Assembly: GCF_001660705.2 (NCBI RefSeq)
Contig: NZ_LYBV02000033.1
Location: 1-64,000 of the forward strand
DNA: 64,000 bases
From: Saccharicrinis aurantiacus
Lineage (GTDB): Bacteria > Bacteroidota > Bacteroidia > Bacteroidales > Marinilabiliaceae
Reading direction: 5' to 3'
Both the position numbers and the translations under genes were made by a program. Numbering within the stretch: position 1 is the first letter of the stretch; each line of letters starts with the position of its first letter. The notes under the pieces were generated by a model. The model made no database searches. It was given only the letters and a program-made list of their open reading frames with translations, and had not been told where the DNA came from. Below are positions 1-64,000 of this stretch, one piece after another.

Positions 1-164
1 TGATAGCTTCCTATGAGTTCAGTGAAGACGTAATCAAATAGTGATGGCTTCCTTTGGGCTCAGTGAAGGCATAATCAAATAGTGATGGCTTCCTTTGGGT
101 TCAACGAAGCCATAATCAAATAGTGATGGCTTCCTTTGGGCTCAGTGAGGTCGTAATCAAATTA
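1..164. repeat. 41-bp tandem repeat, four units, each an imperfect palindrome
   Basis: Four units at 1-41, 42-82, 83-123 and 124-164 share a core beginning GATGGCTTCCTTTGGG and ending TAATCAAAT. The array starts at the window edge, so more copies may lie upstream. In the third unit ATGGCTTC (85-92) pairs perfectly with GAAGCCAT (106-113) around a 13-nt loop; the same arms are degraded in the other units. A 41-bp period is not a multiple of three, and there are no variable spacers, so this is neither a coding repeat nor a CRISPR. It ends about 65 bp before the gene at 228. Confidence 0.9.
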
Positions 165-227
165 AAAATGACGTGGTAAAATATAAAATCCCCTATAGTT
201 TTTTAAATCTATAATAATTTAAAACCT

Positions 228-935
228 ATGATTAAAAAAGTAATGACTACTGTACGCAATGCAGATATTCATGCGCTCAGTACAAAAATTGTAGCGGCAG
301 TCGGCTCAGATATATTGGAGTCAGATGCGCACTTAGGTACCATCACCACGGAGATGGATACCAAAAACAGCCTATTGCTTACGGCTATTAATAAGGATAA
401 AATGCACTCTAGCTTAGAAGAACTAGATGATGAACGCGACCAAGCATTTAAATCGATACTGCAACTAACCGAAGGATATAAACATTATCCTGACGCTACC
501 ATTGCAGCCGCAGCGTTAGAAATAGGTGCATTAAATAATAAATATAAAAATGATATTTTAGACAGTAGTTATAATAGCCAGAATACTTATAGCGAATCGT
601 ATTCTGAGGATATGACCAAACCTAAATATGCCAATGCCATGGCACAACTACCAGGGGTGTTGCCACTATTTGAGTCTTTTAACACAAAGCAACAAGCCTT
701 TGTATCGTCGCAAAATACTTTACAAATGGCGCGTGTTAACGAAGATGAAATGCCAGCTGCCACTGAAGTAAAAAAAGAACTGATTAAGATAATCAATGGT
801 AAGTTGGTAGTTTATCTGCAGTTTTTACAAAAAATGGCTACACCTGAATATGCTGAGGTGTGTACGGCAATTGAATTACTAATTGATGCCGAAAACACCA
901 AAATAAAGCAACGTAGCAGTAAACTCAATAATTAA
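228..935 (+). CDS. DUF6261-like hypothetical protein
   Basis: 235 residues, with no signal peptide or membrane segment, rich in Glu, Lys, Ala and Leu and likely mostly helical. The opening VRNADIHALSTKIV and the overall pattern resemble the Bacteroidota DUF6261 family from memory; the function of that family is unknown to me. The first ATG at 228 is a sensible start. The gene stands alone between the 41-bp repeat array and a clear intrinsic terminator at 959-988, so it is probably monocistronic. The family assignment is tentative, but the gene is very likely real given its length, composition and terminator. Confidence 0.6.
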   Translation: MIKKVMTTVRNADIHALSTKIVAAVGSDILESDAHLGTITTEMDTKNSLLLTAINKDKMHSSLEELDDERDQAFKSILQLTEGYKHYPDATIAAAALEIGALNNKYKNDILDSSYNSQNTYSESYSEDMTKPKYANAMAQLPGVLPLFESFNTKQQAFVSSQNTLQMARVNEDEMPAATEVKKELIKIINGKLVVYLQFLQKMATPEYAEVCTAIELLIDAENTKIKQRSSKLNN

Positions 936-958
936 TAATGAAAAATGGGGATTTTTAA

Positions 959-988
959 GGCCATCCGGATTGGGTGGCCTTTTTTTTT
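959..988 (+). terminator. Intrinsic terminator after the DUF6261-like gene
   Basis: GGCCATCC (959-966) pairs with GGGTGGCC (972-979) around a 5-nt loop with one G-T wobble, followed by nine T residues. It sits 24 bp after the stop codon at 935. Confidence 0.85.
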
Positions 989-1014
989 GGATGAATAGCT
1001 TAGTGGATAGATTT

Positions 1015-1037
1015 ACGAGTTAGAAGCTCGCGCTAGC
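1015..1037 (+). repeat. REP-like palindrome, diverged copy
   Basis: ACGAGTTAGAAGCTCG followed by CGCTAGC. It matches the element at 2076-2099 in the same orientation with two changes in the loop-side arm. Together with 1387-1410 (opposite orientation) it brackets the small gene at 1066-1335. Confidence 0.75.
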
Positions 1038-1065
1038 TAGAAACGAAGCCGTATAGAGAAATAAA

Positions 1066-1335
1066 TTAATAATCTGCACCAAGAGGCACTAGGTTTAACA
1101 AAAAACTTATGATACTACCTATAACCATTATTCCATAAAACATAGCCCAAAACCTCTGCCAGCTGTTGACTTTATATTTTGACACGAACATTGATATTAC
1201 ATAACCAAGTACCATTGAACCGAACAATTGTGATACCATTGAGAAAATACCAATATTTAGTTCAGTTTTCTTAATGAAGAAATTGAATATTAGTGACACA
1301 ACAAAGAATACTGATATTGTAATTTTATTTCTCAT
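1066..1335 (-). CDS. Small hypothetical membrane protein
   Basis: 89 residues with about three hydrophobic segments (roughly residues 5-21, 28-50 and 61-84) joined by short basic loops (KK, KYK, SWQR). No family is recognised. The gene lies between two REP-like palindromes in inverted orientation (1015-1037 and 1387-1410), next to a broken REP transposase gene, so it may be a passenger caught in a repeat-rich region. It has its own ATG and no partner within 300 bp. It could still be a chance reading frame, but the clean alternation of hydrophobic and basic stretches favours a real inner-membrane protein. Confidence 0.5.
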   Translation of the reverse strand: MRNKITISVFFVVSLIFNFFIKKTELNIGIFSMVSQLFGSMVLGYVISMFVSKYKVNSWQRFWAMFYGIMVIGSIISFLLNLVPLGADY

Positions 1336-1386
1336 ATATTTATATTTAACACGCTAGTATTGCAGCTTGCCTTGTGATCGCTTGGT

Positions 1387-1410
1387 GCTAGCGCGAGCTT
1401 TTAGCTCGTG
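1387..1410 (-). repeat. REP-like palindrome downstream of the RAYT gene
   Basis: GCTAGC followed by CGAGCTTTTAGCTCG. It is the exact reverse complement of the 24-bp element at 2076-2099. The two copies flank the transposase remnant at 1412-1959 as perfect inverted repeats. Confidence 0.9.
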
Positions 1411-1411
1411 A

Positions 1412-1959
1412 CTAAAGTATTTTTTCAATTTTAATTACACTAAATTCATCAGCATAATTTGTTGCACTACTATATTTCCAATGGTAAGGTTCGCTTACAA
1501 AACCTGATACAACAGGATTATTATGGATATAGTCTATTTTCTGCTGAATTACTTCATTACTCCATAATTCAATAGGCTTATTATGTTGTTGCCAAAACTG
1601 GCTTCCTTTTACATTACTATTTTTAAACCCTGCCCTTTTAAACATCCATAACATCCACTCTTTTCTACTTTCTTGTTGATTTTCCTTTATCAACATTTGA
1701 AGTTTTTTTGATGTATAGGTCTTTATTTCCTTAATTAACTTCCCAGGATTACCGTTACATCTTTAAACATTAAATGAACATGGCTTGGTAAAATGCAATA
1801 AGCAAAAAGTACTAGACCTTTCTGTTTTTGACAGAATTCTATACTTTCTGCCATAATTGCAAAATATTGTTCGCGAACAAAAACATCTATCCAATTAACT
1901 GTAGCGAAACTAATAAAATAAATACCGTCTGGATTATGGAATTTATATTTTCGACTCAT
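1412..1959 (-). pseudogene. REP-associated tyrosine transposase (RAYT, IS200/IS605-like), frameshifted
   Basis: RAYTs are single-copy relatives of IS200 TnpA that act on REP palindromes. The N-terminal part (1735-1959) runs MSRKYKFHNPDGIYFISF to LPSHVHLMFKD and carries the HVH of the metal-binding HUH-type site. The C-terminal part (1412-1696 and just upstream) carries QFWQQHNKPIELWS and the family signature DYIHNNPVVSGFV. The first frame hits a stop at about 1735, but another frame continues as GNPGKLIKEIKTYTSKKLQM without a gap, so one indel near 1765 separates the halves. Joined, the protein would be about 182 residues, a normal RAYT length. Inverted REP copies lie on either side. Most likely a recent pseudogene; programmed frameshifting is possible but I see no slippery heptamer at the junction. 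Confidence 0.85.
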
Positions 1960-2075
1960 TTGAAAATTACTTTACTTGAAGATAGAACAAAACATATAAG
2001 TTTAGCACACCAGCTAAGTTCATTGATGAGTTTTATGGGATCAGCATACTGCGCACACTTATGGGTTTGTTGAAG

Positions 2076-2099
2076 CACGAGCTAAAAGCTCGCGCTAGC
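2076..2099 (+). repeat. REP-like palindrome upstream of the RAYT gene
   Basis: CGAGCT-AAA-AGCTCG forms a perfect 6-bp stem with a 3-nt loop, directly followed by CGCTAGC, which holds the palindrome GCTAGC. A stem-loop with a short conserved tail is the usual architecture of a RAYT target. Confidence 0.9.
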
Positions 2100-2155
2100 T
2101 GTGGCGCCGTGTTTTAATGCTTGCCTTGGGATCACTTTATGCAGAGCGATGACGC

Positions 2156-2187
2156 AAAAAAAACAGCAACCAATTGCTCGGTTACTG
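2156..2187 (-). terminator. Intrinsic terminator after korB
   Basis: Read on the minus strand, CAGTAACC pairs with GGTTGCTG (one wobble) around an 8-nt loop, followed by eight T residues. It sits about 50 bp past the korB stop codon. Confidence 0.8.
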
Positions 2188-2236
2188 CTTTCTCACTCTC
2201 TAAATACTACTATTATTGTCTTTTGTCTTCATTCTT

Positions 2237-3256
2237 TTATTTCACCTCCCACACATCTCCAGAGTTCACCAGCTCTTCAAAAGTGTGTACAGAGGTTTGG
2301 GCCTGAATTTGCTCTAGCTGATCGTTTACACTTTCATCGTAACTTACCCCTTTTACAGAACGAATTACCCCTAAAGCCACTGGCAATTCAGGATACTCCA
2401 TATTTGACAATTTACGATGCATCGAAACATGATAACTCTCGGCATCGTGTACCAAAATATCCTCCAATGTATAACCTGCCTCACCAATAGTAACCGCTTT
2501 TAGGTTATGGTCTTCATCCATTACCAGACCTTTATTTTTTTCGGCACCAAAAATCATTTTTTCGCCATGCTTTAAAATAATAGTTCTATCGGCCTTGTGC
2601 TTTTTATCGGTAATAGCCTCGTGCGTATTATCGTTATAGATTACACAGTTCTGCAACACTTCAACAATGGATGCACCACGATGCTTGGCTGCTTCTTCCA
2701 TTACTGCGACTGATAATTTAATTTCTTTATCGATAGTGCGAGCAAAAAACTGGCTTCGCGCCCCCAAGGCCAATTGCCCAGGGCGGAAAGGATCTTCAAC
2801 CGTTCCGAATGGCGATGTTTTAGATATAAAACCACGCTTGGATGTTGGTGAGTATTGCCCCTTGGTTAAACCATAAATTTGGTTGTTAAACAGTATAACA
2901 TTGATATCGATATTTCTTCGAATCAAATGAATAAAGTGGTTTCCTCCAATGGCCAAAGCATCGCCATCGCCAGTAATTTGCCATACATGCAAATTAGGAT
3001 TGGCTACCTTAACTCCCGAAGCCACTGCCGAAGCTCGCCCATGTATAGTATGGAACCCATAGGTATTCATATAATACGGAAAGCGCGACGAACAGCCTAT
3101 GCCTGATATCACGGCCACATTATGGGGTTCTACTCCTAAGCTAGCCATGGCTTTTTGAACAGCGTTTAATATGGCATGATCGCCACAACCAGGGCACCAA
3201 CGCACCCGTAAATCGTTTTTATAATCGGTATATTTGAATTCGCAATTTTCGCTCAT
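2237..3256 (-). CDS. korB: 2-oxoacid:ferredoxin oxidoreductase, beta subunit
   Basis: 339 residues, the usual length of KorB-type subunits. It binds thiamine diphosphate and one [4Fe-4S] cluster and, with KorA, converts a 2-oxoacid (likely 2-oxoglutarate) plus CoA to acyl-CoA and CO2 with reduction of ferredoxin. Visible motifs: WCPGCGDH near the N-terminus (two cluster Cys), GIGCSSRFPYY (third Cys), a later QNCVIYND (fourth Cys), and the ThDP motif GDGDALAIGGNHFIHLIRRN. It follows korA with a 3-bp gap, so the two are co-transcribed and probably translationally coupled. The exact 2-oxoacid cannot be read from the sequence. Confidence 0.93.
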   Translation of the reverse strand: MSENCEFKYTDYKNDLRVRWCPGCGDHAILNAVQKAMASLGVEPHNVAVISGIGCSSRFPYYMNTYGFHTIHGRASAVASGVKVANPNLHVWQITGDGDALAIGGNHFIHLIRRNIDINVILFNNQIYGLTKGQYSPTSKRGFISKTSPFGTVEDPFRPGQLALGARSQFFARTIDKEIKLSVAVMEEAAKHRGASIVEVLQNCVIYNDNTHEAITDKKHKADRTIILKHGEKMIFGAEKNKGLVMDEDHNLKAVTIGEAGYTLEDILVHDAESYHVSMHRKLSNMEYPELPVALGVIRSVKGVSYDESVNDQLEQIQAQTSVHTFEELVNSGDVWEVK

Positions 3257-3259
3257 AAT

Positions 3260-5110
3260 TTATTCCTCCAATAGTTTAGTAAAGTGCGCTTTTAGCTCAA
3301 CCACAGTAAAAGGTAAACCTTGTACCTTATTATACTGTAAGTATGGAATCTCAGGAAATGTCATTCTTAAATGATTGGCAAACTGTCCCATATTTAATTC
3401 ACAAACCACAATTTTTTTGTAGCCTTTCAATACATCATAAGTATTCTTTGGCAATGGATTTATGTAATTAAAATGCGCCAATGCCACCTTAATTTTTGAT
3501 TCACTATAGAGCTCCTCCACTGCTGTATATAGGTGCCCAAAAGTTCCGCCCCATCCTACAACTAATAAATCACTATCGGCATGACCCAAGATATCTTGCT
3601 CGGGAATAAAGTCTTCAATTTTTTTAATCTTATCCGCCCTAGTTTGAACCATTTTTTCGTGATTCTGAGCATCGTAAGAAACGGCACCCGATTCTTCATC
3701 TTTCTCTAAACCACCAATGCGATGCATGTAATCAGGCGTACCCAATTTAACCCACGAACGGACTAAAGTTTCAGGGTCGCGCATATATGGAAGCCAGTCC
3801 TTACCCGCTACTGTTGGGCGCACTGCTTTTATCTCAGGATAATCTTTTAAATCAGGAATACGCCACGGTTGCGTTCCATTGGCTAAGAAACCATCCGTTA
3901 AAAGAATCACAGGCGTCATATGCTCCACGGCTATTTTAGCAGCATAAAAGGCGTACTCAAAACAATTAATTGGCGATGATGCAGCCATTACTACACAAGG
4001 GCTTTCTCCATTTCGGCCATGCAGGGCTTGCATTAAATCACTTTGCTCAGTTTTAGTTGGCAAACCCGTTGAAGGGCCACCACGTTGCACATTAACTATA
4101 ACCAAAGGCAACTCTGCAATAACTGCCAATCCAATGGCTTCGCCTTTTAAAGCTAGCCCTGGCCCTGAGGTTGAAGTTACTGCCATATCACCGGCAAAAC
4201 TGGCACCTATGGCCGTGCAAATACCCGCAATCTCGTCTTCAGCCTGAAATACTTTTACGCCTAAATCTTTACGGGCTGATAATTCTTGCATTATTTCAGT
4301 GGCCGGAGTAATAGGATAAGAACCTAAAAACAATTCGAGATTGGCTTTCTGAGCAGCGGCTATTAAGCCCCAAGCAACCGCGGTGTTACCGTTTAGGTTT
4401 CTATACTTGCCCGGTTTAATTGATGCCGGATTTATATGATAAGATGGGGTTACAGCCTGAATAATTACGCCGTAATCAAAACCCTCTTTGAGTACCTTTA
4501 GGTTAGCCTCAACAATAGCCGGATTCTTAGCAAACTTCTTCTTTATGTATTTATTGGTATGCTCAAGCGGACGATCGAATAACCAATACACCAAACCTAA
4601 GGCATACATATTTTTACTACGTAGGATACTTTTGTTATCTAAACCCATGTCCTTTAAACTCTCTTTAGTAAGAGCTGTAATGGGCGCTTTAATAATATTA
4701 TAATCGCCTAGCTTATCTTCCACAATCGGATCATCGCTTACGTAGCCAGCTTTGCGCATACCTTTTTCATCAAAGCTATCCACATCCATTATAATGGTAC
4801 CACCATGTTTTACCCATTTACCATTTGCTTTTAGTGCTGCCGGATTCATGGCCACCAATACATCTGCATAATCGCCAGGAGTATATACTTCGGTACGTCC
4901 TAGGTGAACCTGAAAACCAGAAACTCCACCTATGGTTCCTTGCGGCGCTCTAATCTCGGCCGGATAATCGGGAAATGTAGAGATATCGTTTCCAAAAATG
5001 GCGGATGCATTTGAGAATAGTGATCCTGACAACTGCATTCCGTCACCTGAATCTCCTGAGAAGCGGACAACTACTTCGTCGCGCTCAATAATCTTTGAAC
5101 TTCTTGCCAT
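3260..5110 (-). CDS. korA: 2-oxoacid:ferredoxin oxidoreductase, fused gamma-alpha subunit
   Basis: 616 residues from the ATG at 5110. The N-terminal third is the gamma domain (VVVRFSGDSGDGMQLSG, then PAEIRAPQGT); the rest is the pyrimidine-binding alpha domain with QAEDEIAGICTAIGASFAG, TSTSGPGLALKGEAIG and the conserved NVQRGGPSTGLPTKTEQSDL. This gamma-alpha fusion is the standard two-subunit form in Bacteroidota. The frame extends 22 codons upstream to a TTG, but the added residues (MLPLLALKEIHIGFNP) look unlike the family, and MARSSKIIERDEVV is the typical beginning, so I take 5110. It is the first gene of the korAB operon. Confidence 0.93.
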   Translation of the reverse strand: MARSSKIIERDEVVVRFSGDSGDGMQLSGSLFSNASAIFGNDISTFPDYPAEIRAPQGTIGGVSGFQVHLGRTEVYTPGDYADVLVAMNPAALKANGKWVKHGGTIIMDVDSFDEKGMRKAGYVSDDPIVEDKLGDYNIIKAPITALTKESLKDMGLDNKSILRSKNMYALGLVYWLFDRPLEHTNKYIKKKFAKNPAIVEANLKVLKEGFDYGVIIQAVTPSYHINPASIKPGKYRNLNGNTAVAWGLIAAAQKANLELFLGSYPITPATEIMQELSARKDLGVKVFQAEDEIAGICTAIGASFAGDMAVTSTSGPGLALKGEAIGLAVIAELPLVIVNVQRGGPSTGLPTKTEQSDLMQALHGRNGESPCVVMAASSPINCFEYAFYAAKIAVEHMTPVILLTDGFLANGTQPWRIPDLKDYPEIKAVRPTVAGKDWLPYMRDPETLVRSWVKLGTPDYMHRIGGLEKDEESGAVSYDAQNHEKMVQTRADKIKKIEDFIPEQDILGHADSDLLVVGWGGTFGHLYTAVEELYSESKIKVALAHFNYINPLPKNTYDVLKGYKKIVVCELNMGQFANHLRMTFPEIPYLQYNKVQGLPFTVVELKAHFTKLLEE

Positions 5111-5372
5111 ATGCTTAGCAAATTTGAGAGGGTTAAAACCTATGTGAATTTCTTTTAAGGCTAGTAAAGGTAGCAAGTGCCCTTTGATTTATAAGTTGAT
5201 TAACGTCAGTGTTTAAGAACATAAAAAAAACGAATTCCGCGTGATCTATTAATTTTATAGGCTTATCGCTGATAGAGGTATTTAGACAGGATAGGTACAT
5301 CATTTTTTTTATAAAAGATACAATTTCAACCATATGAAATATGAAGTGTACATCAGTTAATTAGAAAATATG

Positions 5373-5380
5373 TAATTTTG
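5373..5380 (+). promoter_or_regulatory. Putative promoter -7 element for the gamma-carbonic anhydrase gene
   Basis: TAATTTTG matches the Bacteroidota -7 consensus TAnnTTTG, 23 bp before the start codon at 5404. No good TTTG -33 element is visible at the right distance. Confidence 0.4.
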
Positions 5381-5403
5381 AAGAAATAAATATTTTTTAA
5401 ACA

Positions 5404-5931
5404 ATGGCATTAATTAAAGAAGTAAGAGGATTTACTCCTGAAATTGGAGAAAATGTATATTTAGCTGAAAACGCTACTATTATAGGTGATGTGGTGATAG
5501 GAAACGACTGCAGTATTTGGTTTAATGCTGTTTTACGTGGTGATGTAAACTCTATTAAAATTGGTAATAAAGTAAATATTCAGGATGGCTCGGTATTACA
5601 CACACTGTACCAGAAATCGACTATTGAAATTGGCGATAATGTATCGGTTGGACATAATGTAACCATACATGGTGCAAAAATAAAAAATGATGTGCTTATA
5701 GGAATGGGTGCTACCATTTTGGATGATGCTGTTATTGGCGAGAATTCTATTATTGCAGCCAATTCACTTATTTTAAGCAATACTGTGGTTGAACCAAATA
5801 GTATTTATGCAGGTGTTCCGGCAAAAAAGGTGAAAGATATTGAGCCTGAGCAAACCAAAGAAATGGTGAATAAAATTGCCAATAATTACTTGATGTACGC
5901 AAGTTGGTATAAAGAGGATGGAGAAGAGTAA
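5404..5931 (+). CDS. Gamma-carbonic anhydrase family protein (YrdA/PaaY-like)
   Basis: 175 residues built of hexapeptide repeats (e.g. TIIGDVVIGNDCSIWFNA) that form a left-handed beta-helix, with a short C-terminal helix. The trimeric family binds a metal through three histidines; candidates here are the His of GSVLHTLY and the two of VGHNVTIHG. WFNAVLRGDVNSIKIG and NVNIQDGS-type segments are family hallmarks. Some members are carbonic anhydrases and others have unknown or thioesterase-related roles, so the activity is not certain. It lies divergently from korAB and is followed by a small membrane protein gene 58 bp downstream. Confidence 0.9.
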   Translation: MALIKEVRGFTPEIGENVYLAENATIIGDVVIGNDCSIWFNAVLRGDVNSIKIGNKVNIQDGSVLHTLYQKSTIEIGDNVSVGHNVTIHGAKIKNDVLIGMGATILDDAVIGENSIIAANSLILSNTVVEPNSIYAGVPAKKVKDIEPEQTKEMVNKIANNYLMYASWYKEDGEE

Positions 5932-5989
5932 ATCTGCATGAAAAGTTGTAGTCTAATTTTATTGAGTTCTGAATTACTAAACTCATAGC

Positions 5990-6214
5990 ATGGAGATAAT
6001 TCTCAATATTATAATAGCAGGCTTTTTTGTTTGGTTAACCACTGATCTATTAACTAATAAAGAAGACAAAAAGAATGTAAAGAAAAGATTAGAAGTTTTA
6101 AGCGAGATTAAAGGCGGTGATAAATGGTACCATCTTAAAGGTAAAATGGTTGCATTTATATTAATTACCTCAATCGGAATATTCGCATTTCTCATATCTC
6201 TATTCTTATCATAG
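5990..6214 (+). CDS. Small hypothetical membrane protein
   Basis: 74 residues with hydrophobic segments at about residues 3-18 and 54-73, separated by a charged stretch rich in Lys and Glu (TNKEDKKNVKKRLEVLSE), which suggests a helical hairpin in the inner membrane with a cytoplasmic loop. No family recognised. It follows the gamma-carbonic anhydrase gene in the same direction with a 58-bp gap and ends just before a bidirectional terminator at 6281, which supports it being a real gene. Confidence 0.55.
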   Translation: MEIILNIIIAGFFVWLTTDLLTNKEDKKNVKKRLEVLSEIKGGDKWYHLKGKMVAFILITSIGIFAFLISLFLS

Positions 6215-6280
6215 CTATTCAAAACTTCTTATCTGAATATTCGATAAAAGTAGCTCCCATTACATATTCTAGTATAATTT

Positions 6281-6316
6281 AAAATCCTGTTAAGTACTTA
6301 GCAGGATTTTTCTTTT
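6281..6316. terminator. Bidirectional intrinsic terminator
   Basis: AAAATCCTG (6281-6289) and CAGGATTTT (6302-6310) form a perfect 9-bp stem, with T-rich sequence after it on the plus strand and A-rich sequence before it. It lies between convergent genes (5990-6214 on plus, 6315-6857 on minus) and can serve both. Confidence 0.8.
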
Positions 6317-6857
6317 AGAATAAAAATATCCCTGCCACTCCAGCCAAAACGATGAGAAGTATGGGATGTATTTTTTTTACTTTGGTGCTGATTAATAAAC
6401 ACACTGCGGAAAGTGCAATGGCAATGTAGTTGATGTTTTGATAGTTATTCTCGAAGAAACTTTGGTCGGCGATATGGTAACCTGCAAACAATATTAGAGC
6501 CACTGTTACGGGTTTGAGTGCAGCAAAAATAGCGGTTTTAAGTTTATGCTCTTTTATACGACGGAGTATTCCGGATAGAATTAGCATTACGATGATGGAT
6601 GGTGCTGCTAAAAAAGTGGTGGCCACAACTGCTCCGGGTAATCCGGCAACGCCTACGCCAACATAACTTGCAGTGTTCATAGCAATGGCTCCAGGTGTCA
6701 TTTGTGCCAAGGAAAAGAAATCGAAAAACATATCGGGTGTCATCCAATTGTTACGTTCTAATTCTTCAATGATAAGTGGAATCATGGCCATACCTCCACC
6801 GAAGTTAAATAGGCCAATTTTAAAAAATGAGATGGCTAAATTAAACAGATCCTTCAT
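6315..6857 (-). CDS. Chromate transporter family protein, second short subunit
   Basis: 180 residues, a single CHR domain (short-chain type) with about six membrane segments. Family signatures: FKIGLFNFGGGMAMIPL at the N-terminus and LAQMTPGAIAMNTASYVG. Its start codon overlaps the stop of the preceding paralogue by one base (TAATG), so translation is probably coupled. Short CHR proteins normally come in such pairs, which are thought to function as a heteromeric equivalent of full-length ChrA (proton-driven chromate export). The natural substrate in this organism is not known. The gene ends within the terminator at 6281-6316. Confidence 0.88.
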   Translation of the reverse strand: MKDLFNLAISFFKIGLFNFGGGMAMIPLIIEELERNNWMTPDMFFDFFSLAQMTPGAIAMNTASYVGVGVAGLPGAVVATTFLAAPSIIVMLILSGILRRIKEHKLKTAIFAALKPVTVALILFAGYHIADQSFFENNYQNINYIAIALSAVCLLISTKVKKIHPILLIVLAGVAGIFLF

Positions 6858-7429
6858 TACTTGCTTTCTCCTTCCTTTATTTTGGTAATAATAGGCTCTA
6901 GAAAATAGATGCCTACTCCTGAAATTATCCCGAGTATAATGGCCATAATTGGGTTCAGCCCCAAGAAAAGACCTAACAGAGCAGCCAAAAAGATAAAGAA
7001 CTGCAAATGGCTTTTAATGCCTGTTTTAAAGAGTTTGTATACCGAATGGATAATCATTGCCACCAAACAGGCACGAATGCCTAAAAAGGCCTTTTGTACG
7101 TATTCATTGGTCATGCTATTTCCCATTAGAAAATATAAACTTGTAACAATAATTAGGGAGGGCAATATAATTCCGGCAGAAGCCAAAATACCACCTAATA
7201 TACCGCCTTGTTTATTGCCAATATAAGTGGCCGCATTAATGGCGATGGTACCTGGTGTCATTTGCGAGATGGAAAGTATTTCGAGGAGCTCATCTTTAGT
7301 AATCCATTTTTTATTTTCAATTAACTCGCGTTCTAGCAAAGGGAGCATGGCATATCCTCCTCCAAACATGAAGGAACCAACCTTTAAAAAGGATAAAAAA
7401 AGCTGGAAATTATCTTTAAATTTTAACAT
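6857..7429 (-). CDS. Chromate transporter family protein, first short subunit
   Basis: 190 residues with one CHR domain: FLKVGSFMFGGGYAMLPLLE at residues 14-33 and ISQMTPGTIAINAATYIG at about 54-71, then several hydrophobic segments. It is homologous to, but clearly diverged from, the next gene, with which it overlaps by one base. The pair probably forms an antiparallel membrane complex. It starts 46 bp after the murI stop codon on the same strand, so it could be read through from murI; I see no terminator in between. Confidence 0.88.
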   Translation of the reverse strand: MLKFKDNFQLFLSFLKVGSFMFGGGYAMLPLLERELIENKKWITKDELLEILSISQMTPGTIAINAATYIGNKQGGILGGILASAGIILPSLIIVTSLYFLMGNSMTNEYVQKAFLGIRACLVAMIIHSVYKLFKTGIKSHLQFFIFLAALLGLFLGLNPIMAIILGIISGVGIYFLEPIITKIKEGESK

Positions 7430-7474
7430 TGAAAAGGTGTATACAAATTTAAGACCAAGTGGGACTTTTAAGTA

Positions 7475-8308
7475 TTACTGAAACAAATTTATTTGTGTTA
7501 CTTCAATATCCTGCTTGAGAAAGAAACCTGCGGTTTGCTTAAACTTATCGGCATTCTCGGTGGTATAGTATTGAACGCTTCCGCCACGAGTACATCTTTT
7601 ATCGATCTCAGGGTGACGTTGCAAATAATCGACTAAACTATTTGCTACAATAGAACCTTGAGATAAAATATTGATATGCTCAGGTGTATACAATTTAATT
7701 TTATCCATTAACATGGGATAGTGCGTGCATCCGAGTATAACGGTATCAATATCAGAATTCAATTGCAAGAGCTTCTCGATATGTTGCTTCACAAAATAAT
7801 CAGTACCAGCTTTATTTGATTCTCCATTCTCTACCAACGGCACCCACATCGGACATGCTTCTTGGTAAACCTCAATATTACTTGATTGCTTTTTAAGTTC
7901 GAGTGGATACGATAAGGATTGTACTGTTCCTGTAGTTCCTAATACACCAACCTTAGCTGTTTTTGTAATTTCAGCAACATACTCCACGCTTGGACGAATA
8001 ACGCCCAAAACACGCTTATTTGAATCTATATTGGGCAAATCCTTTTGCTGTATTGTTCTCAGCGCTTTTGCTGATGCTGTATTACAGGCTAAAATTACCA
8101 AATGGGCACCCATGGAAAACAATTCCTTTACTGCCTCTAATGTGTATTCATAAACAATATCAAAAGAACGCGTACCGTAGGGTGCACGAGCGTTATCGCC
8201 CAAATAAATAAAATCATTATTAGGCAACTTCTTTCGTAATTCTTCTAACACGGTTAAACCTCCGTATCCAGAATCAAAAACAGCTATTGGTCCGCTTATA
8301 TTATTCAT
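7475..8308 (-). CDS. murI: Glutamate racemase
   Basis: 277 residues from the ATG at 8308. It interconverts L- and D-glutamate for peptidoglycan synthesis, using two cysteines as acid/base: LACNTASAKALR and LGCTHYPML. The N-terminus has PIAVFDSGYGGLTVL with the catalytic-site Asp-Ser. The frame opens at a TTG four codons earlier, but that codon abuts the preceding terminator hairpin, so the ATG is preferred. The gene follows the bamA-ompH operon, as in many Bacteroidota, but is separated from it by the terminator at 8323-8348. Confidence 0.95.
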   Translation of the reverse strand: MNNISGPIAVFDSGYGGLTVLEELRKKLPNNDFIYLGDNARAPYGTRSFDIVYEYTLEAVKELFSMGAHLVILACNTASAKALRTIQQKDLPNIDSNKRVLGVIRPSVEYVAEITKTAKVGVLGTTGTVQSLSYPLELKKQSSNIEVYQEACPMWVPLVENGESNKAGTDYFVKQHIEKLLQLNSDIDTVILGCTHYPMLMDKIKLYTPEHINILSQGSIVANSLVDYLQRHPEIDKRCTRGGSVQYYTTENADKFKQTAGFFLKQDIEVTQINLFQ

Positions 8309-8318
8309 TATATGGTAC

Positions 8319-8348
8319 AAAAAAAGGATGATTATTAAATCATCCTTT
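8319..8348 (-). terminator. Intrinsic terminator ending the bamA-ompH operon
   Basis: On the minus strand AAAGGATGAT pairs with ATCATCCTTT (8323-8332 with 8339-8348), a perfect 10-bp stem with a 6-nt loop, followed by T7. It lies between the third ompH gene and murI, only about 10 bp before the murI start. Confidence 0.85.
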
Positions 8349-8371
8349 AAATATATAGTATTTATTCTTTT

Positions 8372-8884
8372 TTACATTGTAGCTAACTTAGCTTTTACTA
8401 GGTCTTCAACATCTGTACTTTGAGCAGAATGGTAAACCACAATACGAGAGCTTACGTCGAAGATGTAAATGAAGCCATTATCAGCACCTACAGCATCAAT
8501 AGCTTTTTGTACTTTCTCAATAATTGGCTGCAATAATTGCTGCTCTTGTTGTTGTAAGTTTTGTTGGGCTAATTGTTGGAAATTTTGAAGACGTTGACTG
8601 ATTTCTTGGATTTCTTTCTCCTTAGTTGCACGAATTAACTCAGCTAACTCGTCTCTTTTCTCCATATAATCTTTGTACTTAGCATCTAACTCATCGTTCA
8701 TCACCTTAAGGTTTTGATCTAATTTTTGAGCCTCAGCTTGAAGTTTTTGATCAGCTTCTAATTTTTCTGGTAATTCAGATACTAATTTTTGAATATTAAG
8801 GTGTCCGAATTTTAAGTCTTGTGCGAAAGTATTTGCGCTAAAAACGATTGCTGCAATTACTAATACTAATTTTATAGATTTCAT
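8372..8884 (-). CDS. OmpH/Skp family periplasmic chaperone, paralogue 3
   Basis: 170 residues. A signal peptide (MKSIKLVLVIAAIVFSANTFAQ) precedes LKFGHLNIQKLVSELPE, then a long coiled coil rich in Gln, Glu, Leu and Lys (about residues 40-125), and a C-terminal beta segment with FIYIFDVSSRIVVYHS. Skp forms a trimeric jellyfish-shaped chaperone that carries unfolded outer-membrane proteins to BamA. This is the last of three tandem paralogues of identical length downstream of bamA. It is closer to paralogue 2 (shared GxVxxQ, ENGFLYIF-like and DVxDLVKAKL C-terminus) than to paralogue 1. Confidence 0.9.
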   Translation of the reverse strand: MKSIKLVLVIAAIVFSANTFAQDLKFGHLNIQKLVSELPEKLEADQKLQAEAQKLDQNLKVMNDELDAKYKDYMEKRDELAELIRATKEKEIQEISQRLQNFQQLAQQNLQQQEQQLLQPIIEKVQKAIDAVGADNGFIYIFDVSSRIVVYHSAQSTDVEDLVKAKLATM

Positions 8885-8956
8885 TATTTCTTTTTATTTG
8901 ATATCAATTTGATAGTTATAGTTACTAACTAACTTGATGATTAATACAACATTAAA

Positions 8957-9469
8957 TTATAAACCCAATTTAGCTTTTACTAAATCAGATACATCAACAC
9001 TTTTTTGTGATTTATAAACCGCTAAACCACCGGCTTCTTCAAATATATAAAGAAAACCATTCTCTTCACCTACTTGCTCAATTGCGGTAGTAACTTTCTC
9101 GAATATTGGTGTTTTTAACTCTTGCTCTTTCTTTTGAAGGTTCTGTTGTGATGTTTGGTAAAAGGCTTGAACCTTTTGGTTACCTTCTTGAATCTGAGTT
9201 TCTAGTGAAGCTCTTTCTTCAGCAGGCATTGTTTGTAAACGGTTCACATAATCCATTTGAATCGTTTTTAAAGACTCCTGCATATCAGTAAGTTGTGCTT
9301 CTAATTTAGAATACTCTGTTTGTAACTGCGTTTCAACAGATTTCAATTCTGGCATTTCGGCCAAAATAGCTTGTGTATTCACATGACCAAATTTCATTGG
9401 TGTTTGTGCTTTCACAGTGCTCAACCCGAACACAAAAACACATAACATTAATAACTTAAATATTTTCAT
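8957..9469 (-). CDS. OmpH/Skp family periplasmic chaperone, paralogue 2
   Basis: 170 residues. Signal peptide ending at about residue 21 (STVKAQ), then PMKFGHVNTQAILAEMPEL, a coiled coil at about 40-125 and the C-terminal ENGFLYIFEEAGGLAVYKS and DVSDLVKAKLGL. It lies 72 bp before paralogue 3 and 83 bp after paralogue 1. The family delivers outer-membrane proteins to the Bam complex, and co-location with bamA supports that role. Confidence 0.9.
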   Translation of the reverse strand: MKIFKLLMLCVFVFGLSTVKAQTPMKFGHVNTQAILAEMPELKSVETQLQTEYSKLEAQLTDMQESLKTIQMDYVNRLQTMPAEERASLETQIQEGNQKVQAFYQTSQQNLQKKEQELKTPIFEKVTTAIEQVGEENGFLYIFEEAGGLAVYKSQKSVDVSDLVKAKLGL

Positions 9470-9552
9470 TTATTTCAATTTAGCATTAGAACCTACATAT
9501 CAGATATGCATTGTACATATTACAAATGTTCCTTTTGATTTTCAGATTAATA

Positions 9553-10065
9553 TTAATTTTTATATCCTAATTTCTTTAGAATCTCATCACTCTTATCATA
9601 CTTTGGATCAGAGAATAGCACAACTCCACCTGATGCTTTATCAAAGATGGCTGCATAACTATTGTCTTCTACCATTTCTCTAATGGCATTATAAATATCA
9701 TCTTGAATTGGTTTTATTAAAGCTTCGCGCTTTTTACCCAATTCACCCTCTGGACCGAAATATTTTGTTTGTAAAAGCCTCGCTGACTTTTCTTTATTAA
9801 CAATCTCCTCTTCCTTTTTGATTTTCATCTCATTAGATAAAAAAACACTTTCGGTTTGGTAGTTCTTATACATAGTTTCTACCTCACTATAGATTGCTTC
9901 TATTTCTTTTTGCCATTTTTCTGATGCCTGATTTAATTGCTCATTGGCAGCTTCAAATGCTGGAACATTTTTTAATATATAGTCCGTATCTACAAAAGCA
10001 TATTTCTGTGCATACATATTTACAGTACACAAAAGAACAACTAGAAAAAAGAATATTTTTTTCAT
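9553..10065 (-). CDS. OmpH/Skp family periplasmic chaperone, paralogue 1
   Basis: 170 residues with signal peptide MKKIFFFLVVLLCTVNMYAQ, then KYAFVDTDYILKNVPAFEAA, a charged coiled coil, a variable FGPEGELGKKREALIKPIQD segment and the C-terminal SYAAIFDKASGGVVLFSDP followed by DEILKKLGYK. This C-terminal pattern is typical of the first OmpH copy after bamA in Bacteroidota and differs from the two following copies. It starts 55 bp after the bamA stop. Confidence 0.92.
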   Translation of the reverse strand: MKKIFFFLVVLLCTVNMYAQKYAFVDTDYILKNVPAFEAANEQLNQASEKWQKEIEAIYSEVETMYKNYQTESVFLSNEMKIKKEEEIVNKEKSARLLQTKYFGPEGELGKKREALIKPIQDDIYNAIREMVEDNSYAAIFDKASGGVVLFSDPKYDKSDEILKKLGYKN

Positions 10066-10120
10066 ACTTTATTTAGTTTAACATATTAAACAAGGTTACG
10101 TTGCAAAAATCAAACCACAA

Positions 10121-12727
10121 TTAGAACTGTTGTCCAATTACAAAGTGGAATTGACTTCCATTGGCATTTGGATTTCCATAAACATCGTCGAAACCATACC
10201 CCCAGTCTATACCCATTAACCCAAAGATTGGCAGGAAGATACGAACACCAACCCCGGCGGATCGTTTCAGATCGAAGGGACTATATTGGTCGAACTCACT
10301 CCAAGCATTACCTGCTTCAAGAAATGCCAATGCATATACTTGAGCTGAAGGTTGTAAGGTCAGTGGATAACGCATTTCAAAAGTCATCTTATTATAGATA
10401 TTACCATCTTGCTGACCAAATTGATTATACGGAGTTAATGAATTATTACTGTAACCCCTTAATCCAACAACCTGACTACCATACATATTAAAGCCTGACA
10501 TTCCATCACCCCCTAAAGTAAACTTCTCAAACGGGGATCGAACATTTTTATTATAATATCCGAGGAAGCCCATTTCGTACTTGGCCATGATCACCAGTTT
10601 TTCTGCTTTATCGAGTGGCGTAAAAATAGAACCTTGCGTAGTCCATTTATGATATTCGATTAATTGGTATAAATCTTCTTGGGCTGCACTTCGCGTATCG
10701 TAATCACTTGAAGTTGCATCCGCATTTAATTTTTCATAATCCTTGTCGACAAACATTGACCATGGCGGAGTAAACTCAACTCCAATATTAAATGTTGAAC
10801 CTCTACGAGTATACAAAGGATTATCAATAGAGTTACGAGATAACATTACTTTGAAATGGAGATTTTGGGAAATTCCATTTTCCATAATAAAATACTGCCA
10901 GTTCTTAAGATCATACACTTGGTAACTTGCTTCAGTATAAACTGAGAACCAATCATCAGGCCATGATAAACGTTTTCCAAATCCAACAGAAACTCCTGTT
11001 GTTTTCATATGTTGATCAATTTCTGACTGATCGTAAATATAATTTGGATAACCGCCATAACCATAACCTCCACCTAGGCCACTATTATAATATGGATTGT
11101 TATAACCTGAACTACTTGAAACTCCACTTTGAATTGAGTGATAAGCAGATACACTTAATGAGTTTGGTTTTTTACCACCTAACCAAGGCTCAGTAAATGA
11201 GATACTATAAGATTGGAAAAACTTACCATTAGTTTGTGCTCTAAGGGATAAAGTTTGTCCATCTCCTGTTGGTAGTGGTCTCCAAGCCTCTTTATTAAAG
11301 AAGTTTCTCACAGAAAAATTTGTGAATCGCAAACCAAGAGATCCTACAAACATACCTGCACCCCAACCTCCGGATAACTCAATTTGGTCATTTGCTTTCT
11401 CTTCTAGATTATATACTAGATCTACAGTACCATCTTCTGGATTTGGATTTACCTCAGGATTAATATTTTCAGGATTGAAATGCCCCAATTGTGATAATTC
11501 TCTAATTGTACGAATTAACTCAGACTTACTAAATAACTGTCCTGGTTTAGTTCTAATCTCACGACGCACAACATGTTCGTGTGTTTTTGTATTACCATTA
11601 ATAACAATATTATTAATAGTAGCTTGCTTACCTTCGTATATTCTCATCTCCAAATCAATGGTGTCGCCATATACGCGAACCTCAATGGGTTGAATATTTG
11701 AAAATAGGTAACCATTATTCATATATAAGTTATGAACAGCATCGTCATCTTGAAATAAACGCTCGTCTAATAACTTTTGATTAAATACGTCTCCTTTTTG
11801 TAAACGGAGTACAGCGCTCAAATAATCTCCAGGATATATACTATTACCTATCCAAGAAATATCTCCCAAGTAATATTTGTTACCCTCCTCAACTTTTACT
11901 TTAACATCAACAGTATTATCATCATTTCTTGTAATTGAATCGTATTCAATTACCATATCACGATAACCTAGTTCATTATATTTGTCGATTACAGCAATTA
12001 AGTCTTCTTGGTACTGCTCATCTATAAATTTCTTAGTTCTAAAGAAGTTAAGAATCTTACCCTTCTCGTTGGTTTTCTTCATAGCTCTATTTAGCTTGCT
12101 ATCAGAAATAACCTCATTACCAACAAACTCGAGGGTTCTTACTTTTACTTTCTCCTTTTTATCAACAGTAATATCAAGATAAACGTGGTTTACTTTAGCT
12201 GTATCATCCTTTTGTACAATACGTACCTCGGTGTTATAGAAACCTTTTGCTACAAAATAATCTGCGATATATTTTTCCGATCTAGTAATTAAGAATGGTG
12301 TTACCTGATTACCCTTCATCATGGCTACCTTTTCAGCCACAGTTTCCATTTCCGATTTCTTTAAACCATAATAGTTGATATCAGATAAACGTGGCCTTTC
12401 TCTCAACTTGATCGTAAGCCATATTTTCCCTTTCTCTGTTTTATCAGCTAAAATCTTCACGTCTGAAAAAAGTCCGTGTTCCCAATATTTCCGTATTGCT
12501 TCTGAAATTTCTTCACCAGGAATATTTAACTTCTGACCAACCGCTAACCCTGAAAGATTAACCAATATTTTCGGATCATAGTTCTGTATTCCCTCAACAT
12601 TTATGTCTGCTATTTCGTATGTGCGAGGTGCACCAGAGTAGCTAATATTCGGGACATTTTGTGCCTGAATATTAAATGCGGTAAATAATAATATGGAAAT
12701 ATAGATTAGTTTTATTTGTTTAAGCAT
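10121..12727 (-). CDS. bamA: Outer membrane protein assembly factor BamA
   Basis: 868 residues. A signal peptide (about residues 1-22, ending FNIQAQ) is followed by POTRA domains (about 35-430; e.g. YEIADINVEGIQNYD, KVRTLEFVGNEVIS, ATINNIVINGNTKT) and a 16-strand barrel domain with conserved RGSTFNIGVEFTPPW and VGLRGYSNNSL, the RGY motif of strand-6 loop. It inserts beta-barrel proteins into the outer membrane. A Gly/Tyr-rich insert at about 540-575 (GLGGGYGYGGYPNY) is a feature of Bacteroidota BamA. The last residues FHFVIGQQF form the expected aromatic-ended beta signal. It lies between uppS and ompH in the conserved order. Confidence 0.96.
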   Translation of the reverse strand: MLKQIKLIYISILLFTAFNIQAQNVPNISYSGAPRTYEIADINVEGIQNYDPKILVNLSGLAVGQKLNIPGEEISEAIRKYWEHGLFSDVKILADKTEKGKIWLTIKLRERPRLSDINYYGLKKSEMETVAEKVAMMKGNQVTPFLITRSEKYIADYFVAKGFYNTEVRIVQKDDTAKVNHVYLDITVDKKEKVKVRTLEFVGNEVISDSKLNRAMKKTNEKGKILNFFRTKKFIDEQYQEDLIAVIDKYNELGYRDMVIEYDSITRNDDNTVDVKVKVEEGNKYYLGDISWIGNSIYPGDYLSAVLRLQKGDVFNQKLLDERLFQDDDAVHNLYMNNGYLFSNIQPIEVRVYGDTIDLEMRIYEGKQATINNIVINGNTKTHEHVVRREIRTKPGQLFSKSELIRTIRELSQLGHFNPENINPEVNPNPEDGTVDLVYNLEEKANDQIELSGGWGAGMFVGSLGLRFTNFSVRNFFNKEAWRPLPTGDGQTLSLRAQTNGKFFQSYSISFTEPWLGGKKPNSLSVSAYHSIQSGVSSSSGYNNPYYNSGLGGGYGYGGYPNYIYDQSEIDQHMKTTGVSVGFGKRLSWPDDWFSVYTEASYQVYDLKNWQYFIMENGISQNLHFKVMLSRNSIDNPLYTRRGSTFNIGVEFTPPWSMFVDKDYEKLNADATSSDYDTRSAAQEDLYQLIEYHKWTTQGSIFTPLDKAEKLVIMAKYEMGFLGYYNKNVRSPFEKFTLGGDGMSGFNMYGSQVVGLRGYSNNSLTPYNQFGQQDGNIYNKMTFEMRYPLTLQPSAQVYALAFLEAGNAWSEFDQYSPFDLKRSAGVGVRIFLPIFGLMGIDWGYGFDDVYGNPNANGSQFHFVIGQQF

Positions 12728-12755
12728 TGCTATACTCTCTATGTATCATTGTTAT

Positions 12756-13493
12756 TTATAATTGTTCGCTAGTTTTGCCAAACCTTCTTTCTCTACTTTG
12801 ATAGTCGAATAAAGCTTCGTAAAAATTTTCTTTTGTGAAATCAGGCCAAAGCACATCACAAAAGTATAACTCTGCATAAGCTAGCTGCCACATTAAAAAG
12901 TTACTTAAGCGCAACTCTCCACTTGTTCTAATCATTAATTCAGGATCTGGAATACCACCAGTTGTTAATCGTGATGAAAATAGGTTCGCATCGATTTCAT
13001 CAACATTTAAATCATTACTCTTAACAGACTGAGCAATTGACTTAACAGCCTCCGTAATTTCCCATCTTGAACTATAGTTTAATGCTAAATTTAAAGTTAA
13101 TCCGGTACAGTGGTCGGTATTTTCAATACACTCTTGTAACTTCTTTTGCACCTTTTTAGGCATATTATCAACACCTCCAATAACCTTTAACCTTACATTA
13201 TTTTTAACCAATGTTTCAGTTTCGGCACTAATTGTAGATACCAACAAAGCCATTAAAGCATCAACCTCTAATTTAGGCCTATTCCAATTTTCCGTTGAAA
13301 ATGCGTAAACAGTGATATATCCTAATTCTAATTCTGCTCCTGCTTCTATAACTCTTTTTACCGCCTTAACACCATGTTTATGACCAAACATACGGGAATT
13401 CCCTTTCTTTTTGGCCCACCTACCATTACCATCCATAATGATGGCTACATGTTGGGGTAATTTATTTTTTATCAGTTCGTCTTTTACTGACAT
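12756..13493 (-). CDS. uppS: Isoprenyl transferase (undecaprenyl diphosphate synthase)
   Basis: 245 residues, normal length. It adds isopentenyl units in cis to farnesyl diphosphate to make the lipid carrier for peptidoglycan and polysaccharide synthesis. Motifs: HVAIIMDGNGRWAKKKG with the catalytic Asp, YAFSTENWNRP, and the C-terminal RTSGELRLSNFLMWQLAYAE. It starts 15 bp after the DUF6089 gene stop and is 28 bp upstream of bamA, so it is part of the same operon. Confidence 0.96.
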   Translation of the reverse strand: MSVKDELIKNKLPQHVAIIMDGNGRWAKKKGNSRMFGHKHGVKAVKRVIEAGAELELGYITVYAFSTENWNRPKLEVDALMALLVSTISAETETLVKNNVRLKVIGGVDNMPKKVQKKLQECIENTDHCTGLTLNLALNYSSRWEITEAVKSIAQSVKSNDLNVDEIDANLFSSRLTTGGIPDPELMIRTSGELRLSNFLMWQLAYAELYFCDVLWPDFTKENFYEALFDYQSRERRFGKTSEQL

Positions 13494-13508
13494 ATCAATT
13501 TCTTTGCC

Positions 13509-14279
13509 TTATCGTTTAAAACCTCCGTTACATTGGCCCTTACGCTTAAACATGCTATAAGTTACCATTACTCCTGCAAAAGAGTACCAATCATTATTAT
13601 GCACTCCATTATTTGAACCAAACCCATACGGATCGTTAGGATTAATAGGTAAATTATGTCCAACTACGTCTAAGTCATCCACAAAAGTTTTTCTAAAACT
13701 CCACTCTAAACCTACCCTAAACCTATTATTTAACTTATACTTGAGCCCTGCTCCGAATGGCAAAGATAATATAAAAACTGTTTCCGCAGAGTAATTTTTA
13801 GGTTCTGTACTAAATCTTTTATAAGCAGTAGTTCCAAGGCCAACTGAAACATACGGTGTCCAATTTGAATTTTTATCGAACCAATGATCATACGATAAAA
13901 AATTAAACTCTAATTGAATTGCTGCATCTCCAATAGATCTATCAAATGAATAATATACATCTCCCTCTGGAAAAACTATATCATTCTCATGATAACTCCC
14001 TTTTAAATTTGCCATAGTAAGCGACCCTTTTACAGCATACCTATCATCAATTACATAACGACCAACTCCGCCGAATGCAAGTGAAGAATTATTAAACTGC
14101 TTACTCGGGTTTAAATCACCTAAGTAGTATGAAGCTCCTACAAAACCACCAATCTCAATTCTATCTTGAGAATAAAGCCTACTGAAACCTGTCTGCAACA
14201 CCAATACGCAGATACATATAAAAACATTTAAAAATGCTTTATTTATTCTATATGTATTTACAATACTGTTACTCTGCAT
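13509..14279 (-). CDS. DUF6089 family outer-membrane beta-barrel protein
   Basis: 256 residues from the ATG at 14279. A signal sequence (FLNVFICICVLVLQTGFS) precedes RIEIGGFVGASYYLGDLNPS, the DUF6089 hallmark, and then an alternating beta pattern fitting an 8-10 strand barrel. The frame continues upstream to a TTG, but a TACATTTG box (14310-14317) would put transcription start near 14303, leaving only the inner ATG. It lies between nadK and uppS, its usual position in Bacteroidota. Function is unknown; the location hints at a role connected with envelope assembly. Confidence 0.85.
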   Translation of the reverse strand: MQSNSIVNTYRINKAFLNVFICICVLVLQTGFSRLYSQDRIEIGGFVGASYYLGDLNPSKQFNNSSLAFGGVGRYVIDDRYAVKGSLTMANLKGSYHENDIVFPEGDVYYSFDRSIGDAAIQLEFNFLSYDHWFDKNSNWTPYVSVGLGTTAYKRFSTEPKNYSAETVFILSLPFGAGLKYKLNNRFRVGLEWSFRKTFVDDLDVVGHNLPINPNDPYGFGSNNGVHNNDWYSFAGVMVTYSMFKRKGQCNGGFKR

Positions 14280-14309
14280 TTTCTGGTTTAATATTTTTAA
14301 CAAAGTGTA

Positions 14310-14317
14310 CAAATGTA
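14310..14317 (-). promoter_or_regulatory. Putative -7 element for the DUF6089-uppS-bamA-ompH operon
   Basis: Minus strand TACATTTG fits TAnnTTTG and lies 30 bp before the ATG at 14279. The possible TTTG upstream (14329-14332) is too close for the usual 19-23 bp spacing, so the -33 element is uncertain. Confidence 0.45.
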
Positions 14318-14514
14318 ATATTTTAATACAAAACTCAATTTTATAAAGCTTGATTTTTGGCCCTTAAACTAGCCTTTAACCTAACTTTAACTAATTGCAA
14401 TAATCTTATCTAGTTATAATAGATATAACCCTAATTGTATAATAATATTGTGTTAATATTTTTGCTTTATGAAGTATACCACAAAACTCCCCTAGTAATG
14501 AAAGGTATCAATAC

Positions 14515-15396
14515 TTAGTAATTTCTTTTATCTGCTCCCCACATCAGTTTGTTTCTCAAAGTCTGATTGTAGCTTATTCCTGGCAAATCAACAACAGATA
14601 TGCTAAAATCGGCCTTTTTAACTCTAAGCTCAATTGAATCTTCAAAAACAACACTTCGTGAATCTAATGATGCCAGAAACTTATCAGCCCTACCTTCAAC
14701 CTTGAGTGTTATTTGCATATCGTTGGGCACAATAATAGGCCTTACAGTTAAATTATGCGGTGCTATGGGGTTAATTATAAAACTTTTGGAGGATGGGTGA
14801 ATAATAGGACCACCTACACTTAGGGAGTAAGCAGTAGAACCAGTTGGTGTAGCAATAATAAGCCCATCGGCCCAATAAGAATTTAACAACTCACCATTTA
14901 AGTAGGTATGAATCGTAACCATTGAGGCACTATCACGCTTTTGAATTGTTAATTCATTTAAGGCAAAATTTAAATCCCCAAATAAACCGGCATCCGTTTC
15001 GAGGCACAATAAGTCAAGTTGTTTATATTTTAAGTTACCTGAAAATATATAATTCATGGCACTCTCAATTTCTTCTTTTGCCACATCTGCAAGAAACCCA
15101 AGACGCCCACTATTTATGCCTAATATTGGAATAGAAGCATCACGAACTAAAGTTACAGCTTCTAAGAATGTACCATCGCCACCAACACTAATAAATACAT
15201 TGACATCAGATAATTCTGCACGAGAATTAAAGGTGCCATCAACCTTAATAGCATCAGAATCTAGACTCTTTATGAAGTCGTAGAAATCACTATAGATAAT
15301 AATTTCAGCCCCACGCGAACGAAGTTCATTGCATAGAAACAAACAGTGTGGAAGAAAACTAGGTGAAAATTGTTTACCAAAGATGGCTATACGCAT
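14515..15396 (-). CDS. nadK: NAD kinase
   Basis: 293 residues. It phosphorylates NAD to NADP. Motifs: VFISVGGDGTFLEAVTLV (the GGDGT ATP-binding loop), ILGINSGRLGFLADV, NELTIQKRDSASM (NE..) and DGLIIATPTGSTAYSLSVGG. Length and order of motifs are standard. It has its own well-formed promoter at 15424-15454. It lies in the conserved neighbourhood between pdxJ/CBS and DUF6089/uppS/bamA. Confidence 0.96.
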   Translation of the reverse strand: MRIAIFGKQFSPSFLPHCLFLCNELRSRGAEIIIYSDFYDFIKSLDSDAIKVDGTFNSRAELSDVNVFISVGGDGTFLEAVTLVRDASIPILGINSGRLGFLADVAKEEIESAMNYIFSGNLKYKQLDLLCLETDAGLFGDLNFALNELTIQKRDSASMVTIHTYLNGELLNSYWADGLIIATPTGSTAYSLSVGGPIIHPSSKSFIINPIAPHNLTVRPIIVPNDMQITLKVEGRADKFLASLDSRSVVFEDSIELRVKKADFSISVVDLPGISYNQTLRNKLMWGADKRNY

Positions 15397-15423
15397 AATT
15401 CAGTTTACCTTAATAATATATCG

Positions 15424-15454
15424 CAAATGTAGAAAGTAGATTTATTTCATCAAA
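15424..15454 (-). promoter_or_regulatory. Bacteroidota-type promoter of nadK
   Basis: On the minus strand TTTG (15451-15454) is followed after a 19-bp spacer by TACATTTG (15424-15431), matching the -33/-7 consensus TTTG...TAnnTTTG with ideal spacing. Predicted start of transcription is near 15417, about 20 bp before the nadK ATG. Confidence 0.7.
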
Positions 15455-15504
15455 GTAATAAATCATATTATATCGCAAAGCAGTACAATGTATTTGCATA
15501 TGAA

Positions 15505-16944
15505 TTATAAAGACATATTGACGTGAATATAAAAACCACTTTGTCCAAATTTATTTATGGCATAGTTTACACTTAATACTCTATCGTAATAAGTAACCAT
15601 ATCAATCCCCAAGCCATAACTATATAAAAATGTATTACTCATAAAATTACTTGGGTCTTGATTAGCATCATATACATACCCTGTATCGAAGAAAGTACGA
15701 AGGTAAAAGGCATAATGTAGTTTCGAAAACTGCTTTAATGGTATAAATTTCAGGTTCGCGGTTTGGGTTGGCACTAACTCAAAAATTACTTTTTGCTTTG
15801 AGTAAGCATAGCTTGTTCCGCGTATTACATTATACTCATATCCATTTAAAAACTCACTGGTCCCTAAACCCTTATTAAAAACAAATGGATTGTCTTTTGA
15901 TGAACCATATTTACTACCAAACTGCCATCCATAATAAAACCGTTTATGAATATTACCAAATTGGAGATATTCAAGCTGCAGTGCTAAATCGTTATAGGTA
16001 CTGGTAAAAATGCCAAACCCACTTTTTAAAGCACTTGCCCTTAATAGATTTCCGCGCAATGGAAAAACCTTAGAATCTCTATAGTCGATACTGTAACTAT
16101 ACTTTAAACTTAAAAATTCAAGTGAGGTATTTCCATCAAGCAAATAGTCGGGGTTTAGTTTAGCAACTGTATCAGCTATGTGTATGGCGTTATAGCCAAT
16201 ATTAACACTATGACGATTTACATGATTGCTCCTATATTTAAAAAGTACATTCACTAAGCTTTCCTGCTGTGCAAAGCCACTTTCTACTTTAATTACATTA
16301 TCAACATTATTTAAGGTATTATAGGATACTTGTGCATTGGCTCGATACCTAAGCATGGCACCCCACCCTAATTTATAATTATAATCTGCCGACTCGTATG
16401 ACAAATCAAATTCATTTAGAAAACCGAGTCTAATTTTAAAGCGAACAATTTCGTTCATACCCCTAAAATTTTCTTTCTTCAGATATAAGCCATAATTAAT
16501 TCTTGACCAATCCCCAGTCTTAAAAAAGGTACTTAGATTCCTATCCCCTTGTTCTAAAATTGGCAATGCCCACAAATACCATCGTTCATCAACTTTAATA
16601 TCCATATAAAGCTGTTCTTCATCGGTAAGCCAATAATTGATATACACAAAATTAAAGAGAGAAGTATTGTTTAAGTTGTTCTTTGATTGAATAATTTGAT
16701 TATGCAGGTCCTCCTTTACAATAGAGTCGCCAATATGAAAGAGTAGTTCGTTATAAATTATTTTAGCCTTTGTTTTTTCGTTACCCGAAAGAAATATTTT
16801 TGTTACAACAAGAGTATCCTTGGCCTCGGTGAGGTCAATTTCCATAATACTGTCTTTACCTTTTGCTGACGAAAAGGCACTATAAAATAATAGAAAAAAC
16901 AATAATATGAACTCAGGTTTATTTGTAATAAAACATTTTAACAA
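15505..16944 (-). CDS. BamA/TamA-like outer-membrane protein with one POTRA-like domain
   Basis: 479 residues. A signal sequence (FILLFFLLFYSAFSSAKG) is followed by a POTRA-like segment at about 45-130 (VVTKIFLSGNEKTKAKIIYN and SLFNFVYINYWLTDEEQLYM) and a barrel of about 340 residues that includes FPLRGNLLRAS and EFLNGYEYNVIRGTSYAYSK, reminiscent of the RGY region of Omp85 proteins. The only start that keeps the signal peptide is TTG at 16944; an in-frame TAA lies four codons upstream and the next ATG is after the signal. It starts 16 bp after the CBS gene stop. Substrate or role unknown; an insertase-type function is inference. Confidence 0.75.
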   Translation of the reverse strand: MLKCFITNKPEFILLFFLLFYSAFSSAKGKDSIMEIDLTEAKDTLVVTKIFLSGNEKTKAKIIYNELLFHIGDSIVKEDLHNQIIQSKNNLNNTSLFNFVYINYWLTDEEQLYMDIKVDERWYLWALPILEQGDRNLSTFFKTGDWSRINYGLYLKKENFRGMNEIVRFKIRLGFLNEFDLSYESADYNYKLGWGAMLRYRANAQVSYNTLNNVDNVIKVESGFAQQESLVNVLFKYRSNHVNRHSVNIGYNAIHIADTVAKLNPDYLLDGNTSLEFLSLKYSYSIDYRDSKVFPLRGNLLRASALKSGFGIFTSTYNDLALQLEYLQFGNIHKRFYYGWQFGSKYGSSKDNPFVFNKGLGTSEFLNGYEYNVIRGTSYAYSKQKVIFELVPTQTANLKFIPLKQFSKLHYAFYLRTFFDTGYVYDANQDPSNFMSNTFLYSYGLGIDMVTYYDRVLSVNYAINKFGQSGFYIHVNMSL

Positions 16945-16960
16945 AATATATTAGGCATAA

Positions 16961-17626
16961 CTAAACATTTAAATACCTCAATAAGGCATCATAATTTTTC
17001 TTGATAACTTCGTCTACTGCATTATACTCAGAGTAAGAAGCCAAAACAGTATACTCGTACCGATCAAAGGCATTTAAAACGGGAGAGATATCTTCACGGT
17101 TCAGCTTAATGGTTATTTTTAAAAGTGATTCACTTTCGTGTTGATTTACATAAAAACTTAGCACCTTAGCTTCTGCATCTTCAATTATTCTTGCAATTTC
17201 TGAAATGGAATAATCATGAACTGGAACTTCAAGTTCAATGATTCCACCTGGAGCATGGGCATCAATTAAACTGGCAAATTCCTTCAGTAAATCAGATTGG
17301 GTAATCATACCCAAATACTCCTTATCCCTTGATAAAACGGGAACTCCAGTTAACTGAAGCCTTGATGCCAACTCAATAACACTAAATATATGTTGATTAT
17401 CATAAACATAAGGAAATGTTAGTGATAGTTGATGATTTCCTAAGGCTTGATCGGGTTTATTTAAATCAAAGATATCGGTGTCAGCTATTAAGCCTAAAAA
17501 CTCAGTATTGTTAACAATAGGAAGATGCGACACCCTAAATACTTCCATCCAGTTAAGGGCATCCAAACCTGTATCTGAAGTTTTCAATGCTGGTATTAAA
17601 TCTGATATTAAATCCTTTGCTAACAT
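16961..17626 (-). CDS. CBS-domain protein
   Basis: 221 residues. Two CBS motifs: about 1-60 (SDTGLDALNWMEVFRVSHLPIVNN, given here only in outline) and about 70-125 (HIFSVIELASRLQLTGVPVL, then DKEYLGMITQSDLLKEF). The C-terminal 90 residues look like an ACT-type ligand domain (GGIIELEVPVHDYSISEIAR, AEAKVLSFYVN). CBS pairs bind adenosine nucleotides and usually regulate another activity. The partner is unknown, but conserved adjacency to nadK and pdxJ suggests a link to NAD(P) or cofactor status. Confidence 0.85.
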   Translation of the reverse strand: MLAKDLISDLIPALKTSDTGLDALNWMEVFRVSHLPIVNNTEFLGLIADTDIFDLNKPDQALGNHQLSLTFPYVYDNQHIFSVIELASRLQLTGVPVLSRDKEYLGMITQSDLLKEFASLIDAHAPGGIIELEVPVHDYSISEIARIIEDAEAKVLSFYVNQHESESLLKITIKLNREDISPVLNAFDRYEYTVLASYSEYNAVDEVIKKNYDALLRYLNV

Positions 17627-17648
17627 ATATTACTTATAAAAATACTCT

Positions 17649-17656
17649 TACCTTTG
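17649..17656 (+). promoter_or_regulatory. Putative -7 element upstream of pdxJ
   Basis: TACCTTTG fits TAnnTTTG. The nearest upstream TTTG (17616-17619) is 29 bp away, longer than usual. If used, the pdxJ leader would be about 130 nt. Confidence 0.35.
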
Positions 17657-17791
17657 CGATTAATTAAAGCCTCTATTTTTAAACGAGACTCAGCTTAAAT
17701 TTACTTTCATATAACTAAACAACCAAGATATATATAGGTTTATTTAGTAGTTTTAGATTAATGAACTGAGTATCATGATTAACAGTGATTA

Positions 17792-18508
17792 ATGACAAAA
17801 TTAAGCGTAAACATAAATAAGATTGCCACTCTTCGAAATTCAAGAGGTGGAGTAATGCCAAATGTGGTAAAAGCAGCTACTGACGTTCAACTTTTTGGCG
17901 CCGATGGTGTAACTGTTCATCCTCGACCAGATGAGCGACATATTAGATATCAGGATGTAAGAGATATTTCTCCGATTATAAAAACGGAATTTAATATTGA
18001 GGGTTACCCTAACCGAGAATTTATTGATTTAGTTAAAAGTGTAAATGCTCATCAGGTAACTTTAGTTCCCGACCCTCCTGAAGCCTTAACCTCGAATGCT
18101 GGTTGGGATACCATTGCTAATAAGAGTTTATTGCAAGATATTATTGCTGAATTTAAAGAAGCCGGTGTAAGAACTTCAATATTTATTGATACCGATTTAA
18201 AAAATATTGAGAACGCAGTTGAAACAGGTACCGATAGAATTGAATTATATACAGAACCTTATGCAACTGATTATCCCAATAACAAAGAAGCTGCAGTAGC
18301 ACCTTTTGTTGAGGCGGCTAATTTGGCACACAAACTTGGGTTGGGTATTAATGCTGGGCACGATTTAAGTTTAGAGAACTTAAAATTCTTTTCTGAAAAT
18401 ATTCCGTTTTTAGATGAAGTATCTATTGGCCATGCGCTTATTTGCGATGCTTTATACATTGGTTTAGAAGAAACTGTTAAAGCCTACAAGGCACAATTAG
18501 TAAAGTAA
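17792..18508 (+). CDS. pdxJ: Pyridoxine 5'-phosphate synthase
   Basis: 238 residues, standard length. It condenses 1-deoxy-xylulose 5-phosphate with 3-amino-2-oxopropyl phosphate in the DXP-dependent vitamin B6 pathway. Motifs: [17 protein letters not shown] at the start, [18 protein letters not shown] with catalytic His, [32 protein letters not shown] and [14 protein letters not shown]. It is divergent from the CBS gene and its stop codon directly abuts the next start codon. Confidence 0.97.
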
Positions 18509-19318
18509 ATGTCGGTTCAGTTATTTTATCGTAAGTTAGGCGAAAATGGGGCTCCACTTATAATTATCCATGGACTTTATGGTGCTTCGGATAATTGGCT
18601 CACCATTGCCAAACAGCTTCAGGACAAATTTAGAGTTTATATTGTTGACCAACGTAATCATGGTCAGTCGCCACATACCGAGGAGATGAACTATGATGTA
18701 ATGGCCGATGATATTAAGCAACTAATGCTTGATGAGAATTTGGATACGGCTACCATTATTGGACACTCGATGGGGGGAAAAACAGCAATGACTTTAGCGC
18801 TAAAATATCCTGAGTTAGTGGATAAATTGGTGGTGCTTGATATTGCTCCTAAATCGTATGGTAACTATAGTAATTACGCCAAAATAACCAACGATCATCA
18901 AAATATAATTGACGCTCTTTTATCGGTTAAACCCGATGAATACAAAAGTCGCAGTGCTGTTGATAAGTATTTAGCCCCAAAAATAACCAATACAATGGTG
19001 CGTTCATTCTTGTTGAAAAACATCACTCGCAATGCAGATGGTACTTTAATGTGGAAATTAAACATTAAAGTATTGGCCGAAAATTTGGAGCTAATAATGG
19101 CTGGATTCTCTGATAAGAACTACAAGGAGTTTGATTTTAACAAAACCGTGGCTTTTATTAATGGTGAAAAATCGCCCTATATTCTTGAGGAGGATTTACA
19201 GTTGGTTAGAAACTTATTTCCATCGGCACAAACTGCCACTATTCCTAACGCAGGACATTGGTTACATGCTGAACAACCGGAGTTATTTTTGAAAACACTG
19301 CTGTATTTTATTGATTAA
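18509..19318 (+). CDS. Alpha/beta hydrolase (YbfF-like esterase)
   Basis: 269 residues. The fold is shown by the oxyanion-loop HGLYGASDNW (about 20-29), DQRNHGQSPHTEEMNY, the nucleophile elbow GHSMGGKTA (Ser about 88) and the C-terminal AGHWLHAEQPELF with the catalytic His. Closest by pattern to the YbfF/ABHD11-type acyl-CoA or small-ester hydrolases. The start codon follows the pdxJ stop codon without a gap, so it is co-transcribed; no functional link to vitamin B6 is known to me. Confidence 0.88.
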   Translation: MSVQLFYRKLGENGAPLIIIHGLYGASDNWLTIAKQLQDKFRVYIVDQRNHGQSPHTEEMNYDVMADDIKQLMLDENLDTATIIGHSMGGKTAMTLALKYPELVDKLVVLDIAPKSYGNYSNYAKITNDHQNIIDALLSVKPDEYKSRSAVDKYLAPKITNTMVRSFLLKNITRNADGTLMWKLNIKVLAENLELIMAGFSDKNYKEFDFNKTVAFINGEKSPYILEEDLQLVRNLFPSAQTATIPNAGHWLHAEQPELFLKTLLYFID

Positions 19319-19417
19319 TTTTTACTGATGCAAAAATGAAATACTCTACTACATAGCTGCAATCGACGATTACAAAAGTGCAGTTTTTTACAGAAAACAT
19401 TGTTTATGCCAATGCGC

Positions 19418-19545
19418 CCAGATAGCAGCGGCAGCTCTTTGTTGTTTTTGCTTAGCAGAACTTAGCTGGCGGATGCGACTTTAGGAGCACACGCACCGCT
19501 TAGTAATGCTTGCAAAAAACAAAAAAGGCTAGAGCGAATAGCTGG
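19418..19545. repeat. Structured intergenic element (nested imperfect hairpin)
   Basis: Lies in the 256-bp gap between convergent genes. Nested pairings: CCAG (19418-19421) with CTGG (19542-19545), GCTC (19434-19437) with GAGC (19532-19535), TTGTTTTTGC (19442-19451) with GCAAAAAACAA (19512-19522), and GCGGATGCG (19469-19477) with CGCACCGC (19492-19499). It is more GC-rich than its surroundings and has no usable reading frame. Very similar blocks recur between genes in Bacteroidota as far as I remember; only one copy is in this window. Confidence 0.6.
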
Positions 19546-19574
19546 ATAAAGCGCCCTAATTATAACAAACATGG

Positions 19575-20297
19575 TTAAATTGAGCGCTGAACGTAATCGT
19601 CTTCAATTAAGGGGTTGCCCATGAGGCGCAGAAGCAATTGGGCTGTGGCAAGCACATCTTTTTCGCAATAAATGGCAATTCTATCCAAATCGTTATCGTT
19701 ATAATACACGCTAGCTACTTGACTACCGTCGATATCGTCTTTGGGTGTTGGAATATTAAAAATGGCCGTTAAAAGACTAAGCGAGGTATAGTGTTTATAA
19801 TCGCCAAATTTCCAAAGGTCGAGGGTATCGATAAACTTAACTTCCCAAGGCTTTTTGCCTGCAATATCGAGGCACTGCGGCAGTTTTAGCCCATTGATGA
19901 GCATGCGACGCGCAATGAATGGAAAGTCGAATTCTTTAGCATTGTGCCCACATAAATTGTTATCAAAGTTTTTTTGCATAAAACCTTCGAGCATATTTGA
20001 GAATTCAATGAGTAGTTGCTTTTCATCGTGGCTAGCAAAGCTTTTTACTTTAAAATGCATTTCGCCTTTTACCCAGTGTATGATGCCGGCTGAAATGCAA
20101 ACTATTTTTCCGAACTCGGCATATATACCGGCACGCTGATAAATATCGGCAGGGGTTTGTTCTTCCTTTAAAAAGAATTCGGCTTTTTTATCCCATAGCT
20201 TTTGAAATGTTTCGGGAACATCGCTATAATTGGCGTGTTGCGGAACGGTTTCAATATCGATAAACAGGATATTCTCGGGCTTTAAATTGTTTAGCAT
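19575..20297 (-). CDS. DEDDy 3'-5' exonuclease (DNA polymerase B-exonuclease-like)
   Basis: 240 residues from the ATG at 20297 (a TTG ten codons upstream is an unlikely start). Motif I is ILFIDIETVPQ (DxE), motif II CGHNAKEFDFPFIARRML (Asp), motif III RIAIYCEKDVLATAQLLLRL (YxxxD), the metal-binding set of DEDDy nucleases. The family corresponds to the predicted 3'-5' exonuclease related to PolB proofreading domains that stands alone in many Bacteroidota. Role in repair or RNA processing is not established. Convergent with the alpha/beta hydrolase gene. Confidence 0.87.
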   Translation of the reverse strand: MLNNLKPENILFIDIETVPQHANYSDVPETFQKLWDKKAEFFLKEEQTPADIYQRAGIYAEFGKIVCISAGIIHWVKGEMHFKVKSFASHDEKQLLIEFSNMLEGFMQKNFDNNLCGHNAKEFDFPFIARRMLINGLKLPQCLDIAGKKPWEVKFIDTLDLWKFGDYKHYTSLSLLTAIFNIPTPKDDIDGSQVASVYYNDNDLDRIAIYCEKDVLATAQLLLRLMGNPLIEDDYVQRSI

Positions 20298-20364
20298 AAT
20301 TGAGTTTTTGAATGATAAATATAACAATTGAATTGCAATTTGAGGCGAATAGACCTTTGATAAA

Positions 20365-20398
20365 TTTGCTACTTACGCGATGAAATATTCTATATTTG
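20365..20398 (+). promoter_or_regulatory. Bacteroidota-type promoter of the Dabb gene
   Basis: TTTG (20365-20368), a 22-bp spacer and TATATTTG (20391-20398) match the -33/-7 consensus. The predicted start of transcription is near 20405, about 23 bp before the ATG at 20428; this excludes the longer in-frame start at 20380. Confidence 0.65.
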
Positions 20399-20427
20399 CA
20401 ACAATATTTACCTATGAAATTGATAAC

Positions 20428-20730
20428 ATGATTAAACACGTAGTATTATTTAAACTTAAGGATTTTGAATCAGCCGAGGCTAAAGCTGATAAATTAAACG
20501 AAATTAAAACGGCATTAGAAGGTTTGCTAGGAAAGATAAGCGAACTAAAAACCATTATTGTAGGAATTAACTGCAACGAAAACGAGAGTTTTGATTTTGC
20601 GCTTGAAACTACTTTTGAATCAATGGAGGCGATGGATGTTTATGCAAAACACCCTTTACATGTAGCTATTGTTACTGATATTATTAAACCTGTTGCCGAA
20701 AGCAGAGCTTGCGTTGATTACCAATTATAA
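20428..20730 (+). CDS. Dabb (stress-responsive alpha/beta barrel) family protein
   Basis: 100 residues. MIKHVVLFKLKDFESAEAK is the typical beginning of the dimeric ferredoxin-like Dabb family, and FALETTFESMEAMDVYAKHP followed by HVAIVTDIIKPVAESRACVDY is the typical end. The promoter at 20365-20398 and the family's N-terminus both fix the start at 20428. Function is unknown in most bacteria; related domains serve as small cyclases or stress proteins. Confidence 0.9.
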   Translation: MIKHVVLFKLKDFESAEAKADKLNEIKTALEGLLGKISELKTIIVGINCNENESFDFALETTFESMEAMDVYAKHPLHVAIVTDIIKPVAESRACVDYQL

Positions 20731-20737
20731 GCTAAAT

Positions 20738-21826
20738 ATGATGACTAGACAGCTCTTCGTTATTGTTTTGTTTGCGCTGATTATTGGATGCAAGCAAAAC
20801 AATAATATAAGTATAGAACCAAGTAACCCCCTGATTAAATATGTTGGTAGAATTGATTTTTCAGATACCAATGCACCCGAAATATTTTGGAGTGCAAGCG
20901 AAATTGAAATTCAATTTACAGGCACTTCTGTTTCGGCCACTTTAGTGGATGAAAAAGGTTTAAACTATTTTAATGTAGTTATTGATAAAGATTCTGTTTA
21001 TCCGCTAAAGCTGGATAAGGGCAGTAAAACTTATTTACTGGCAGAAAAGCTTGATGGTAACATTCCGCATACCATTGAACTGATTAAACGAAATGAGTTT
21101 AAAACGGGTAAAACGGTTTTCATGGGTTTTTATATTGAAGATGGAGAGTTGTTACAAACAGCAGCTAACTCAGGCCGCTTAATTGAGTTTTTTGGAAATA
21201 GTATTACCTCGGGATATGCTATTAACGACAATACTGGGGGTGATTCTCCCGACAGTACTTACACCAATAATTATGTGACTTATGCTGCATTAACGGCACG
21301 ACACTTTGATGCGGATATGCATGCAACAGTGCGCGAAGGAACGGGTATTATGGTGAGTTGGCACGAGCATATTATGCCAGAGATTTACAATAGAGTAAAT
21401 CCTTACGACTCAACTAGCATTTGGGATTTTAATAAGGTAACCCCTAATTTGGTGGTAATTAATTTAATGCAGAACGATAGCTGGATTGTAAAACAAAAGA
21501 ATTACCCTGAATTTATCCGACGTTTTGGCGATACTGCTCCAAGCCCACCAGAAATTATTAAGGCTTACGCCGATTTTGTTGCTTTAGTAAGAGCGGAATA
21601 TCCGAATACTCCTATAATATGTGCCCTTGGAAGTATGGATGCCACAAAAGAAGGAAGTGAATGGCCTGGTTATATTAAATCGGCTGTGGCTTCGTTAAAT
21701 GACAAGGCCATTTATACGCACTTTTTTAAATACACTAATAAAAAGGGGCACCCTAGAGCTGATGATAATAAAATAATGGCCGAAAGCTTAATTACTTTTA
21801 TTGAAGATACTTTAGCTTGGAAATAA
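20738..21826 (+). CDS. SGNH/GDSL hydrolase lipoprotein, carbohydrate esterase family 2-like
   Basis: 362 residues from the ATG at 20738 (a second ATG follows at 20741). The signal sequence LFVIVLFALIIGC has a lipobox with Cys about residue 18. An N-terminal beta-sandwich (about 30-150: GRIDFSDTNAPEIFWSASEI) precedes an SGNH domain: block I FFGNSITSGYAI with the nucleophile Ser, block III NLMQNDSW and a C-terminal GHPRADDN carrying the catalytic His. This jelly-roll plus SGNH order is that of CE2 acetyl esterases, which deacetylate plant polysaccharides. It begins 7 bp after the Dabb stop codon, so it is probably co-transcribed. Confidence 0.82.
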   Translation: MMTRQLFVIVLFALIIGCKQNNNISIEPSNPLIKYVGRIDFSDTNAPEIFWSASEIEIQFTGTSVSATLVDEKGLNYFNVVIDKDSVYPLKLDKGSKTYLLAEKLDGNIPHTIELIKRNEFKTGKTVFMGFYIEDGELLQTAANSGRLIEFFGNSITSGYAINDNTGGDSPDSTYTNNYVTYAALTARHFDADMHATVREGTGIMVSWHEHIMPEIYNRVNPYDSTSIWDFNKVTPNLVVINLMQNDSWIVKQKNYPEFIRRFGDTAPSPPEIIKAYADFVALVRAEYPNTPIICALGSMDATKEGSEWPGYIKSAVASLNDKAIYTHFFKYTNKKGHPRADDNKIMAESLITFIEDTLAWK

Positions 21827-21836
21827 CATGCAAAAA

Positions 21837-21862
21837 AAATCCTCAATTTGCATTGAGGATTT
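21837..21862. terminator. Bidirectional intrinsic terminator
   Basis: AAATCCTCAAT (21837-21847) and ATTGAGGATTT (21852-21862) form a perfect 11-bp stem with a TTGC loop, flanked by A-rich and T-rich sequence. It separates the convergent esterase gene and the small gene at 21883-22110. Confidence 0.88.
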
Positions 21863-21882
21863 TAATTAGCGTAGATTCTAAC

Positions 21883-22110
21883 TTAGTTTAGTTTTCTAAC
21901 AGAATGTCTATCAACCCACATGTTACCGTGTGCAGACTTCCACATAACTCTTGTTTTGGAAGTTTTGTACAATTTTGAATCAGATTCAGTTTTTGCTACC
22001 TCGGTACTTGCAGCTTTTGCAGCTTTTGCTCTTGGACGAGTGTTTGTTTTTGCTTCAACACTTACAGCTGTCATTCCTAAAACAGCTAATGCTAATAATA
22101 ACTTTTTCAT
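21883..22110 (-). CDS. Small secreted basic protein
   Basis: 75 residues. A signal peptide (MKKLLLALAVLGMTAVSVEA) is followed by a short basic mature region of about 55 residues: an Ala/Lys/Thr-rich stretch (RPRAKAAKAASTEVAK) and a C-terminal RVMWKSAHGNMWVDRHSVRKL. No family recognised. It has its own terminator at 21837-21862 and about 260 bp of non-coding DNA upstream, so it is a single-gene unit. It likely acts in the periplasm or is associated with the envelope. Confidence 0.65.
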   Translation of the reverse strand: MKKLLLALAVLGMTAVSVEAKTNTRPRAKAAKAASTEVAKTESDSKLYKTSKTRVMWKSAHGNMWVDRHSVRKLN

Positions 22111-22369
22111 ACCTGTGCTTATTAATTATTTTCTGATATGATGTTAAGCAAATCTCGTACCCAAGATACCTTACAACACACTGCTATACAACATATTAAA
22201 ATTACACTCAGGGTATGAGTTAGAAAATATATTATTCTACATTAACTAACTACATTTACAGCATAGCTACTTGAAAAAATAACAAACTTTAAGAAGTTGT
22301 CACCTCAATAAAAACTAGGTGAATGATAGAAACTAAAAGAAAAAATATTTGGATTTTTATTAGAACTAC

Positions 22370-23218
22370 CTACAAATACACTCCAAAACCACACGAGAAG
22401 AGGTTATATTGTGGATTTGCAATACGAAGATGCTCATAACCTAATGAGAATTTCCACCTTTTAATATGGTAGCTTGCCCTCAATTCTATTGTATTTACAT
22501 TTTGAGTATTTATTTTACTCCATAAAAACTCTGAATATATACTCACATTATTGATTGCAAAGCTCTCTAAATTGAAGCCATAAGTAAAGCCCCATTTATT
22601 AACACCTGAAGCTATATAATCAGCCCCTAAGGAGTACCCTAAATTAAATATTGGAAAGCGAATACGATCATATGCCAATGTTGCATGAAAAAGAGAAAGA
22701 TGCTCATTGCCTCGATCAGGTAAAACTTCGAGTAGCTCGCGATAATCGGCCTTTATATATAAATACTTAGTGGGACGAAACTTTACATTCAGATGGTTAC
22801 CATATATAGATTCTGTATTTGCAAAAAATGAATTGTGAATATCAATACGAGCCTTTTGTACTAAATCAGATCCGTCAATGGCACTAATATAATTACCCGT
22901 TTTAAAATCTATATAAGGGTATTTAGTAATGCTATTATGTAAATGATATTCCTTACCGTATAAGCCAACGGTGCTCACATAAACTACACCTGCCACAGCT
23001 TTTACAAATAGATCGGCAAAAAAATTATCGGAATACTCCTCATCAAAGAAACTTGAGCCAGAACCGCCCGAATGCTGTTCGTAAACTATAGGTGATTGCG
23101 AGGATGATGACTGGGATCCTTGTTCTACTTGATCTTTAGAGGTTTTTAATTTACTCTGCGCTGATACATTAAAACCAATTGCACAAACAATTAGTAAAGA
23201 AACGGTTATTTTAAACAT
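22370..23218 (-). CDS. Hypothetical exported protein, probable outer-membrane beta-barrel
   Basis: 282 residues. Signal peptide ending at about residue 20 (GFNVSA), a low-complexity Ser/Gln/Gly linker (QGSQSSSSQSPI and HSGGSGSSFFDEEY, about 32-62), then from about residue 110 alternating polar and aromatic beta strands (YLYIKADYRELLE, IRFPIFNLGYSLG, KRWKFSLGYEHLRI) ending CGFGVYL. That pattern and the terminal aromatic-hydrophobic end fit a small barrel of 8-10 strands. No family recognised. It is downstream of lysCA but separated by the terminator at 23247-23272. Confidence 0.6.
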   Translation of the reverse strand: MFKITVSLLIVCAIGFNVSAQSKLKTSKDQVEQGSQSSSSQSPIVYEQHSGGSGSSFFDEEYSDNFFADLFVKAVAGVVYVSTVGLYGKEYHLHNSITKYPYIDFKTGNYISAIDGSDLVQKARIDIHNSFFANTESIYGNHLNVKFRPTKYLYIKADYRELLEVLPDRGNEHLSLFHATLAYDRIRFPIFNLGYSLGADYIASGVNKWGFTYGFNLESFAINNVSIYSEFLWSKINTQNVNTIELRASYHIKRWKFSLGYEHLRIANPQYNLFSCGFGVYL

Positions 23219-23246
23219 TAGATTAGGGTAACTGAATCAAACAAAA

Positions 23247-23272
23247 AAAGCCCTCAGTAAACTGAAGGCTTT
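23247..23272 (-). terminator. Intrinsic terminator after lysA
   Basis: On the minus strand AAAGCCTTCAGT pairs with ACTGAGGGCTTT (12 positions, one T-G wobble), followed by T7. It ends the lysC-lysA operon 20 bp after the lysA stop codon. Confidence 0.87.
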
Positions 23273-23291
23273 GCAATATAATTGATTTATT

Positions 23292-24443
23292 TTATAAATC
23301 CGAAGAGTAAATAGCTTGTGGTAGCTCGCGTAAGTTATACTGATTTGCCATTACTTCGCCATAAGCACCCGCTGAACGAATGGCAATTAAATCACCACGT
23401 TTGGTTTCTGGCAGAGTAACTGCCTTACCGAAACAATCAGATGACTCACAAATAGGACCCACCACATCGTACTTCTGATCAGCACCCAATGAAGTAAGAT
23501 TATCTATTTTGTGATAAGCTTGATACAAAGCCGGACGAATTAAATCGCTCATACCTGCATCAACAATAGCAAATGAAGTATTTACACCTTCTTTCACATA
23601 AATAACTTTACTCATTAAAGTTCCGCACTGCGCAACAACTGAGCGACCTAATTCAAAGTGAACTTCTTGTCCTTCCTTAAGCTCTAAGAAATCACCGAAC
23701 ACTTTAAAGAATGCTTTAAAATCAGGAATTGGGTTTTCCACTGGCTTTTCGTAGTCAATACCTAATCCTCCACCCACATTAATAATCTGCGGGAAATAAC
23801 GATTCTGCTCAAACCATTCTTGTAGCTCGTTTACACGAACACACAATTGTTTAAACGATTCTAAATCCTGAATTTGAGACCCAATGTGAAAATGAATTCC
23901 TTTAAACTCAACATTCTTAAGGTCTTTAAATTTGGCCATTACTTTTTCAAGATCCCAAATATAAATTCCGAATTTATTCTCCTCTAAACCTGTGGTAATA
24001 TAATGGTGTGTATTTGCTTTTACATTAGGATTTATCCTTAAAGCAATACCTGCAACTTTACCTGCTTTCTCTGCTAATTCATTAATTACTTCTAGCTCAG
24101 GAATCGACTCCACATTAAAGCAACCAATATTATTATTTAAGCCAATATTAATTTCCTTATCTGATTTACCAACACCCGCAAACACTACTCTATCTGAAGT
24201 AAATCCTGCCTCTATAGAAGCGGCAACCTCATTCCCACTTACACAGTCAGCACCAAATCCGAACGAATTAATGGTTTTAAGTATACGCTGATTGGCATTG
24301 GCTTTTACCGCGTAATGAATATGGTAATTGTATTTTTCCGATTCCTTTTTAATGGTTCTGAGGGTATCATCCAACAAATCCATATTATAATAATAAAAAG
24401 GAGTTTCTATCTCTTGCAGTTTATTTAACGGAAACATGCTCAT
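23292..24443 (-). CDS. lysA: Diaminopimelate decarboxylase
   Basis: 383 residues. A PLP enzyme of the alanine racemase/group IV decarboxylase fold making L-lysine from meso-diaminopimelate. Motifs: YHIHYAVKANANQRIL with the PLP lysine, GIHFHIGSQIQDLESF, INVGGGLGIDYEKP, and GPICESSDCFG with the Cys that contacts substrate across the dimer. MSM at the start offers two ATGs six bases apart. It follows lysC by 12 bp. Slightly shorter than many DapDC enzymes (about 410-420), typical for Bacteroidota. Confidence 0.95.
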   Translation of the reverse strand: MSMFPLNKLQEIETPFYYYNMDLLDDTLRTIKKESEKYNYHIHYAVKANANQRILKTINSFGFGADCVSGNEVAASIEAGFTSDRVVFAGVGKSDKEINIGLNNNIGCFNVESIPELEVINELAEKAGKVAGIALRINPNVKANTHHYITTGLEENKFGIYIWDLEKVMAKFKDLKNVEFKGIHFHIGSQIQDLESFKQLCVRVNELQEWFEQNRYFPQIINVGGGLGIDYEKPVENPIPDFKAFFKVFGDFLELKEGQEVHFELGRSVVAQCGTLMSKVIYVKEGVNTSFAIVDAGMSDLIRPALYQAYHKIDNLTSLGADQKYDVVGPICESSDCFGKAVTLPETKRGDLIAIRSAGAYGEVMANQYNLRELPQAIYSSDL

Positions 24444-24455
24444 TCTCTTCTGCTA

Positions 24456-25766
24456 TTAAAACAAATTGTTATTAAGCACATTAAGTGCCTCTTTTTTAAA
24501 TTGACTCTCGATAACTACAGAAACATTAAAGTTACTTCCACCATATGAAATCATACGAATAGGAATTTCTTTTAATGCCTCAAATATTTTATTGGCATGA
24601 CCTTTTGTATCACTTACTAAATCGCCAACAATACAAACGATAACCTGGTCTGTACATACATCAACCGTTCCAAACTTCTTTAAGTCGTCAACTATTTCAT
24701 GTACATGTTTATCATCATCAATAGTTATAGATACACCCACCTCTGACGTTGATATCATATCAATAGGCGTTTTATAACTTTCAAATATTTCAAACACCTT
24801 ACGCAAGAAACCGTATGCTAATAACATACGTCCCGACTTAATTTTAATTACAGTAATATTATCCTTTGCAGCAATAGCTGTAATACGACCTTTCTGCTGT
24901 TGCGATGAAATTAATGTACCTGGTGCTTCAGGTTCCATTGTATTGAGCAATCGAACAGGGATATTGTTTACCTTGGCAGGTAAAACACATGTAGGATGCA
25001 ATATTTTTGCTCCAAAATAGGCCAACTCAGCAGCCTCATCAAACGATAAGTTGGTAATAGAATACGTTCCCTCTACAAAACGAGGGTCGTTATTATGCAT
25101 ACCATCAATATCTGTCCAAATTTGAATTTCAGTAGCATTAAGAGCTGCTCCAACCAAACTAGCAGTATAATCACTACCGCCACGTTGCAGGTTATCTATT
25201 TCTCCAAAAGCGTTTCGAGAAATAAAACCTTGTGTAATATATATTTCTGCCTCTCCTGCTTTTTCTAATTCTTTTTGAATATTTTCTTTGATATACGCAG
25301 AATCAGGTTCTTGATTCTTATCAATACGCATGAAATCAAGCGCTGGCAATAATGCCGACTTCTCTCCTTGCTCTGCTAAATAATAATGAAACATTGCTGT
25401 TGATAACAATTCACCTTGAGCTAAAATAGCTTTCTCTTCGTGAGCTGTGAACATATCAATGGTAAAGCTTTTTATATAATCAAAATGAGAGTTTACCAAT
25501 TCCTTTGCCTTTGCCTTAGTTTCTCCCTTGGCGTATAGCAATTCAATTTCTTCGTAATACTTTTGTATTAAACCCGAAATTACTTCATTGGCTCCGTCGT
25601 TATTTTTTTTATACAAGTAATTTGCAATTTCAACAAGGCTGTTTGTTGTGCCACTCATAGCACTTAAAACAACTACTTTCGAACTTCCATCACAAACTAA
25701 AGAGGCTACTTCTTTCATTCGTGCGGCTGACCCTACAGATGTACCTCCAAACTTTAAAACTTTCAT
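24456..25766 (-). CDS. lysC: Aspartate kinase, monofunctional
   Basis: 436 residues. KVLKFGGTSVGSAARM is the nucleotide-binding start; LQRGGSDYTASLVGAALNA and IWTDIDGMHNNDPR are the aspartate and ATP sites. The C-terminal 130 residues hold two ACT domains (TVIKIKSGRMLLAYGFLRKV; VCIVGDLVSDTKGHANKIF) that sense lysine. There is no homoserine dehydrogenase fusion. Its pairing with lysA supports a lysine-directed isoenzyme. On the minus strand upstream, TAGTTTTG (25875-25882) could be a -7 element, but no -33 element accompanies it. Confidence 0.95.
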   Translation of the reverse strand: MKVLKFGGTSVGSAARMKEVASLVCDGSSKVVVLSAMSGTTNSLVEIANYLYKKNNDGANEVISGLIQKYYEEIELLYAKGETKAKAKELVNSHFDYIKSFTIDMFTAHEEKAILAQGELLSTAMFHYYLAEQGEKSALLPALDFMRIDKNQEPDSAYIKENIQKELEKAGEAEIYITQGFISRNAFGEIDNLQRGGSDYTASLVGAALNATEIQIWTDIDGMHNNDPRFVEGTYSITNLSFDEAAELAYFGAKILHPTCVLPAKVNNIPVRLLNTMEPEAPGTLISSQQQKGRITAIAAKDNITVIKIKSGRMLLAYGFLRKVFEIFESYKTPIDMISTSEVGVSITIDDDKHVHEIVDDLKKFGTVDVCTDQVIVCIVGDLVSDTKGHANKIFEALKEIPIRMISYGGSNFNVSVVIESQFKKEALNVLNNNLF

Positions 25767-26270
25767 ATTTATTAGACATTAGAATTAAGACAAAAACAAA
25801 TTGGCAATTTATTTACACCTAAGTTCATTTCTTGTCCTAATGATTTCATTATAATCAAACTTAATTAATTGATACAAAACTAAGAGATTCTTTTTTAATA
25901 TCTATAAAAGGAAATAATAAAAACAAGAATATCACAAACTGTTAAATATTTAACATGTATTGAAATATTATTCATAATCACGACAAATAGAATAAACCTA
26001 AATTACTCGTGCAAGTAGATGTAATAATTTATCCTATTTACATATACGCGTTAAAAATACACAATAGTACTTTTCGCCATTTTTATTGAAAATAAAGACA
26101 AGTGAAAACATCCATGAATGGCAAGTTCTATAGATAAATGTGCCCTACAGAACATAATGCGTTTAAAAAACCAATATTTGGAATTCACCCCCCTAAACGA
26201 GTCATAATTTCTGCCTAACGATGATGCTAACCTGACCTATTTTTAGAATCTGATTTTTACAAAAGAACAT
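25767..26270. other. Intergenic region between lysC and the beta-propeller gene
   Basis: 504 bp between divergent genes, strongly AT-rich and without a convincing reading frame. It contains a perfect 14-bp palindrome GTTAAATATTTAAC (25941-25954), a possible lysC -7 box TAGTTTTG on the minus strand (25875-25882), and a weak AATATTTG on the plus strand. I see no lysine riboswitch-like structure. Confidence 0.6.
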
Positions 26271-29200
26271 ATGATGAAATACTTACTTTTTGCAATACTC
26301 AGTTTTATTGCACTTGCTAACATTGAAGCAACTAATTTGATTCCAGATCCAAGTTTTGAGAATGGTTATACCTCAGGTGGAAATGATGATTACTATGCCT
26401 TTGATGGTAATTACTCACTTTGGCGTGCATGGCCACAAATAGGTTTTGAAATTGATACGGAGACCATGAACTCAGGTTTACGTTCACTTAAAATAGTACA
26501 TAGAGATTATGGTACTGATTACACTCCTTCATTCAGATCTCAAGCCTACCCATCACTAGAAGCAAATTCGACGTACACTTTTTCGTTTTATTACAAAACA
26601 GACTTGGACAGATCAAGTACAAATTTTAATCTTACCCTAAAAAGTGGTACCCAAGAAAGCAATGCTCAAACCATTATTAAGGATGTAAGCATTGCAATTG
26701 ATGCAGCTGCTAAATATGGTTTTGTTTTATTAAGTGTAGAATTTGAAACAACTGATGCGGTTGATGCATTTACACCATATATACAAGTTCCATTTATGGA
26801 TAAAGATGCATCAGCATTCTATCACATGGATGATGTATCCTTAATTAAAAAAATAGAAACTAAAAAGGCTTGGGCTCCTAGCCCTGCTGATGAAAGCGAA
26901 AAAGTTTCTGTAATGCCAACTTTAAGCTGGCAAGCTGGAATTACTGCGGTAAAGCGTAATGTATATTTTGGTAATGACATAAATGACCTACAAGAAGTAG
27001 CGACTGATATTACCTCTCTACAGTTTACGCCAACTAATGAATTAGAGTACGAAACAACTTACTATTGGAGAGTTGACGAGATTGAATCAGATAATACAAC
27101 ACACACTGGAGATGTTTGGAGCTTTACTACGGTAAGGTTTTACGATGTGTATATGGATATGATCAAAACGCAAAGTGTAGATTCTGATAACGATGTAAAT
27201 TGGAAACAGTTTGGCCCAGGAAATTCTGGTTTTGTTAACTTTTTACGCTATCACCCAACACGCGCTGGCCATTGTATGACTTCGCCAGATATGCACAACA
27301 CCTACCAAACTGAAGATAATGGTGCAAGTTGGTACACAGTAAGAAATTACGACGAGAGCCCTATGTTCTCACGTTTATACGATATGTTTTACTCAACAAA
27401 AGATGAAAATTTTGGTATCGGGATTGAGTGTGCTCGCTTATTTACAAGCAATGACATGGGCAAAACATGGGATAACGTAAAAAACTGTCCTTGGTATACA
27501 AATAATAGTGATGGAGACGAGACTCGCTCATGGCACAGAAAAGTTTCTGCCGTAGGCTTAGACCCAACAGATGATAATACATGGTATGTAGGTGAAGGAA
27601 ACTTTTGCCGGGGACAACAACATTTATGGAGTTGTATAACAGGTGTTACTGGCTCCAACCCAACAGGAAATGAAAACTCTTGGGATAGCGGTAAATGGCA
27701 AGGTAAAATATGGAAAACTACGAATGCTGGTGAAACATGGACTGAAGTATCTACTGGTTTAGATGACAAAGCACAATTCTCTCGTATTATTATTCATCCT
27801 GAAAATAATCAACTTGTATTTGCAGGTTCTCAAATTGGTTTATACAAAAGTACTGATGGTGGTGCTAACTGGACTAACATAATTGATGGTCAACTAGATA
27901 ATGGTACCATTATGGATATGGATTACTATTACAACGCAACATCAGGTAAATTTATATTATATGTTGCCGATCAGGTAAGATATTACCCAGATGGACAAAC
28001 TACCAAGTGTGATGGTGGTATTTTTAAATCAACTGACAACGGGGAAACATGGACTAATATTAATGGTGATTTAGGTTTAGATATCAACCAACTTTCAGGT
28101 GGTGTGCCAGATAATTATTACCAATATATTGGTAAGTGGTTTGATTCTTCTCAAGCGCAAGCAAAAGTAGACTATCCAACTAAACCTACTGCTGCTTTAC
28201 AATATTTCAACTCATTAAATGTTGATCAAAGCCAAGAAGATGTTCTTTATGTAGGTTTTTACGATGCGCAAATACAATATTCTATCACTCCAGGTCGCTT
28301 ATGGCAAACTTTAGATGGTGGATCACATTGGACAAATATTGCCCGTGATTTTGGCCCAGCTTGGGAAGCTGATAAAGCTTATTGGGAAAGCAGAAACAAT
28401 CCGTATAACGATAATATGGAAGAAGGTCACTCAATATTCAACCAACAATGGAGCCAAAATTACCCATTACGTTCACTACGTTACTGTTCTGTTAGTCCGG
28501 TTAATGGAGACATCATGTTATTGTATGCTCATAACACATTTTTAAGCACAGATAAAGGAGTCACATTTAAACAGGTTGATGAAACTTATACTGCATCAGG
28601 TAACATTATGGGTAATGGAAATAGTAACCTTCCGGGACAATGTTTATGGCAAGATAAACGCTTAGGTGAAAACGTTGCTTATTTCGGATCGGGTGAGCAT
28701 CACTTATGGAAATCTACCAATGATGGTGTTGATGGAAAACAAGCTGCTCAGTTCTTACCTAGTTCACACGAGAGTGTATTTTCAGTAGTAACTCACCCTT
28801 GGGATGAAAATACAGTGTATACAACTTCAATGCGTCAGCATGATTTGGATAGAATTTATAAGAGTACTGATGCCGGAGAATCGTTTGAAGATTGGGGACG
28901 CGCAACACTTGCTAGCGAATGGATGCGTACCAACATGATTCGTATCGATCCTATCAACCCTGATAACATGTATTTCGGGGTTACCGAAGTAGCTGGTTCT
29001 GGTGGCGGAAGCGGTACCGATGGCCCTGATAAAGATAAAGAAGGTGGTTTCCATAAATCAACTGATGGTGGAAAAACTTTTGACCCTAGCAATAGTGGTA
29101 TGCCTGATAAAGTGTGGGTACACGATATTGAGTTTGACCCTCGCGACGATACAAGAGCTTCGCTTTTTGCAGCTGCTCCTTGGAATAAGGAAAGAAAAGA

Positions 29201-30170
29201 AAATGGAGGTTTATACCACTCTACAGATAGAGGTGAAACCTGGACAGAGATCGAGGTAGCTAGTAATCTTGAAGGTATCAATAGTGTAACTTTTGATTAT
29301 TCTGGAAGAATGTATGTAAGTGCTGGACGCCGAGAAGCCAATGTAAATAACGGTGGCTTATTCTATAGTGATGATTATGGTACAACATGGGTCCAAATAT
29401 TTGATGCCCCTTATGTTGAATTCTTTGATGTATCTCCATTCAACAGAAATGTACTTACATTCTCGATGGGAGAATTAACCAAAAACCCTGGTATTTTCAT
29501 GAGTTTTGACCGAGGTAAAACATGGAGTAAAAACAACCATGTAATGGGTCAACCTGATAATATTACACAAGTAGAGTTTGATTTACATGATGTCAATCTC
29601 ATGTGGGTATCTGTAATGGGAAGTGGTTTTTACCGAGGAACAGTTACAGATGGTGATGATTTAAGAAAAATCACTGCAAGTCCTGGAACTGGAACCTTAA
29701 ACACTAAGGAAACGATTCAAATTGAAGCTGCCACAACTGAAAACCTAGGAACTTTACAATACATCTCTGATAATCCTTCTGTGGCAACGGTTGATTCTGA
29801 TGGTTTGGTTACTGCGGTAAAAAGAGGAGCTGTGAAAATTTGGGTGACTTCTGAAGATGGTGTTTATTCTGATTTTGTTTATTTAGTTATTGATGGCGAT
29901 GAAACCTCAGTTAAGGATAAGGAGCAGAACAATGCTATTTCAATATTCCCTAATCCTGCGAAAATAGGTCGTTCTATGCGTATTGTTTCTGAGAAAGCAC
30001 CAATCGACAATGTTAAAATTTACACTTTAGCTGGTCAGGTAATACTAATGCAAAATGCATATAATAAAACAACCGATATCAATACAAATCAGCTACCAGC
30101 AGGAACTTATATAATTAGAGTTCAGGCTGAAAAATATATTACTTCAAAAAAACTTATTATCACCAACTAA
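26271..30170 (+). CDS. Secreted multi-bladed beta-propeller (sortilin/GH74-like) protein with type IX sorting domain
   Basis: 1299 residues. Signal peptide MMKYLLFAILSFIALANIEA; a jelly-roll carbohydrate-binding-like domain at about 20-195 (LIPDPSFENGYTSGG); an Fn3-like domain at about 200-288 (MPTLSWQAGITAVKRNVYFG); a long propeller region at about 295-1130 with at least eleven Asp-box motifs (STDGGANW, STDNGETW, STDAGESF, STDRGETW, SFDRGKTW); a Big_2-like domain at about 1140-1215 (NPSVATVDSDGLVTAVKRG); and a type IX C-terminal sorting domain (SIFPNPAKIG ... AGTYIIRV). The two-propeller scale and the opening GNSGFVNFLRYHPTRAGHC resemble GH74 xyloglucanases and VPS10/sortilin proteins. Catalysis is unproven. 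Cell-surface or secreted location is well supported. Confidence 0.82.
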   Translation: MMKYLLFAILSFIALANIEATNLIPDPSFENGYTSGGNDDYYAFDGNYSLWRAWPQIGFEIDTETMNSGLRSLKIVHRDYGTDYTPSFRSQAYPSLEANSTYTFSFYYKTDLDRSSTNFNLTLKSGTQESNAQTIIKDVSIAIDAAAKYGFVLLSVEFETTDAVDAFTPYIQVPFMDKDASAFYHMDDVSLIKKIETKKAWAPSPADESEKVSVMPTLSWQAGITAVKRNVYFGNDINDLQEVATDITSLQFTPTNELEYETTYYWRVDEIESDNTTHTGDVWSFTTVRFYDVYMDMIKTQSVDSDNDVNWKQFGPGNSGFVNFLRYHPTRAGHCMTSPDMHNTYQTEDNGASWYTVRNYDESPMFSRLYDMFYSTKDENFGIGIECARLFTSNDMGKTWDNVKNCPWYTNNSDGDETRSWHRKVSAVGLDPTDDNTWYVGEGNFCRGQQHLWSCITGVTGSNPTGNENSWDSGKWQGKIWKTTNAGETWTEVSTGLDDKAQFSRIIIHPENNQLVFAGSQIGLYKSTDGGANWTNIIDGQLDNGTIMDMDYYYNATSGKFILYVADQVRYYPDGQTTKCDGGIFKSTDNGETWTNINGDLGLDINQLSGGVPDNYYQYIGKWFDSSQAQAKVDYPTKPTAALQYFNSLNVDQSQEDVLYVGFYDAQIQYSITPGRLWQTLDGGSHWTNIARDFGPAWEADKAYWESRNNPYNDNMEEGHSIFNQQWSQNYPLRSLRYCSVSPVNGDIMLLYAHNTFLSTDKGVTFKQVDETYTASGNIMGNGNSNLPGQCLWQDKRLGENVAYFGSGEHHLWKSTNDGVDGKQAAQFLPSSHESVFSVVTHPWDENTVYTTSMRQHDLDRIYKSTDAGESFEDWGRATLASEWMRTNMIRIDPINPDNMYFGVTEVAGSGGGSGTDGPDKDKEGGFHKSTDGGKTFDPSNSGMPDKVWVHDIEFDPRDDTRASLFAAAPWNKERKENGGLYHSTDRGETWTEIEVASNLEGINSVTFDYSGRMYVSAGRREANVNNGGLFYSDDYGTTWVQIFDAPYVEFFDVSPFNRNVLTFSMGELTKNPGIFMSFDRGKTWSKNNHVMGQPDNITQVEFDLHDVNLMWVSVMGSGFYRGTVTDGDDLRKITASPGTGTLNTKETIQIEAATTENLGTLQYISDNPSVATVDSDGLVTAVKRGAVKIWVTSEDGVYSDFVYLVIDGDETSVKDKEQNNAISIFPNPAKIGRSMRIVSEKAPIDNVKIYTLAGQVILMQNAYNKTTDINTNQLPAGTYIIRVQAEKYITSKKLIITN

Positions 30171-30199
30171 AATTGTTGATCAATAAATAATAAAACACA

Positions 30200-30232
30200 A
30201 AGCCTCACTTACGCAAATTGTAAGTGAGGCTT
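30200..30232. terminator. Bidirectional intrinsic terminator
   Basis: AAGCCTCACTTAC (30200-30212) pairs perfectly with GTAAGTGAGGCTT (30220-30232) around GCAAATT, with a T-rich tract on the plus side. It lies between the convergent propeller gene and the small gene at 30269-30538. Confidence 0.9.
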
Positions 30233-30268
30233 TTATTTTAAGAACTATTACCGTTATTCTAATGTAGC

Positions 30269-30538
30269 TTATTTCTTTTTCTTTTTGGCAACAACCGCAA
30301 TACCTCCAATAGCAACCACAGCAATTACAATACCTATTACTACACCGTTTGAACTTCCCTCTTCCTCATCATCATACGCACTCTCATCATACGCACTCTC
30401 ATCATATAATACTGGAGCCATATCATCAATAGAAAGCGAATCGGTAACTGCATCATGATCTTGTGCAAAAGCGCTTCCACCGGCTAACATAAGTACACAA
30501 AAAGTGGCTAACATTAATTTTGATACTAACTTTTTCAT
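30269..30538 (-). CDS. Small exported membrane protein with acidic repeat and lysine tail
   Basis: 89 residues. Signal peptide (MLATFCVLMLAGGSAFAQ), an acidic region with the duplicated unit YDESA followed by YDDEEE (about 45-58), one transmembrane helix (VVIGIVIAVVAIGGIAVVA) and a terminal run of five Lys. The predicted topology is an acidic periplasmic segment of about 35 residues, a single membrane span and a cytoplasmic lysine tail. No family recognised; similar small proteins with a poly-Lys end occur in Bacteroidota. It stands 19 bp after the glycosyltransferase gene, in the same direction. Confidence 0.65.
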   Translation of the reverse strand: MKKLVSKLMLATFCVLMLAGGSAFAQDHDAVTDSLSIDDMAPVLYDESAYDESAYDDEEEGSSNGVVIGIVIAVVAIGGIAVVAKKKKK

Positions 30539-30556
30539 AATCTATAATTTAATTTA

Positions 30557-32587
30557 TTAGTTATTTATTTTTTCAATTATTTCCTTTCGCAATTCAAGTG
30601 CAGGCCTATAATTAGTATTATAAACTAAACATTCATCAAGCAGACTTAATGCCTCTATATTTTTACCTTGATGCGCATTTAATTGTGCCCACGATAAGTA
30701 GGTTTGATAGCTCTTTGGGTTATTCTTTAATATCTTTTTATAATACTTTATGGCCTTGTCTTCATTTCCTTCAACACACTCAATTTGCGCCAAATAATAA
30801 TAACTCGGCTCATAATTGGGTAACACATTTAAACACTGCCTAAAGGCATGCTTTGCTTCTGATAAACTATCTAATTTTAAATACGACTTACCTAGGTTAA
30901 TCCACGCTATTTCGTTTGCCGGATTCAAATGCGTTGCATTCTGCAGAAATGCTATAGCGGCCGTATACCTTTCCGCTTCGTAATTCTGTTTGCCATAAAA
31001 ATCATCCTTACTTTGGCGTTTTACAATCACACAAACAGGCACTCCTTCTGTTTTTATAGATTTTATAGTCCCCATTGGGGGCCATATTTTTAGGTTGGTT
31101 TGCGATGGATCAATGGTGGTACAGTAAAAAATACCATAATCCCAATCTTGATTGCCCCTTTTATAATAGGGTGTATATTTAAAGGATTCTACCTGCTCAC
31201 AATTATCAAAATAATTATGAATATCGTAGTTTGAGGCAATCTTAACCTTATCATCCTCGTTATTCTCTAAATGCAATCTCAACCAACTAGAAGCCTCTCC
31301 CACACTGTGGTAATAATAATCAATTTCGTATTGGTTGGTTAAAGATTTATAGGGCCCTGCCAAGCTATTAAAGTAGGTATACTCCAAAGGATAGTTCCGA
31401 ATCATAAACAGCACAGAAGGCAATAAACAAACTAGAAATACTAGAGCAATTACTCCTTTAAAAGCAGTCTTTTTAATTCTCCCTATGACATAGGATAAAC
31501 CCAAAGAAGCCATAACTGCCAATAATGGATAAATAAACAAAAAGTGACGCCATCCTCCGTAAACATTAGCATTGGTTGCAAATAAATACAATAAAGGAAA
31601 TGCTACCGAGAACAATAACACCAATTTGGGGAATAGTGTATCGAAGCTCTTTTGCCCTTTAACTATGGATACAAAGAATAGCAGCAGCAATGGAAAAATG
31701 ATCAATGGTATGGTAATAGCCATAAACTTTGGAATATAGTACCACGGTAATTGATCGCTCCAGAATAGCTTACCTTCAAATAACTGACGGAGAATTACCG
31801 GGTAATGCGACATCATTTTCATGGATTTTAGCACATTTGCCAATGGGTTTTCGAGGGCAAAAGGCCAAAATAACAAGGCTATAAAATAGGCTGCAGTTGC
31901 AATTACAAAAACATACATCCCATAAGTGAGTAATTCTTTTGAAGTAAGGGCTCTCTTTTTATTCTGATATAATAAAAGAATGCCACTAAAAAGAAAAAAG
32001 TAACAAAACACCAATAAGCCACCTGCTCTAATACTCAATATAAAAGCCATGCTTAGCACTAATCCTATAATATGCTTACGCGATGGGGAATGGATAGATC
32101 GCTGTAACTTGAGCATGTAATAAATAGACGCTATATAACCTAAGGCGAAAGGAATATCTTTTAAATTATTGTAAGAATGCCCGATAAAACGAGCTGATGC
32201 CGCCATTATAATTACAGCAAAAATAGCTGCATTATACCCACCCATTTCAAGAGCTAGCAAGGCCACAAATAATATGCACAAAAAACCAAGCAAAGCATTG
32301 CAAATATGACGGAATACATAAATATCTTCAACGCCAAATAATTGAGCCAACAGAGTAGTGAGGTTATCAAATGACTGTCCGTAATACTTTAAGTTAGTCA
32401 ACGGGGTTTGCAGTACAGTTCTATCCTTACCAAAACTTGTGTAATAATCAATTACCGTTTCGGCTTGTTTTAAATGCACTTGCTCATCACCAGAAATACC
32501 CGCATTAGTGCTAAGTATGGGCAAAGCAATAAATAGCAACGCCAACAGGGCAAACAGTATATATTTTTTATAAGTATAGTTGCTCAT
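30557..32587 (-). CDS. Membrane glycosyltransferase (GT39/PMT-ArnT-like) with C-terminal TPRs
   Basis: 676 residues. The N-terminal 420 residues hold about ten membrane spans with an early acidic motif NAGISGDEQVHLK (the DE-type catalytic loop of GT-C enzymes), followed by a soluble part and, from about 530, at least three TPRs (NPANEIAWINLGKSYLKLDS; PNYEPSYYYLAQIECVEGNE; NPKSYQTYLSWAQL). GT-C enzymes of this type transfer sugars from polyprenyl phosphate to lipid or protein on the outer face of the inner membrane. Its start codon directly abuts the stop of the upstream GT2 gene, which probably makes the lipid-linked donor. Confidence 0.85.
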   Translation of the reverse strand: MSNYTYKKYILFALLALLFIALPILSTNAGISGDEQVHLKQAETVIDYYTSFGKDRTVLQTPLTNLKYYGQSFDNLTTLLAQLFGVEDIYVFRHICNALLGFLCILFVALLALEMGGYNAAIFAVIIMAASARFIGHSYNNLKDIPFALGYIASIYYMLKLQRSIHSPSRKHIIGLVLSMAFILSIRAGGLLVFCYFFLFSGILLLYQNKKRALTSKELLTYGMYVFVIATAAYFIALLFWPFALENPLANVLKSMKMMSHYPVILRQLFEGKLFWSDQLPWYYIPKFMAITIPLIIFPLLLLFFVSIVKGQKSFDTLFPKLVLLFSVAFPLLYLFATNANVYGGWRHFLFIYPLLAVMASLGLSYVIGRIKKTAFKGVIALVFLVCLLPSVLFMIRNYPLEYTYFNSLAGPYKSLTNQYEIDYYYHSVGEASSWLRLHLENNEDDKVKIASNYDIHNYFDNCEQVESFKYTPYYKRGNQDWDYGIFYCTTIDPSQTNLKIWPPMGTIKSIKTEGVPVCVIVKRQSKDDFYGKQNYEAERYTAAIAFLQNATHLNPANEIAWINLGKSYLKLDSLSEAKHAFRQCLNVLPNYEPSYYYLAQIECVEGNEDKAIKYYKKILKNNPKSYQTYLSWAQLNAHQGKNIEALSLLDECLVYNTNYRPALELRKEIIEKINN

Positions 32588-33520
32588 TTAGTTATCAACT
32601 TTGGCTTTACTATGAAACTCACGAACCAAATAAATAGGCCTATTTTGCGTTTCGCGATAAATACGGAAAACATACTCTCCCAAAACCCCGAGGAAGAGCA
32701 ATTGAATGGAACCAAAAAAGAAAATACTAGTTAAGGTTGATGACCATCCCAAAGGAGATAAGCCCAAAAACTTAGAAGCTAAAATATAAATACCTGCCAA
32801 AAAGGAAACTACAATACCAAGCATTCCCATTACTAAACAAAACCGAACGGGCAGTTTCGAAAAGGAGAAAATAGCATCAAAAGCCAAACTAATCAGATTC
32901 CATGTACTCATTTTAGAATCGCCCACCTCGCGCTGATCGCGCTGATAAGATATGGTTGTGGTTCTGAATCCAATAAAATGACGTAAGCCAGGTAAATAGC
33001 GCGTTTTCTCTTTTAGTGATTTTAGGGCATCGGCAGCAGCCTTATTCATCATAGAAAAATTGCCAATGTGCTCCACATCCTCAAGTTCACTCACCTTACT
33101 AAACAAACGGTGAAACAACCAGGTAGCCACGTTACGCGATTTATTTGATGCATTCGCTTTTCTGTAGCCGCTTACCACATCAAATTCTCCCGACTGTAGC
33201 ATTTGATACATCTCGGGTATTAATCGTGGCGGATCTTGCAAATCGCCATCCATCAATACCAAATAATCGCCCTGCATATAATCGATACCTGCCGTATAAG
33301 CTGCCTGATGACCAAAATTGCGTGATAAATTTATCACCTTAATTCGGTGATCTGTTTTCTGATGATTCAAGAGCATACCCATACTATTGTCCTTTGAGCC
33401 ATCGTTTACAAACAACAACTCAAAATCGGAGCAAGTGGCTTCTAAAGCAAAAACCGTTTGGCTTACCAACTCATCAATTAACGACTCCTCGTTATATATG
33501 GGTATTACTACTGATATCAT
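32588..33520 (-). CDS. GT2 glycosyltransferase, polyprenyl-phosphate sugar synthase-like
   Basis: 310 residues. A GT-A domain (SVVIPIYNEESLIDELV; LLFVNDGSKDNSM; YLVLMDGDLQDPPRLIPEM with the DxD-like metal site; RKRxx-type EKTRYLPGLRHFIGFRT) is followed by two C-terminal membrane helices (about 230-255 and 265-290). This is the architecture of DPM1/ArnC/GtrB proteins, which load a sugar onto undecaprenyl phosphate. It immediately precedes the GT-C gene with no intergenic base, and the two probably act as a donor-making and donor-using pair. Confidence 0.9.
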   Translation of the reverse strand: MISVVIPIYNEESLIDELVSQTVFALEATCSDFELLFVNDGSKDNSMGMLLNHQKTDHRIKVINLSRNFGHQAAYTAGIDYMQGDYLVLMDGDLQDPPRLIPEMYQMLQSGEFDVVSGYRKANASNKSRNVATWLFHRLFSKVSELEDVEHIGNFSMMNKAAADALKSLKEKTRYLPGLRHFIGFRTTTISYQRDQREVGDSKMSTWNLISLAFDAIFSFSKLPVRFCLVMGMLGIVVSFLAGIYILASKFLGLSPLGWSSTLTSIFFFGSIQLLFLGVLGEYVFRIYRETQNRPIYLVREFHSKAKVDN

Positions 33521-33535
33521 TTTATTTCTTTAGTG

Positions 33536-33599
33536 AGAAGACAAAAGAATGAAGGATGAAGAGCATCAATTTACTATGTACTCCTTCCTTTAGTCTTCT
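33536..33599. repeat. Imperfect inverted repeat between the Gfo and GT2 genes
   Basis: AGAAGAC and following bases (from 33536) pair with TAGTCTTCT (to 33599), and GAAGGA with TCCTTC inside, over about 20 bp of imperfect arms around a loop of about 22 nt. It could end the oxidoreductase transcript (minus strand) or be a small mobile or structural repeat. No good T-tract follows. Confidence 0.5.
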
Positions 33600-33620
33600 G
33601 CCTTTGAGCTAATAACTCAA

Positions 33621-34754
33621 TTATAAATCTTTCCAAACATTACCCTCCTTATCAGAAGCAACAACATTACTAATAAACTTCATTCCCCTTAATCCATCTA
33701 ATACAGTTGGAAATTCACCAATTACATATTCATCGCCACGGATTGATTTAGCAGCCCCTTCGTATATATTTGCAAGCGCCTCATAAATTCCCTCTGGGTG
33801 CCCCGATGGCATTACATGACTGGCCTCGGCAAAGGCACTATTATAGGCATGCGCAGGTTTATATACCTTAGTGGGTTCTGAATCACTCAACATGTAAAGA
33901 AAATTCGGGTCTTCTTGGCTCCATTTTAAGCTGGCCTCTGAACCATAAATACCTATGCTAAGGTTATTCTCTTCGCCCGCTGCCACTTGGCTCGAGCGTA
34001 ATACACCCTTTATATTATCACCCAAGTTTAATAGCACAGTTCCATCCAAATCGAGCTGCACGTGCTCTTTTACATTGTTTAAATCGGCCAATACTTTTTT
34101 CACCTCTAGGCCTGTGGTATATTCTATCATATTAAAAGCATGCACACCAATATCGCCCATGCAAGAGCTCATGCCTGCATGCTCAGGCTCTAGTCGCCAT
34201 ACCCCTGTAATACCCGAATCAGTACCCTGAATAATTGAATTTACCCATCCCTGATAATACTGCGCATCTACCCTATGAATGGTTCCCAAGGCGCCCGACT
34301 TTACTATTTCCTTCATCTGACGCACCATAGGATAACCTGTATAAGTGTGTGCCAAAGCGAAGGTTAAATTAGTTTCCGCTACAATTTTCTCCAATACCAC
34401 AGCCTCATCAACAGTAAAAGTCATGGGTTTTTCGCAAATCAGATGAAATCCGTTCTCAAGTAATTTTTTAGCAGCCTCAAAGTGTAAGGCATTCGGGGTA
34501 ACTATGGCAACTGCTTGTATTCTATCTTCTTTATTCTGGGCTAATTCTCCAGCGATAAAAGCATCCACCGAAGTATAAACTCTATTGATATCTAGGTTTT
34601 CTTCCGCCGCAAATTGTTTCGACTTTTCATAATCGGAACTAAAGGCACCTCCTATTAATTGATAAGAATTGCTAATGCGTGAGGCTCGGCGATGTGCATC
34701 GCCAATAAAAGCTCCCGGACCTCCGCCAATCATTCCTAGTTTTATCTTTTTCAT
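33621..34754 (-). CDS. Gfo/Idh/MocA family oxidoreductase, cytoplasmic
   Basis: 377 residues. Rossmann fold at the N-terminus (KIKLGMIGGGPGAFIGDAHR), then ENGFHLICEKPMTFTVDEAV with the EKP motif of the family, and a C-terminal alpha/beta domain with HAFNMIEYTTGLEVKKV. There is no export signal, unlike the three relatives at 37450, 41732 and 43118, so it acts in the cytoplasm with NAD(P). It is the last member of the sugar-oxidation block, 252 bp downstream of the MFS transporter gene. Likely substrate: an imported keto-sugar, inositol or related product; specificity cannot be read off. Confidence 0.88.
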   Translation of the reverse strand: MKKIKLGMIGGGPGAFIGDAHRRASRISNSYQLIGGAFSSDYEKSKQFAAEENLDINRVYTSVDAFIAGELAQNKEDRIQAVAIVTPNALHFEAAKKLLENGFHLICEKPMTFTVDEAVVLEKIVAETNLTFALAHTYTGYPMVRQMKEIVKSGALGTIHRVDAQYYQGWVNSIIQGTDSGITGVWRLEPEHAGMSSCMGDIGVHAFNMIEYTTGLEVKKVLADLNNVKEHVQLDLDGTVLLNLGDNIKGVLRSSQVAAGEENNLSIGIYGSEASLKWSQEDPNFLYMLSDSEPTKVYKPAHAYNSAFAEASHVMPSGHPEGIYEALANIYEGAAKSIRGDEYVIGEFPTVLDGLRGMKFISNVVASDKEGNVWKDL

Positions 34755-34782
34755 TGTTTTCTTTTTTTTCGGTTCTTTTTGG

Positions 34783-34910
34783 GGCCTCTTTACAAAAAGT
34801 TTTTGTTTTAATTAAAGCATTAGTAAGACCGAGAAGTTGAGAGCTTCGCTCGAAAATCACTCGGCCGCACTTAAGCTTTAATTAAATAAGAAAACCTTTT
34901 GTAAAGCAGC
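34783..34910. repeat. Long nested inverted repeat
   Basis: Arms: GGC-CTC-TTTACAAAA (with CTTTACAAAA at 34788-34797) against TTTTGTAAAG (34897-34906); TTAATTAAAGC (34808-34818) against GCTTTAATTAA (34875-34885), both perfect; GACCGAG (34827-34833) against CTCGGCC (34860-34866), one mismatch; and GAGC-TTC-GCTC (34841-34851) as an inner hairpin. All are concentric or nested, so the RNA or single-stranded DNA could fold into a 128-nt structure. There is no reading frame. Confidence 0.75.
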
Positions 34911-34924
34911 CTTGATTTTCTTTG

Positions 34925-34957
34925 CTTACTTTCTTTCATCAAGGAAAGAAAAGTAAG
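34925..34957. repeat. Hairpin adjoining the long inverted repeat
   Basis: CTTACTTTCTTTC (34925-34937) pairs with GAAAGAAAAGTAAG (34944-34957) with a single bulged base and the loop ATCAAG. Together with the element at 34783-34910 it fills the gap between the MFS and Gfo genes. It may be one composite repeat unit. Confidence 0.7.
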
Positions 34958-35006
34958 TCGGGTTTGGAGTGAAACCCCAATACGTAACTCAAATCATCAA
35001 TATAAC

Positions 35007-36329
35007 TTAGTGCTTCTTCTTATAAGTAGAATACAAAATAACAAAGCCCACTATTAATATAATCGGTAACACACCAATACTTTGCAAAGCTACTTTCTCA
35101 TTATTCTCTTGCATAATTCTACCCATTACCGGCAAAAACATAGCTACTGAAACCATCCCTGCTCCGCCCATTAAGGACATGCCAAGGGCACCACTTTTGG
35201 GGATATACTCAGCCACAAAGCCAATCATGGTAGGCCAAAAATAGGTTACCCCGATGGCAAATAATACCGAGGCTACAATTATTAAAATTGGTGTGTTCAC
35301 CAGACTTAATGCATAAATTCCGATTGCTGAAAAAACGGCTGATAGCAATAGTACACCCACCGGATTTAGGCGATGTACCAGTCCTCCTGCAAAGAAACGT
35401 CCCACAGCCATGATGCCTGTAATCAAGGCCAACATTAACATTTGGCTTACACCTACCCCGGCTAAAAGGGCATTTACCCATTGCGTAGTCACTAATTCAG
35501 TTGACGAAGTGAGCAACATGAGCGTAAACATTATTGGAAAAATCATACTGGTTTTACGCACCACCAAGGCCTCAATTGCTGATATTACAACAATACCGCC
35601 TATCAGAGCCAAATACATCCAGCCCTCGGGCAGATGAATAATATCAATGGCCAATAATATCATTAATGTGATAGATGCAATAATGGTAGCCGGCGCTCCG
35701 GTTGCCAACAGCATTTCTTTATAGGATACGCCACTTGAAACACGTTCGGTTTCAGGAATAAGCTGCTTAAAGAACAAGAAGCCATAAATCGCCAAGGGAA
35801 TAAATAGAACTCCAACATATATTTGCCATCCAATGTGCATGGTATCCATCATAAAGTAGGCTAACAAACTACCCACTACAATACCTCCAGGAAACCAAAC
35901 ATGAAAGCGGTTTAACATGGTGGTTTTGTTGTTGGGAAATAATGTTGTGATCAGCGGATTAAAAGCGGCCTCAACACATCCATTACCCAAACCAATAAAT
36001 ACATTTGCGATAAAAAGAGTTTCCTTATCGTGTGCCATAATAAAAGCAATGGCTCCTATGAGGTGCAAGAAAAATGCAGCCCATACTACGGCCTTTGTTT
36101 TAACCACATCAATTAAAAAGCCCCCTACTACCATGGCTACCGTAAATCCCCAAAAGGCAGGACCAAAAGCCCAACCAATGGATTCTTTACTTAATCCGAA
36201 TATGCCACCTTCGGAAACGGGGCCAAATACTTCTTCTATTTTGGCGCGCATGGCAAAGGTGAGCGAAGTAACTAGCAGTGCTAAGCAACTTCCGATAAAC
36301 AAGCGTGATTTATTTATAGATTTTTCCAT
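35007..36329 (-). CDS. MFS transporter, sugar-type
   Basis: 440 residues with 12 predicted membrane spans. The N-terminus has SLTFAMRAKIEEVFGPVS, and FIGLGNGCVEAAFNPLITTLFP and NRFHVWFPGGIVVGSLLA are typical of FucP-like sugar:proton symporters and related Bacteroidota MFS proteins often found beside Gfo/Idh/MocA genes. It lies 26 bp after the sugar isomerase gene, in the same operon. Likely role: bringing the monosaccharide or keto-sugar product from the periplasm into the cytoplasm, where the proteins at 36356 and 33621 act. The substrate is inferred from context only. Confidence 0.87.
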   Translation of the reverse strand: MEKSINKSRLFIGSCLALLVTSLTFAMRAKIEEVFGPVSEGGIFGLSKESIGWAFGPAFWGFTVAMVVGGFLIDVVKTKAVVWAAFFLHLIGAIAFIMAHDKETLFIANVFIGLGNGCVEAAFNPLITTLFPNNKTTMLNRFHVWFPGGIVVGSLLAYFMMDTMHIGWQIYVGVLFIPLAIYGFLFFKQLIPETERVSSGVSYKEMLLATGAPATIIASITLMILLAIDIIHLPEGWMYLALIGGIVVISAIEALVVRKTSMIFPIMFTLMLLTSSTELVTTQWVNALLAGVGVSQMLMLALITGIMAVGRFFAGGLVHRLNPVGVLLLSAVFSAIGIYALSLVNTPILIIVASVLFAIGVTYFWPTMIGFVAEYIPKSGALGMSLMGGAGMVSVAMFLPVMGRIMQENNEKVALQSIGVLPIILIVGFVILYSTYKKKH

Positions 36330-36355
36330 ACTGTTGTAGATGATTTTGTGGTGTA

Positions 36356-37357
36356 TTACTGATTTTCTTTATCAAAGGCTGCATCAAATGCCAAATTGGA
36401 TGGCGTAAAATCAACTTGTTTTACAAACGCACACGATTCGGTTGCACCTTGTTCACGATCCATTGCACCATCTTCCCACTCCACAGAAAGTGGTCCTGCA
36501 TAGGCCATTCTGTTTAACTCTCGTATAATTTCTTCGAAATTGATTTTTCCGCGCCCCATACTTCTAAAATCCCAGTAGCGGCCTGCTTCTCCAAAATTTG
36601 TATGTCCGCCAAATACGCCAGCATCAGTTGGAGTATTGCTCCAGGTAACATCTTTCATATGCACATGCACAATTTGCGCAGAAAACTTACTAATGAACTT
36701 CACATAGTCTACACCTTGGTAACCCAAATGACTCGGATCGTAATTAAAGCCAAACGCAGGATGATTACCAATGGCTTTTAAGGCTCTTTCGGCCGATGCA
36801 ATATCAAAAGCAATTTCTGTGGGATGAACCTCTAAACCAAATTTAATTCCCAAGTCATGAAAAGCATTCATTATGGGAGTCCAGCGTTCTGAGAAATCCT
36901 TAAAACCCGCATCTATCATCTCCTGTGAAGCAGGAGGAAAAGAATATAAAAGATGCCAAATAGAGCTTCCGGTAAAACCATTTACAATTTTTACCCCAAG
37001 TCGTTTAGCCGCTTCTGCCGTTTTTATTACCTCGGCAGCCGCTCTTTGTCTAACTCCTTCGGCATCGCCATCGCCCCAAACATAATCGGGCAAAATTGCC
37101 TGATGGCGTTCGTCTATTCTATCACAAACTGCTTGACCAACGAGATGTGTTGATATAGCATATACTTCTAAATTATATTTTTTGAGAATAGCTAGTTTCT
37201 CATCACAATAAGCTTGGTCGGCTTTATCCACTTCAAAGTGATTGCCCCAACAAGCCAGCTCTAAACCGTCGTAACCAAAGGCCTGCGCTTTCTGACAGAC
37301 AATTTCGAAATCTAAATCGGCCCACTGGCCCGTAAATAATGTGACTTTTCTGCTCAT
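36356..37357 (-). CDS. Sugar phosphate isomerase/epimerase (xylose isomerase-like TIM barrel), cytoplasmic
   Basis: 333 residues without an export signal. TIM-barrel motifs of the AP-endonuclease 2 superfamily: [34 protein letters not shown] with a metal-ligand Glu and His, [24 protein letters not shown] and [18 protein letters not shown] with the last metal Glu. Members isomerise or epimerise free or keto sugars and inosose. It is preceded by the hairpin at 37376-37409 and followed by the transporter gene. Confidence 0.88.
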
Positions 37358-37375
37358 TCTATAAAAAGTTTAAAT

Positions 37376-37409
37376 GCAGGAGGCCACTATTATAAGTAGC
37401 AACTCCTGC
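37376..37409 (-). terminator. Hairpin between the Gfo gene and the isomerase gene
   Basis: GCAGGAG (37376-37382) pairs with CTCCTGC (37403-37409) around a 20-nt loop that can itself pair weakly. No immediate T-run follows on the minus strand, so it is more likely an attenuating or RNA-processing hairpin inside the operon than a full terminator. Confidence 0.5.
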
Positions 37410-37449
37410 CTTATTAAAAACTAATACAAATATTTAATTCAATTATTCT

Positions 37450-38853
37450 CTACCACAATTCTTCTCCATAAGACCATCCTTTTCTTACGGGCTCTTTGAT
37501 GTATTTATTTAATTCAGGATGATTTGTTACTTTCATATTGGCAGCATCAAACTCAATTCTTTTATTTGATCGTTGTGCCAATACACCCACTAAAGCCATT
37601 TCTGTTAGGCCTGCGCCATACTCAAATGTGGAACCAGGTTTTGGTCCAACTCCCCTTATGGCATTAATAAATTCTTTATACTGATTTTCTTCAGGGATAC
37701 GGGAGATCGTTTGATTCCAACCTTTTTTCTGGAAGGCCTTCCAATCTTCATTAGGCATAATTATTCGGGCATTATTCGGTCTTCCTCCAGTCATAACCGA
37801 CATTTTTTCGCCCACCATAATCATCCCATTATTTCCTAACTTATGTGTTAACCACTCTGGTCTATTCTCAGGTTTTTTACCACCTTCGTACCATGTTAAT
37901 TTGACCGGAGCTTTATTTCCTCTTTTTTCGAATTGAAATTCTAAGACCGATGAATCTGTAACAATATCGTTTGGCATGCCTTCGTTACGAACAGCATGTA
38001 ATGGCTGTACCACCTTTGGTGAGCCCAATTCTAGTGCCCAATACGGAGCATCTAAGGTATGACAAGCCCAATCGCCTAATTCGGCATTACCCAAGTCGTA
38101 CCAACTTCTCCAACGGCGCGGCACATAACACTCGTTAAATGGTCTCATTGTTTGAGGACCCATCCATAAATCCCAATCTAAACCTGCAGGTACTTGCTGT
38201 GCTTCTGGCGGATAAGTAGCAGGCTTACCAAACCAATTCCCTTGAAAGTCTGGACCATTAAACCAAGCATGTACTTCTTTTACCTCGCCAAGTAAACCTT
38301 GATCGTACCACTCTTTTATATTACGGATACCATTTGAAGCATGTCCCTGGTTACCCAATTGATTAATTACACCATACTTTTTAGCAGCCTTTACCAATGT
38401 GCGTAATTGCCAAATATTATGTGCCAAAGGTTTTTCAACATACACATGTTTTCCCATTTCCATGGCAGCCATGGTTACGGCAAAGTGCGTATGGTCTGGC
38501 GTAGATACAATAACTGCATCAATATCTTTATGCATCTCATCCAACATTACTCTAAAATCCTTGAAGGTTGGCACGTTAGGCATCAACTTACTGGTTTTTG
38601 AGAGCATCTCTTCGCTTACATCACATAGGGCAACAATACGAACCTTTGGGTTTAAAACTCTTTCTTTGGTTTCTTTATTATAAGATTCGCTGATTAGTCC
38701 GTTCCAATTACCTTGTCCTCTTCCGCCAACACCAACAATAGCGATGTTAACAATATCGGTTTTTGAACAACTCACCAAACTGGGAATAATCATTGCCCCG
38801 GCAGCCATGGTACCTGATGTGCGTAAAAAGTTTCTTCTAGATATGTTTTTCAT
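37450..38853 (-). CDS. Exported Gfo/Idh/MocA family oxidoreductase (twin-arginine lipoprotein)
   Basis: 467 residues. Twin-arginine signal ISRRNFLRTSGTMAAG with a lipobox-like LVSC at about residues 25-28, so the folded NAD-bound protein is exported and possibly lipid-anchored. Rossmann motif IAIVGVGGRGQGNW, then GKHVYVEKPLAHNIWQL and the C-terminal domain with LGDWACHTLDAPYWAL. It resembles Bacteroidota oxidoreductases placed next to DUF1080 genes. Exported members are thought to oxidise a hydroxyl of a glycoside with tightly bound NAD. It is 44 bp after the DUF1080 gene. Confidence 0.87.
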   Translation of the reverse strand: MKNISRRNFLRTSGTMAAGAMIIPSLVSCSKTDIVNIAIVGVGGRGQGNWNGLISESYNKETKERVLNPKVRIVALCDVSEEMLSKTSKLMPNVPTFKDFRVMLDEMHKDIDAVIVSTPDHTHFAVTMAAMEMGKHVYVEKPLAHNIWQLRTLVKAAKKYGVINQLGNQGHASNGIRNIKEWYDQGLLGEVKEVHAWFNGPDFQGNWFGKPATYPPEAQQVPAGLDWDLWMGPQTMRPFNECYVPRRWRSWYDLGNAELGDWACHTLDAPYWALELGSPKVVQPLHAVRNEGMPNDIVTDSSVLEFQFEKRGNKAPVKLTWYEGGKKPENRPEWLTHKLGNNGMIMVGEKMSVMTGGRPNNARIIMPNEDWKAFQKKGWNQTISRIPEENQYKEFINAIRGVGPKPGSTFEYGAGLTEMALVGVLAQRSNKRIEFDAANMKVTNHPELNKYIKEPVRKGWSYGEELW

Positions 38854-38897
38854 TGGTTTAATAATTATGATGTTAATATTGATGCCTACTTTTTAAA

Positions 38898-39653
38898 TTA
38901 AAGTTCCCTTATCCAAATATTGCGATAACTCACTTCGTTTGAGTGATCTTGCAAAAACAAAGGAACTTTTGCATCGTGATATTTATAACTTGGATGCCCT
39001 ATGTATTCCGTTGGTCCCTTAAGCTCTACGTGATTCTGGACCAATACGCCATTCAAGAAAACCGTAAGGTATGCTGGGCTCTTTAAAGATTTATCAGCAT
39101 TGAATTTTGGTGCCGTAAAAATGATATCGTAAGCCTGCCATTTCCCTGGTGCAATAGTTGGGTTTACCAAGGGAATATGTTGTTTATAAACACTACCGGC
39201 CATTCCATTATAGTAAGTTTCGTTTTCAAATGAGTTCAACACTTGCACCTCATATCTTCCCATTAAAAAAATACCGCTGTTGCCACAACCTTGTCCTTTT
39301 TTACCAGCTTTCACATCCTTAGTAGGGCTATTCCATTCTATATGTAGTTGGCAATCGCCAAAACTTTGCTTGGTTTCTATGGCGCCACTTTTTGGAACCA
39401 CGGTAAAACTCTTTCCTTTTACTTTCCACGCAGCCGGCATGTCTTTTCCCTTCTTCTGCCACTTATCAAGATTTTTACCATCGAATAGAACAATGGCATC
39501 TGAAGGTGCTTTTGATTTTTTGCCCGGAATAACAGCCTCTGGTTTTCTGCTCCAATCTTCAGTTTCTTGAGGCTTCATTTTATTTTTTTTCTGAGCCACA
39601 GCACTCAGCGTGAAAACGCACAAAAAGATGGATATTAATACTTTATGATTCAT
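38898..39653 (-). CDS. DUF1080 (3-keto-disaccharide hydrolase-like) protein, exported
   Basis: 251 residues. Signal peptide (VLISIFLCVFTLSAVAQ), then a concanavalin-like jelly roll: AIVLFDGKNLDKWQKKG, CGNSGIFLMGRYEVQVLNSF, ETYYNGMAGSVYKQH and VSYRNIWIREL are all hallmarks of DUF1080. Family members cleave 3-keto-glycosides by hydrolysis or beta-elimination in the periplasm after an oxidoreductase has oxidised C3. It starts 2 bp after the isomerase gene and is followed by an exported oxidoreductase, the partner expected for that chemistry. Confidence 0.9.
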   Translation of the reverse strand: MNHKVLISIFLCVFTLSAVAQKKNKMKPQETEDWSRKPEAVIPGKKSKAPSDAIVLFDGKNLDKWQKKGKDMPAAWKVKGKSFTVVPKSGAIETKQSFGDCQLHIEWNSPTKDVKAGKKGQGCGNSGIFLMGRYEVQVLNSFENETYYNGMAGSVYKQHIPLVNPTIAPGKWQAYDIIFTAPKFNADKSLKSPAYLTVFLNGVLVQNHVELKGPTEYIGHPSYKYHDAKVPLFLQDHSNEVSYRNIWIREL

Positions 39654-39655
39654 AG

Positions 39656-40465
39656 CTATTTGATGGATGTATTAAAAAATGAAATATTCTTTTTTAGATC
39701 GGGCATTGGATTTTCCCAATTGTGCTCGTGCTCTATAACCCATTTTCCACTATACTTCTGACGATGCAATTCTGTTGTTACAGCCTTCCAATCGATAATG
39801 CCTTCGCCCCAAACTACGGCATGCCCTTTTTTATCGGTGCGGTTTACATCTTTCATATGAATTTCAAAAACTTTGCCCTCTAATTTCTTTAAACATACTG
39901 CCGCATCAAGTCCTGACCGGGTCCAATGCCCGAGGTCGGTACATGCACCCATATAAGCACTTCTGCCTTCCAAAGCCTTTAGCACAATATCAGGATTCCA
40001 ATACCTTGTTGGGTCAGGGTGGTTATGAATAGCCACTCGTATCTTATATTCTACACATAAGGCATCTATCATTGGTAACAACTCCTGCTTAGGCTCTGAA
40101 ACAATGGTTTTAATGCCCATCTTTTTTGCAAATTCAAAAAGCTTCTTCCAATCTGCTTCCTTATTAGGAGATATAACACCATAACTCTCCACCTTAATTT
40201 TATGCGCCTTAAGCATGGCTTTTAGGTCCTCAATCTGAGAGTCGGGCATCGAAAAGTGAGTAGTTCTATCATCGCTAGCAGAAAACTTTTGCTTGGGATA
40301 AAGTTCAATGTACTTGATGCCTAGCTTTTGCATATCAGCAAGAGTTTCGCTTAGCGTGAAGCGATTAAAAGTCCAAGCCTGAGTGGCTAGTTCCCACTTT
40401 TTTGCATTTGCATTGATGGATACAATCATCATAAATACAGCTAAAATTGATACTACTTTCTTCAT
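39656..40465 (-). CDS. Sugar phosphate isomerase/epimerase-like TIM barrel, exported
   Basis: 269 residues with a signal peptide (VVSILAVFMMIVSINANA), unusual for this cytosolic superfamily but common in this kind of cluster. TIM-barrel motifs: LGIKYIELYPKQKF, VAIHNHPDPTRYWNPD, GACTDLGHWTRSGLD, FEIHMKDVNRTDKKGHAVVWG and GKWVIEHEHNW with metal-binding His/Glu/Asp. It sits 2 bp from both neighbours (ThuA-domain and DUF1080 genes), so it is tightly coupled. Probable role: epimerising, isomerising or eliminating a keto-glycoside in the periplasm. Confidence 0.87.
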   Translation of the reverse strand: MKKVVSILAVFMMIVSINANAKKWELATQAWTFNRFTLSETLADMQKLGIKYIELYPKQKFSASDDRTTHFSMPDSQIEDLKAMLKAHKIKVESYGVISPNKEADWKKLFEFAKKMGIKTIVSEPKQELLPMIDALCVEYKIRVAIHNHPDPTRYWNPDIVLKALEGRSAYMGACTDLGHWTRSGLDAAVCLKKLEGKVFEIHMKDVNRTDKKGHAVVWGEGIIDWKAVTTELHRQKYSGKWVIEHEHNWENPMPDLKKNISFFNTSIK

Positions 40466-40467
40466 AA

Positions 40468-41685
40468 TTAATTTTTAGCGCTTAAGCGAGAAATTGCGAA
40501 CTGAGCCATTTCATTGGTTAATACATCGTTTTCTAAGTCTTTTAAGGCTGAAATACAATTTTCAGAACCCATCCAACTTAACTCTCTGCACAAGTAATTT
40601 TTAGCATCCGCTGTTGCTTGTTCATCATTTAATAATTGGATTATCTTATCCTCTATTTTTGCTAACTCACGAGGATTGTCACTATATTTTTTGATTCTTT
40701 CCGATATTAAATTGAGATACTTTACCGACTCGCCCACTTTATATTTAGATGCATTTCGGAACAAGTCGTTTATCGTAAATGCCTTATAATTTGGCAATAT
40801 TAGAGGAGTAACCGAGTTTGGCATATCCTCTGGCAAAGCTTGAGTAACTTCTCCTGTGGCAGCCCATTCTGTACCTCTTAATAAAGTGTAAACAAAAAAT
40901 GCACTTTTAAAGGCTACTGTATTCGAGTCTTTACCCACATGGCCAAATACATTGTGAAACACCCTACCTTTACCATAATTTATGGTAAATAATACGGGTT
41001 CGTGATAACCTGTACCTCCTGTTTTCTTAGGCGAAAAAGCAGTAGCCAATACTTCCATATTTTCAGCTGGCCCTCTTAATTTCGCGTATAACTCATCGTA
41101 TGCGTGCATGCATTTTGCAGGGATACCTTTCATTATAGGATGTTCGGGCATACGGTTATCAACAACAAATTGATCTTTTTTTCCGTGCATTCCACCTTTT
41201 CCGGGAGAATTATCTCTTACTACCTCCCCATTTTGCCAACGCACATAAGGGCCATCCTTTTCGTTACGTTTGCCCCATCCGCCAAGACCAATAATTTTAT
41301 TATACTCTTCCCACTCAGGAAAACTATTGTCTGCAGCATGTATTACAACAACACCTCCACCATTGCTTACAAATTTTTCAAAGTTGCTTTGTGTTTCTTG
41401 TGGCCAATTATCGCCGTTATAATCGAGCAATACCACATCGTATAAAGTAAAATCAGGTTTAAACCCCGACATATCCTCTCCCTTGTTTGGAGTAATAGCT
41501 ACATCAACAGTAAAGAGCTCCGAAGTTTCGAGTGTTTTTTGAAGTGCCACATGCGAAGCCTTCCAGTTATGATTATTTTGCCCTGTAATTATTAATACGT
41601 TCTGCTGCTTTTTGCCACAAGAAGCTAAGCTAACGACAAGCACCAAAAATGCTAATTGTATAATGGTTTTTATAGATTGAATCAT
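40468..41685 (-). CDS. ThuA-domain lipoprotein with C-terminal helical extension
   Basis: 405 residues. Lipoprotein signal (LAFLVLVVSLASCGKK, Cys about 23). The ThuA domain, a class-I glutamine-amidotransferase-like fold, covers about 30-275: VLIITGQNNHNWKASHVAL, GGGVVVIHAADNSFPEW and GRVFHNVFGHVGKDS. ThuA is tied to trehalose utilisation through 3-keto sugars in rhizobia. The last 100 residues (LFRNASKYKVGESVKYLNLI; AKNYLCRELSWMGSENCISALKD) are HEAT-like helices. It starts 46 bp after the Gfo gene. Confidence 0.85.
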   Translation of the reverse strand: MIQSIKTIIQLAFLVLVVSLASCGKKQQNVLIITGQNNHNWKASHVALQKTLETSELFTVDVAITPNKGEDMSGFKPDFTLYDVVLLDYNGDNWPQETQSNFEKFVSNGGGVVVIHAADNSFPEWEEYNKIIGLGGWGKRNEKDGPYVRWQNGEVVRDNSPGKGGMHGKKDQFVVDNRMPEHPIMKGIPAKCMHAYDELYAKLRGPAENMEVLATAFSPKKTGGTGYHEPVLFTINYGKGRVFHNVFGHVGKDSNTVAFKSAFFVYTLLRGTEWAATGEVTQALPEDMPNSVTPLILPNYKAFTINDLFRNASKYKVGESVKYLNLISERIKKYSDNPRELAKIEDKIIQLLNDEQATADAKNYLCRELSWMGSENCISALKDLENDVLTNEMAQFAISRLSAKN

Positions 41686-41731
41686 TGTTCTATTTTTTAA
41701 TTCATTGAAATAAGCTTAAAATCGCAAGTCG

Positions 41732-43078
41732 CTATTGTGGCAATTGCCAAGGAGATCTGAACGGTCGGCTTAACAAACGATTGGCTTGTTCGCTATTGGT
41801 AAAACGCTCTGTATTGCCATCCCACAATAATTTTTGATTAGTAAGCATGGCTATTTCTCCCAATAAACCAACACTAATAGAGTTGTGTGCCACATGTGCA
41901 GGCGTGATGGTTTCTTTACTCGATTTTACACAGTCAATAAAGTTTTCCATATGGTTACCACTAAAGTAAACCGGCTCTTTAATCAAACTTTCAGGTGTAT
42001 CAAGGATATCTTGGCTACTTGCCCACAAACCACTTCTGTCAACATGTATCCAACCTTTTTCGCCATACCAAACGGTACCCATTCCTCCACGTTTATTTTT
42101 TGCATCGGTGCCTTTGCCTCTGCGATTTGAATAAGCACTTGCATTAGCCACACGCATATTTACTCCAGTATCATATTTACAAGTAAAATCGTATTCAACA
42201 GGTACATTATAAATTCCTTCTATTGGATAAACACCCTTGCCTTCAACCTCTATAGGAGATTTGTTATCGTAACCTAGTCCCCAATGTGCAATGTCAACAT
42301 GATGCCCTGCCCAATCGGTTAACTGTCCTCCTGAATAATCCATAATCCAACGCCAGTTAAAATGCATTACGCCACGAAATGGCACTTTAGGAGCGGGCCC
42401 TAGCCACATATCCCAATTTACACCTTCGGGTGGAGATTGAATTGCCGGGGTACCAATAGGTTTGCGTCCATCGGGCAAGCCAACTTCTACGTGAGTAACT
42501 TCACCAATCACACCGTTTCTGACCAAATTAACAGCTGTACGGAAGTTTTTTATAGATCGCTGCCAACTACCTGTTTGCCAAATAATATTATTAGCGTTAA
42601 CAGAATCAACAATGGCTCTACCTTCGCTTATTGTGCGAGCCAAAGGCTTTTCTCCATAAATATGAATGCCTTTATTGGCTACATTGCAGGCAATTATTGA
42701 GTGCCAATGATCAGGCAAAGCCAATATTGCAGCATCTAATTTTTCGTTATCTAATAGTTGTCTGAAATCTTCGTATTCACGAGCCTCACTTTTTCCGCGC
42801 GACTCAATAATTAGTTTTTGCGATCGCTCAATTTGTTTTTTATCAACATCGCAAAGTGCCACTAGCTCAACGGCTTTATTTCGAAGTGCATTTTTCATAT
42901 TTCCGCGACCCATACCTCCAGAACCCACTAGGGCCATTTCGATACGATTACTCGGTGCTACAAAACCATTTTTACCCATGGCTGAAGCTGGAATAATAGA
43001 TGGAAACACAGTAGCCCCAACTAGGGCGGCTGCACTTTTCTTTAAAAAGCTTCTTCTACTATTAGATTTTTCACTCAT
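41732..43078 (-). CDS. Exported Gfo/Idh/MocA family oxidoreductase (twin-arginine signal)
   Basis: 448 residues. Twin-arginine signal NSRRSFLKKSAAALVGA, with no lipobox. Rossmann motif MALVGSGGMGRGNM, then GIHIYGEKPLARTISEGRAI and the C-terminal domain with DYSGGQLTDWAGHHVDIAHW. The opening of the catalytic domain is close to that of Bacteroidota glycoside dehydrogenase-like members. It lies 39 bp after the related gene at 43118 and shares the same exported location. The two are clearly different in sequence (VFP and LSSC ends, different loops), so they probably act on different substrates or steps. Confidence 0.87.
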   Translation of the reverse strand: MSEKSNSRRSFLKKSAAALVGATVFPSIIPASAMGKNGFVAPSNRIEMALVGSGGMGRGNMKNALRNKAVELVALCDVDKKQIERSQKLIIESRGKSEAREYEDFRQLLDNEKLDAAILALPDHWHSIIACNVANKGIHIYGEKPLARTISEGRAIVDSVNANNIIWQTGSWQRSIKNFRTAVNLVRNGVIGEVTHVEVGLPDGRKPIGTPAIQSPPEGVNWDMWLGPAPKVPFRGVMHFNWRWIMDYSGGQLTDWAGHHVDIAHWGLGYDNKSPIEVEGKGVYPIEGIYNVPVEYDFTCKYDTGVNMRVANASAYSNRRGKGTDAKNKRGGMGTVWYGEKGWIHVDRSGLWASSQDILDTPESLIKEPVYFSGNHMENFIDCVKSSKETITPAHVAHNSISVGLLGEIAMLTNQKLLWDGNTERFTNSEQANRLLSRPFRSPWQLPQ

Positions 43079-43117
43079 TAGACTGATATTTAAATAGATT
43101 TATTTCGGATAACTTAA

Positions 43118-44461
43118 TTATGACTTAATTGCGGTTCCTGGAATTGGAACTGGAAACTCCATATCAATATCTCCCATATGATATTCTGTTGGGCCAAGAC
43201 GCAATTTTGATTTACTGATTTCTTCCCAGGTAATTTTTTTCCCGGTATAAGCAGATTCACGAGCCATTATCGCCGTAAGGTTAGACATGGCAGTTTGCTC
43301 AGCTTCGTTTACATATTCGTTGGTTCGAATAGCCGTAACCAAATGAATATGCTCTTGTATGTAAGGAGATATTTTAACTACGTTAGTTGATTTACCATCT
43401 TTATCTTTAGGGTACTCATAAGTCCATTTTACGCTTCCATCCGGATTATAAATGGTGTTTTTACAGTTAGTATAACCTTTAGTTCCAACAACTAGCTCAC
43501 CAGTTCCATTGGCACAATTATCTATTTGACGGCTCATACTATGGGAGAATAAACCGTTGCCATAATCAAAATCGATACTGAAGAAATCGTATTGATCGCC
43601 CGTTACTCTGCGGTGTCTTCCGCCATAACCAACCGCACTAAGCGGCGTTTTACCAGTAAACCAATTAACCACATCAATATTATGCACATGGGTATCGAGG
43701 ATATGATCGCCACACAACCAACAGAAATTATTCCAATTACGCATCATATATTGCATATCGGTCCATCCCTCTTGGCGTTTACGAAACCATACGTGCTCTT
43801 GGTTCCAAAATGCCTTTGCACTAACAATATCACCTATAGCTCCGTTGGCTACTTGTTTGTAAGTTTCGATATAATCGCGCTGATGACGACGCTGTGTACC
43901 CGTTACCACATTTAATCCTTTTACCTTGGCTTTTTTTCCAGTGGCGACCACAGAACGTATCCCCACAGGATCAACAGCCACTGGTTTCTCTAGGAAACAA
44001 TGTTTGTTTTTTTCTACCGCTAACTTAAAATGCTCAGGTCTGAAATGCGGAGGCGTTACCAATAAAACCACATCCACATCAGTGTCCATCAATTTTTTAT
44101 AGGCATCAAAACCCACAAAGCAATTTTCATCCGGCACATTAATCTTATATTTCTTCAAACGATCTTTACATGCTTCTACTTTATCTTCAAAAACATCCGC
44201 TAAGGCGCCTACTTCAACACCTGGCCCAGTACTTAAAAAATTAAGTAAAGCTCCGGTACCTCTATGTCCGCAACCTACCAAACCCGCTTTTAGCTTTTTA
44301 CCTTTAGGTGCTCTATTTAAAAGAGGAGGTAAACCCAACTCTTCGTGTGATTTTTTATTTGCACAAGATGATAAAAGCGAACTGACACCAATTGCGCCAA
44401 TAGTTGTAGCTACTGTTGATTTCTTTAAAAAACTTCTTCTTGAGACCTCTTTCTTTGCCAT
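43118..44461 (-). CDS. Exported Gfo/Idh/MocA family oxidoreductase (twin-arginine lipoprotein)
   Basis: 447 residues. Twin-arginine signal VSRRSFLKKSTVATTIG and a lipobox-like LLSSC at about residues 29-33. Rossmann motif LKAGLVGCGHRGTGALLNF, then KNKHCFLEKPVAVDPVGIRS and the C-terminal domain with CGDHILDTHVHNIDVVNWF. It is the first oxidoreductase gene after the cytochrome-SUMF1 gene, with a gap of 36 bp. This subgroup is common beside sugar isomerases in Bacteroidota and Planctomycetota. Confidence 0.87.
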   Translation of the reverse strand: MAKKEVSRRSFLKKSTVATTIGAIGVSSLLSSCANKKSHEELGLPPLLNRAPKGKKLKAGLVGCGHRGTGALLNFLSTGPGVEVGALADVFEDKVEACKDRLKKYKINVPDENCFVGFDAYKKLMDTDVDVVLLVTPPHFRPEHFKLAVEKNKHCFLEKPVAVDPVGIRSVVATGKKAKVKGLNVVTGTQRRHQRDYIETYKQVANGAIGDIVSAKAFWNQEHVWFRKRQEGWTDMQYMMRNWNNFCWLCGDHILDTHVHNIDVVNWFTGKTPLSAVGYGGRHRRVTGDQYDFFSIDFDYGNGLFSHSMSRQIDNCANGTGELVVGTKGYTNCKNTIYNPDGSVKWTYEYPKDKDGKSTNVVKISPYIQEHIHLVTAIRTNEYVNEAEQTAMSNLTAIMARESAYTGKKITWEEISKSKLRLGPTEYHMGDIDMEFPVPIPGTAIKS

Positions 44462-44497
44462 TGAACTATGGTTTATGTTTTTCTTTTTTTGTCTGAA

Positions 44498-46033
44498 TTA
44501 CTCTGGTAAATTATCCTCTACTTCGCAAACTACGCGGAAGCCAACATCAATACAGTCGGAATACCACCAAATACTTTTAGGCATCTGCGGATCGGTTTGC
44601 AACCACTTTTTAGTTTCAGTTGATCTACGAGCCGCAGCACGTAAATCGCTTGCATCTGATTTAAATGAACCCCCACGTATTACATGTTCGCGCCCTTTAG
44701 CAGGACCTGTAGGATTCTCTAAAACTTTTTCTTTGTACAATCCATAAGCTTGTGGGTGATAATAATCTGAGCAGAACTCATACACATTACCTAACATATT
44801 CTTCAATCCAAATGGATTTGCAATTACAGAAGATGGCTCATTGGTTTTGCCATTACTGTTACCATCGAAAATAGTGTACGACGCAATTGTTGCTGTATCG
44901 ACTCCAAATATTTTATTCCATGTACTTTTCTTAGAATAATCTGATGGATTACCATCGAAGAAATAAGCTGACTGTGAACCCGCACGAGCAGCATACTCCC
45001 ACTCTGCTTCAGTTGGCAATCTGTATTTTTTACCCGTTACCTGCGATAACCACTTACAGTAAACCTCTGCTGCATGAAAACTCATAGTTATAGCTGGGCG
45101 TTGACCTTTCCCCCAACCTTGATCGGGCGCACCCCAAGGTGGAGTGGCTCCTGAAATAGCATCAACCTCATCTGATTTTACTTCGCTTACTTTAACCGAC
45201 TCTTTGCGACCTTCAGAAGCTGTAGCGTTGAAGAAGGCTAAATATTCGTCCCACGTTACCTCAACTTTAGCCATAAAAAAACGCTTCATTTTCACTTTAC
45301 GAGCAGGGCCTTCATTACCTTGTCGGTAATCTTCTTTTTTAGGACTACCCATAATAAACTCTCCTTCCGGGATGGCAACCATATCAAAAGCTACCGTACT
45401 TCCCGGAATGGTTTCTTTAAAGTTTTTGAATTTAGTGATCTCAGCAGCTTTAGTAAATACTTCCTTCTCGCTTTCATCAGCAGCAAAGTTTACATTATGC
45501 GCATGTATTGCATCGGCACTGAAGTGTCCCGTATGCATATGGCAATTTAAACAAGTAAGTTCTTCTTTATTTGACTCGTAATATAAATGAGAATCTTCGC
45601 CCTTAACCGAAAGCCCTGATGGGAATAAATTAGAATGACAGTTTAAACAAGATTCTTCGTAGGTAAATTCATTTGCTTTGGCTACAGTTCTTTTCCCTTC
45701 CCAATTAAAATCAGCTGAATCTTTAAACATGATGCCATACACATCTTTTAAACCATGCTTTGTTTTGGCCCATAACCTACCATGTCCTTCGGGAGGTAAA
45801 TGGCAATCGACACAATTTACAATTACACCAGATTCATTATTCACATGACCAGATAAGCGCCAAGATTCTTCGGCATGATCATGAACATGGCACGAAAAAC
45901 AATATTCGTTAGTTGAAGTATAATCTACTACAGTTCCTCCTAAATGACGCGCTATAAAAGCAACGAGGAAACCGAAGATAAAGATGACATAATATTTCTG
46001 GAAAAAAGATTTAATCCAAGTTTTACTTTTCAT
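44498..46033 (-). CDS. Tetraheme NapC/NrfH-like cytochrome c fused to a SUMF1/FGE-like domain
   Basis: 511 residues. One N-terminal membrane anchor (YVIFIFGFLVAFIARHLGG) is followed by four CxxCH haem sites in about 130 residues (YCFSCHVHD, NCVDCHLPP, SCLNCHSNL, TCLNCHMHT), as in quinol-oxidising NapC/NrfH. From about residue 210 to the end is an FGE-sulfatase domain: IPEGEFIMGSPKKED, EVTWDEYLAFFNA, KYRLPTEAEWEYAARAG, NMLGNVYEFCSDYYHP and HVIRGGSFKSD...VGFRVVCE. The two Cys used by true formylglycine-generating enzymes at RGGS-x-C/C are replaced (FKSDASDL), so sulfatase activation is unlikely. It heads the oxidoreductase operon. I infer electron transfer between quinone pool and periplasmic sugar oxidation. 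Confidence 0.85.
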   Translation of the reverse strand: MKSKTWIKSFFQKYYVIFIFGFLVAFIARHLGGTVVDYTSTNEYCFSCHVHDHAEESWRLSGHVNNESGVIVNCVDCHLPPEGHGRLWAKTKHGLKDVYGIMFKDSADFNWEGKRTVAKANEFTYEESCLNCHSNLFPSGLSVKGEDSHLYYESNKEELTCLNCHMHTGHFSADAIHAHNVNFAADESEKEVFTKAAEITKFKNFKETIPGSTVAFDMVAIPEGEFIMGSPKKEDYRQGNEGPARKVKMKRFFMAKVEVTWDEYLAFFNATASEGRKESVKVSEVKSDEVDAISGATPPWGAPDQGWGKGQRPAITMSFHAAEVYCKWLSQVTGKKYRLPTEAEWEYAARAGSQSAYFFDGNPSDYSKKSTWNKIFGVDTATIASYTIFDGNSNGKTNEPSSVIANPFGLKNMLGNVYEFCSDYYHPQAYGLYKEKVLENPTGPAKGREHVIRGGSFKSDASDLRAAARRSTETKKWLQTDPQMPKSIWWYSDCIDVGFRVVCEVEDNLPE

Positions 46034-46375
46034 TAGTGTTCAAATTTTCTGGTTGTTTAATTTGAGCACTATAATAAGCCTAGGACATTATTGAGTGATT
46101 AAAAATCTATTTTTTACGACTTAACTCCATATTAATTTCACATTAATCCATGCGATAAACCCCCTGTTAAACTGCAACTTATAAGAAGTATGAAAAAGTG
46201 TAATTATTTTTAAGGATTATTCACACTTAGTTATATTAATACCAAATTAATATCAGTATTACAGATGCAGGATATGCTCCTGATAGGATTCCATCATACA
46301 TCAAATGAGGAAATAATTAAATGAAAACTTTTAAACGATATAAAATAATTCCCGCTTAAGCGGAAATAGAAAAGA
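46034..46375. promoter_or_regulatory. Upstream region of the cytochrome-oxidoreductase operon
   Basis: 342 bp without a plausible gene. Close to the start codon AGTGTTCAAATT (46035-46046) pairs with AATTTGAGCACT (46059-46070), 11 of 12. Further up AAGTGTAAT (46196-46204) faces ATTCACACTT (46219-46228). Both contain the core AGTG/CACT, so they could be regulator sites or leader hairpins. No TAnnTTTG box is visible, which would fit an activator-dependent promoter. Confidence 0.5.
46352..46363 (-). terminator. Palindrome after the SARP-like regulator gene
   Basis: CCGCTTAAGCGG is a perfect 12-bp palindrome lying 13 bp after the stop codon at 46376, followed on the minus strand by AT-rich sequence (AATTATTTTA). 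It is a weak intrinsic terminator candidate or a binding site. Confidence 0.5.
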
Positions 46376-48904
46376 TTAGGAAACTAAACTTTTATAAGAT
46401 ATGGGAAGGTCTTCGTTATAAACCTCAGAATAACGTTCGGAGAATGATTTGAAAAGGAAACGGGCTTCATTTACCTGATGCATCTCTAACAGCGCTTTTA
46501 CTTTGTATTTTAGCGCCTCCTCATTTAGGTCGTCAACAATTAATACTCTATCGGCTATTTTAATAACCAGGTCAGGATTTTGATCTAAGGTAAATTCGGA
46601 TAACAAGCGCACCAATACATCAATAATTTTATTAGAATAAGCTCCTTTTACCTCATCAAACAAGGCATCTTTACTATCGAATAGAAATGCGCCACGGTGC
46701 ACAATACTCAAAAATCGATTGAGTTTAAGGTGATCGCTGAATAAGTTAGATTTTCTATAATTTAAACTCTCGTAATAATCACAATACACATTTTCCGACA
46801 ATTCTATTCGCCATCTTTCCTGATGATTTATGATGGTAATCTCATCAAGTTGATTTAGTAACCCTCGTAACTTACTAATGGAAACCCCTCTATTGTTAAT
46901 GGCTTTTTTTCGAACGAACCCGGTCCAAACTTCAGCAATGAAATCTTCTGAACTCACCCCGTGTGACTCATTTTTACTCTTCAGTAATAGATAAATGAAA
47001 ATTTGTTTCAAGCGAGGCGTAAAACTATTGGTGATATCCAAACCATTTTTATTTATCACTCTAAACTCGCCAAATAATGAAATTGAATTATTCTCTTGAA
47101 GTTCTTCATCAATTAATAAAAAAGAAGGCTCTGTAGACTTCTTGTTTTCAGGAGTCTTTTTTACTCGTCGTGTAATAAATATCAATAACAAAACAACTGT
47201 CAAAATACTGCCAAAAACCACTCCATACTTTTTAAGAAAAAAAGTGAAACTACTTTCTGGCATTAACGATACGCCTTGATAAAGATTCCATATTTCATTT
47301 TCTCCAAGAGCTCTATTCCAAATAATAATATCATCTAAACTTCCCTCAAACAGTTGATCTTTACTAATAGAGCGTCCGATAAACAAATTAGACTTACTTA
47401 CAAAAGGAGGATGATTAAGAGATGCCCCATCTAATTTGCCATTCACGTAAATGGCTTGTTCTTGATTGTATTTATTATAGCGCCATACAATATGATACCA
47501 TCGGTTAGCACACAGATTGGTTGTTCCTGAAACATCGTTTGAGAAAAAACCAAAATAGGGTTTATTGTTTCTGATTTGAAGGTGTAGTCCTCCTCTGTAA
47601 TAATTTTCTTTAGTACCCATTACAGAGAAATCGCGTTGCTTTTCGTCTGTATTTCTGGCCAATTTAACCCATGCACTTATGGTAAAGTCAGAATTTGATA
47701 TGCCAAGCGTACTTGCCTCGGGTAAGGTAACATAGGCGCTCCCATCAAACTGAAGTACATTATTTCTCTTGTTATCGACTTTTAGCTCTGCCCCGTTATT
47801 TATTACTTTATACTTATTATTGCTTTCATCTGAAATGGATTCCGTAAACGGGAAATAAGCTACTAAACCCTCTTGAATATCTACGGGAATAGCAATAAAG
47901 TTTTGTACAATATCTTTAGATATACTTTCTATCTCTATCTTTTCAGGAACAAATCTGAATCCCATTGCACTAGGTTCTAGAACAATCTCTTCATTTTTTA
48001 CGGCCGGAAAACAAAAGTTGCCATTGGTAACGGCATTGAAATTGCCTTCCCAAAAAACTCTAGTAAGAGGTTCGCGATTATACGAAATAGTTCCTGTTAT
48101 ATTTTTTTGGTTACCAAAACGATGCTTTAAGCCCTTTATATGACCACGGCTTCTGCTAAAGACAATGAAATTAACTTTTTTGCCGGTGTTTTTCCAGATA
48201 TTAATTCCGTGCGAAACAAAAAAGGGATCTCTATTGGTATCAAGGTAATTTAACGAAGAGGTGTATTGGGTATAGTTATCAATAAATAGTAGCTTATTTT
48301 TGATATCTCCCCTACAAAACTCACCATTAATCTTAGGCTGAATATCTGACGAATAGCAAGGCTGAACCCCATAATCCCAAAAATTTTTGAGCATGGGATT
48401 TTCTGAAATTTGATTTAAACTAAAACAAACTAACTGATTATAACCTAACAATAGAGTTTCAATAGTAGGCCATTCTTTTGATGGAAGATCCTTCCATATA
48501 TAACGATAACACTCTTGCTGCTGCAAGAAATCAATTAATATTTGAGTATTAAAACTGTAATCGAAAAATATGGTAAATACAGTTTTAGAATTCTGCTTAC
48601 AAATTTGATCTAGTTGTTTGCAAACAATGGAAAGATCCTTTCCGCTTCCCCCTGAATTTTGAACTTCAATTGAAGTACTATCTTCATTTAAGGCAAGTTT
48701 AAAAATAAATCCATCAGCTCCACCCTCTACTAGACTTTCAATACTCTTAAATTTATTTTGAGATCCGAACGCATAATCACAAATTAAATTAATTTGCTCA
48801 TCATATCGCTTATTAACCCCATACGATTGCGCATACGAAACACTTTGTACAAAAATACAAAATAGTATAACAATAGGAATACAGTATGAACGATAGGGAG
48901 ACAT
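46376..48904 (-). CDS. Membrane-spanning regulator: PLC-like and LamG sensor, SARP-like winged helix plus BTAD output
   Basis: 842 residues. Signal peptide (1-25); an extracytoplasmic domain at about 30-240 with a pattern recalling PI-PLC-like barrels (GGADGFIFKLALNED, WPTIETLLLGYNQLVCF), assignment tentative; a LamG/concanavalin domain at about 345-545 (GLVAYFPFTESISDES, FTISAWVKLARN, YHIVWRYNKYNQEQAIYVNG, LDDIIIWNRALGENEI); one membrane helix at about 560-580 (YGVVFGSILTVVLLLIFIT); then a cytoplasmic winged helix at about 608-710 (ISLFGEFRVINKNGLDIT, FTPRLKQIFIYLLL, SSEDFIAEVW, GVSISKLRGLL) and a TPR-like BTAD (LNEEALKYKVKALLEMHQVN). The last two match the SARP activator layout. It sits between the SusCD operon and the cytochrome-oxidoreductase operon, so either may be its target. 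Confidence 0.78.
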   Translation of the reverse strand: MSPYRSYCIPIVILFCIFVQSVSYAQSYGVNKRYDEQINLICDYAFGSQNKFKSIESLVEGGADGFIFKLALNEDSTSIEVQNSGGSGKDLSIVCKQLDQICKQNSKTVFTIFFDYSFNTQILIDFLQQQECYRYIWKDLPSKEWPTIETLLLGYNQLVCFSLNQISENPMLKNFWDYGVQPCYSSDIQPKINGEFCRGDIKNKLLFIDNYTQYTSSLNYLDTNRDPFFVSHGINIWKNTGKKVNFIVFSRSRGHIKGLKHRFGNQKNITGTISYNREPLTRVFWEGNFNAVTNGNFCFPAVKNEEIVLEPSAMGFRFVPEKIEIESISKDIVQNFIAIPVDIQEGLVAYFPFTESISDESNNKYKVINNGAELKVDNKRNNVLQFDGSAYVTLPEASTLGISNSDFTISAWVKLARNTDEKQRDFSVMGTKENYYRGGLHLQIRNNKPYFGFFSNDVSGTTNLCANRWYHIVWRYNKYNQEQAIYVNGKLDGASLNHPPFVSKSNLFIGRSISKDQLFEGSLDDIIIWNRALGENEIWNLYQGVSLMPESSFTFFLKKYGVVFGSILTVVLLLIFITRRVKKTPENKKSTEPSFLLIDEELQENNSISLFGEFRVINKNGLDITNSFTPRLKQIFIYLLLKSKNESHGVSSEDFIAEVWTGFVRKKAINNRGVSISKLRGLLNQLDEITIINHQERWRIELSENVYCDYYESLNYRKSNLFSDHLKLNRFLSIVHRGAFLFDSKDALFDEVKGAYSNKIIDVLVRLLSEFTLDQNPDLVIKIADRVLIVDDLNEEALKYKVKALLEMHQVNEARFLFKSFSERYSEVYNEDLPISYKSLVS

Positions 48905-48998
48905 AGATTTTTCTCAAAATTTTCACTAAAAATATATATTCCTTTCAATTAAACCAATCCTGTTGGGATTTATAATATTAAACAGTACGCCTAATATG

Positions 48999-49029
48999 AA
49001 AAAAGGATGATCTCCATGGAGATCATCCT
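48999..49029 (-). terminator. Intrinsic terminator ending the SusCD operon
   Basis: A perfect 26-bp palindrome (49004-49029, AGGATGATCTCC and its complement around the centre ATGG) followed on the minus strand by T6. It separates the DUF4625 gene from the regulator gene. Confidence 0.9.
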
Positions 49030-49079
49030 AAATATATTAACATTGTCTATTGTTAAATACTGCGGACAGCATACTATTA

Positions 49080-49520
49080 TTAGTTAATAAATACTCTTAC
49101 ACTATGGCGAGCCGGATTCTTTGCTAAATCATAAACATCAAATTGCAAATTATAATAACCAGATTGAATTTCAATGGGGATTTGTCCTCCGAAAAGCACT
49201 AGATTAGTTACTTCTTGGTAGGTTTCTGATAATGGAATAACCATTTCTTCAGGTTCCCAAGGCAAATCTATTCCTGTTGCTGATTTCAGTGTATCAGGCA
49301 TTGCTTCATCAAATAAAAGATTTACTCTACACTCTTTTAATGCTTCATTATCCTGAAAGATGGCATCTAATGTTAGGTGTCCACCTCTTAAAAACATTTG
49401 ATCCTCGGTAGGTGCCATTACTTCAATATAGGGCGCTTGGTTATCTTTATTATCATCTTTACTGCAGCTGATTAATACTGCTAATAAAATTAATCCTAGT
49501 ATAATATTTAAATTTTTCAT
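49080..49520 (-). CDS. DUF4625-like lipoprotein
   Basis: 146 residues. Lipoprotein signal (ILGLILLAVLISCSKDD, Cys about 19), then a single Ig-like beta-sandwich: QAPYIEVMAPTEDQMFLRGG, LTLDAIFQDNEALKECRVN and GYYNLQFDVYDLAKNPARHS. The pattern is that of DUF4625 proteins encoded next to SusD genes. It begins right after the stop of the upstream lipoprotein gene (1-bp gap) and is the last gene of the operon. Its role at the cell surface, perhaps ligand capture, is inferred. Confidence 0.8.
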   Translation of the reverse strand: MKNLNIILGLILLAVLISCSKDDNKDNQAPYIEVMAPTEDQMFLRGGHLTLDAIFQDNEALKECRVNLLFDEAMPDTLKSATGIDLPWEPEEMVIPLSETYQEVTNLVLFGGQIPIEIQSGYYNLQFDVYDLAKNPARHSVRVFIN

Positions 49521-49521
49521 G

Positions 49522-50466
49522 TTATCTAAATTTTATAGGTAAATCGAAGCTATAATTAAGAACCTCTCTTTGTTTTACCGGTAATGATTTACTTTCGTTA
49601 TTGTCGTCTTCGTTTCTTTTTACAAGGTGTGTTTCTGAACAAGCCTCATAAGTAAGGTATCCTTCACTTGTATTGGCAAATGCTCCCCACATTAGTATTG
49701 TAATATTTCCATCCTCATCGTAATGACCCTTAACGGTATCATCAAGGTGTATATTCATAGATCCATTATCCATTGACCAACGATAGATAAGCAATGGTCC
49801 GTCTTTTGCACTAACAGCAACCTCCTGAGGACTAATCTCTATTGTTTTATCTTCAAAATTAACAACAGCTATAACAGTTCGTCCGTATCCCCAATAATTA
49901 TAAATAGCAATTTGATTATAAGTACCTTCTACTTGTGAGATTTTCATAGTTCCGTAGGCATCCCAATATTCATTATCATCGCCATTGATTATTCCATTGC
50001 GTATACTATGATCTATTTGATTAAACTCTCCAAAAAGATAGGTATCTTCAAAAACAGGAGGATCAGTTGTGATGAAACTAGATACTTCACTAAATGAAAA
50101 ACCATTTTTAGTATAAGTGTAGGCTTTATAAAAATACTTAGTATTACCAACTAACAAATCAAACCAAACTGACATCTGAAGATTATTATGGTCTACCGTC
50201 TTAACAATTAATAAGGAATCAGGAAAAGTATTATCAACACAGGCCATATAGCCACTCTCTAATATTATACTATCTCCATTTATTTCTATTTGGGCATCGA
50301 GATAAACTCGATCAAAAGAGATACTATCAGATGCAACTGTAATGGTTGGAAGCGCATCAGGTGATGTTTTATTATAAAAATCAGCATCCACCTCCTCATG
50401 ACATGATGTAAATGAAATACATATACTCAATAGCAGTATATAAATATTTATTATTTTTAGTTTCAT
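49522..50466 (-). CDS. Hypothetical lipoprotein of the SusCD operon (SusE/F position)
   Basis: 314 residues. Lipoprotein signal (ILLLSICISFTSCHEEVD, Cys about 22). An Fn3-like domain follows (about 35-135; YFYKAYTYTKNGFSFSEVSS) and then a beta-rich C-terminal part with aromatic residues (NYWGYGRTVIAVVNFED; GPLLIYRWSMDNGSMNIHLD). No named family recognised. The position after SusD and the lipid anchor suit an accessory surface-exposed binding protein such as SusE/SusF, with the ligand unknown. Starts 19 bp after the SusD gene. Confidence 0.7.
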   Translation of the reverse strand: MKLKIINIYILLLSICISFTSCHEEVDADFYNKTSPDALPTITVASDSISFDRVYLDAQIEINGDSIILESGYMACVDNTFPDSLLIVKTVDHNNLQMSVWFDLLVGNTKYFYKAYTYTKNGFSFSEVSSFITTDPPVFEDTYLFGEFNQIDHSIRNGIINGDDNEYWDAYGTMKISQVEGTYNQIAIYNYWGYGRTVIAVVNFEDKTIEISPQEVAVSAKDGPLLIYRWSMDNGSMNIHLDDTVKGHYDEDGNITILMWGAFANTSEGYLTYEACSETHLVKRNEDDNNESKSLPVKQREVLNYSFDLPIKFR

Positions 50467-50485
50467 ATTTTAAACTTTTAAGCCA

Positions 50486-52090
50486 TTAGTCGTTTTGTTC
50501 ACTTTCATCGATAAAATCATTATCCTGCATTTCGCGGCGTGGCACTTGAAACACCCAGTTTTCGGCTCCTGGCTCAATTACTAATTGAGATGATGCACGA
50601 TGATTAGAACCTTTGTATGATCTATCAATACCTTTATAAAGACGCTTATTATCGAAGAAAGAAAAACCTTCTCCCCAAAGTTCAATACGACGCTGTAAAT
50701 GCACAAAATCAACAGTAACATCTATCTCAACATCTTTATAAATAAGCTCACCATTTTCATCAAGAATCGGATTTCCGTTGTTATCAACAACTAACTCTTT
50801 ATCCCAATCGGGAATACGATTATTTAGTAACTCGATTATTACTTCCTCTGCTTTACTCTCTTGCCCCAAGTGTGCATACGCCTCTGCTTCGATAAGGATC
50901 ATTTCTGACTTACGCATATATGGGTAATCTTGAGTCCAATCTGTTTTTTTACCGAACTTTAAACTGGCATAACCTTTAGCAATATTAGGCGCAAATTCAA
51001 TATCCTCAGCAAAACGATCTTCGTTTTCAGGCGTCAATCCTTCTGGCCCATTAAATAATCCCCTCCTAATATCATCAACATGTATAGTATCATATAATTG
51101 TTTATCGATTAATCGAGCAGCAATTATACCTGCATAACCTGGTGAATTATTTGAGATATGTGCAAACCAAGATAACAATGAAGACTGTGTTTCTACAGTA
51201 TGCCTGTATCCCCACATCCATTCATTATTAGCATCCATAAAGCCACTTAATAATTCATCTTGATTCATCAGTTGGTAAGAAGCATGTGATAAACGCGCGT
51301 GATCGGCAGCCTTTTGCCACTCTTGTGTAAGCATGTAATATCGTGCCAATAAACCGTGCACTACATTTTCATCAACTTCACGAATTTCTACACTTTTACC
51401 ATGCCCCTCCATTAATTGAAGAGCCAATAACAAATCTTGCTCTGCTTGCTCTAAAACCTGACGAACCGTATTTCGGCCACGCAATTGATCTTGTTCTTCC
51501 GGAGATATTTCATCTAAATCAGATAGTAAAATCGGCACACCTGGGGCATCCCAATTTATTTCTCCTTTAGTATTCACCTCCTGATACAACTGAATAAGGT
51601 AAAAGTAAGACATACCTCGAAGGGCATAAGCTTGTCCCAAACAATTATCATAAAAATCAGGACTATATGCATTAATTTCAGCAGATAATTTGTTGGCCAA
51701 ATTTAATAACTTATTGCCATTACCAATTATTGTATAAAAGGTATTCCAAATAAAGGCAGTTCTAATGTAAGGTGCCAATCTATATTGATGCAAGTAGTCC
51801 CACTCAAAATAATTGGAACCATCCATAACAATGTCTTGCCCCATCATATCGGTGGCATGTAAGGCTGCAGTATAATTGAAAGAATCGTGACCTGAACCTT
51901 CTTGATAGTCGACCATAAAATAATACAAGCCATTAACCACAGACTTTAATTTTTCTGGTTGGGTTCTAATGGTATTTTCTAGGTTCTCTTCATCAATTCC
52001 ATCTGTATATGTCGTGTCTAACATATCGGAACACGAGAACAAAGGGAAAAGTGCAAATAAAAATAAGTTTCTAAAATATTTAAGTATCAT
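50486..52090 (-). CDS. SusD/RagB family outer-membrane lipoprotein
   Basis: 534 residues. Lipoprotein signal (LFALFPLFSCSDMLD, Cys about 20). TPR-like helices and family motifs: LGQAYALRGMSYFYLIQLYQ, NENVVHGLLARYYMLTQEWQKAADHA (in part), YPYMRKSEMILIEAEAYAHLG and the end ENWVFQVPRREMQDNDFI. SusD-like proteins cap the SusC channel and hand over the ligand. It lies 3 bp after the SusC gene. The ligand, glycan or peptide, cannot be told from sequence; the protease upstream makes peptide a serious option. Confidence 0.93.
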   Translation of the reverse strand: MILKYFRNLFLFALFPLFSCSDMLDTTYTDGIDEENLENTIRTQPEKLKSVVNGLYYFMVDYQEGSGHDSFNYTAALHATDMMGQDIVMDGSNYFEWDYLHQYRLAPYIRTAFIWNTFYTIIGNGNKLLNLANKLSAEINAYSPDFYDNCLGQAYALRGMSYFYLIQLYQEVNTKGEINWDAPGVPILLSDLDEISPEEQDQLRGRNTVRQVLEQAEQDLLLALQLMEGHGKSVEIREVDENVVHGLLARYYMLTQEWQKAADHARLSHASYQLMNQDELLSGFMDANNEWMWGYRHTVETQSSLLSWFAHISNNSPGYAGIIAARLIDKQLYDTIHVDDIRRGLFNGPEGLTPENEDRFAEDIEFAPNIAKGYASLKFGKKTDWTQDYPYMRKSEMILIEAEAYAHLGQESKAEEVIIELLNNRIPDWDKELVVDNNGNPILDENGELIYKDVEIDVTVDFVHLQRRIELWGEGFSFFDNKRLYKGIDRSYKGSNHRASSQLVIEPGAENWVFQVPRREMQDNDFIDESEQND

Positions 52091-52093
52091 ATA

Positions 52094-55000
52094 CTAAAGA
52101 TTAAGTTTTAGACCTAATGAAATGGTACGCATAGCAGAATAATTAAACCCAACTGCTCCGCTTAGTGATTGACGTGGATCGAGCCCCTGACGTGCTGATT
52201 TTAACCAAAGGTTATCACCCGTAGCATATATCTGACAATTATCTATACTTAAGCGTTCTATCAATTGTTTTGGTAAATTATAGCCAAGTGTAACGTTACG
52301 AATACTAAAATAAGATGCAGAAGTATAAAAACGATCAGAATAAGCATTCATATTCATATCGTTATATGTAAGAATTGGCACATCTGAATTTGTATTTAGC
52401 GGTGTCCAACGCTTTAACATATCTCTATGATAATTACCTCCTACTGTACTTCCCATAAGAGAACTGTAGTTTGAATCTAACAAGGTACCTCCAATTTGAT
52501 AGGCCATTTGAACAGAGAGATCGAAGCCCTTATAATTTACCACAGAGCCTAATCCTCCAACAACATCTGGAATAGAATTTTTACCAGTTTTCACTAATGT
52601 TGCTTGGGTTGCATCCTCTACAGTTGATACAATTCTATTTCCATAATGATCAAACTCGTATTTATAAAACAGTGCTTTACCTGTTAATGGATCTACACCT
52701 GCAGATTCAATATCATAAAAATCAAACATGGTACCTCCCATCGATCTCCAATAATTAGTCTCCGCATAACCTGTAGGATCTTTTTGAGATGGTAAGCGAG
52801 TAATCTCATTTTTATAGTGGGTAGCATTAGCACTAACACTCCACCTTAGAGCATCTTTATTTATCAATTGCATATTTAAATCCAATTCAAAACCTGTATT
52901 ACGCGATGCCATATCATTACGCCACTGAAATTGAGGTAAACCTTGCGACATAGGCAAATAGTATTTGAATAATTGATCGTTGGTATCCTGAATAAAAAAG
53001 TCGAATGATATATCTAAACTATTAAATAAACGAGAATCTAAACCAGCTGTGAAGTTGGTTCCGGTTTCCCACGTTAAGTCAGGATTACCTCTTGATCCGA
53101 ATACAATGGCAGCTTCACCGCCTGTATCTACAACACTGTATTGATCTTGATAGGCATACCATGTTCCAATAGCATCCTTACCCTGAGTACCATAACTTAC
53201 TCTAAGTTTAAGATTATTTACAAAATCAAGGTTTTTAATGAAGGTTTCTTCACTCATTCGCCATGATCCTCCAACAGACCAAAAATTTCCCCACCTGCTA
53301 TCTGGATGAAAAACAGACGATCCATCTCTACGGATACTTCCAGATAAGTAATACTTATCTACCCAATTATAGTTCAACTGACTAAAATATCCTTCTAATG
53401 CATATTCCTGTAGACTAGAAGTTAAGCTTTGGTATAAACTAGCGTTCGCAAATTCCGGATTATTAGGATCAAAGAAATTAGCCATACTACCATTCATCTG
53501 GTTGCTTTTGTTTTGCTTTATCTCGTGTCCTAATAGAGCTTTGAAATTGTGACCGCCTATCGATTTAGAATAATTCATCAACTGGTTAAAGTTGATACTT
53601 GAATAACGAGAGGATGTTTTGTAACCCAAGCCACCAATAGAAGCAGCATCACCACCCACAGGAGACATAAACGTAGATATATTATTGAAATACAAATCGT
53701 ACGCTCCATTAACAGTAAACGATAATCCTTCTGCAATATAGAAATCAGCTGCGCCTCTAAAGTTTACATTATCTGATTTATTATCGTTAATATTTGCGGT
53801 ATTGGTAGCCATAGGATTAGATAAGGTACCAAATGGACGAGAAGTTTCTAAACCATAATCATACAAAGGCTGCCCATTGGTATCAAATTTTTGCACACCA
53901 GTATCAATATTATACTGATAAACAGGGTAAATAGGAGCTATGGATTGGGTAAACATAAATAAATTACTCTGACTCCCACCACTTCCTGTTGCTGAGTTTT
54001 GCATTGTACCAATATATGCTACACTACCTGATAGTTTTAACCACTTAGTAAACTTTTGGTCTATTTGAAAACGTGTACTCAAACGCTCAAAATCAGAACC
54101 TTGAATAATACCTTCGTCGGATAAATAGCCAAAAGAGGCATAATAACTAGATTGTTTAGAACCTCCACTAAAGCTTAAGTTATATTCCTGACGCTGCCCA
54201 TTTTGAAAAGGCTCAGTTGTCCATTCATTGCCCCACTTAGTAGCTTTTGCATTAGGGTTAATCTTTCCGGTATAAGGATCTACCACTTCTTGATTATGAA
54301 CATCGTGATATACGTTATATTTTAGATTCTGATCAATCAGCATTTTTGAAGCTTCGCGACCAGCACGTTCATAACCATAAGTTGATAATAAGGTATTACG
54401 TTGCGATTCCCATGCCAATTCATAATACTCGGTCGGATTAGTAACAATATCGTAATTAGAAACGCCTCGCATATTAATACCAATACGACTATCGAAATTA
54501 ATTTTAACCGTTCCTTCTTTACCCCTTTTTGTAGTGATAATAATAATACCATTGGCTCCACGTGCTCCGTATAATGAGGTAGCTACAGCATCCTTTTGCA
54601 CACTAAAGCTTTCGATATCCTGAGCTGGTATTGAGTTTAAAGAACCTTCGTACGGTACGCCATCTAATACAATAAGTGGTGCACTTGATGTTGACATAGA
54701 ACCTACACCACGAACAACAATACTTGCTCCAGACCCTGGTTGACCAGAGCTTTGTGTAACCTGCACACCTGCAATGGTACCCTCTAATGATTTAGAAAGG
54801 TCAGCTGATTGCATTGTAGCTAGCTTTTCTCCTTTTATACTTGTGGCAGCACCAGTAAACGAACTCTTTTTCGTTGTTCCATATGCAACTGCTATTACCT
54901 CATCAAGCCCGATACTTTCATTATCAAGAATTACATTGTAATGATCGCGCTGATCTAGTTTTACAATTTGGGTTTGCATACCTATAAAACTAACCTGAAT

Positions 55001-55213
55001 AGATTCTACATTCTGCTCAACAATCAGGTTGAATTCTCCATCCATATTGGTAACAGTACCACCTGAGGTGCCAAGTGCTATAACAGATACACCAGGTATA
55101 CCAAGGTCGGTATCCTTTTCAATAACCAAACCTGTAATTGTTCTGTTTTGAGCCTGACAAACAGAGAATACAGATAAGGCCAGTATCCAAAATAAGACAA
55201 TTGTTTTTTTCAT
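52094..55213 (-). CDS. SusC/RagA family TonB-dependent outer-membrane transporter
   Basis: 1039 residues from the ATG at 55213 (MKKTIVLFWILALSV, the usual signal start; another ATG lies seven codons upstream at 55234). Signal to about residue 22; a CarboxypepD-like domain (ITGLVIEKDTDLGIPGVSVI); the plug domain with IGLDEVIAVAYGTTKKSSF as TonB box region, SGASIVVRGVGSM and YGARGANGIIIITTKRG; then a 22-strand barrel ending ISLGLKLNL. It drives energised uptake of the ligand captured by SusD. An inverted repeat at 55244-55316 lies just upstream. Confidence 0.95.
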   Translation of the reverse strand: MKKTIVLFWILALSVFSVCQAQNRTITGLVIEKDTDLGIPGVSVIALGTSGGTVTNMDGEFNLIVEQNVESIQVSFIGMQTQIVKLDQRDHYNVILDNESIGLDEVIAVAYGTTKKSSFTGAATSIKGEKLATMQSADLSKSLEGTIAGVQVTQSSGQPGSGASIVVRGVGSMSTSSAPLIVLDGVPYEGSLNSIPAQDIESFSVQKDAVATSLYGARGANGIIIITTKRGKEGTVKINFDSRIGINMRGVSNYDIVTNPTEYYELAWESQRNTLLSTYGYERAGREASKMLIDQNLKYNVYHDVHNQEVVDPYTGKINPNAKATKWGNEWTTEPFQNGQRQEYNLSFSGGSKQSSYYASFGYLSDEGIIQGSDFERLSTRFQIDQKFTKWLKLSGSVAYIGTMQNSATGSGGSQSNLFMFTQSIAPIYPVYQYNIDTGVQKFDTNGQPLYDYGLETSRPFGTLSNPMATNTANINDNKSDNVNFRGAADFYIAEGLSFTVNGAYDLYFNNISTFMSPVGGDAASIGGLGYKTSSRYSSINFNQLMNYSKSIGGHNFKALLGHEIKQNKSNQMNGSMANFFDPNNPEFANASLYQSLTSSLQEYALEGYFSQLNYNWVDKYYLSGSIRRDGSSVFHPDSRWGNFWSVGGSWRMSEETFIKNLDFVNNLKLRVSYGTQGKDAIGTWYAYQDQYSVVDTGGEAAIVFGSRGNPDLTWETGTNFTAGLDSRLFNSLDISFDFFIQDTNDQLFKYYLPMSQGLPQFQWRNDMASRNTGFELDLNMQLINKDALRWSVSANATHYKNEITRLPSQKDPTGYAETNYWRSMGGTMFDFYDIESAGVDPLTGKALFYKYEFDHYGNRIVSTVEDATQATLVKTGKNSIPDVVGGLGSVVNYKGFDLSVQMAYQIGGTLLDSNYSSLMGSTVGGNYHRDMLKRWTPLNTNSDVPILTYNDMNMNAYSDRFYTSASYFSIRNVTLGYNLPKQLIERLSIDNCQIYATGDNLWLKSARQGLDPRQSLSGAVGFNYSAMRTISLGLKLNL

Positions 55214-55243
55214 CTGTTTAAAATTTATTTTCATTTGTCAGAT

Positions 55244-55316
55244 AGAACATTCGAGTGATCATAATTAAACATGTAAGCATGTACTGCTTCATGATGAAGA
55301 ATCGCTTGAATGTTCT
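55244..55316. promoter_or_regulatory. Large inverted repeat upstream of the SusC gene
   Basis: AGAACATTCGAGTGAT (55244-55259) pairs with ATCGCTTGAATGTTCT (55301-55316), 14 of 16 positions. Between the arms are a smaller palindrome (CTTCATGATGAAG) and the pair CATGTAAGCATG. It ends 31 bp before the start codon at 55213 and could be an operator, an mRNA leader hairpin or a cruciform. No consensus promoter is visible in this 186-bp gap. Confidence 0.6.
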
Positions 55317-55382
55317 ATATAACTATTATGAGATCTACACTAATACACAAGCAACACCTACCATCACTTTATGCAAATAGAA

Positions 55383-55412
55383 AAACATGCATCCTATTAA
55401 AGATGCATGTTT
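55383..55412 (-). terminator. Intrinsic terminator after the S8 protease gene
   Basis: On the minus strand AAACATGCATC pairs perfectly with GATGCATGTTT (55383-55393 with 55402-55412), followed by a T-rich tract. It lies 9 bp after the stop at 55421 and separates the protease and SusC transcripts. Confidence 0.88.
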
Positions 55413-55420
55413 AAATAAAT

Positions 55421-58400
55421 CTATTGTTTTGTAAACTTTTTAGTTACTGAAGTATTGTCTCCTGACAACTCAAGCATATAAATTCCAGTTGTAAGCTTTG
55501 ATACATCTATCGTAGCAGATGCTCCCGTTTTTCCGAGAATTCCATTTTTAATAGTTTCACCACTAACCGATAAAATACGATAATGTATTTCCTGAGTTGC
55601 AATAACGCTTGACGAAATATTAATAACATCTATTACAGGATTTGGATAAATACTAATTTCTTCTTTATCTAAATCCTCTACTCCAACACGAGTACTAATA
55701 TGTACTATAGTTTCTGTTATTAATTTTGCTGAGTGTGGATCAACAGCAGTTATTAACAACTCTGTATTTCCAATTGATTGTGGTTTAATAATTAATTGGT
55801 TATCACTATAGAATAATTCTATCACATCGTTATTCTTAGTTACTGTATATACCAATTCCTCCATATCAGGATCGCTTATATACTCCCTTAAATCAATTGT
55901 GTAAGATAAGTTTCTATCATAACGGTAAACCATATCAAACTCTTTAATCAGCTCTGGTGCACGATTAACATTATTCACCTTAACTATAAAGGTATAAGTA
56001 CTCATCAAACCTTTTGAATCTGTACCATTTACCACAACTCTGTGAATACCGGCACTAAAGAAATCAGGAGTAAACTGAAGTTCCATATTTCCGTCAACAA
56101 AATTGCCTTTAACAAAAGAATAATCTTCAGCTAATTCTAAGGTATAATCAAGGCCTCCCTTATGCGATGCATATAAAACAAAATCAACCGTATCATTCTC
56201 ATGCAGCTCAATTACAAAATTTTGATCAATACCATATGAAGGACCATTATTTTTAATAAGCTCTGCCGATATACGAGTAAGCTTACTATTTGGATCATTA
56301 GAGTTGATAAATATCCTAGCCTTATTTGAAGTATTAAATACTCTAGAGGCATACATAGTTAAATCAAGATCAAGTGTTTCACCAGCTTTAACTGTACCAC
56401 TTGTTAATGATGGCACCAACCAAATTGGTGAAATTTTATCGGTTTCAATAGCTTTCACCATCCAACCAACATTACGAACACCTAATTCAGTAACCAAACG
56501 GTAGGCAATACCTGTTGACCCAAAGAAATTACCCTCTTCATCCTCTGAATTAATTTCGCCTAATGCACAAGGAGAAATCATTTCCTTAGAATAGACAATA
56601 CGGATAAAGAATGATTCTCCACCTTGTATCATAACAGGCGTATCTAGATCAACCATTTCTTTAACAACTTGATTGTTATACAATGGCGTATCGTAACTAT
56701 AATTTACGCGTTGACTATATATCAAACCTGTTTTTAAGAACTCATCGTCACCCGCAAATACTTGTACCGTATAATATCCCTCAAGTGTATTACGATATGT
56801 GTAATAATGCTCTAACTGGTTAAAACAGAATCCATCTTCAGGTGCTACTAGGTGAGTTACTGTGTGTACATCAACCTCATCGCTACCCCAACCAAAAGTA
56901 TGGAGTACTTTATCCGACAGTAGCTGAGTAATTACTCGTGACGACTTAGCAGCCTTTAATGATTTTGACTTAACCTTATTAACATCTGCAATTATAGGCT
57001 CTATACTATTTGACTCTGCAGTATATGGCACAAAACTATCCGTTGAGTATTCGTCGGCAGCAGTAGTAATATAATTATACTCAAAATTGATATCTAAAGT
57101 GAAGTTTAGGTCACTTTCACCCTCTTCATTGCTAATAGTAAATTGCTCATTTCCTATAAACGAATCATCAGGAGCGTAAGCTGTTATATCGGTTTTGTCA
57201 ATACCTATAGATGGGGCAGGTATAACATTTGTAGTTACTACCATTTTATGTTTATACTCGTCTGCAACTTGATCCTCGGTTAAATTATACCAAGTCATAT
57301 AGTCCATATCTTTTACAGCTTCGTATTCAACAAAAGTAAATTCGGTAAGTAATTCCCTCGTTTCGGTAGGTTTTTTATATAAACCAACTCTAGTCTGAAG
57401 TATACCTTCAGCAGGAACAGTAATAAAACTACCTTGATTTATTGCATTAGATGCATCAAACCATCCCCATGACTCAAAACCTGGTATTCTACCCGAGAAT
57501 ACATAAAGATTCATTTTATGATCATAATCAGCAGGAATTATAACTTTACCAAGTTTTAGATCTTTACGTCCTTTATTTTCTATGTTTAAATAATATACAT
57601 ATGATTCATCTTTTGGCGATTCAAAAGACACATATTCTGTTTCATCCTCAGCTAATTCTGTAACATAAACATTCCCCATATCGAGAGTTTCTGGTATATC
57701 TACCTGAATATCGCCATCAACAAATAGGTTAAAATCTACATTATATAAACCATTATTAACGGTATTGTTGATAACTGTAACAGTTTCAGTATACTCTCCT
57801 GCATAAAGATGTGTAGCATCAACAACGAAATTGTGAGTTGCACTTGCTCCTGCTGTTAAAGTATTTTTCTTATATGGGTAAAATTCAATAGCTGTATTCG
57901 CATCAACAAACATTGAATTAAAGGAGATAATTTCGCCTTCTGTTCCATCTTCATTTTCAATACCAATAGCAGATAAACTAGGAACCAATGAAATTTCACT
58001 TTCATTTAAATCGAAGTTATACTGGAATTTTATTGAGCCATCTTTTCGCAAAAACACTTGCCATGACATAGGGCCAGGTGACATTCCCAGTCCATCAGTA
58101 AACGATTGATATTGTACAACTACCATGTCTTCAAACTCCTGGTAGTAAATACCTGCATTTTTATCGTTATGTAGGTCGTTATAATTAAAGCCAAACATTG
58201 GGGCTATTATATTATTAGGACCATCTTCAGAAGGTACTCGAATTCCTCCTCTAGGGTATGCCTCTGTTTGTTCTGTAAATGATAGTACACCACAGTAACC
58301 TACATACAACATATTATAATCGTTACCATAATAGTTGAAATCCCATGGCAATTCTACTTCATTCCAGAAATTATCATAGTTGGTTAGATCCATAGACTCC

Positions 58401-61400
58401 AATTTTGTACCAGTTTCTACAATATCTATCCACTCGTAAGCAATCGTAGGAGTCAGTTTCTTTTTAAACGATTGGTATTGATAATCTTTTAAATCAGTAC
58501 CTGACTTTAAGACTGACTGCTGCTCGTGCACAACCGCAGTACCCTTTATACCATATTCTAAATCACTTGCTCCGGTATTTGTTATTGTGAAGCTAGCGGC
58601 ATCTTTAGTACCCGACCAAAGGTTAACATCAATACTTGAATTATCGCTAGAAATTAAAGGTGCTGATATTATATTACTAATTAAACTGATTAGCGTTTCT
58701 TCAGTATCATTAATAGTAACCTTCAATTGAGCTGCGTTTCTTTGTACTTTATCTGTTTTAGCCCTGATAGTAAAAAGCTCAATAGTCTCGGGCGATAATT
58801 CGTATGGGAAAGTACGGTCAGTAATAATTTCAAAGGCATCGGCATTATTACCTAACAATTCAATATTAGATATTATACCAGAGGCTCTACCGTCATTTCT
58901 AACTACTAAACTCTGAGTTAATTGTGATAAATGATAAGCATCACCAAAATTAAAGGCTTCAGAACCTACCGTGATATCAGCCTCGCCACCTTCTGTTACA
59001 TTAATAGTTGCTTTGAAATTAACAAATGGCTTAGTAGGCTCATTTGTTAGTATTGGTAAGTACTCAATATAACTTTGCTCGTTAAGCTCGTCTGTTATTA
59101 AGCTATACTCAAGCTCAATAGAATCACCGGCTAATACAATTCCAGATGGGTTTGTAAGCGAATTAAATAATCCTAAACCTGGATTAATAAACTTAATATT
59201 TGTACCCTGCTGAATATTAGCGTCAATTACAGTTATTTGATTAGCAATAATTGCATCATCTTTTTCGATATCGTGCGCCCAAACTGCCCAAAATTTAGAG
59301 TTTGTAAATCCATCTAAATTATTATAACGGATTTCGATATTTCCATCCTTATGAAGTACCGCCTGAAAGGTAAGTTTATGTTGAATGAATTTTAGTGTTT
59401 CTTCATCGAGACTACCCATTGGGAAATCTTGATACTGAACTACAAAATGATCTCCAAAATCTTGGTAAAAAATCTTACTTTCAATATTCGGATCAAAAGC
59501 AAATGGCTCTCCTATAAACGAGATAGCTCGGGAAGGACTTGTGTCATCATTAGGTGCCATTGGGAAGGTACTGTATGTACCGTCTTCGGTAAATGCAATT
59601 AAACCAAATGGAGTGATGTAAGCTTTACGTTCTACTTTACCAAAAAATGGAAAACCAAAATTTAACTCAACCTCGTGTGTCCATTTCATTTCAACCCTAT
59701 TGGCTATATCAGGCACCTCCATTCCTGTTTCGGAAATATCTTCCCAAGGTCCATAACTTTCTTTCTCACTAAAGTACCCGAATTTACTTACATTGGTTTC
59801 ACTTTCAATAAAATCACTTGGTTTATCAGCAAATTTAGGCGTGTAATAATGTAAAGGATAATCCCCTTCATTTTTTAAAATAAAGGATCCTGTTAATACA
59901 TCTCCGATGGCAACACTATCGTAAACAAGCTCTTGAGGATCTACTACACATACTGGTGGATTTACCGCATAACCTGTTACTTTAATCGTAAACTCTTCGT
60001 CGCCTCGATTATTATAAAAAGTAATATAATCGTTAAATGCTCCTTCATTTTTAGGTTCATACCCAAGACTGAAATAGACAGAAGATAAAGCATCTACGGT
60101 TCCTGGAGACCTATAAGCACCTGAACTTCCATTTACTAAAATTTCTTTAGACGATAAACCTGTTTTATTTCTATCAAGTACGAAATCACCTAAGCCTGAA
60201 TTTGTAATATATGCCTGTACATTTTTCTCAGTACCAATTATTACTCTACCAAAATCAATTAGGTTGGTTCCTTCTACATTTGCCTCTTGACCTTCTACCA
60301 CAGTTTGCATTCTGTAGCTAAGCATTTCATTATTGTGGTCGTTGGTTACAGTATTGATATCAAAACTGTAAGTACCATTAATAATATTAGTTACATCTAT
60401 ATCGTAGCTTACAGTTTCGATATTTACACCAGCGTCTTCATCGGAGTATATACGCCCTTCTGATTTAGGCATTGTAACAAAGGTATTACCTGCTGATAAA
60501 TAACTCATGGCCTCAACCATAAATGCAAAACCTTCTATATAAATATCAGCTAATGGTTGCCACGATTCTCCGCGATTACTGCTATAAAAACAGTTCTCTT
60601 TGCCATAACCATCTTCCTCCTCAAAAGCAATTACTAAAGGATATTTATGTCCTGTTGGAGGATGTAAAACTACCCAAAAGTAAGCTCCTGGCTCAAAATG
60701 AAATTGAGAGTTTAATTCGTGCCTTACTGTTTGATCAATAGTATTAGTTGTAAGAGCCTGACGATGACGTAAACTCGCTGTAGCAATATCTCGGCCCTCA
60801 AATATTTCTACTATAATTTCTTCGCCCTGATTAAGTTCTACGTTAAAGCGGGCAGCTATATGTGTTAAATTAAAACCATTAGCACCAACTCCGTCTACCT
60901 CTGGCAGAACTCGGTATCGTGTAGCTGAAGAACTTGGATTTTCAGGATAAGCCTCTCCTATATAATAAAATGAAGATGCGTTAGTATACCCTTTAAATAA
61001 AGTAGTGTCAGCATGCTGATTATATTCTTTTAATGTTTGGTAAGGAGATGCCTCATATACTTGCGCCCCAGTCGATGCACTATAATTAGTAGCATTGCTT
61101 AATCCTGGTAAAGGTGCACTCCAATTATTTTGATTTGATAGATCAATATTCGTTTTCCAATTTAAAATACCTTCACCTTCATTATACAGATAAAATTCAC
61201 CGCTTGCAGTAGTACTTGTAGTCGCATTAATGGTATGATTAACATATGGGTATTTACCAATAGATGCCGTATCTGTTGCATGAAAAACCAGCTTAGCAAT
61301 AGGACCAGCTGTTGTTTGCTCACTAACAAGGTTTGAAATAAGTGATTTATTACCCCACTTATCTGTAGACTCTATAGCAATATAATATTTCGTTAATGGC

Positions 61401-63190
61401 TTAAGGTTGATCACATCACAGGTCATAACTTGACCAACTTCAATACTACTACTAGCATCTACTTTCTGATAAGGGATTGAATTTAAGTCACTCTGATTAA
61501 ACTCTTCGCTTGAATAATAGATATGGTAAAATTCAGGGGCTCTGTTATAACCCGTTTTAGGTACCGTAAATTCAAGTTCAAATAAATCTTGACTAAAGGC
61601 TTTTATTTCTAAATCTATAATAGCCTCAGGTCCTGATGATGTTTTCTCATCTAAAGCATATAAAGCATTAATACTTCCCTTACCTAGTTTATTATAATAC
61701 TTATGATCTTCTGGCACTTCTCCATATACATTATCAACTGATCCCTCTAGTATGGAAAATAATTCTGTATTGGTTAAGTTTTTATCTTTTAAGTATGAAA
61801 CAACCAAAGCTGCCACCCCTGTCACATGAGGAGTTGCCATACTTGTACCTTCTAACCAGCCATAACCGCCATTAGGAACTGTACTGAAAATACCATGATG
61901 AAGAGGAATCTCATTTTCCTCATCCGTAAGTTCTTCATCAAAGTCCATATCTCCACCAGGAGCACTAATGTTAATCCAATCTCCGTAATTAGAGTAGCTC
62001 GCTTTTTCTTGATGTTTGTGAATTGAGGCTACTGTTAAAACTTCAGGTAAATATCCTGGATATAATTCTCCATCTTGGTTGGCATTTCCTGATGCAAAAA
62101 TTACAATCCCACCTTTTAAAGGGCTTCCTTCAAAATTACCCGCTTCTGCAATAAAATATTTTATGCCTGCTTCAACGGACTCTTCACGATGTCCTTCTGT
62201 TGGATAACCCCAACTGTTTTGAGAAATTACTGCACCATTATCAGCAGCATAAACAAATGAGTTACCAATACCACCTTGATTATTACCATCAAATATCTGA
62301 CAACTCATAATACGAATACCATCACCTTTACCCGTACCTCCGGCAATTCCGGCAATTCCTTCACCGTTATTAGTTACGGCTCCAATAGTTCCGGCCACAT
62401 GAGTTCCATGTGTTCCTGCATTAATATAACCTGTATTAGATGCAAAATTATAGCCATACTTATCGTCAACGTAACCATTAAAATCGCTATCCACACCATC
62501 GCTTCCGTTAATCTCTTTCTCGTTGCGCCAAATATTAGCTTCAAGATCTGGATGCTTAAAATCCACACCTAAATCGTGAACAGAAACAACTACTGAATTA
62601 TCTCCGGCACATTTCTCCCATGCCTTAAACACATTAATATGTGCTAAATCGAAACGCTCTAAAATTCCGGTAGGAGCATAATGATAAAGCTGATACATCA
62701 GCTCATCATCAAACATAAATTCCTGATCAGTAAAACTTTCGCTTGTAGCATTCTTTAGTTTGCCTTTATAAGGCACAAACTTGCTAGCATGTATGGCCTT
62801 TTCTCTGATACGTTCTGAACTTTCAATTAATGGTAGATTTGAAAAAGCAGTAACAACTCTGCTTAATTCTTCTTCTGAAGAATAATCTATTTCGTACCAC
62901 AAATGCAGATCATACTTTCTATGGCGTGCTTCAAATTCTTCACTATAAGGGAAAACCCGTTTTATGTTTGTAGCCCTAATGTGCATTAATGCATCATCTA
63001 GCTCAACTACCCCAATTTGTGTTTGATTGTTCGATGCTGATTTTAGCATCATGCTTTCTACTTCTGGTTTTACTTTAACCCTGAATGTTCCTTGAAGATA
63101 ACCCTCTTGAAATATTTGCTGGCCAATGCTATCGAACCCACAAAATACCAAGAAGAGTATCGCTAAAAGATAAACTCGTTTTTTCTGCAT
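55421..63190 (-). CDS. Giant S8 (subtilisin) family serine protease with repeated beta domains and type IX sorting domain
   Basis: 2589 residues, far longer than usual subtilases. Signal peptide (MQKKRVYLLAILFLVFCGF), an N-terminal prodomain-like part to about 165, then the S8 domain with Asp about 206 (VVVSVHDLGVDFKHPDL), His about 264 (HGTHVAGTIGAV) and Ser about 447 (GTSMATPHVTGVAALVV), plus the oxyanion Asn in FASGNANQDG. After it come an Fn3-like domain (about 525-620), several Ig/ASH-like domains, and a repeated module at about 1137-1300 and 1573-1760 sharing PFFG/FNYYG and YITPFGLIAF/YVGYCGVLSF strands. Near the end are a cadherin-like domain and a type IX C-terminal signal (ISIYPNPVIDVINISS, TTGIYMLELSG). 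It is an outer-surface or secreted protease; substrates unknown. Confidence 0.92.
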   Translation of the reverse strand: MQKKRVYLLAILFLVFCGFDSIGQQIFQEGYLQGTFRVKVKPEVESMMLKSASNNQTQIGVVELDDALMHIRATNIKRVFPYSEEFEARHRKYDLHLWYEIDYSSEEELSRVVTAFSNLPLIESSERIREKAIHASKFVPYKGKLKNATSESFTDQEFMFDDELMYQLYHYAPTGILERFDLAHINVFKAWEKCAGDNSVVVSVHDLGVDFKHPDLEANIWRNEKEINGSDGVDSDFNGYVDDKYGYNFASNTGYINAGTHGTHVAGTIGAVTNNGEGIAGIAGGTGKGDGIRIMSCQIFDGNNQGGIGNSFVYAADNGAVISQNSWGYPTEGHREESVEAGIKYFIAEAGNFEGSPLKGGIVIFASGNANQDGELYPGYLPEVLTVASIHKHQEKASYSNYGDWINISAPGGDMDFDEELTDEENEIPLHHGIFSTVPNGGYGWLEGTSMATPHVTGVAALVVSYLKDKNLTNTELFSILEGSVDNVYGEVPEDHKYYNKLGKGSINALYALDEKTSSGPEAIIDLEIKAFSQDLFELEFTVPKTGYNRAPEFYHIYYSSEEFNQSDLNSIPYQKVDASSSIEVGQVMTCDVINLKPLTKYYIAIESTDKWGNKSLISNLVSEQTTAGPIAKLVFHATDTASIGKYPYVNHTINATTSTTASGEFYLYNEGEGILNWKTNIDLSNQNNWSAPLPGLSNATNYSASTGAQVYEASPYQTLKEYNQHADTTLFKGYTNASSFYYIGEAYPENPSSSATRYRVLPEVDGVGANGFNLTHIAARFNVELNQGEEIIVEIFEGRDIATASLRHRQALTTNTIDQTVRHELNSQFHFEPGAYFWVVLHPPTGHKYPLVIAFEEEDGYGKENCFYSSNRGESWQPLADIYIEGFAFMVEAMSYLSAGNTFVTMPKSEGRIYSDEDAGVNIETVSYDIDVTNIINGTYSFDINTVTNDHNNEMLSYRMQTVVEGQEANVEGTNLIDFGRVIIGTEKNVQAYITNSGLGDFVLDRNKTGLSSKEILVNGSSGAYRSPGTVDALSSVYFSLGYEPKNEGAFNDYITFYNNRGDEEFTIKVTGYAVNPPVCVVDPQELVYDSVAIGDVLTGSFILKNEGDYPLHYYTPKFADKPSDFIESETNVSKFGYFSEKESYGPWEDISETGMEVPDIANRVEMKWTHEVELNFGFPFFGKVERKAYITPFGLIAFTEDGTYSTFPMAPNDDTSPSRAISFIGEPFAFDPNIESKIFYQDFGDHFVVQYQDFPMGSLDEETLKFIQHKLTFQAVLHKDGNIEIRYNNLDGFTNSKFWAVWAHDIEKDDAIIANQITVIDANIQQGTNIKFINPGLGLFNSLTNPSGIVLAGDSIELEYSLITDELNEQSYIEYLPILTNEPTKPFVNFKATINVTEGGEADITVGSEAFNFGDAYHLSQLTQSLVVRNDGRASGIISNIELLGNNADAFEIITDRTFPYELSPETIELFTIRAKTDKVQRNAAQLKVTINDTEETLISLISNIISAPLISSDNSSIDVNLWSGTKDAASFTITNTGASDLEYGIKGTAVVHEQQSVLKSGTDLKDYQYQSFKKKLTPTIAYEWIDIVETGTKLESMDLTNYDNFWNEVELPWDFNYYGNDYNMLYVGYCGVLSFTEQTEAYPRGGIRVPSEDGPNNIIAPMFGFNYNDLHNDKNAGIYYQEFEDMVVVQYQSFTDGLGMSPGPMSWQVFLRKDGSIKFQYNFDLNESEISLVPSLSAIGIENEDGTEGEIISFNSMFVDANTAIEFYPYKKNTLTAGASATHNFVVDATHLYAGEYTETVTVINNTVNNGLYNVDFNLFVDGDIQVDIPETLDMGNVYVTELAEDETEYVSFESPKDESYVYYLNIENKGRKDLKLGKVIIPADYDHKMNLYVFSGRIPGFESWGWFDASNAINQGSFITVPAEGILQTRVGLYKKPTETRELLTEFTFVEYEAVKDMDYMTWYNLTEDQVADEYKHKMVVTTNVIPAPSIGIDKTDITAYAPDDSFIGNEQFTISNEEGESDLNFTLDINFEYNYITTAADEYSTDSFVPYTAESNSIEPIIADVNKVKSKSLKAAKSSRVITQLLSDKVLHTFGWGSDEVDVHTVTHLVAPEDGFCFNQLEHYYTYRNTLEGYYTVQVFAGDDEFLKTGLIYSQRVNYSYDTPLYNNQVVKEMVDLDTPVMIQGGESFFIRIVYSKEMISPCALGEINSEDEEGNFFGSTGIAYRLVTELGVRNVGWMVKAIETDKISPIWLVPSLTSGTVKAGETLDLDLTMYASRVFNTSNKARIFINSNDPNSKLTRISAELIKNNGPSYGIDQNFVIELHENDTVDFVLYASHKGGLDYTLELAEDYSFVKGNFVDGNMELQFTPDFFSAGIHRVVVNGTDSKGLMSTYTFIVKVNNVNRAPELIKEFDMVYRYDRNLSYTIDLREYISDPDMEELVYTVTKNNDVIELFYSDNQLIIKPQSIGNTELLITAVDPHSAKLITETIVHISTRVGVEDLDKEEISIYPNPVIDVINISSSVIATQEIHYRILSVSGETIKNGILGKTGASATIDVSKLTTGIYMLELSGDNTSVTKKFTKQ

Positions 63191-63669
63191 CTTAATTAAT
63201 TTGACTTAAATAATAAATTGAAGTTTTACTTAAAGGTATACTAACCGCCTTGTAGAAAAGGATGTTCTAGAGAGAAGTAGCTAAAAAACCAAGCATATAA
63301 ATAATTGATTTTTTGGCCACTCAAAATAAGTGAACATGGCCTTATTTTTGCAACACATTTTATACATAACGGTAAATACCACCTTAAGGCAATAGTGCAA
63401 ATGAGGTGAAGTATTTTATATATTTTGACAAAGGATGCCTTAATATAAACTCAGAATAGCATCAATAAAACCTCACTCAAAAAATAAAAGCCACTCACAC
63501 CACCTCTCTTATTATTAGTCAACAACCAATATATGAAACTACTAACACCTCTCGTGGTGTCAATTATTGTAACAATACCACAAATTATATTTGAACCATA
63601 CTCATTCTATAGTTACAGCTTTATACAGTATTTTTGCCCCAAGATTAAAACAAATACAGTTCATTATTA
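63191..63669. other. Intergenic region between the protease and TPR genes
   Basis: 479 bp between divergent genes. Plus strand TATTTTTG (63343-63350) fits the -7 consensus TAnnTTTG; the nearest TTTG (63312-63315) is 27 bp upstream, a little too far. GGCC occurs on both sides of the candidate (63314-63319 area and 63337-63342 area). CCTTAAGG near 63382 is a short palindrome. A short reading frame from 63533 overlaps the TPR gene start in another frame and looks spurious. Confidence 0.5.
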
Positions 63670-64000
63670 TGAAGAAGCATTTTACTGTACAATTATTTTT
63701 AGCCATAAGTATTTTTACATTTGCTCAAAACAAAAGTCAGAATTTTACTATTGAAGATAGTTTAGTTTATGAATTAGATGAAACCAAAGATAAAAAGGAT
63801 AGTTATATCATTTTAATTGAACTTATTAAGTTGTACAAAATAGAAGAATACAACAAAGCTATTTTATATTGCAAGCAAGGTGAACTTCTAGCCCGTAATA
63901 ATAATGACATTGATTGGCTTGCTCAATTCCAATTAGAATATGGCACTATATATTACAACCTTTCATCATATGTTAAAGCATTAGAGAAGTACTTTAAGGC
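63670..64000 (+). CDS. Exported TPR-like protein, N-terminal part (runs off the window)
   Basis: The frame opens at the ATG at 63670 and is still open at the window end, giving 110 residues. MKKHFTVQLFLAISIFTFAQ is a signal peptide; ELIKLYKIEEYNKAILYCKQ and LEYGTIYYNLSSYVKALEKY are TPR-type helices. In Bacteroidota such exported TPR domains often form the sensor half of membrane regulators (TPR plus histidine kinase, LuxR or AraC output), so this may be a regulator of the divergent protease-SusCD locus. Only the sequence beyond the window can show that. Confidence 0.75.

Follow-up and report, generated by a model that had tools for sequence, protein, structure and literature searches.

A membrane-anchored SARP-type regulator and an 11-bp repeat array as candidate control elements of a NapC-FGE operon in Bacteroidota

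The question raised by this locus is whether a single membrane protein, with a sensor on the outside and a DNA-binding part at its other end, could control a neighbouring set of sugar-oxidation genes. A sequence-only reading of the window (i.e., the whole stretch of 64,000 nucleotides that was analysed) had described a transmembrane one-component protein with SARP-type output, and this description is supported by the predicted fold, by linkage to sugar-oxidation genes, and by a SARP-like operator. In our assessment, the protein (P0001) is likely a membrane-anchored one-component SARP-type activator of the NapC-FGE operon (Table 1), with binding, activation, and ligand being inferred.

Table 1. 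Positions of the regulator, its parts, the operator-like array, and the neighbouring genes within the window
Feature	Coordinates	Strand	Basis
Regulator gene, 842 aa (P0001)	46376..48904	minus	ORF; module kept in relatives
Signal peptide, residues 1-26	48827..48904	minus	By reading; helix 4-28 in model
Head, residues 30-345: PLC-like TIM-barrel-like region, then beta-sandwich	47870..48817	minus	Model; weak profile support
LamG domain, residues 387-538	47291..47746	minus	Pfam PF13385 (Laminin_G_3), E 3.1e-25
Membrane helix, residues 552-580, basic residues after	47165..47251	minus	Sequence and model
Predicted OmpR-type winged helix, residues 607-702	46799..47086	minus	Models; EmbR/AfsR match
Predicted BTAD-like helical domain, residues 709-841	46382..46780	minus	Models; EmbR/AfsR match over whole module
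Operator-like array, six 11-bp units	46081..46146	minus	Period tests
Candidate -7 box TATTATAG	46069..46076	minus	15 bp from last core start; 4/6 matches to TAnnTTTG
First target gene (candidate): NapC/NirT cytochrome fused to FGE-like domain	44498..46033	minus	Pfam
GFO/IDH/MocA oxidoreductase	43118..44461	minus	Pfam
GFO/IDH/MocA oxidoreductase	41732..43078	minus	Pfam
ThuA-domain protein	40468..41685	minus	Pfam
Xylose-isomerase-like TIM barrel	39656..40465	minus	Pfam
3-keto-disaccharide hydrolase domain (PF06439, DUF1080)	38898..39653	minus	Pfam
GFO/IDH-like gene	37450-38853	minus	By reading, without Pfam; operon membership not shown
Isomerase-like gene	36356-37357	minus	By reading, without Pfam; operon membership not shown
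MFS-like gene	35007-36329	minus	By reading, without Pfam; operon membership not shown

The open reading frame claimed for the regulator was borne out exactly and lies on the minus strand, which the earlier reading had not named; the domain order that it gave, i.e., signal peptide, head, LamG, single membrane helix, winged helix, and BTAD-like helices, was confirmed. In the computed architecture (ColabFold full model, 36 sequences; mean pLDDT 85, pTM 0.57), the signal helix is followed by an alpha/beta head, a beta-sandwich, LamG, the membrane helix, the winged helix, and a helical domain reaching to the end. LamG was the sole domain of P0001 passing the Pfam search. The topology is inferred, by reading: a cytoplasmic C-terminus fits the run of basic residues behind the membrane helix.

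The term “PLC-like” for the head retained only weak sequence support, as an MTC6 TIM-barrel model matched 10 of 31 heads (best 9.8e-6) and PI-PLC-X a single one (E 0.16), and neither matched the head of P0001 itself in the profile search. A PDB profile search with this head returned nothing significant (best E 0.065). No His, Asp, Glu, or Arg was invariant across the 31 heads compared, with His203 being nearly so; an enzymatic head is hence unsupported by invariant residues, though not excluded. Foldseek with the full model was swamped by the LamG fold, with clostridial toxin binding domains and the arabinanase AbnA in the top rows; these matches represent a shared lectin-like fold and say nothing about toxicity. 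Carbohydrate sensing by the head is an inference.

For the output module, fold and sequence profiles were evaluated separately. The module alone (residues 598-842, 35 sequences) was modelled with a mean pLDDT of 91 and a pTM of 0.81, and Foldseek against the PDB returned six chains at E<=0.001, all of them EmbR or AfsR, whose matches span the entire module (TMq 0.70-0.72); the next match had an E-value of 0.24, and the CadC DNA-binding domain was a weak fold match (E 0.68). The cytoplasmic part is thus predicted as a winged helix plus BTAD fold like EmbR/AfsR, as had been anticipated from the sequence. Profile searches for the same two domains gave a divided result: relatives matched BTAD and Trans_reg_C weakly, whereas P0001 had no Pfam match to either at E<=10, a negative that is qualified by the HMMER filters, which drop most matches above about 0.1. 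Among 34 relatives, BTAD was matched in six (best 0.037) and Trans_reg_C in five (best 1.7e-4) at E<=1, the NCBIfam AfsR model matched three (best E 0.016) with P0001 lacking a curated pass, and a PDB profile search with the cytoplasmic module yielded weak TPR matches only (best E 0.011). Because every PDB chain passing E<=0.001 was one of EmbR or AfsR, matched over the whole module, the modelled assignment as winged helix plus BTAD is well supported, though sequence profiles barely see either domain.

The genome itself (5.88 Mb) contains four copies of the module, and the module was found at the C-terminus of ORFs in 23 of 100 relatives (E<=0.001), which together exclude a chance occurrence. 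Across the phylum, 18 of 392 genomes matched at E<=1e-8; 13 of these matches were strong (own genome included) and five lay merely near 1e-9 to 1e-10. Most module-bearing proteins are 680-890 aa long. Six ORFs are shorter, at 272-659 aa (L103, L068, L155, L069, L157, and L092); one of them lies at a contig end, and the others may be truncated, interrupted, or true stand-alone modules. Above the module, three head types were encountered, i.e., PLC-like+LamG, Kelch-type (the commonest Kelch model matching 14 of 34 members), and double LamG. In a tree of 78 modules, built without second copies and without L092, which lies at a contig end, the window protein falls within a clade of 30 rows (support 100/99). 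Every one of the 28 loci in which NapC-FGE is one of the four nearest downstream genes belongs to this clade, the remaining two rows being L072 and L103. The nearest named relative is Labilibacter marinus, with 64% identity across the module. Two loci of the same head type, L047 (contig 23 of the own genome) and L102, are divergent from a GH63/trehalase-type gene, which is followed by sulfatase-like ORFs (by reading), and in L047 TTAA repeats at 11 bp occupy the gap shared with the divergent gene.

The linkage was computed for 42 loci with PLC-like+LamG heads, window included. In 26 of them, the next gene downstream on the same strand was NapC-FGE, which was present anywhere downstream in the stretch in 28, and a GFO/IDH-like gene was among the first four downstream in 32. 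SusC/D genes were located within five genes in 5/42 loci only. Of the two neighbours that the sequence-only reading had linked to the regulator, the sugar-oxidation genes hence stood, whereas the SusCD neighbourhood is local and is ruled out as a conserved partner; SusC/D detection was home-made, and some may be missed. The candidate first target combines a NapC/NirT-type multihaem cytochrome and an FGE-sulfatase-type domain in one protein, and 30 of 100 relatives have a homologue of it at E<=1e-60. The NapC-FGE operon likely represents a 3-ketoglycoside pathway, an inference drawn because the DUF1080 hydrolase family has been tied to ketosugar use (PMC9007349). Elsewhere in the window (55421-63190, minus strand), a secreted subtilase-like protein of 2589 aa was identified by reading; some of its domains are repeated, and its C-terminal tail resembles a type IX secretion signal.

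Repeated TTAA cores were first seen by aligning the gaps between regulator and NapC-FGE. The discovery set comprised 26 non-redundant gaps out of 34, as eight (L035, L037-L043) were second copies of named genomes and were dropped. A run of four cores scoring at least 14/16 was present in 20/26 gaps at a period of 11 bp and in 0-2 gaps at each other period from 7 to 22, with Markov-resampled sequence giving a mean of 0.21 and at most 1. Since the TTAA core had been picked by eye from the same 26 gaps, the test was repeated motif-free (five units x four columns, at least 18/20), which yielded 17/26 gaps at period 11 and 0 or 1 at others. Arrays of five to seven units were found in 22 gaps (that of L073 being poor) and arrays of two to four units in L074, L077, L079, and L083. 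By counting, the spacing in five loci of Prolixibacteraceae (L082, L085, L086, L090, and L097) is 12 bp between the first and second cores and 11 bp thereafter. The cores in the window start at 46146, 46135, 46124, 46113 (degenerate), 46102, and 46091, and across the 5.88-Mb genome this is the only site with their exact four-core pattern; allowing up to one mismatch, there were nine genome matches (exact one included) versus three for the reversed pattern. In L093 (12875-13119) the array precedes a displaced NapC-FGE gene, i.e., it moved with the gene, and in L072 (7727-8085) it separates the regulator from another oxidoreductase gene. Judged on the DNA sequence, for which no binding data exist, the TTAA-type array is probably the operator for P0001.

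The geometry towards the promoter was computed for the same gaps. In 15 of the 26 discovery-set gaps, a TAnnTTTG sequence (at least 5/6) begins exactly 15 bp past the first base of the last core, with none at offsets 8-14 or 16-25 and 0-2 at offsets 26-39; in independent loci, the -7 offset had no significance. Alignment of 22 promoters on their boxes (at least 4/6 at +15, +26, or +37) revealed a common phased row of TAA cores. For SARPs, the published spacing (PMC10936776) is 11 or 22 bp between repeats and 8 bp between the 3′ repeat and the -10 element, and if the repeat is taken as seven bases, 15 bp from the core start corresponds to this 8-bp spacing. The geometry is what bears on the possibility that P0001 binds the array yet represses the operon until ligand release. 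Array position and regulator linkage alone leave the sign of regulation undetermined, but in 15 of the 26 gaps the repeats stop at a constant distance of 15 bp before the -7 box, which is the geometry of a SARP activator (PMC10936776), and a TTTG 18-29 bp upstream of the box was present in only 1 of the 22 aligned promoters. A missing -33 box need not imply activator dependence, since none was identified in Flavobacterium johnsoniae either (PMC7366714). Taken together, repression is considered unlikely. The activator model has points against it as well, i.e., the -7 candidate of the window reaches 4/6 only, the fourth unit of its array is degenerate, and four of the 26 arrays have fewer than five units.

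The array tracks the regulator and not the target gene, because a period-11 score of at least 16/20 was obtained upstream of 9/10 NapC-FGE genes with an adjoining regulator versus 0/20 without. At a score of at least 15, the computed dependence on regulator presence was 10/10 versus 1/20, with scores of 15-19 of 20 where a module lies within about 1.5 kb (n = 10) and 9-15 where it does not (n = 20). All ten regulator-linked loci belong to the discovery set, and the 20 loci without regulator are a new control; for five of these the match is limited to the N-terminal two thirds of the query, and for two the upstream sequence is shorter than 110 bp. For this comparison, 32 matches were listed, of which 30 had loci, and second copies in G022 and G016 were left out.

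Outside the discovery set, 46 loci were available. Pairs of TTAA[CT] 11 bp apart adjoined the regulator in 16 of them (against a mean of 2.0 and a maximum of 6 in 200 resamplings), and pairs at 11 or 12 bp in 19 (against a resampled mean of 3.9 and a maximum of 9); in the remaining 27, a pair was found at neither distance. This set includes L072 and L093, both from the NapC-FGE clade, and the near-identical L163 and L164, both counted. L081, whose regulator is separated from NapC-FGE by two genes, and L099, in which 11- and 12-bp pairs are present, stand outside both the 26 and the 46, and L048 was dropped as the same locus as L099. Among same-order relatives with other heads, five-unit TTAA arrays with an 11-bp period were detected in 4/39 adjacent gaps, whereas each remaining period between 8 and 15 gave 0-1. 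None of the 24 adjacent gaps in the distant phylum set contained such an array, and the motif-free test on this set peaked at period 12 instead of 11 under three of its four settings. A slight surplus of pairs 11 bp apart (27, versus 17 at the next most frequent distance) was also seen in non-adjacent gaps of the order set, which counts against the model; some of these pairs come from arrays close to SusC or to other genes located on the same stretches. In L157, a 272-codon ORF (10258-11073, plus strand) that is almost the SARP module alone lies behind a full-length family member, and the gap between both ORFs contains four TTAA-type cores 12 bp apart with a TAGATTTA box at +15.

These comparisons also address whether the array serves another transcription factor, with P0001 controlling other genes such as the upstream SusCD run. 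In the window, a SusC-SusD-314 aa-DUF4625 run does precede the regulator by 175 bp on the same strand, and SusC-like ORFs occur in the stretches of some paralogues (e.g., L051, L054, L062, L067, and L156), but the rarity of SusC/D among the 42 loci, the absence of the array (at a score of at least 16/20) upstream of NapC-FGE homologues without adjoining regulator, and the 11-bp repeats that other-head paralogues likewise have beside themselves make this reading still less likely than repression. That the module is vestigial or serves protein interaction without binding DNA, as its weak sequence similarity to curated DNA-binding families might suggest, is highly improbable given an intact fold, a matching operator, and a winged-helix helix among the best conserved stretches (N670, N671, R672, G673, and V674 invariant in 12 sequences).

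Several known systems resemble the proposed activator in part. It shares with the SARPs AfsR, EmbR, and PimR a winged helix followed by a BTAD, with the same predicted fold, and direct repeats 11 bp apart (PMC10936776 and PMC5930380), the last of which is equally far from the downstream box in 15 of the 26 discovery-set gaps. Arrays here often have five to seven repeats, whereas operators of PimR have two or three (PMC5930380). SARPs are soluble actinobacterial activators of antibiotic genes; in contrast, the P0001 module forms the C-terminal end of a membrane protein that carries an outer sensor, it occurs in Bacteroidota beside catabolic genes, and sequence models barely match its family. 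As curated models failed and both topology and phylum differ, P0001 is better named a “membrane-anchored SARP-type regulator” than a SARP proper.

SusR-like regulators, which we take to be the DUF6377 family, have cytoplasmic parts unrelated to that of P0001 (hhalign probability 0.2%), and P0001 has no Pfam match to DUF6377; under this assumption, the unrelated cytoplasmic profiles rule out SusR membership. The own genome (G000) has four separate DUF6377 matches on contigs 5, 9, 12, and 14, besides its four SARP-type copies. Likeness to SusR is confined to the overall plan of a membrane protein with outer sensor, cytoplasmic DNA-binding end, and control of glycan genes, and the sites predicted for SusR consist of repeats separated by 67 or 77 bp (both from PMC3878776). 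The same paper describes the hybrid two-component systems of Bacteroidetes as combining sensor and DNA-binding output in one polypeptide, as P0001 would. Such an identity is ruled out for P0001 by the absence of histidine kinase and receiver domains in the Pfam search, and none appears in the domain order of the model. ToxR/CadC-type membrane regulators carry a membrane-anchored winged helix with an outer sensor; in P0001 the order is reversed, with the sensor first and the DNA-binding part last, and a BTAD is added.

For P0001 as activator, the following course of events is proposed. The outer head (PLC-like barrel, beta-sandwich, and LamG) would sense a periplasmic signal, which is inferred and probably a glycan or an oxidised sugar, and one helix would link it to the cytoplasmic SARP module, whose winged helix and BTAD are predicted with high model confidence. 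On signal, several protomers may align side by side on the direct repeats, which are 11 bp or one helix turn apart; DNA binding and this assembly on the array are inferred, while the putative sites themselves, with their end 15 bp before the -7 box, are seen in the DNA. Bound protomers would then recruit RNA polymerase as AfsR does, an inferred step like activation itself, and the adjacent NapC-FGE/GFO-IDH/3-ketoglycoside operon would be turned on.

For the family as a whole, we lean towards a picture of Bacteroidota “membrane SARPs” with one module, interchangeable heads (PLC-like+LamG, Kelch, and double LamG), and, next to their own targets, TTAA(CC)-type repeats with a phasing of 11-12 bp, along which up to six or seven tethered protomers would be arranged on one DNA face at the inner membrane. 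In the literature, in which subscription journals were poorly covered, no title or abstract describing membrane SARPs or such Bacteroidetes regulators was found, and “membrane” and “Bacteroid” are both absent from the main text of a SARP review (PMC10972967). Three Bacteroidetes-specific kinds of glycan regulators are distinguished in PMC3878776, i.e., SusR-like, hybrid two-component, and ECF sigma/anti-sigma, and membrane SARP-type regulators, if the picture is true, would be a fourth. SARP biology would then extend out of Actinobacteria and onto the membrane. With an operator that is readable in the sequence, targets of uncharacterised sensors would become predictable, and the periplasmic ketosugar/cytochrome operon would gain a named candidate controller.
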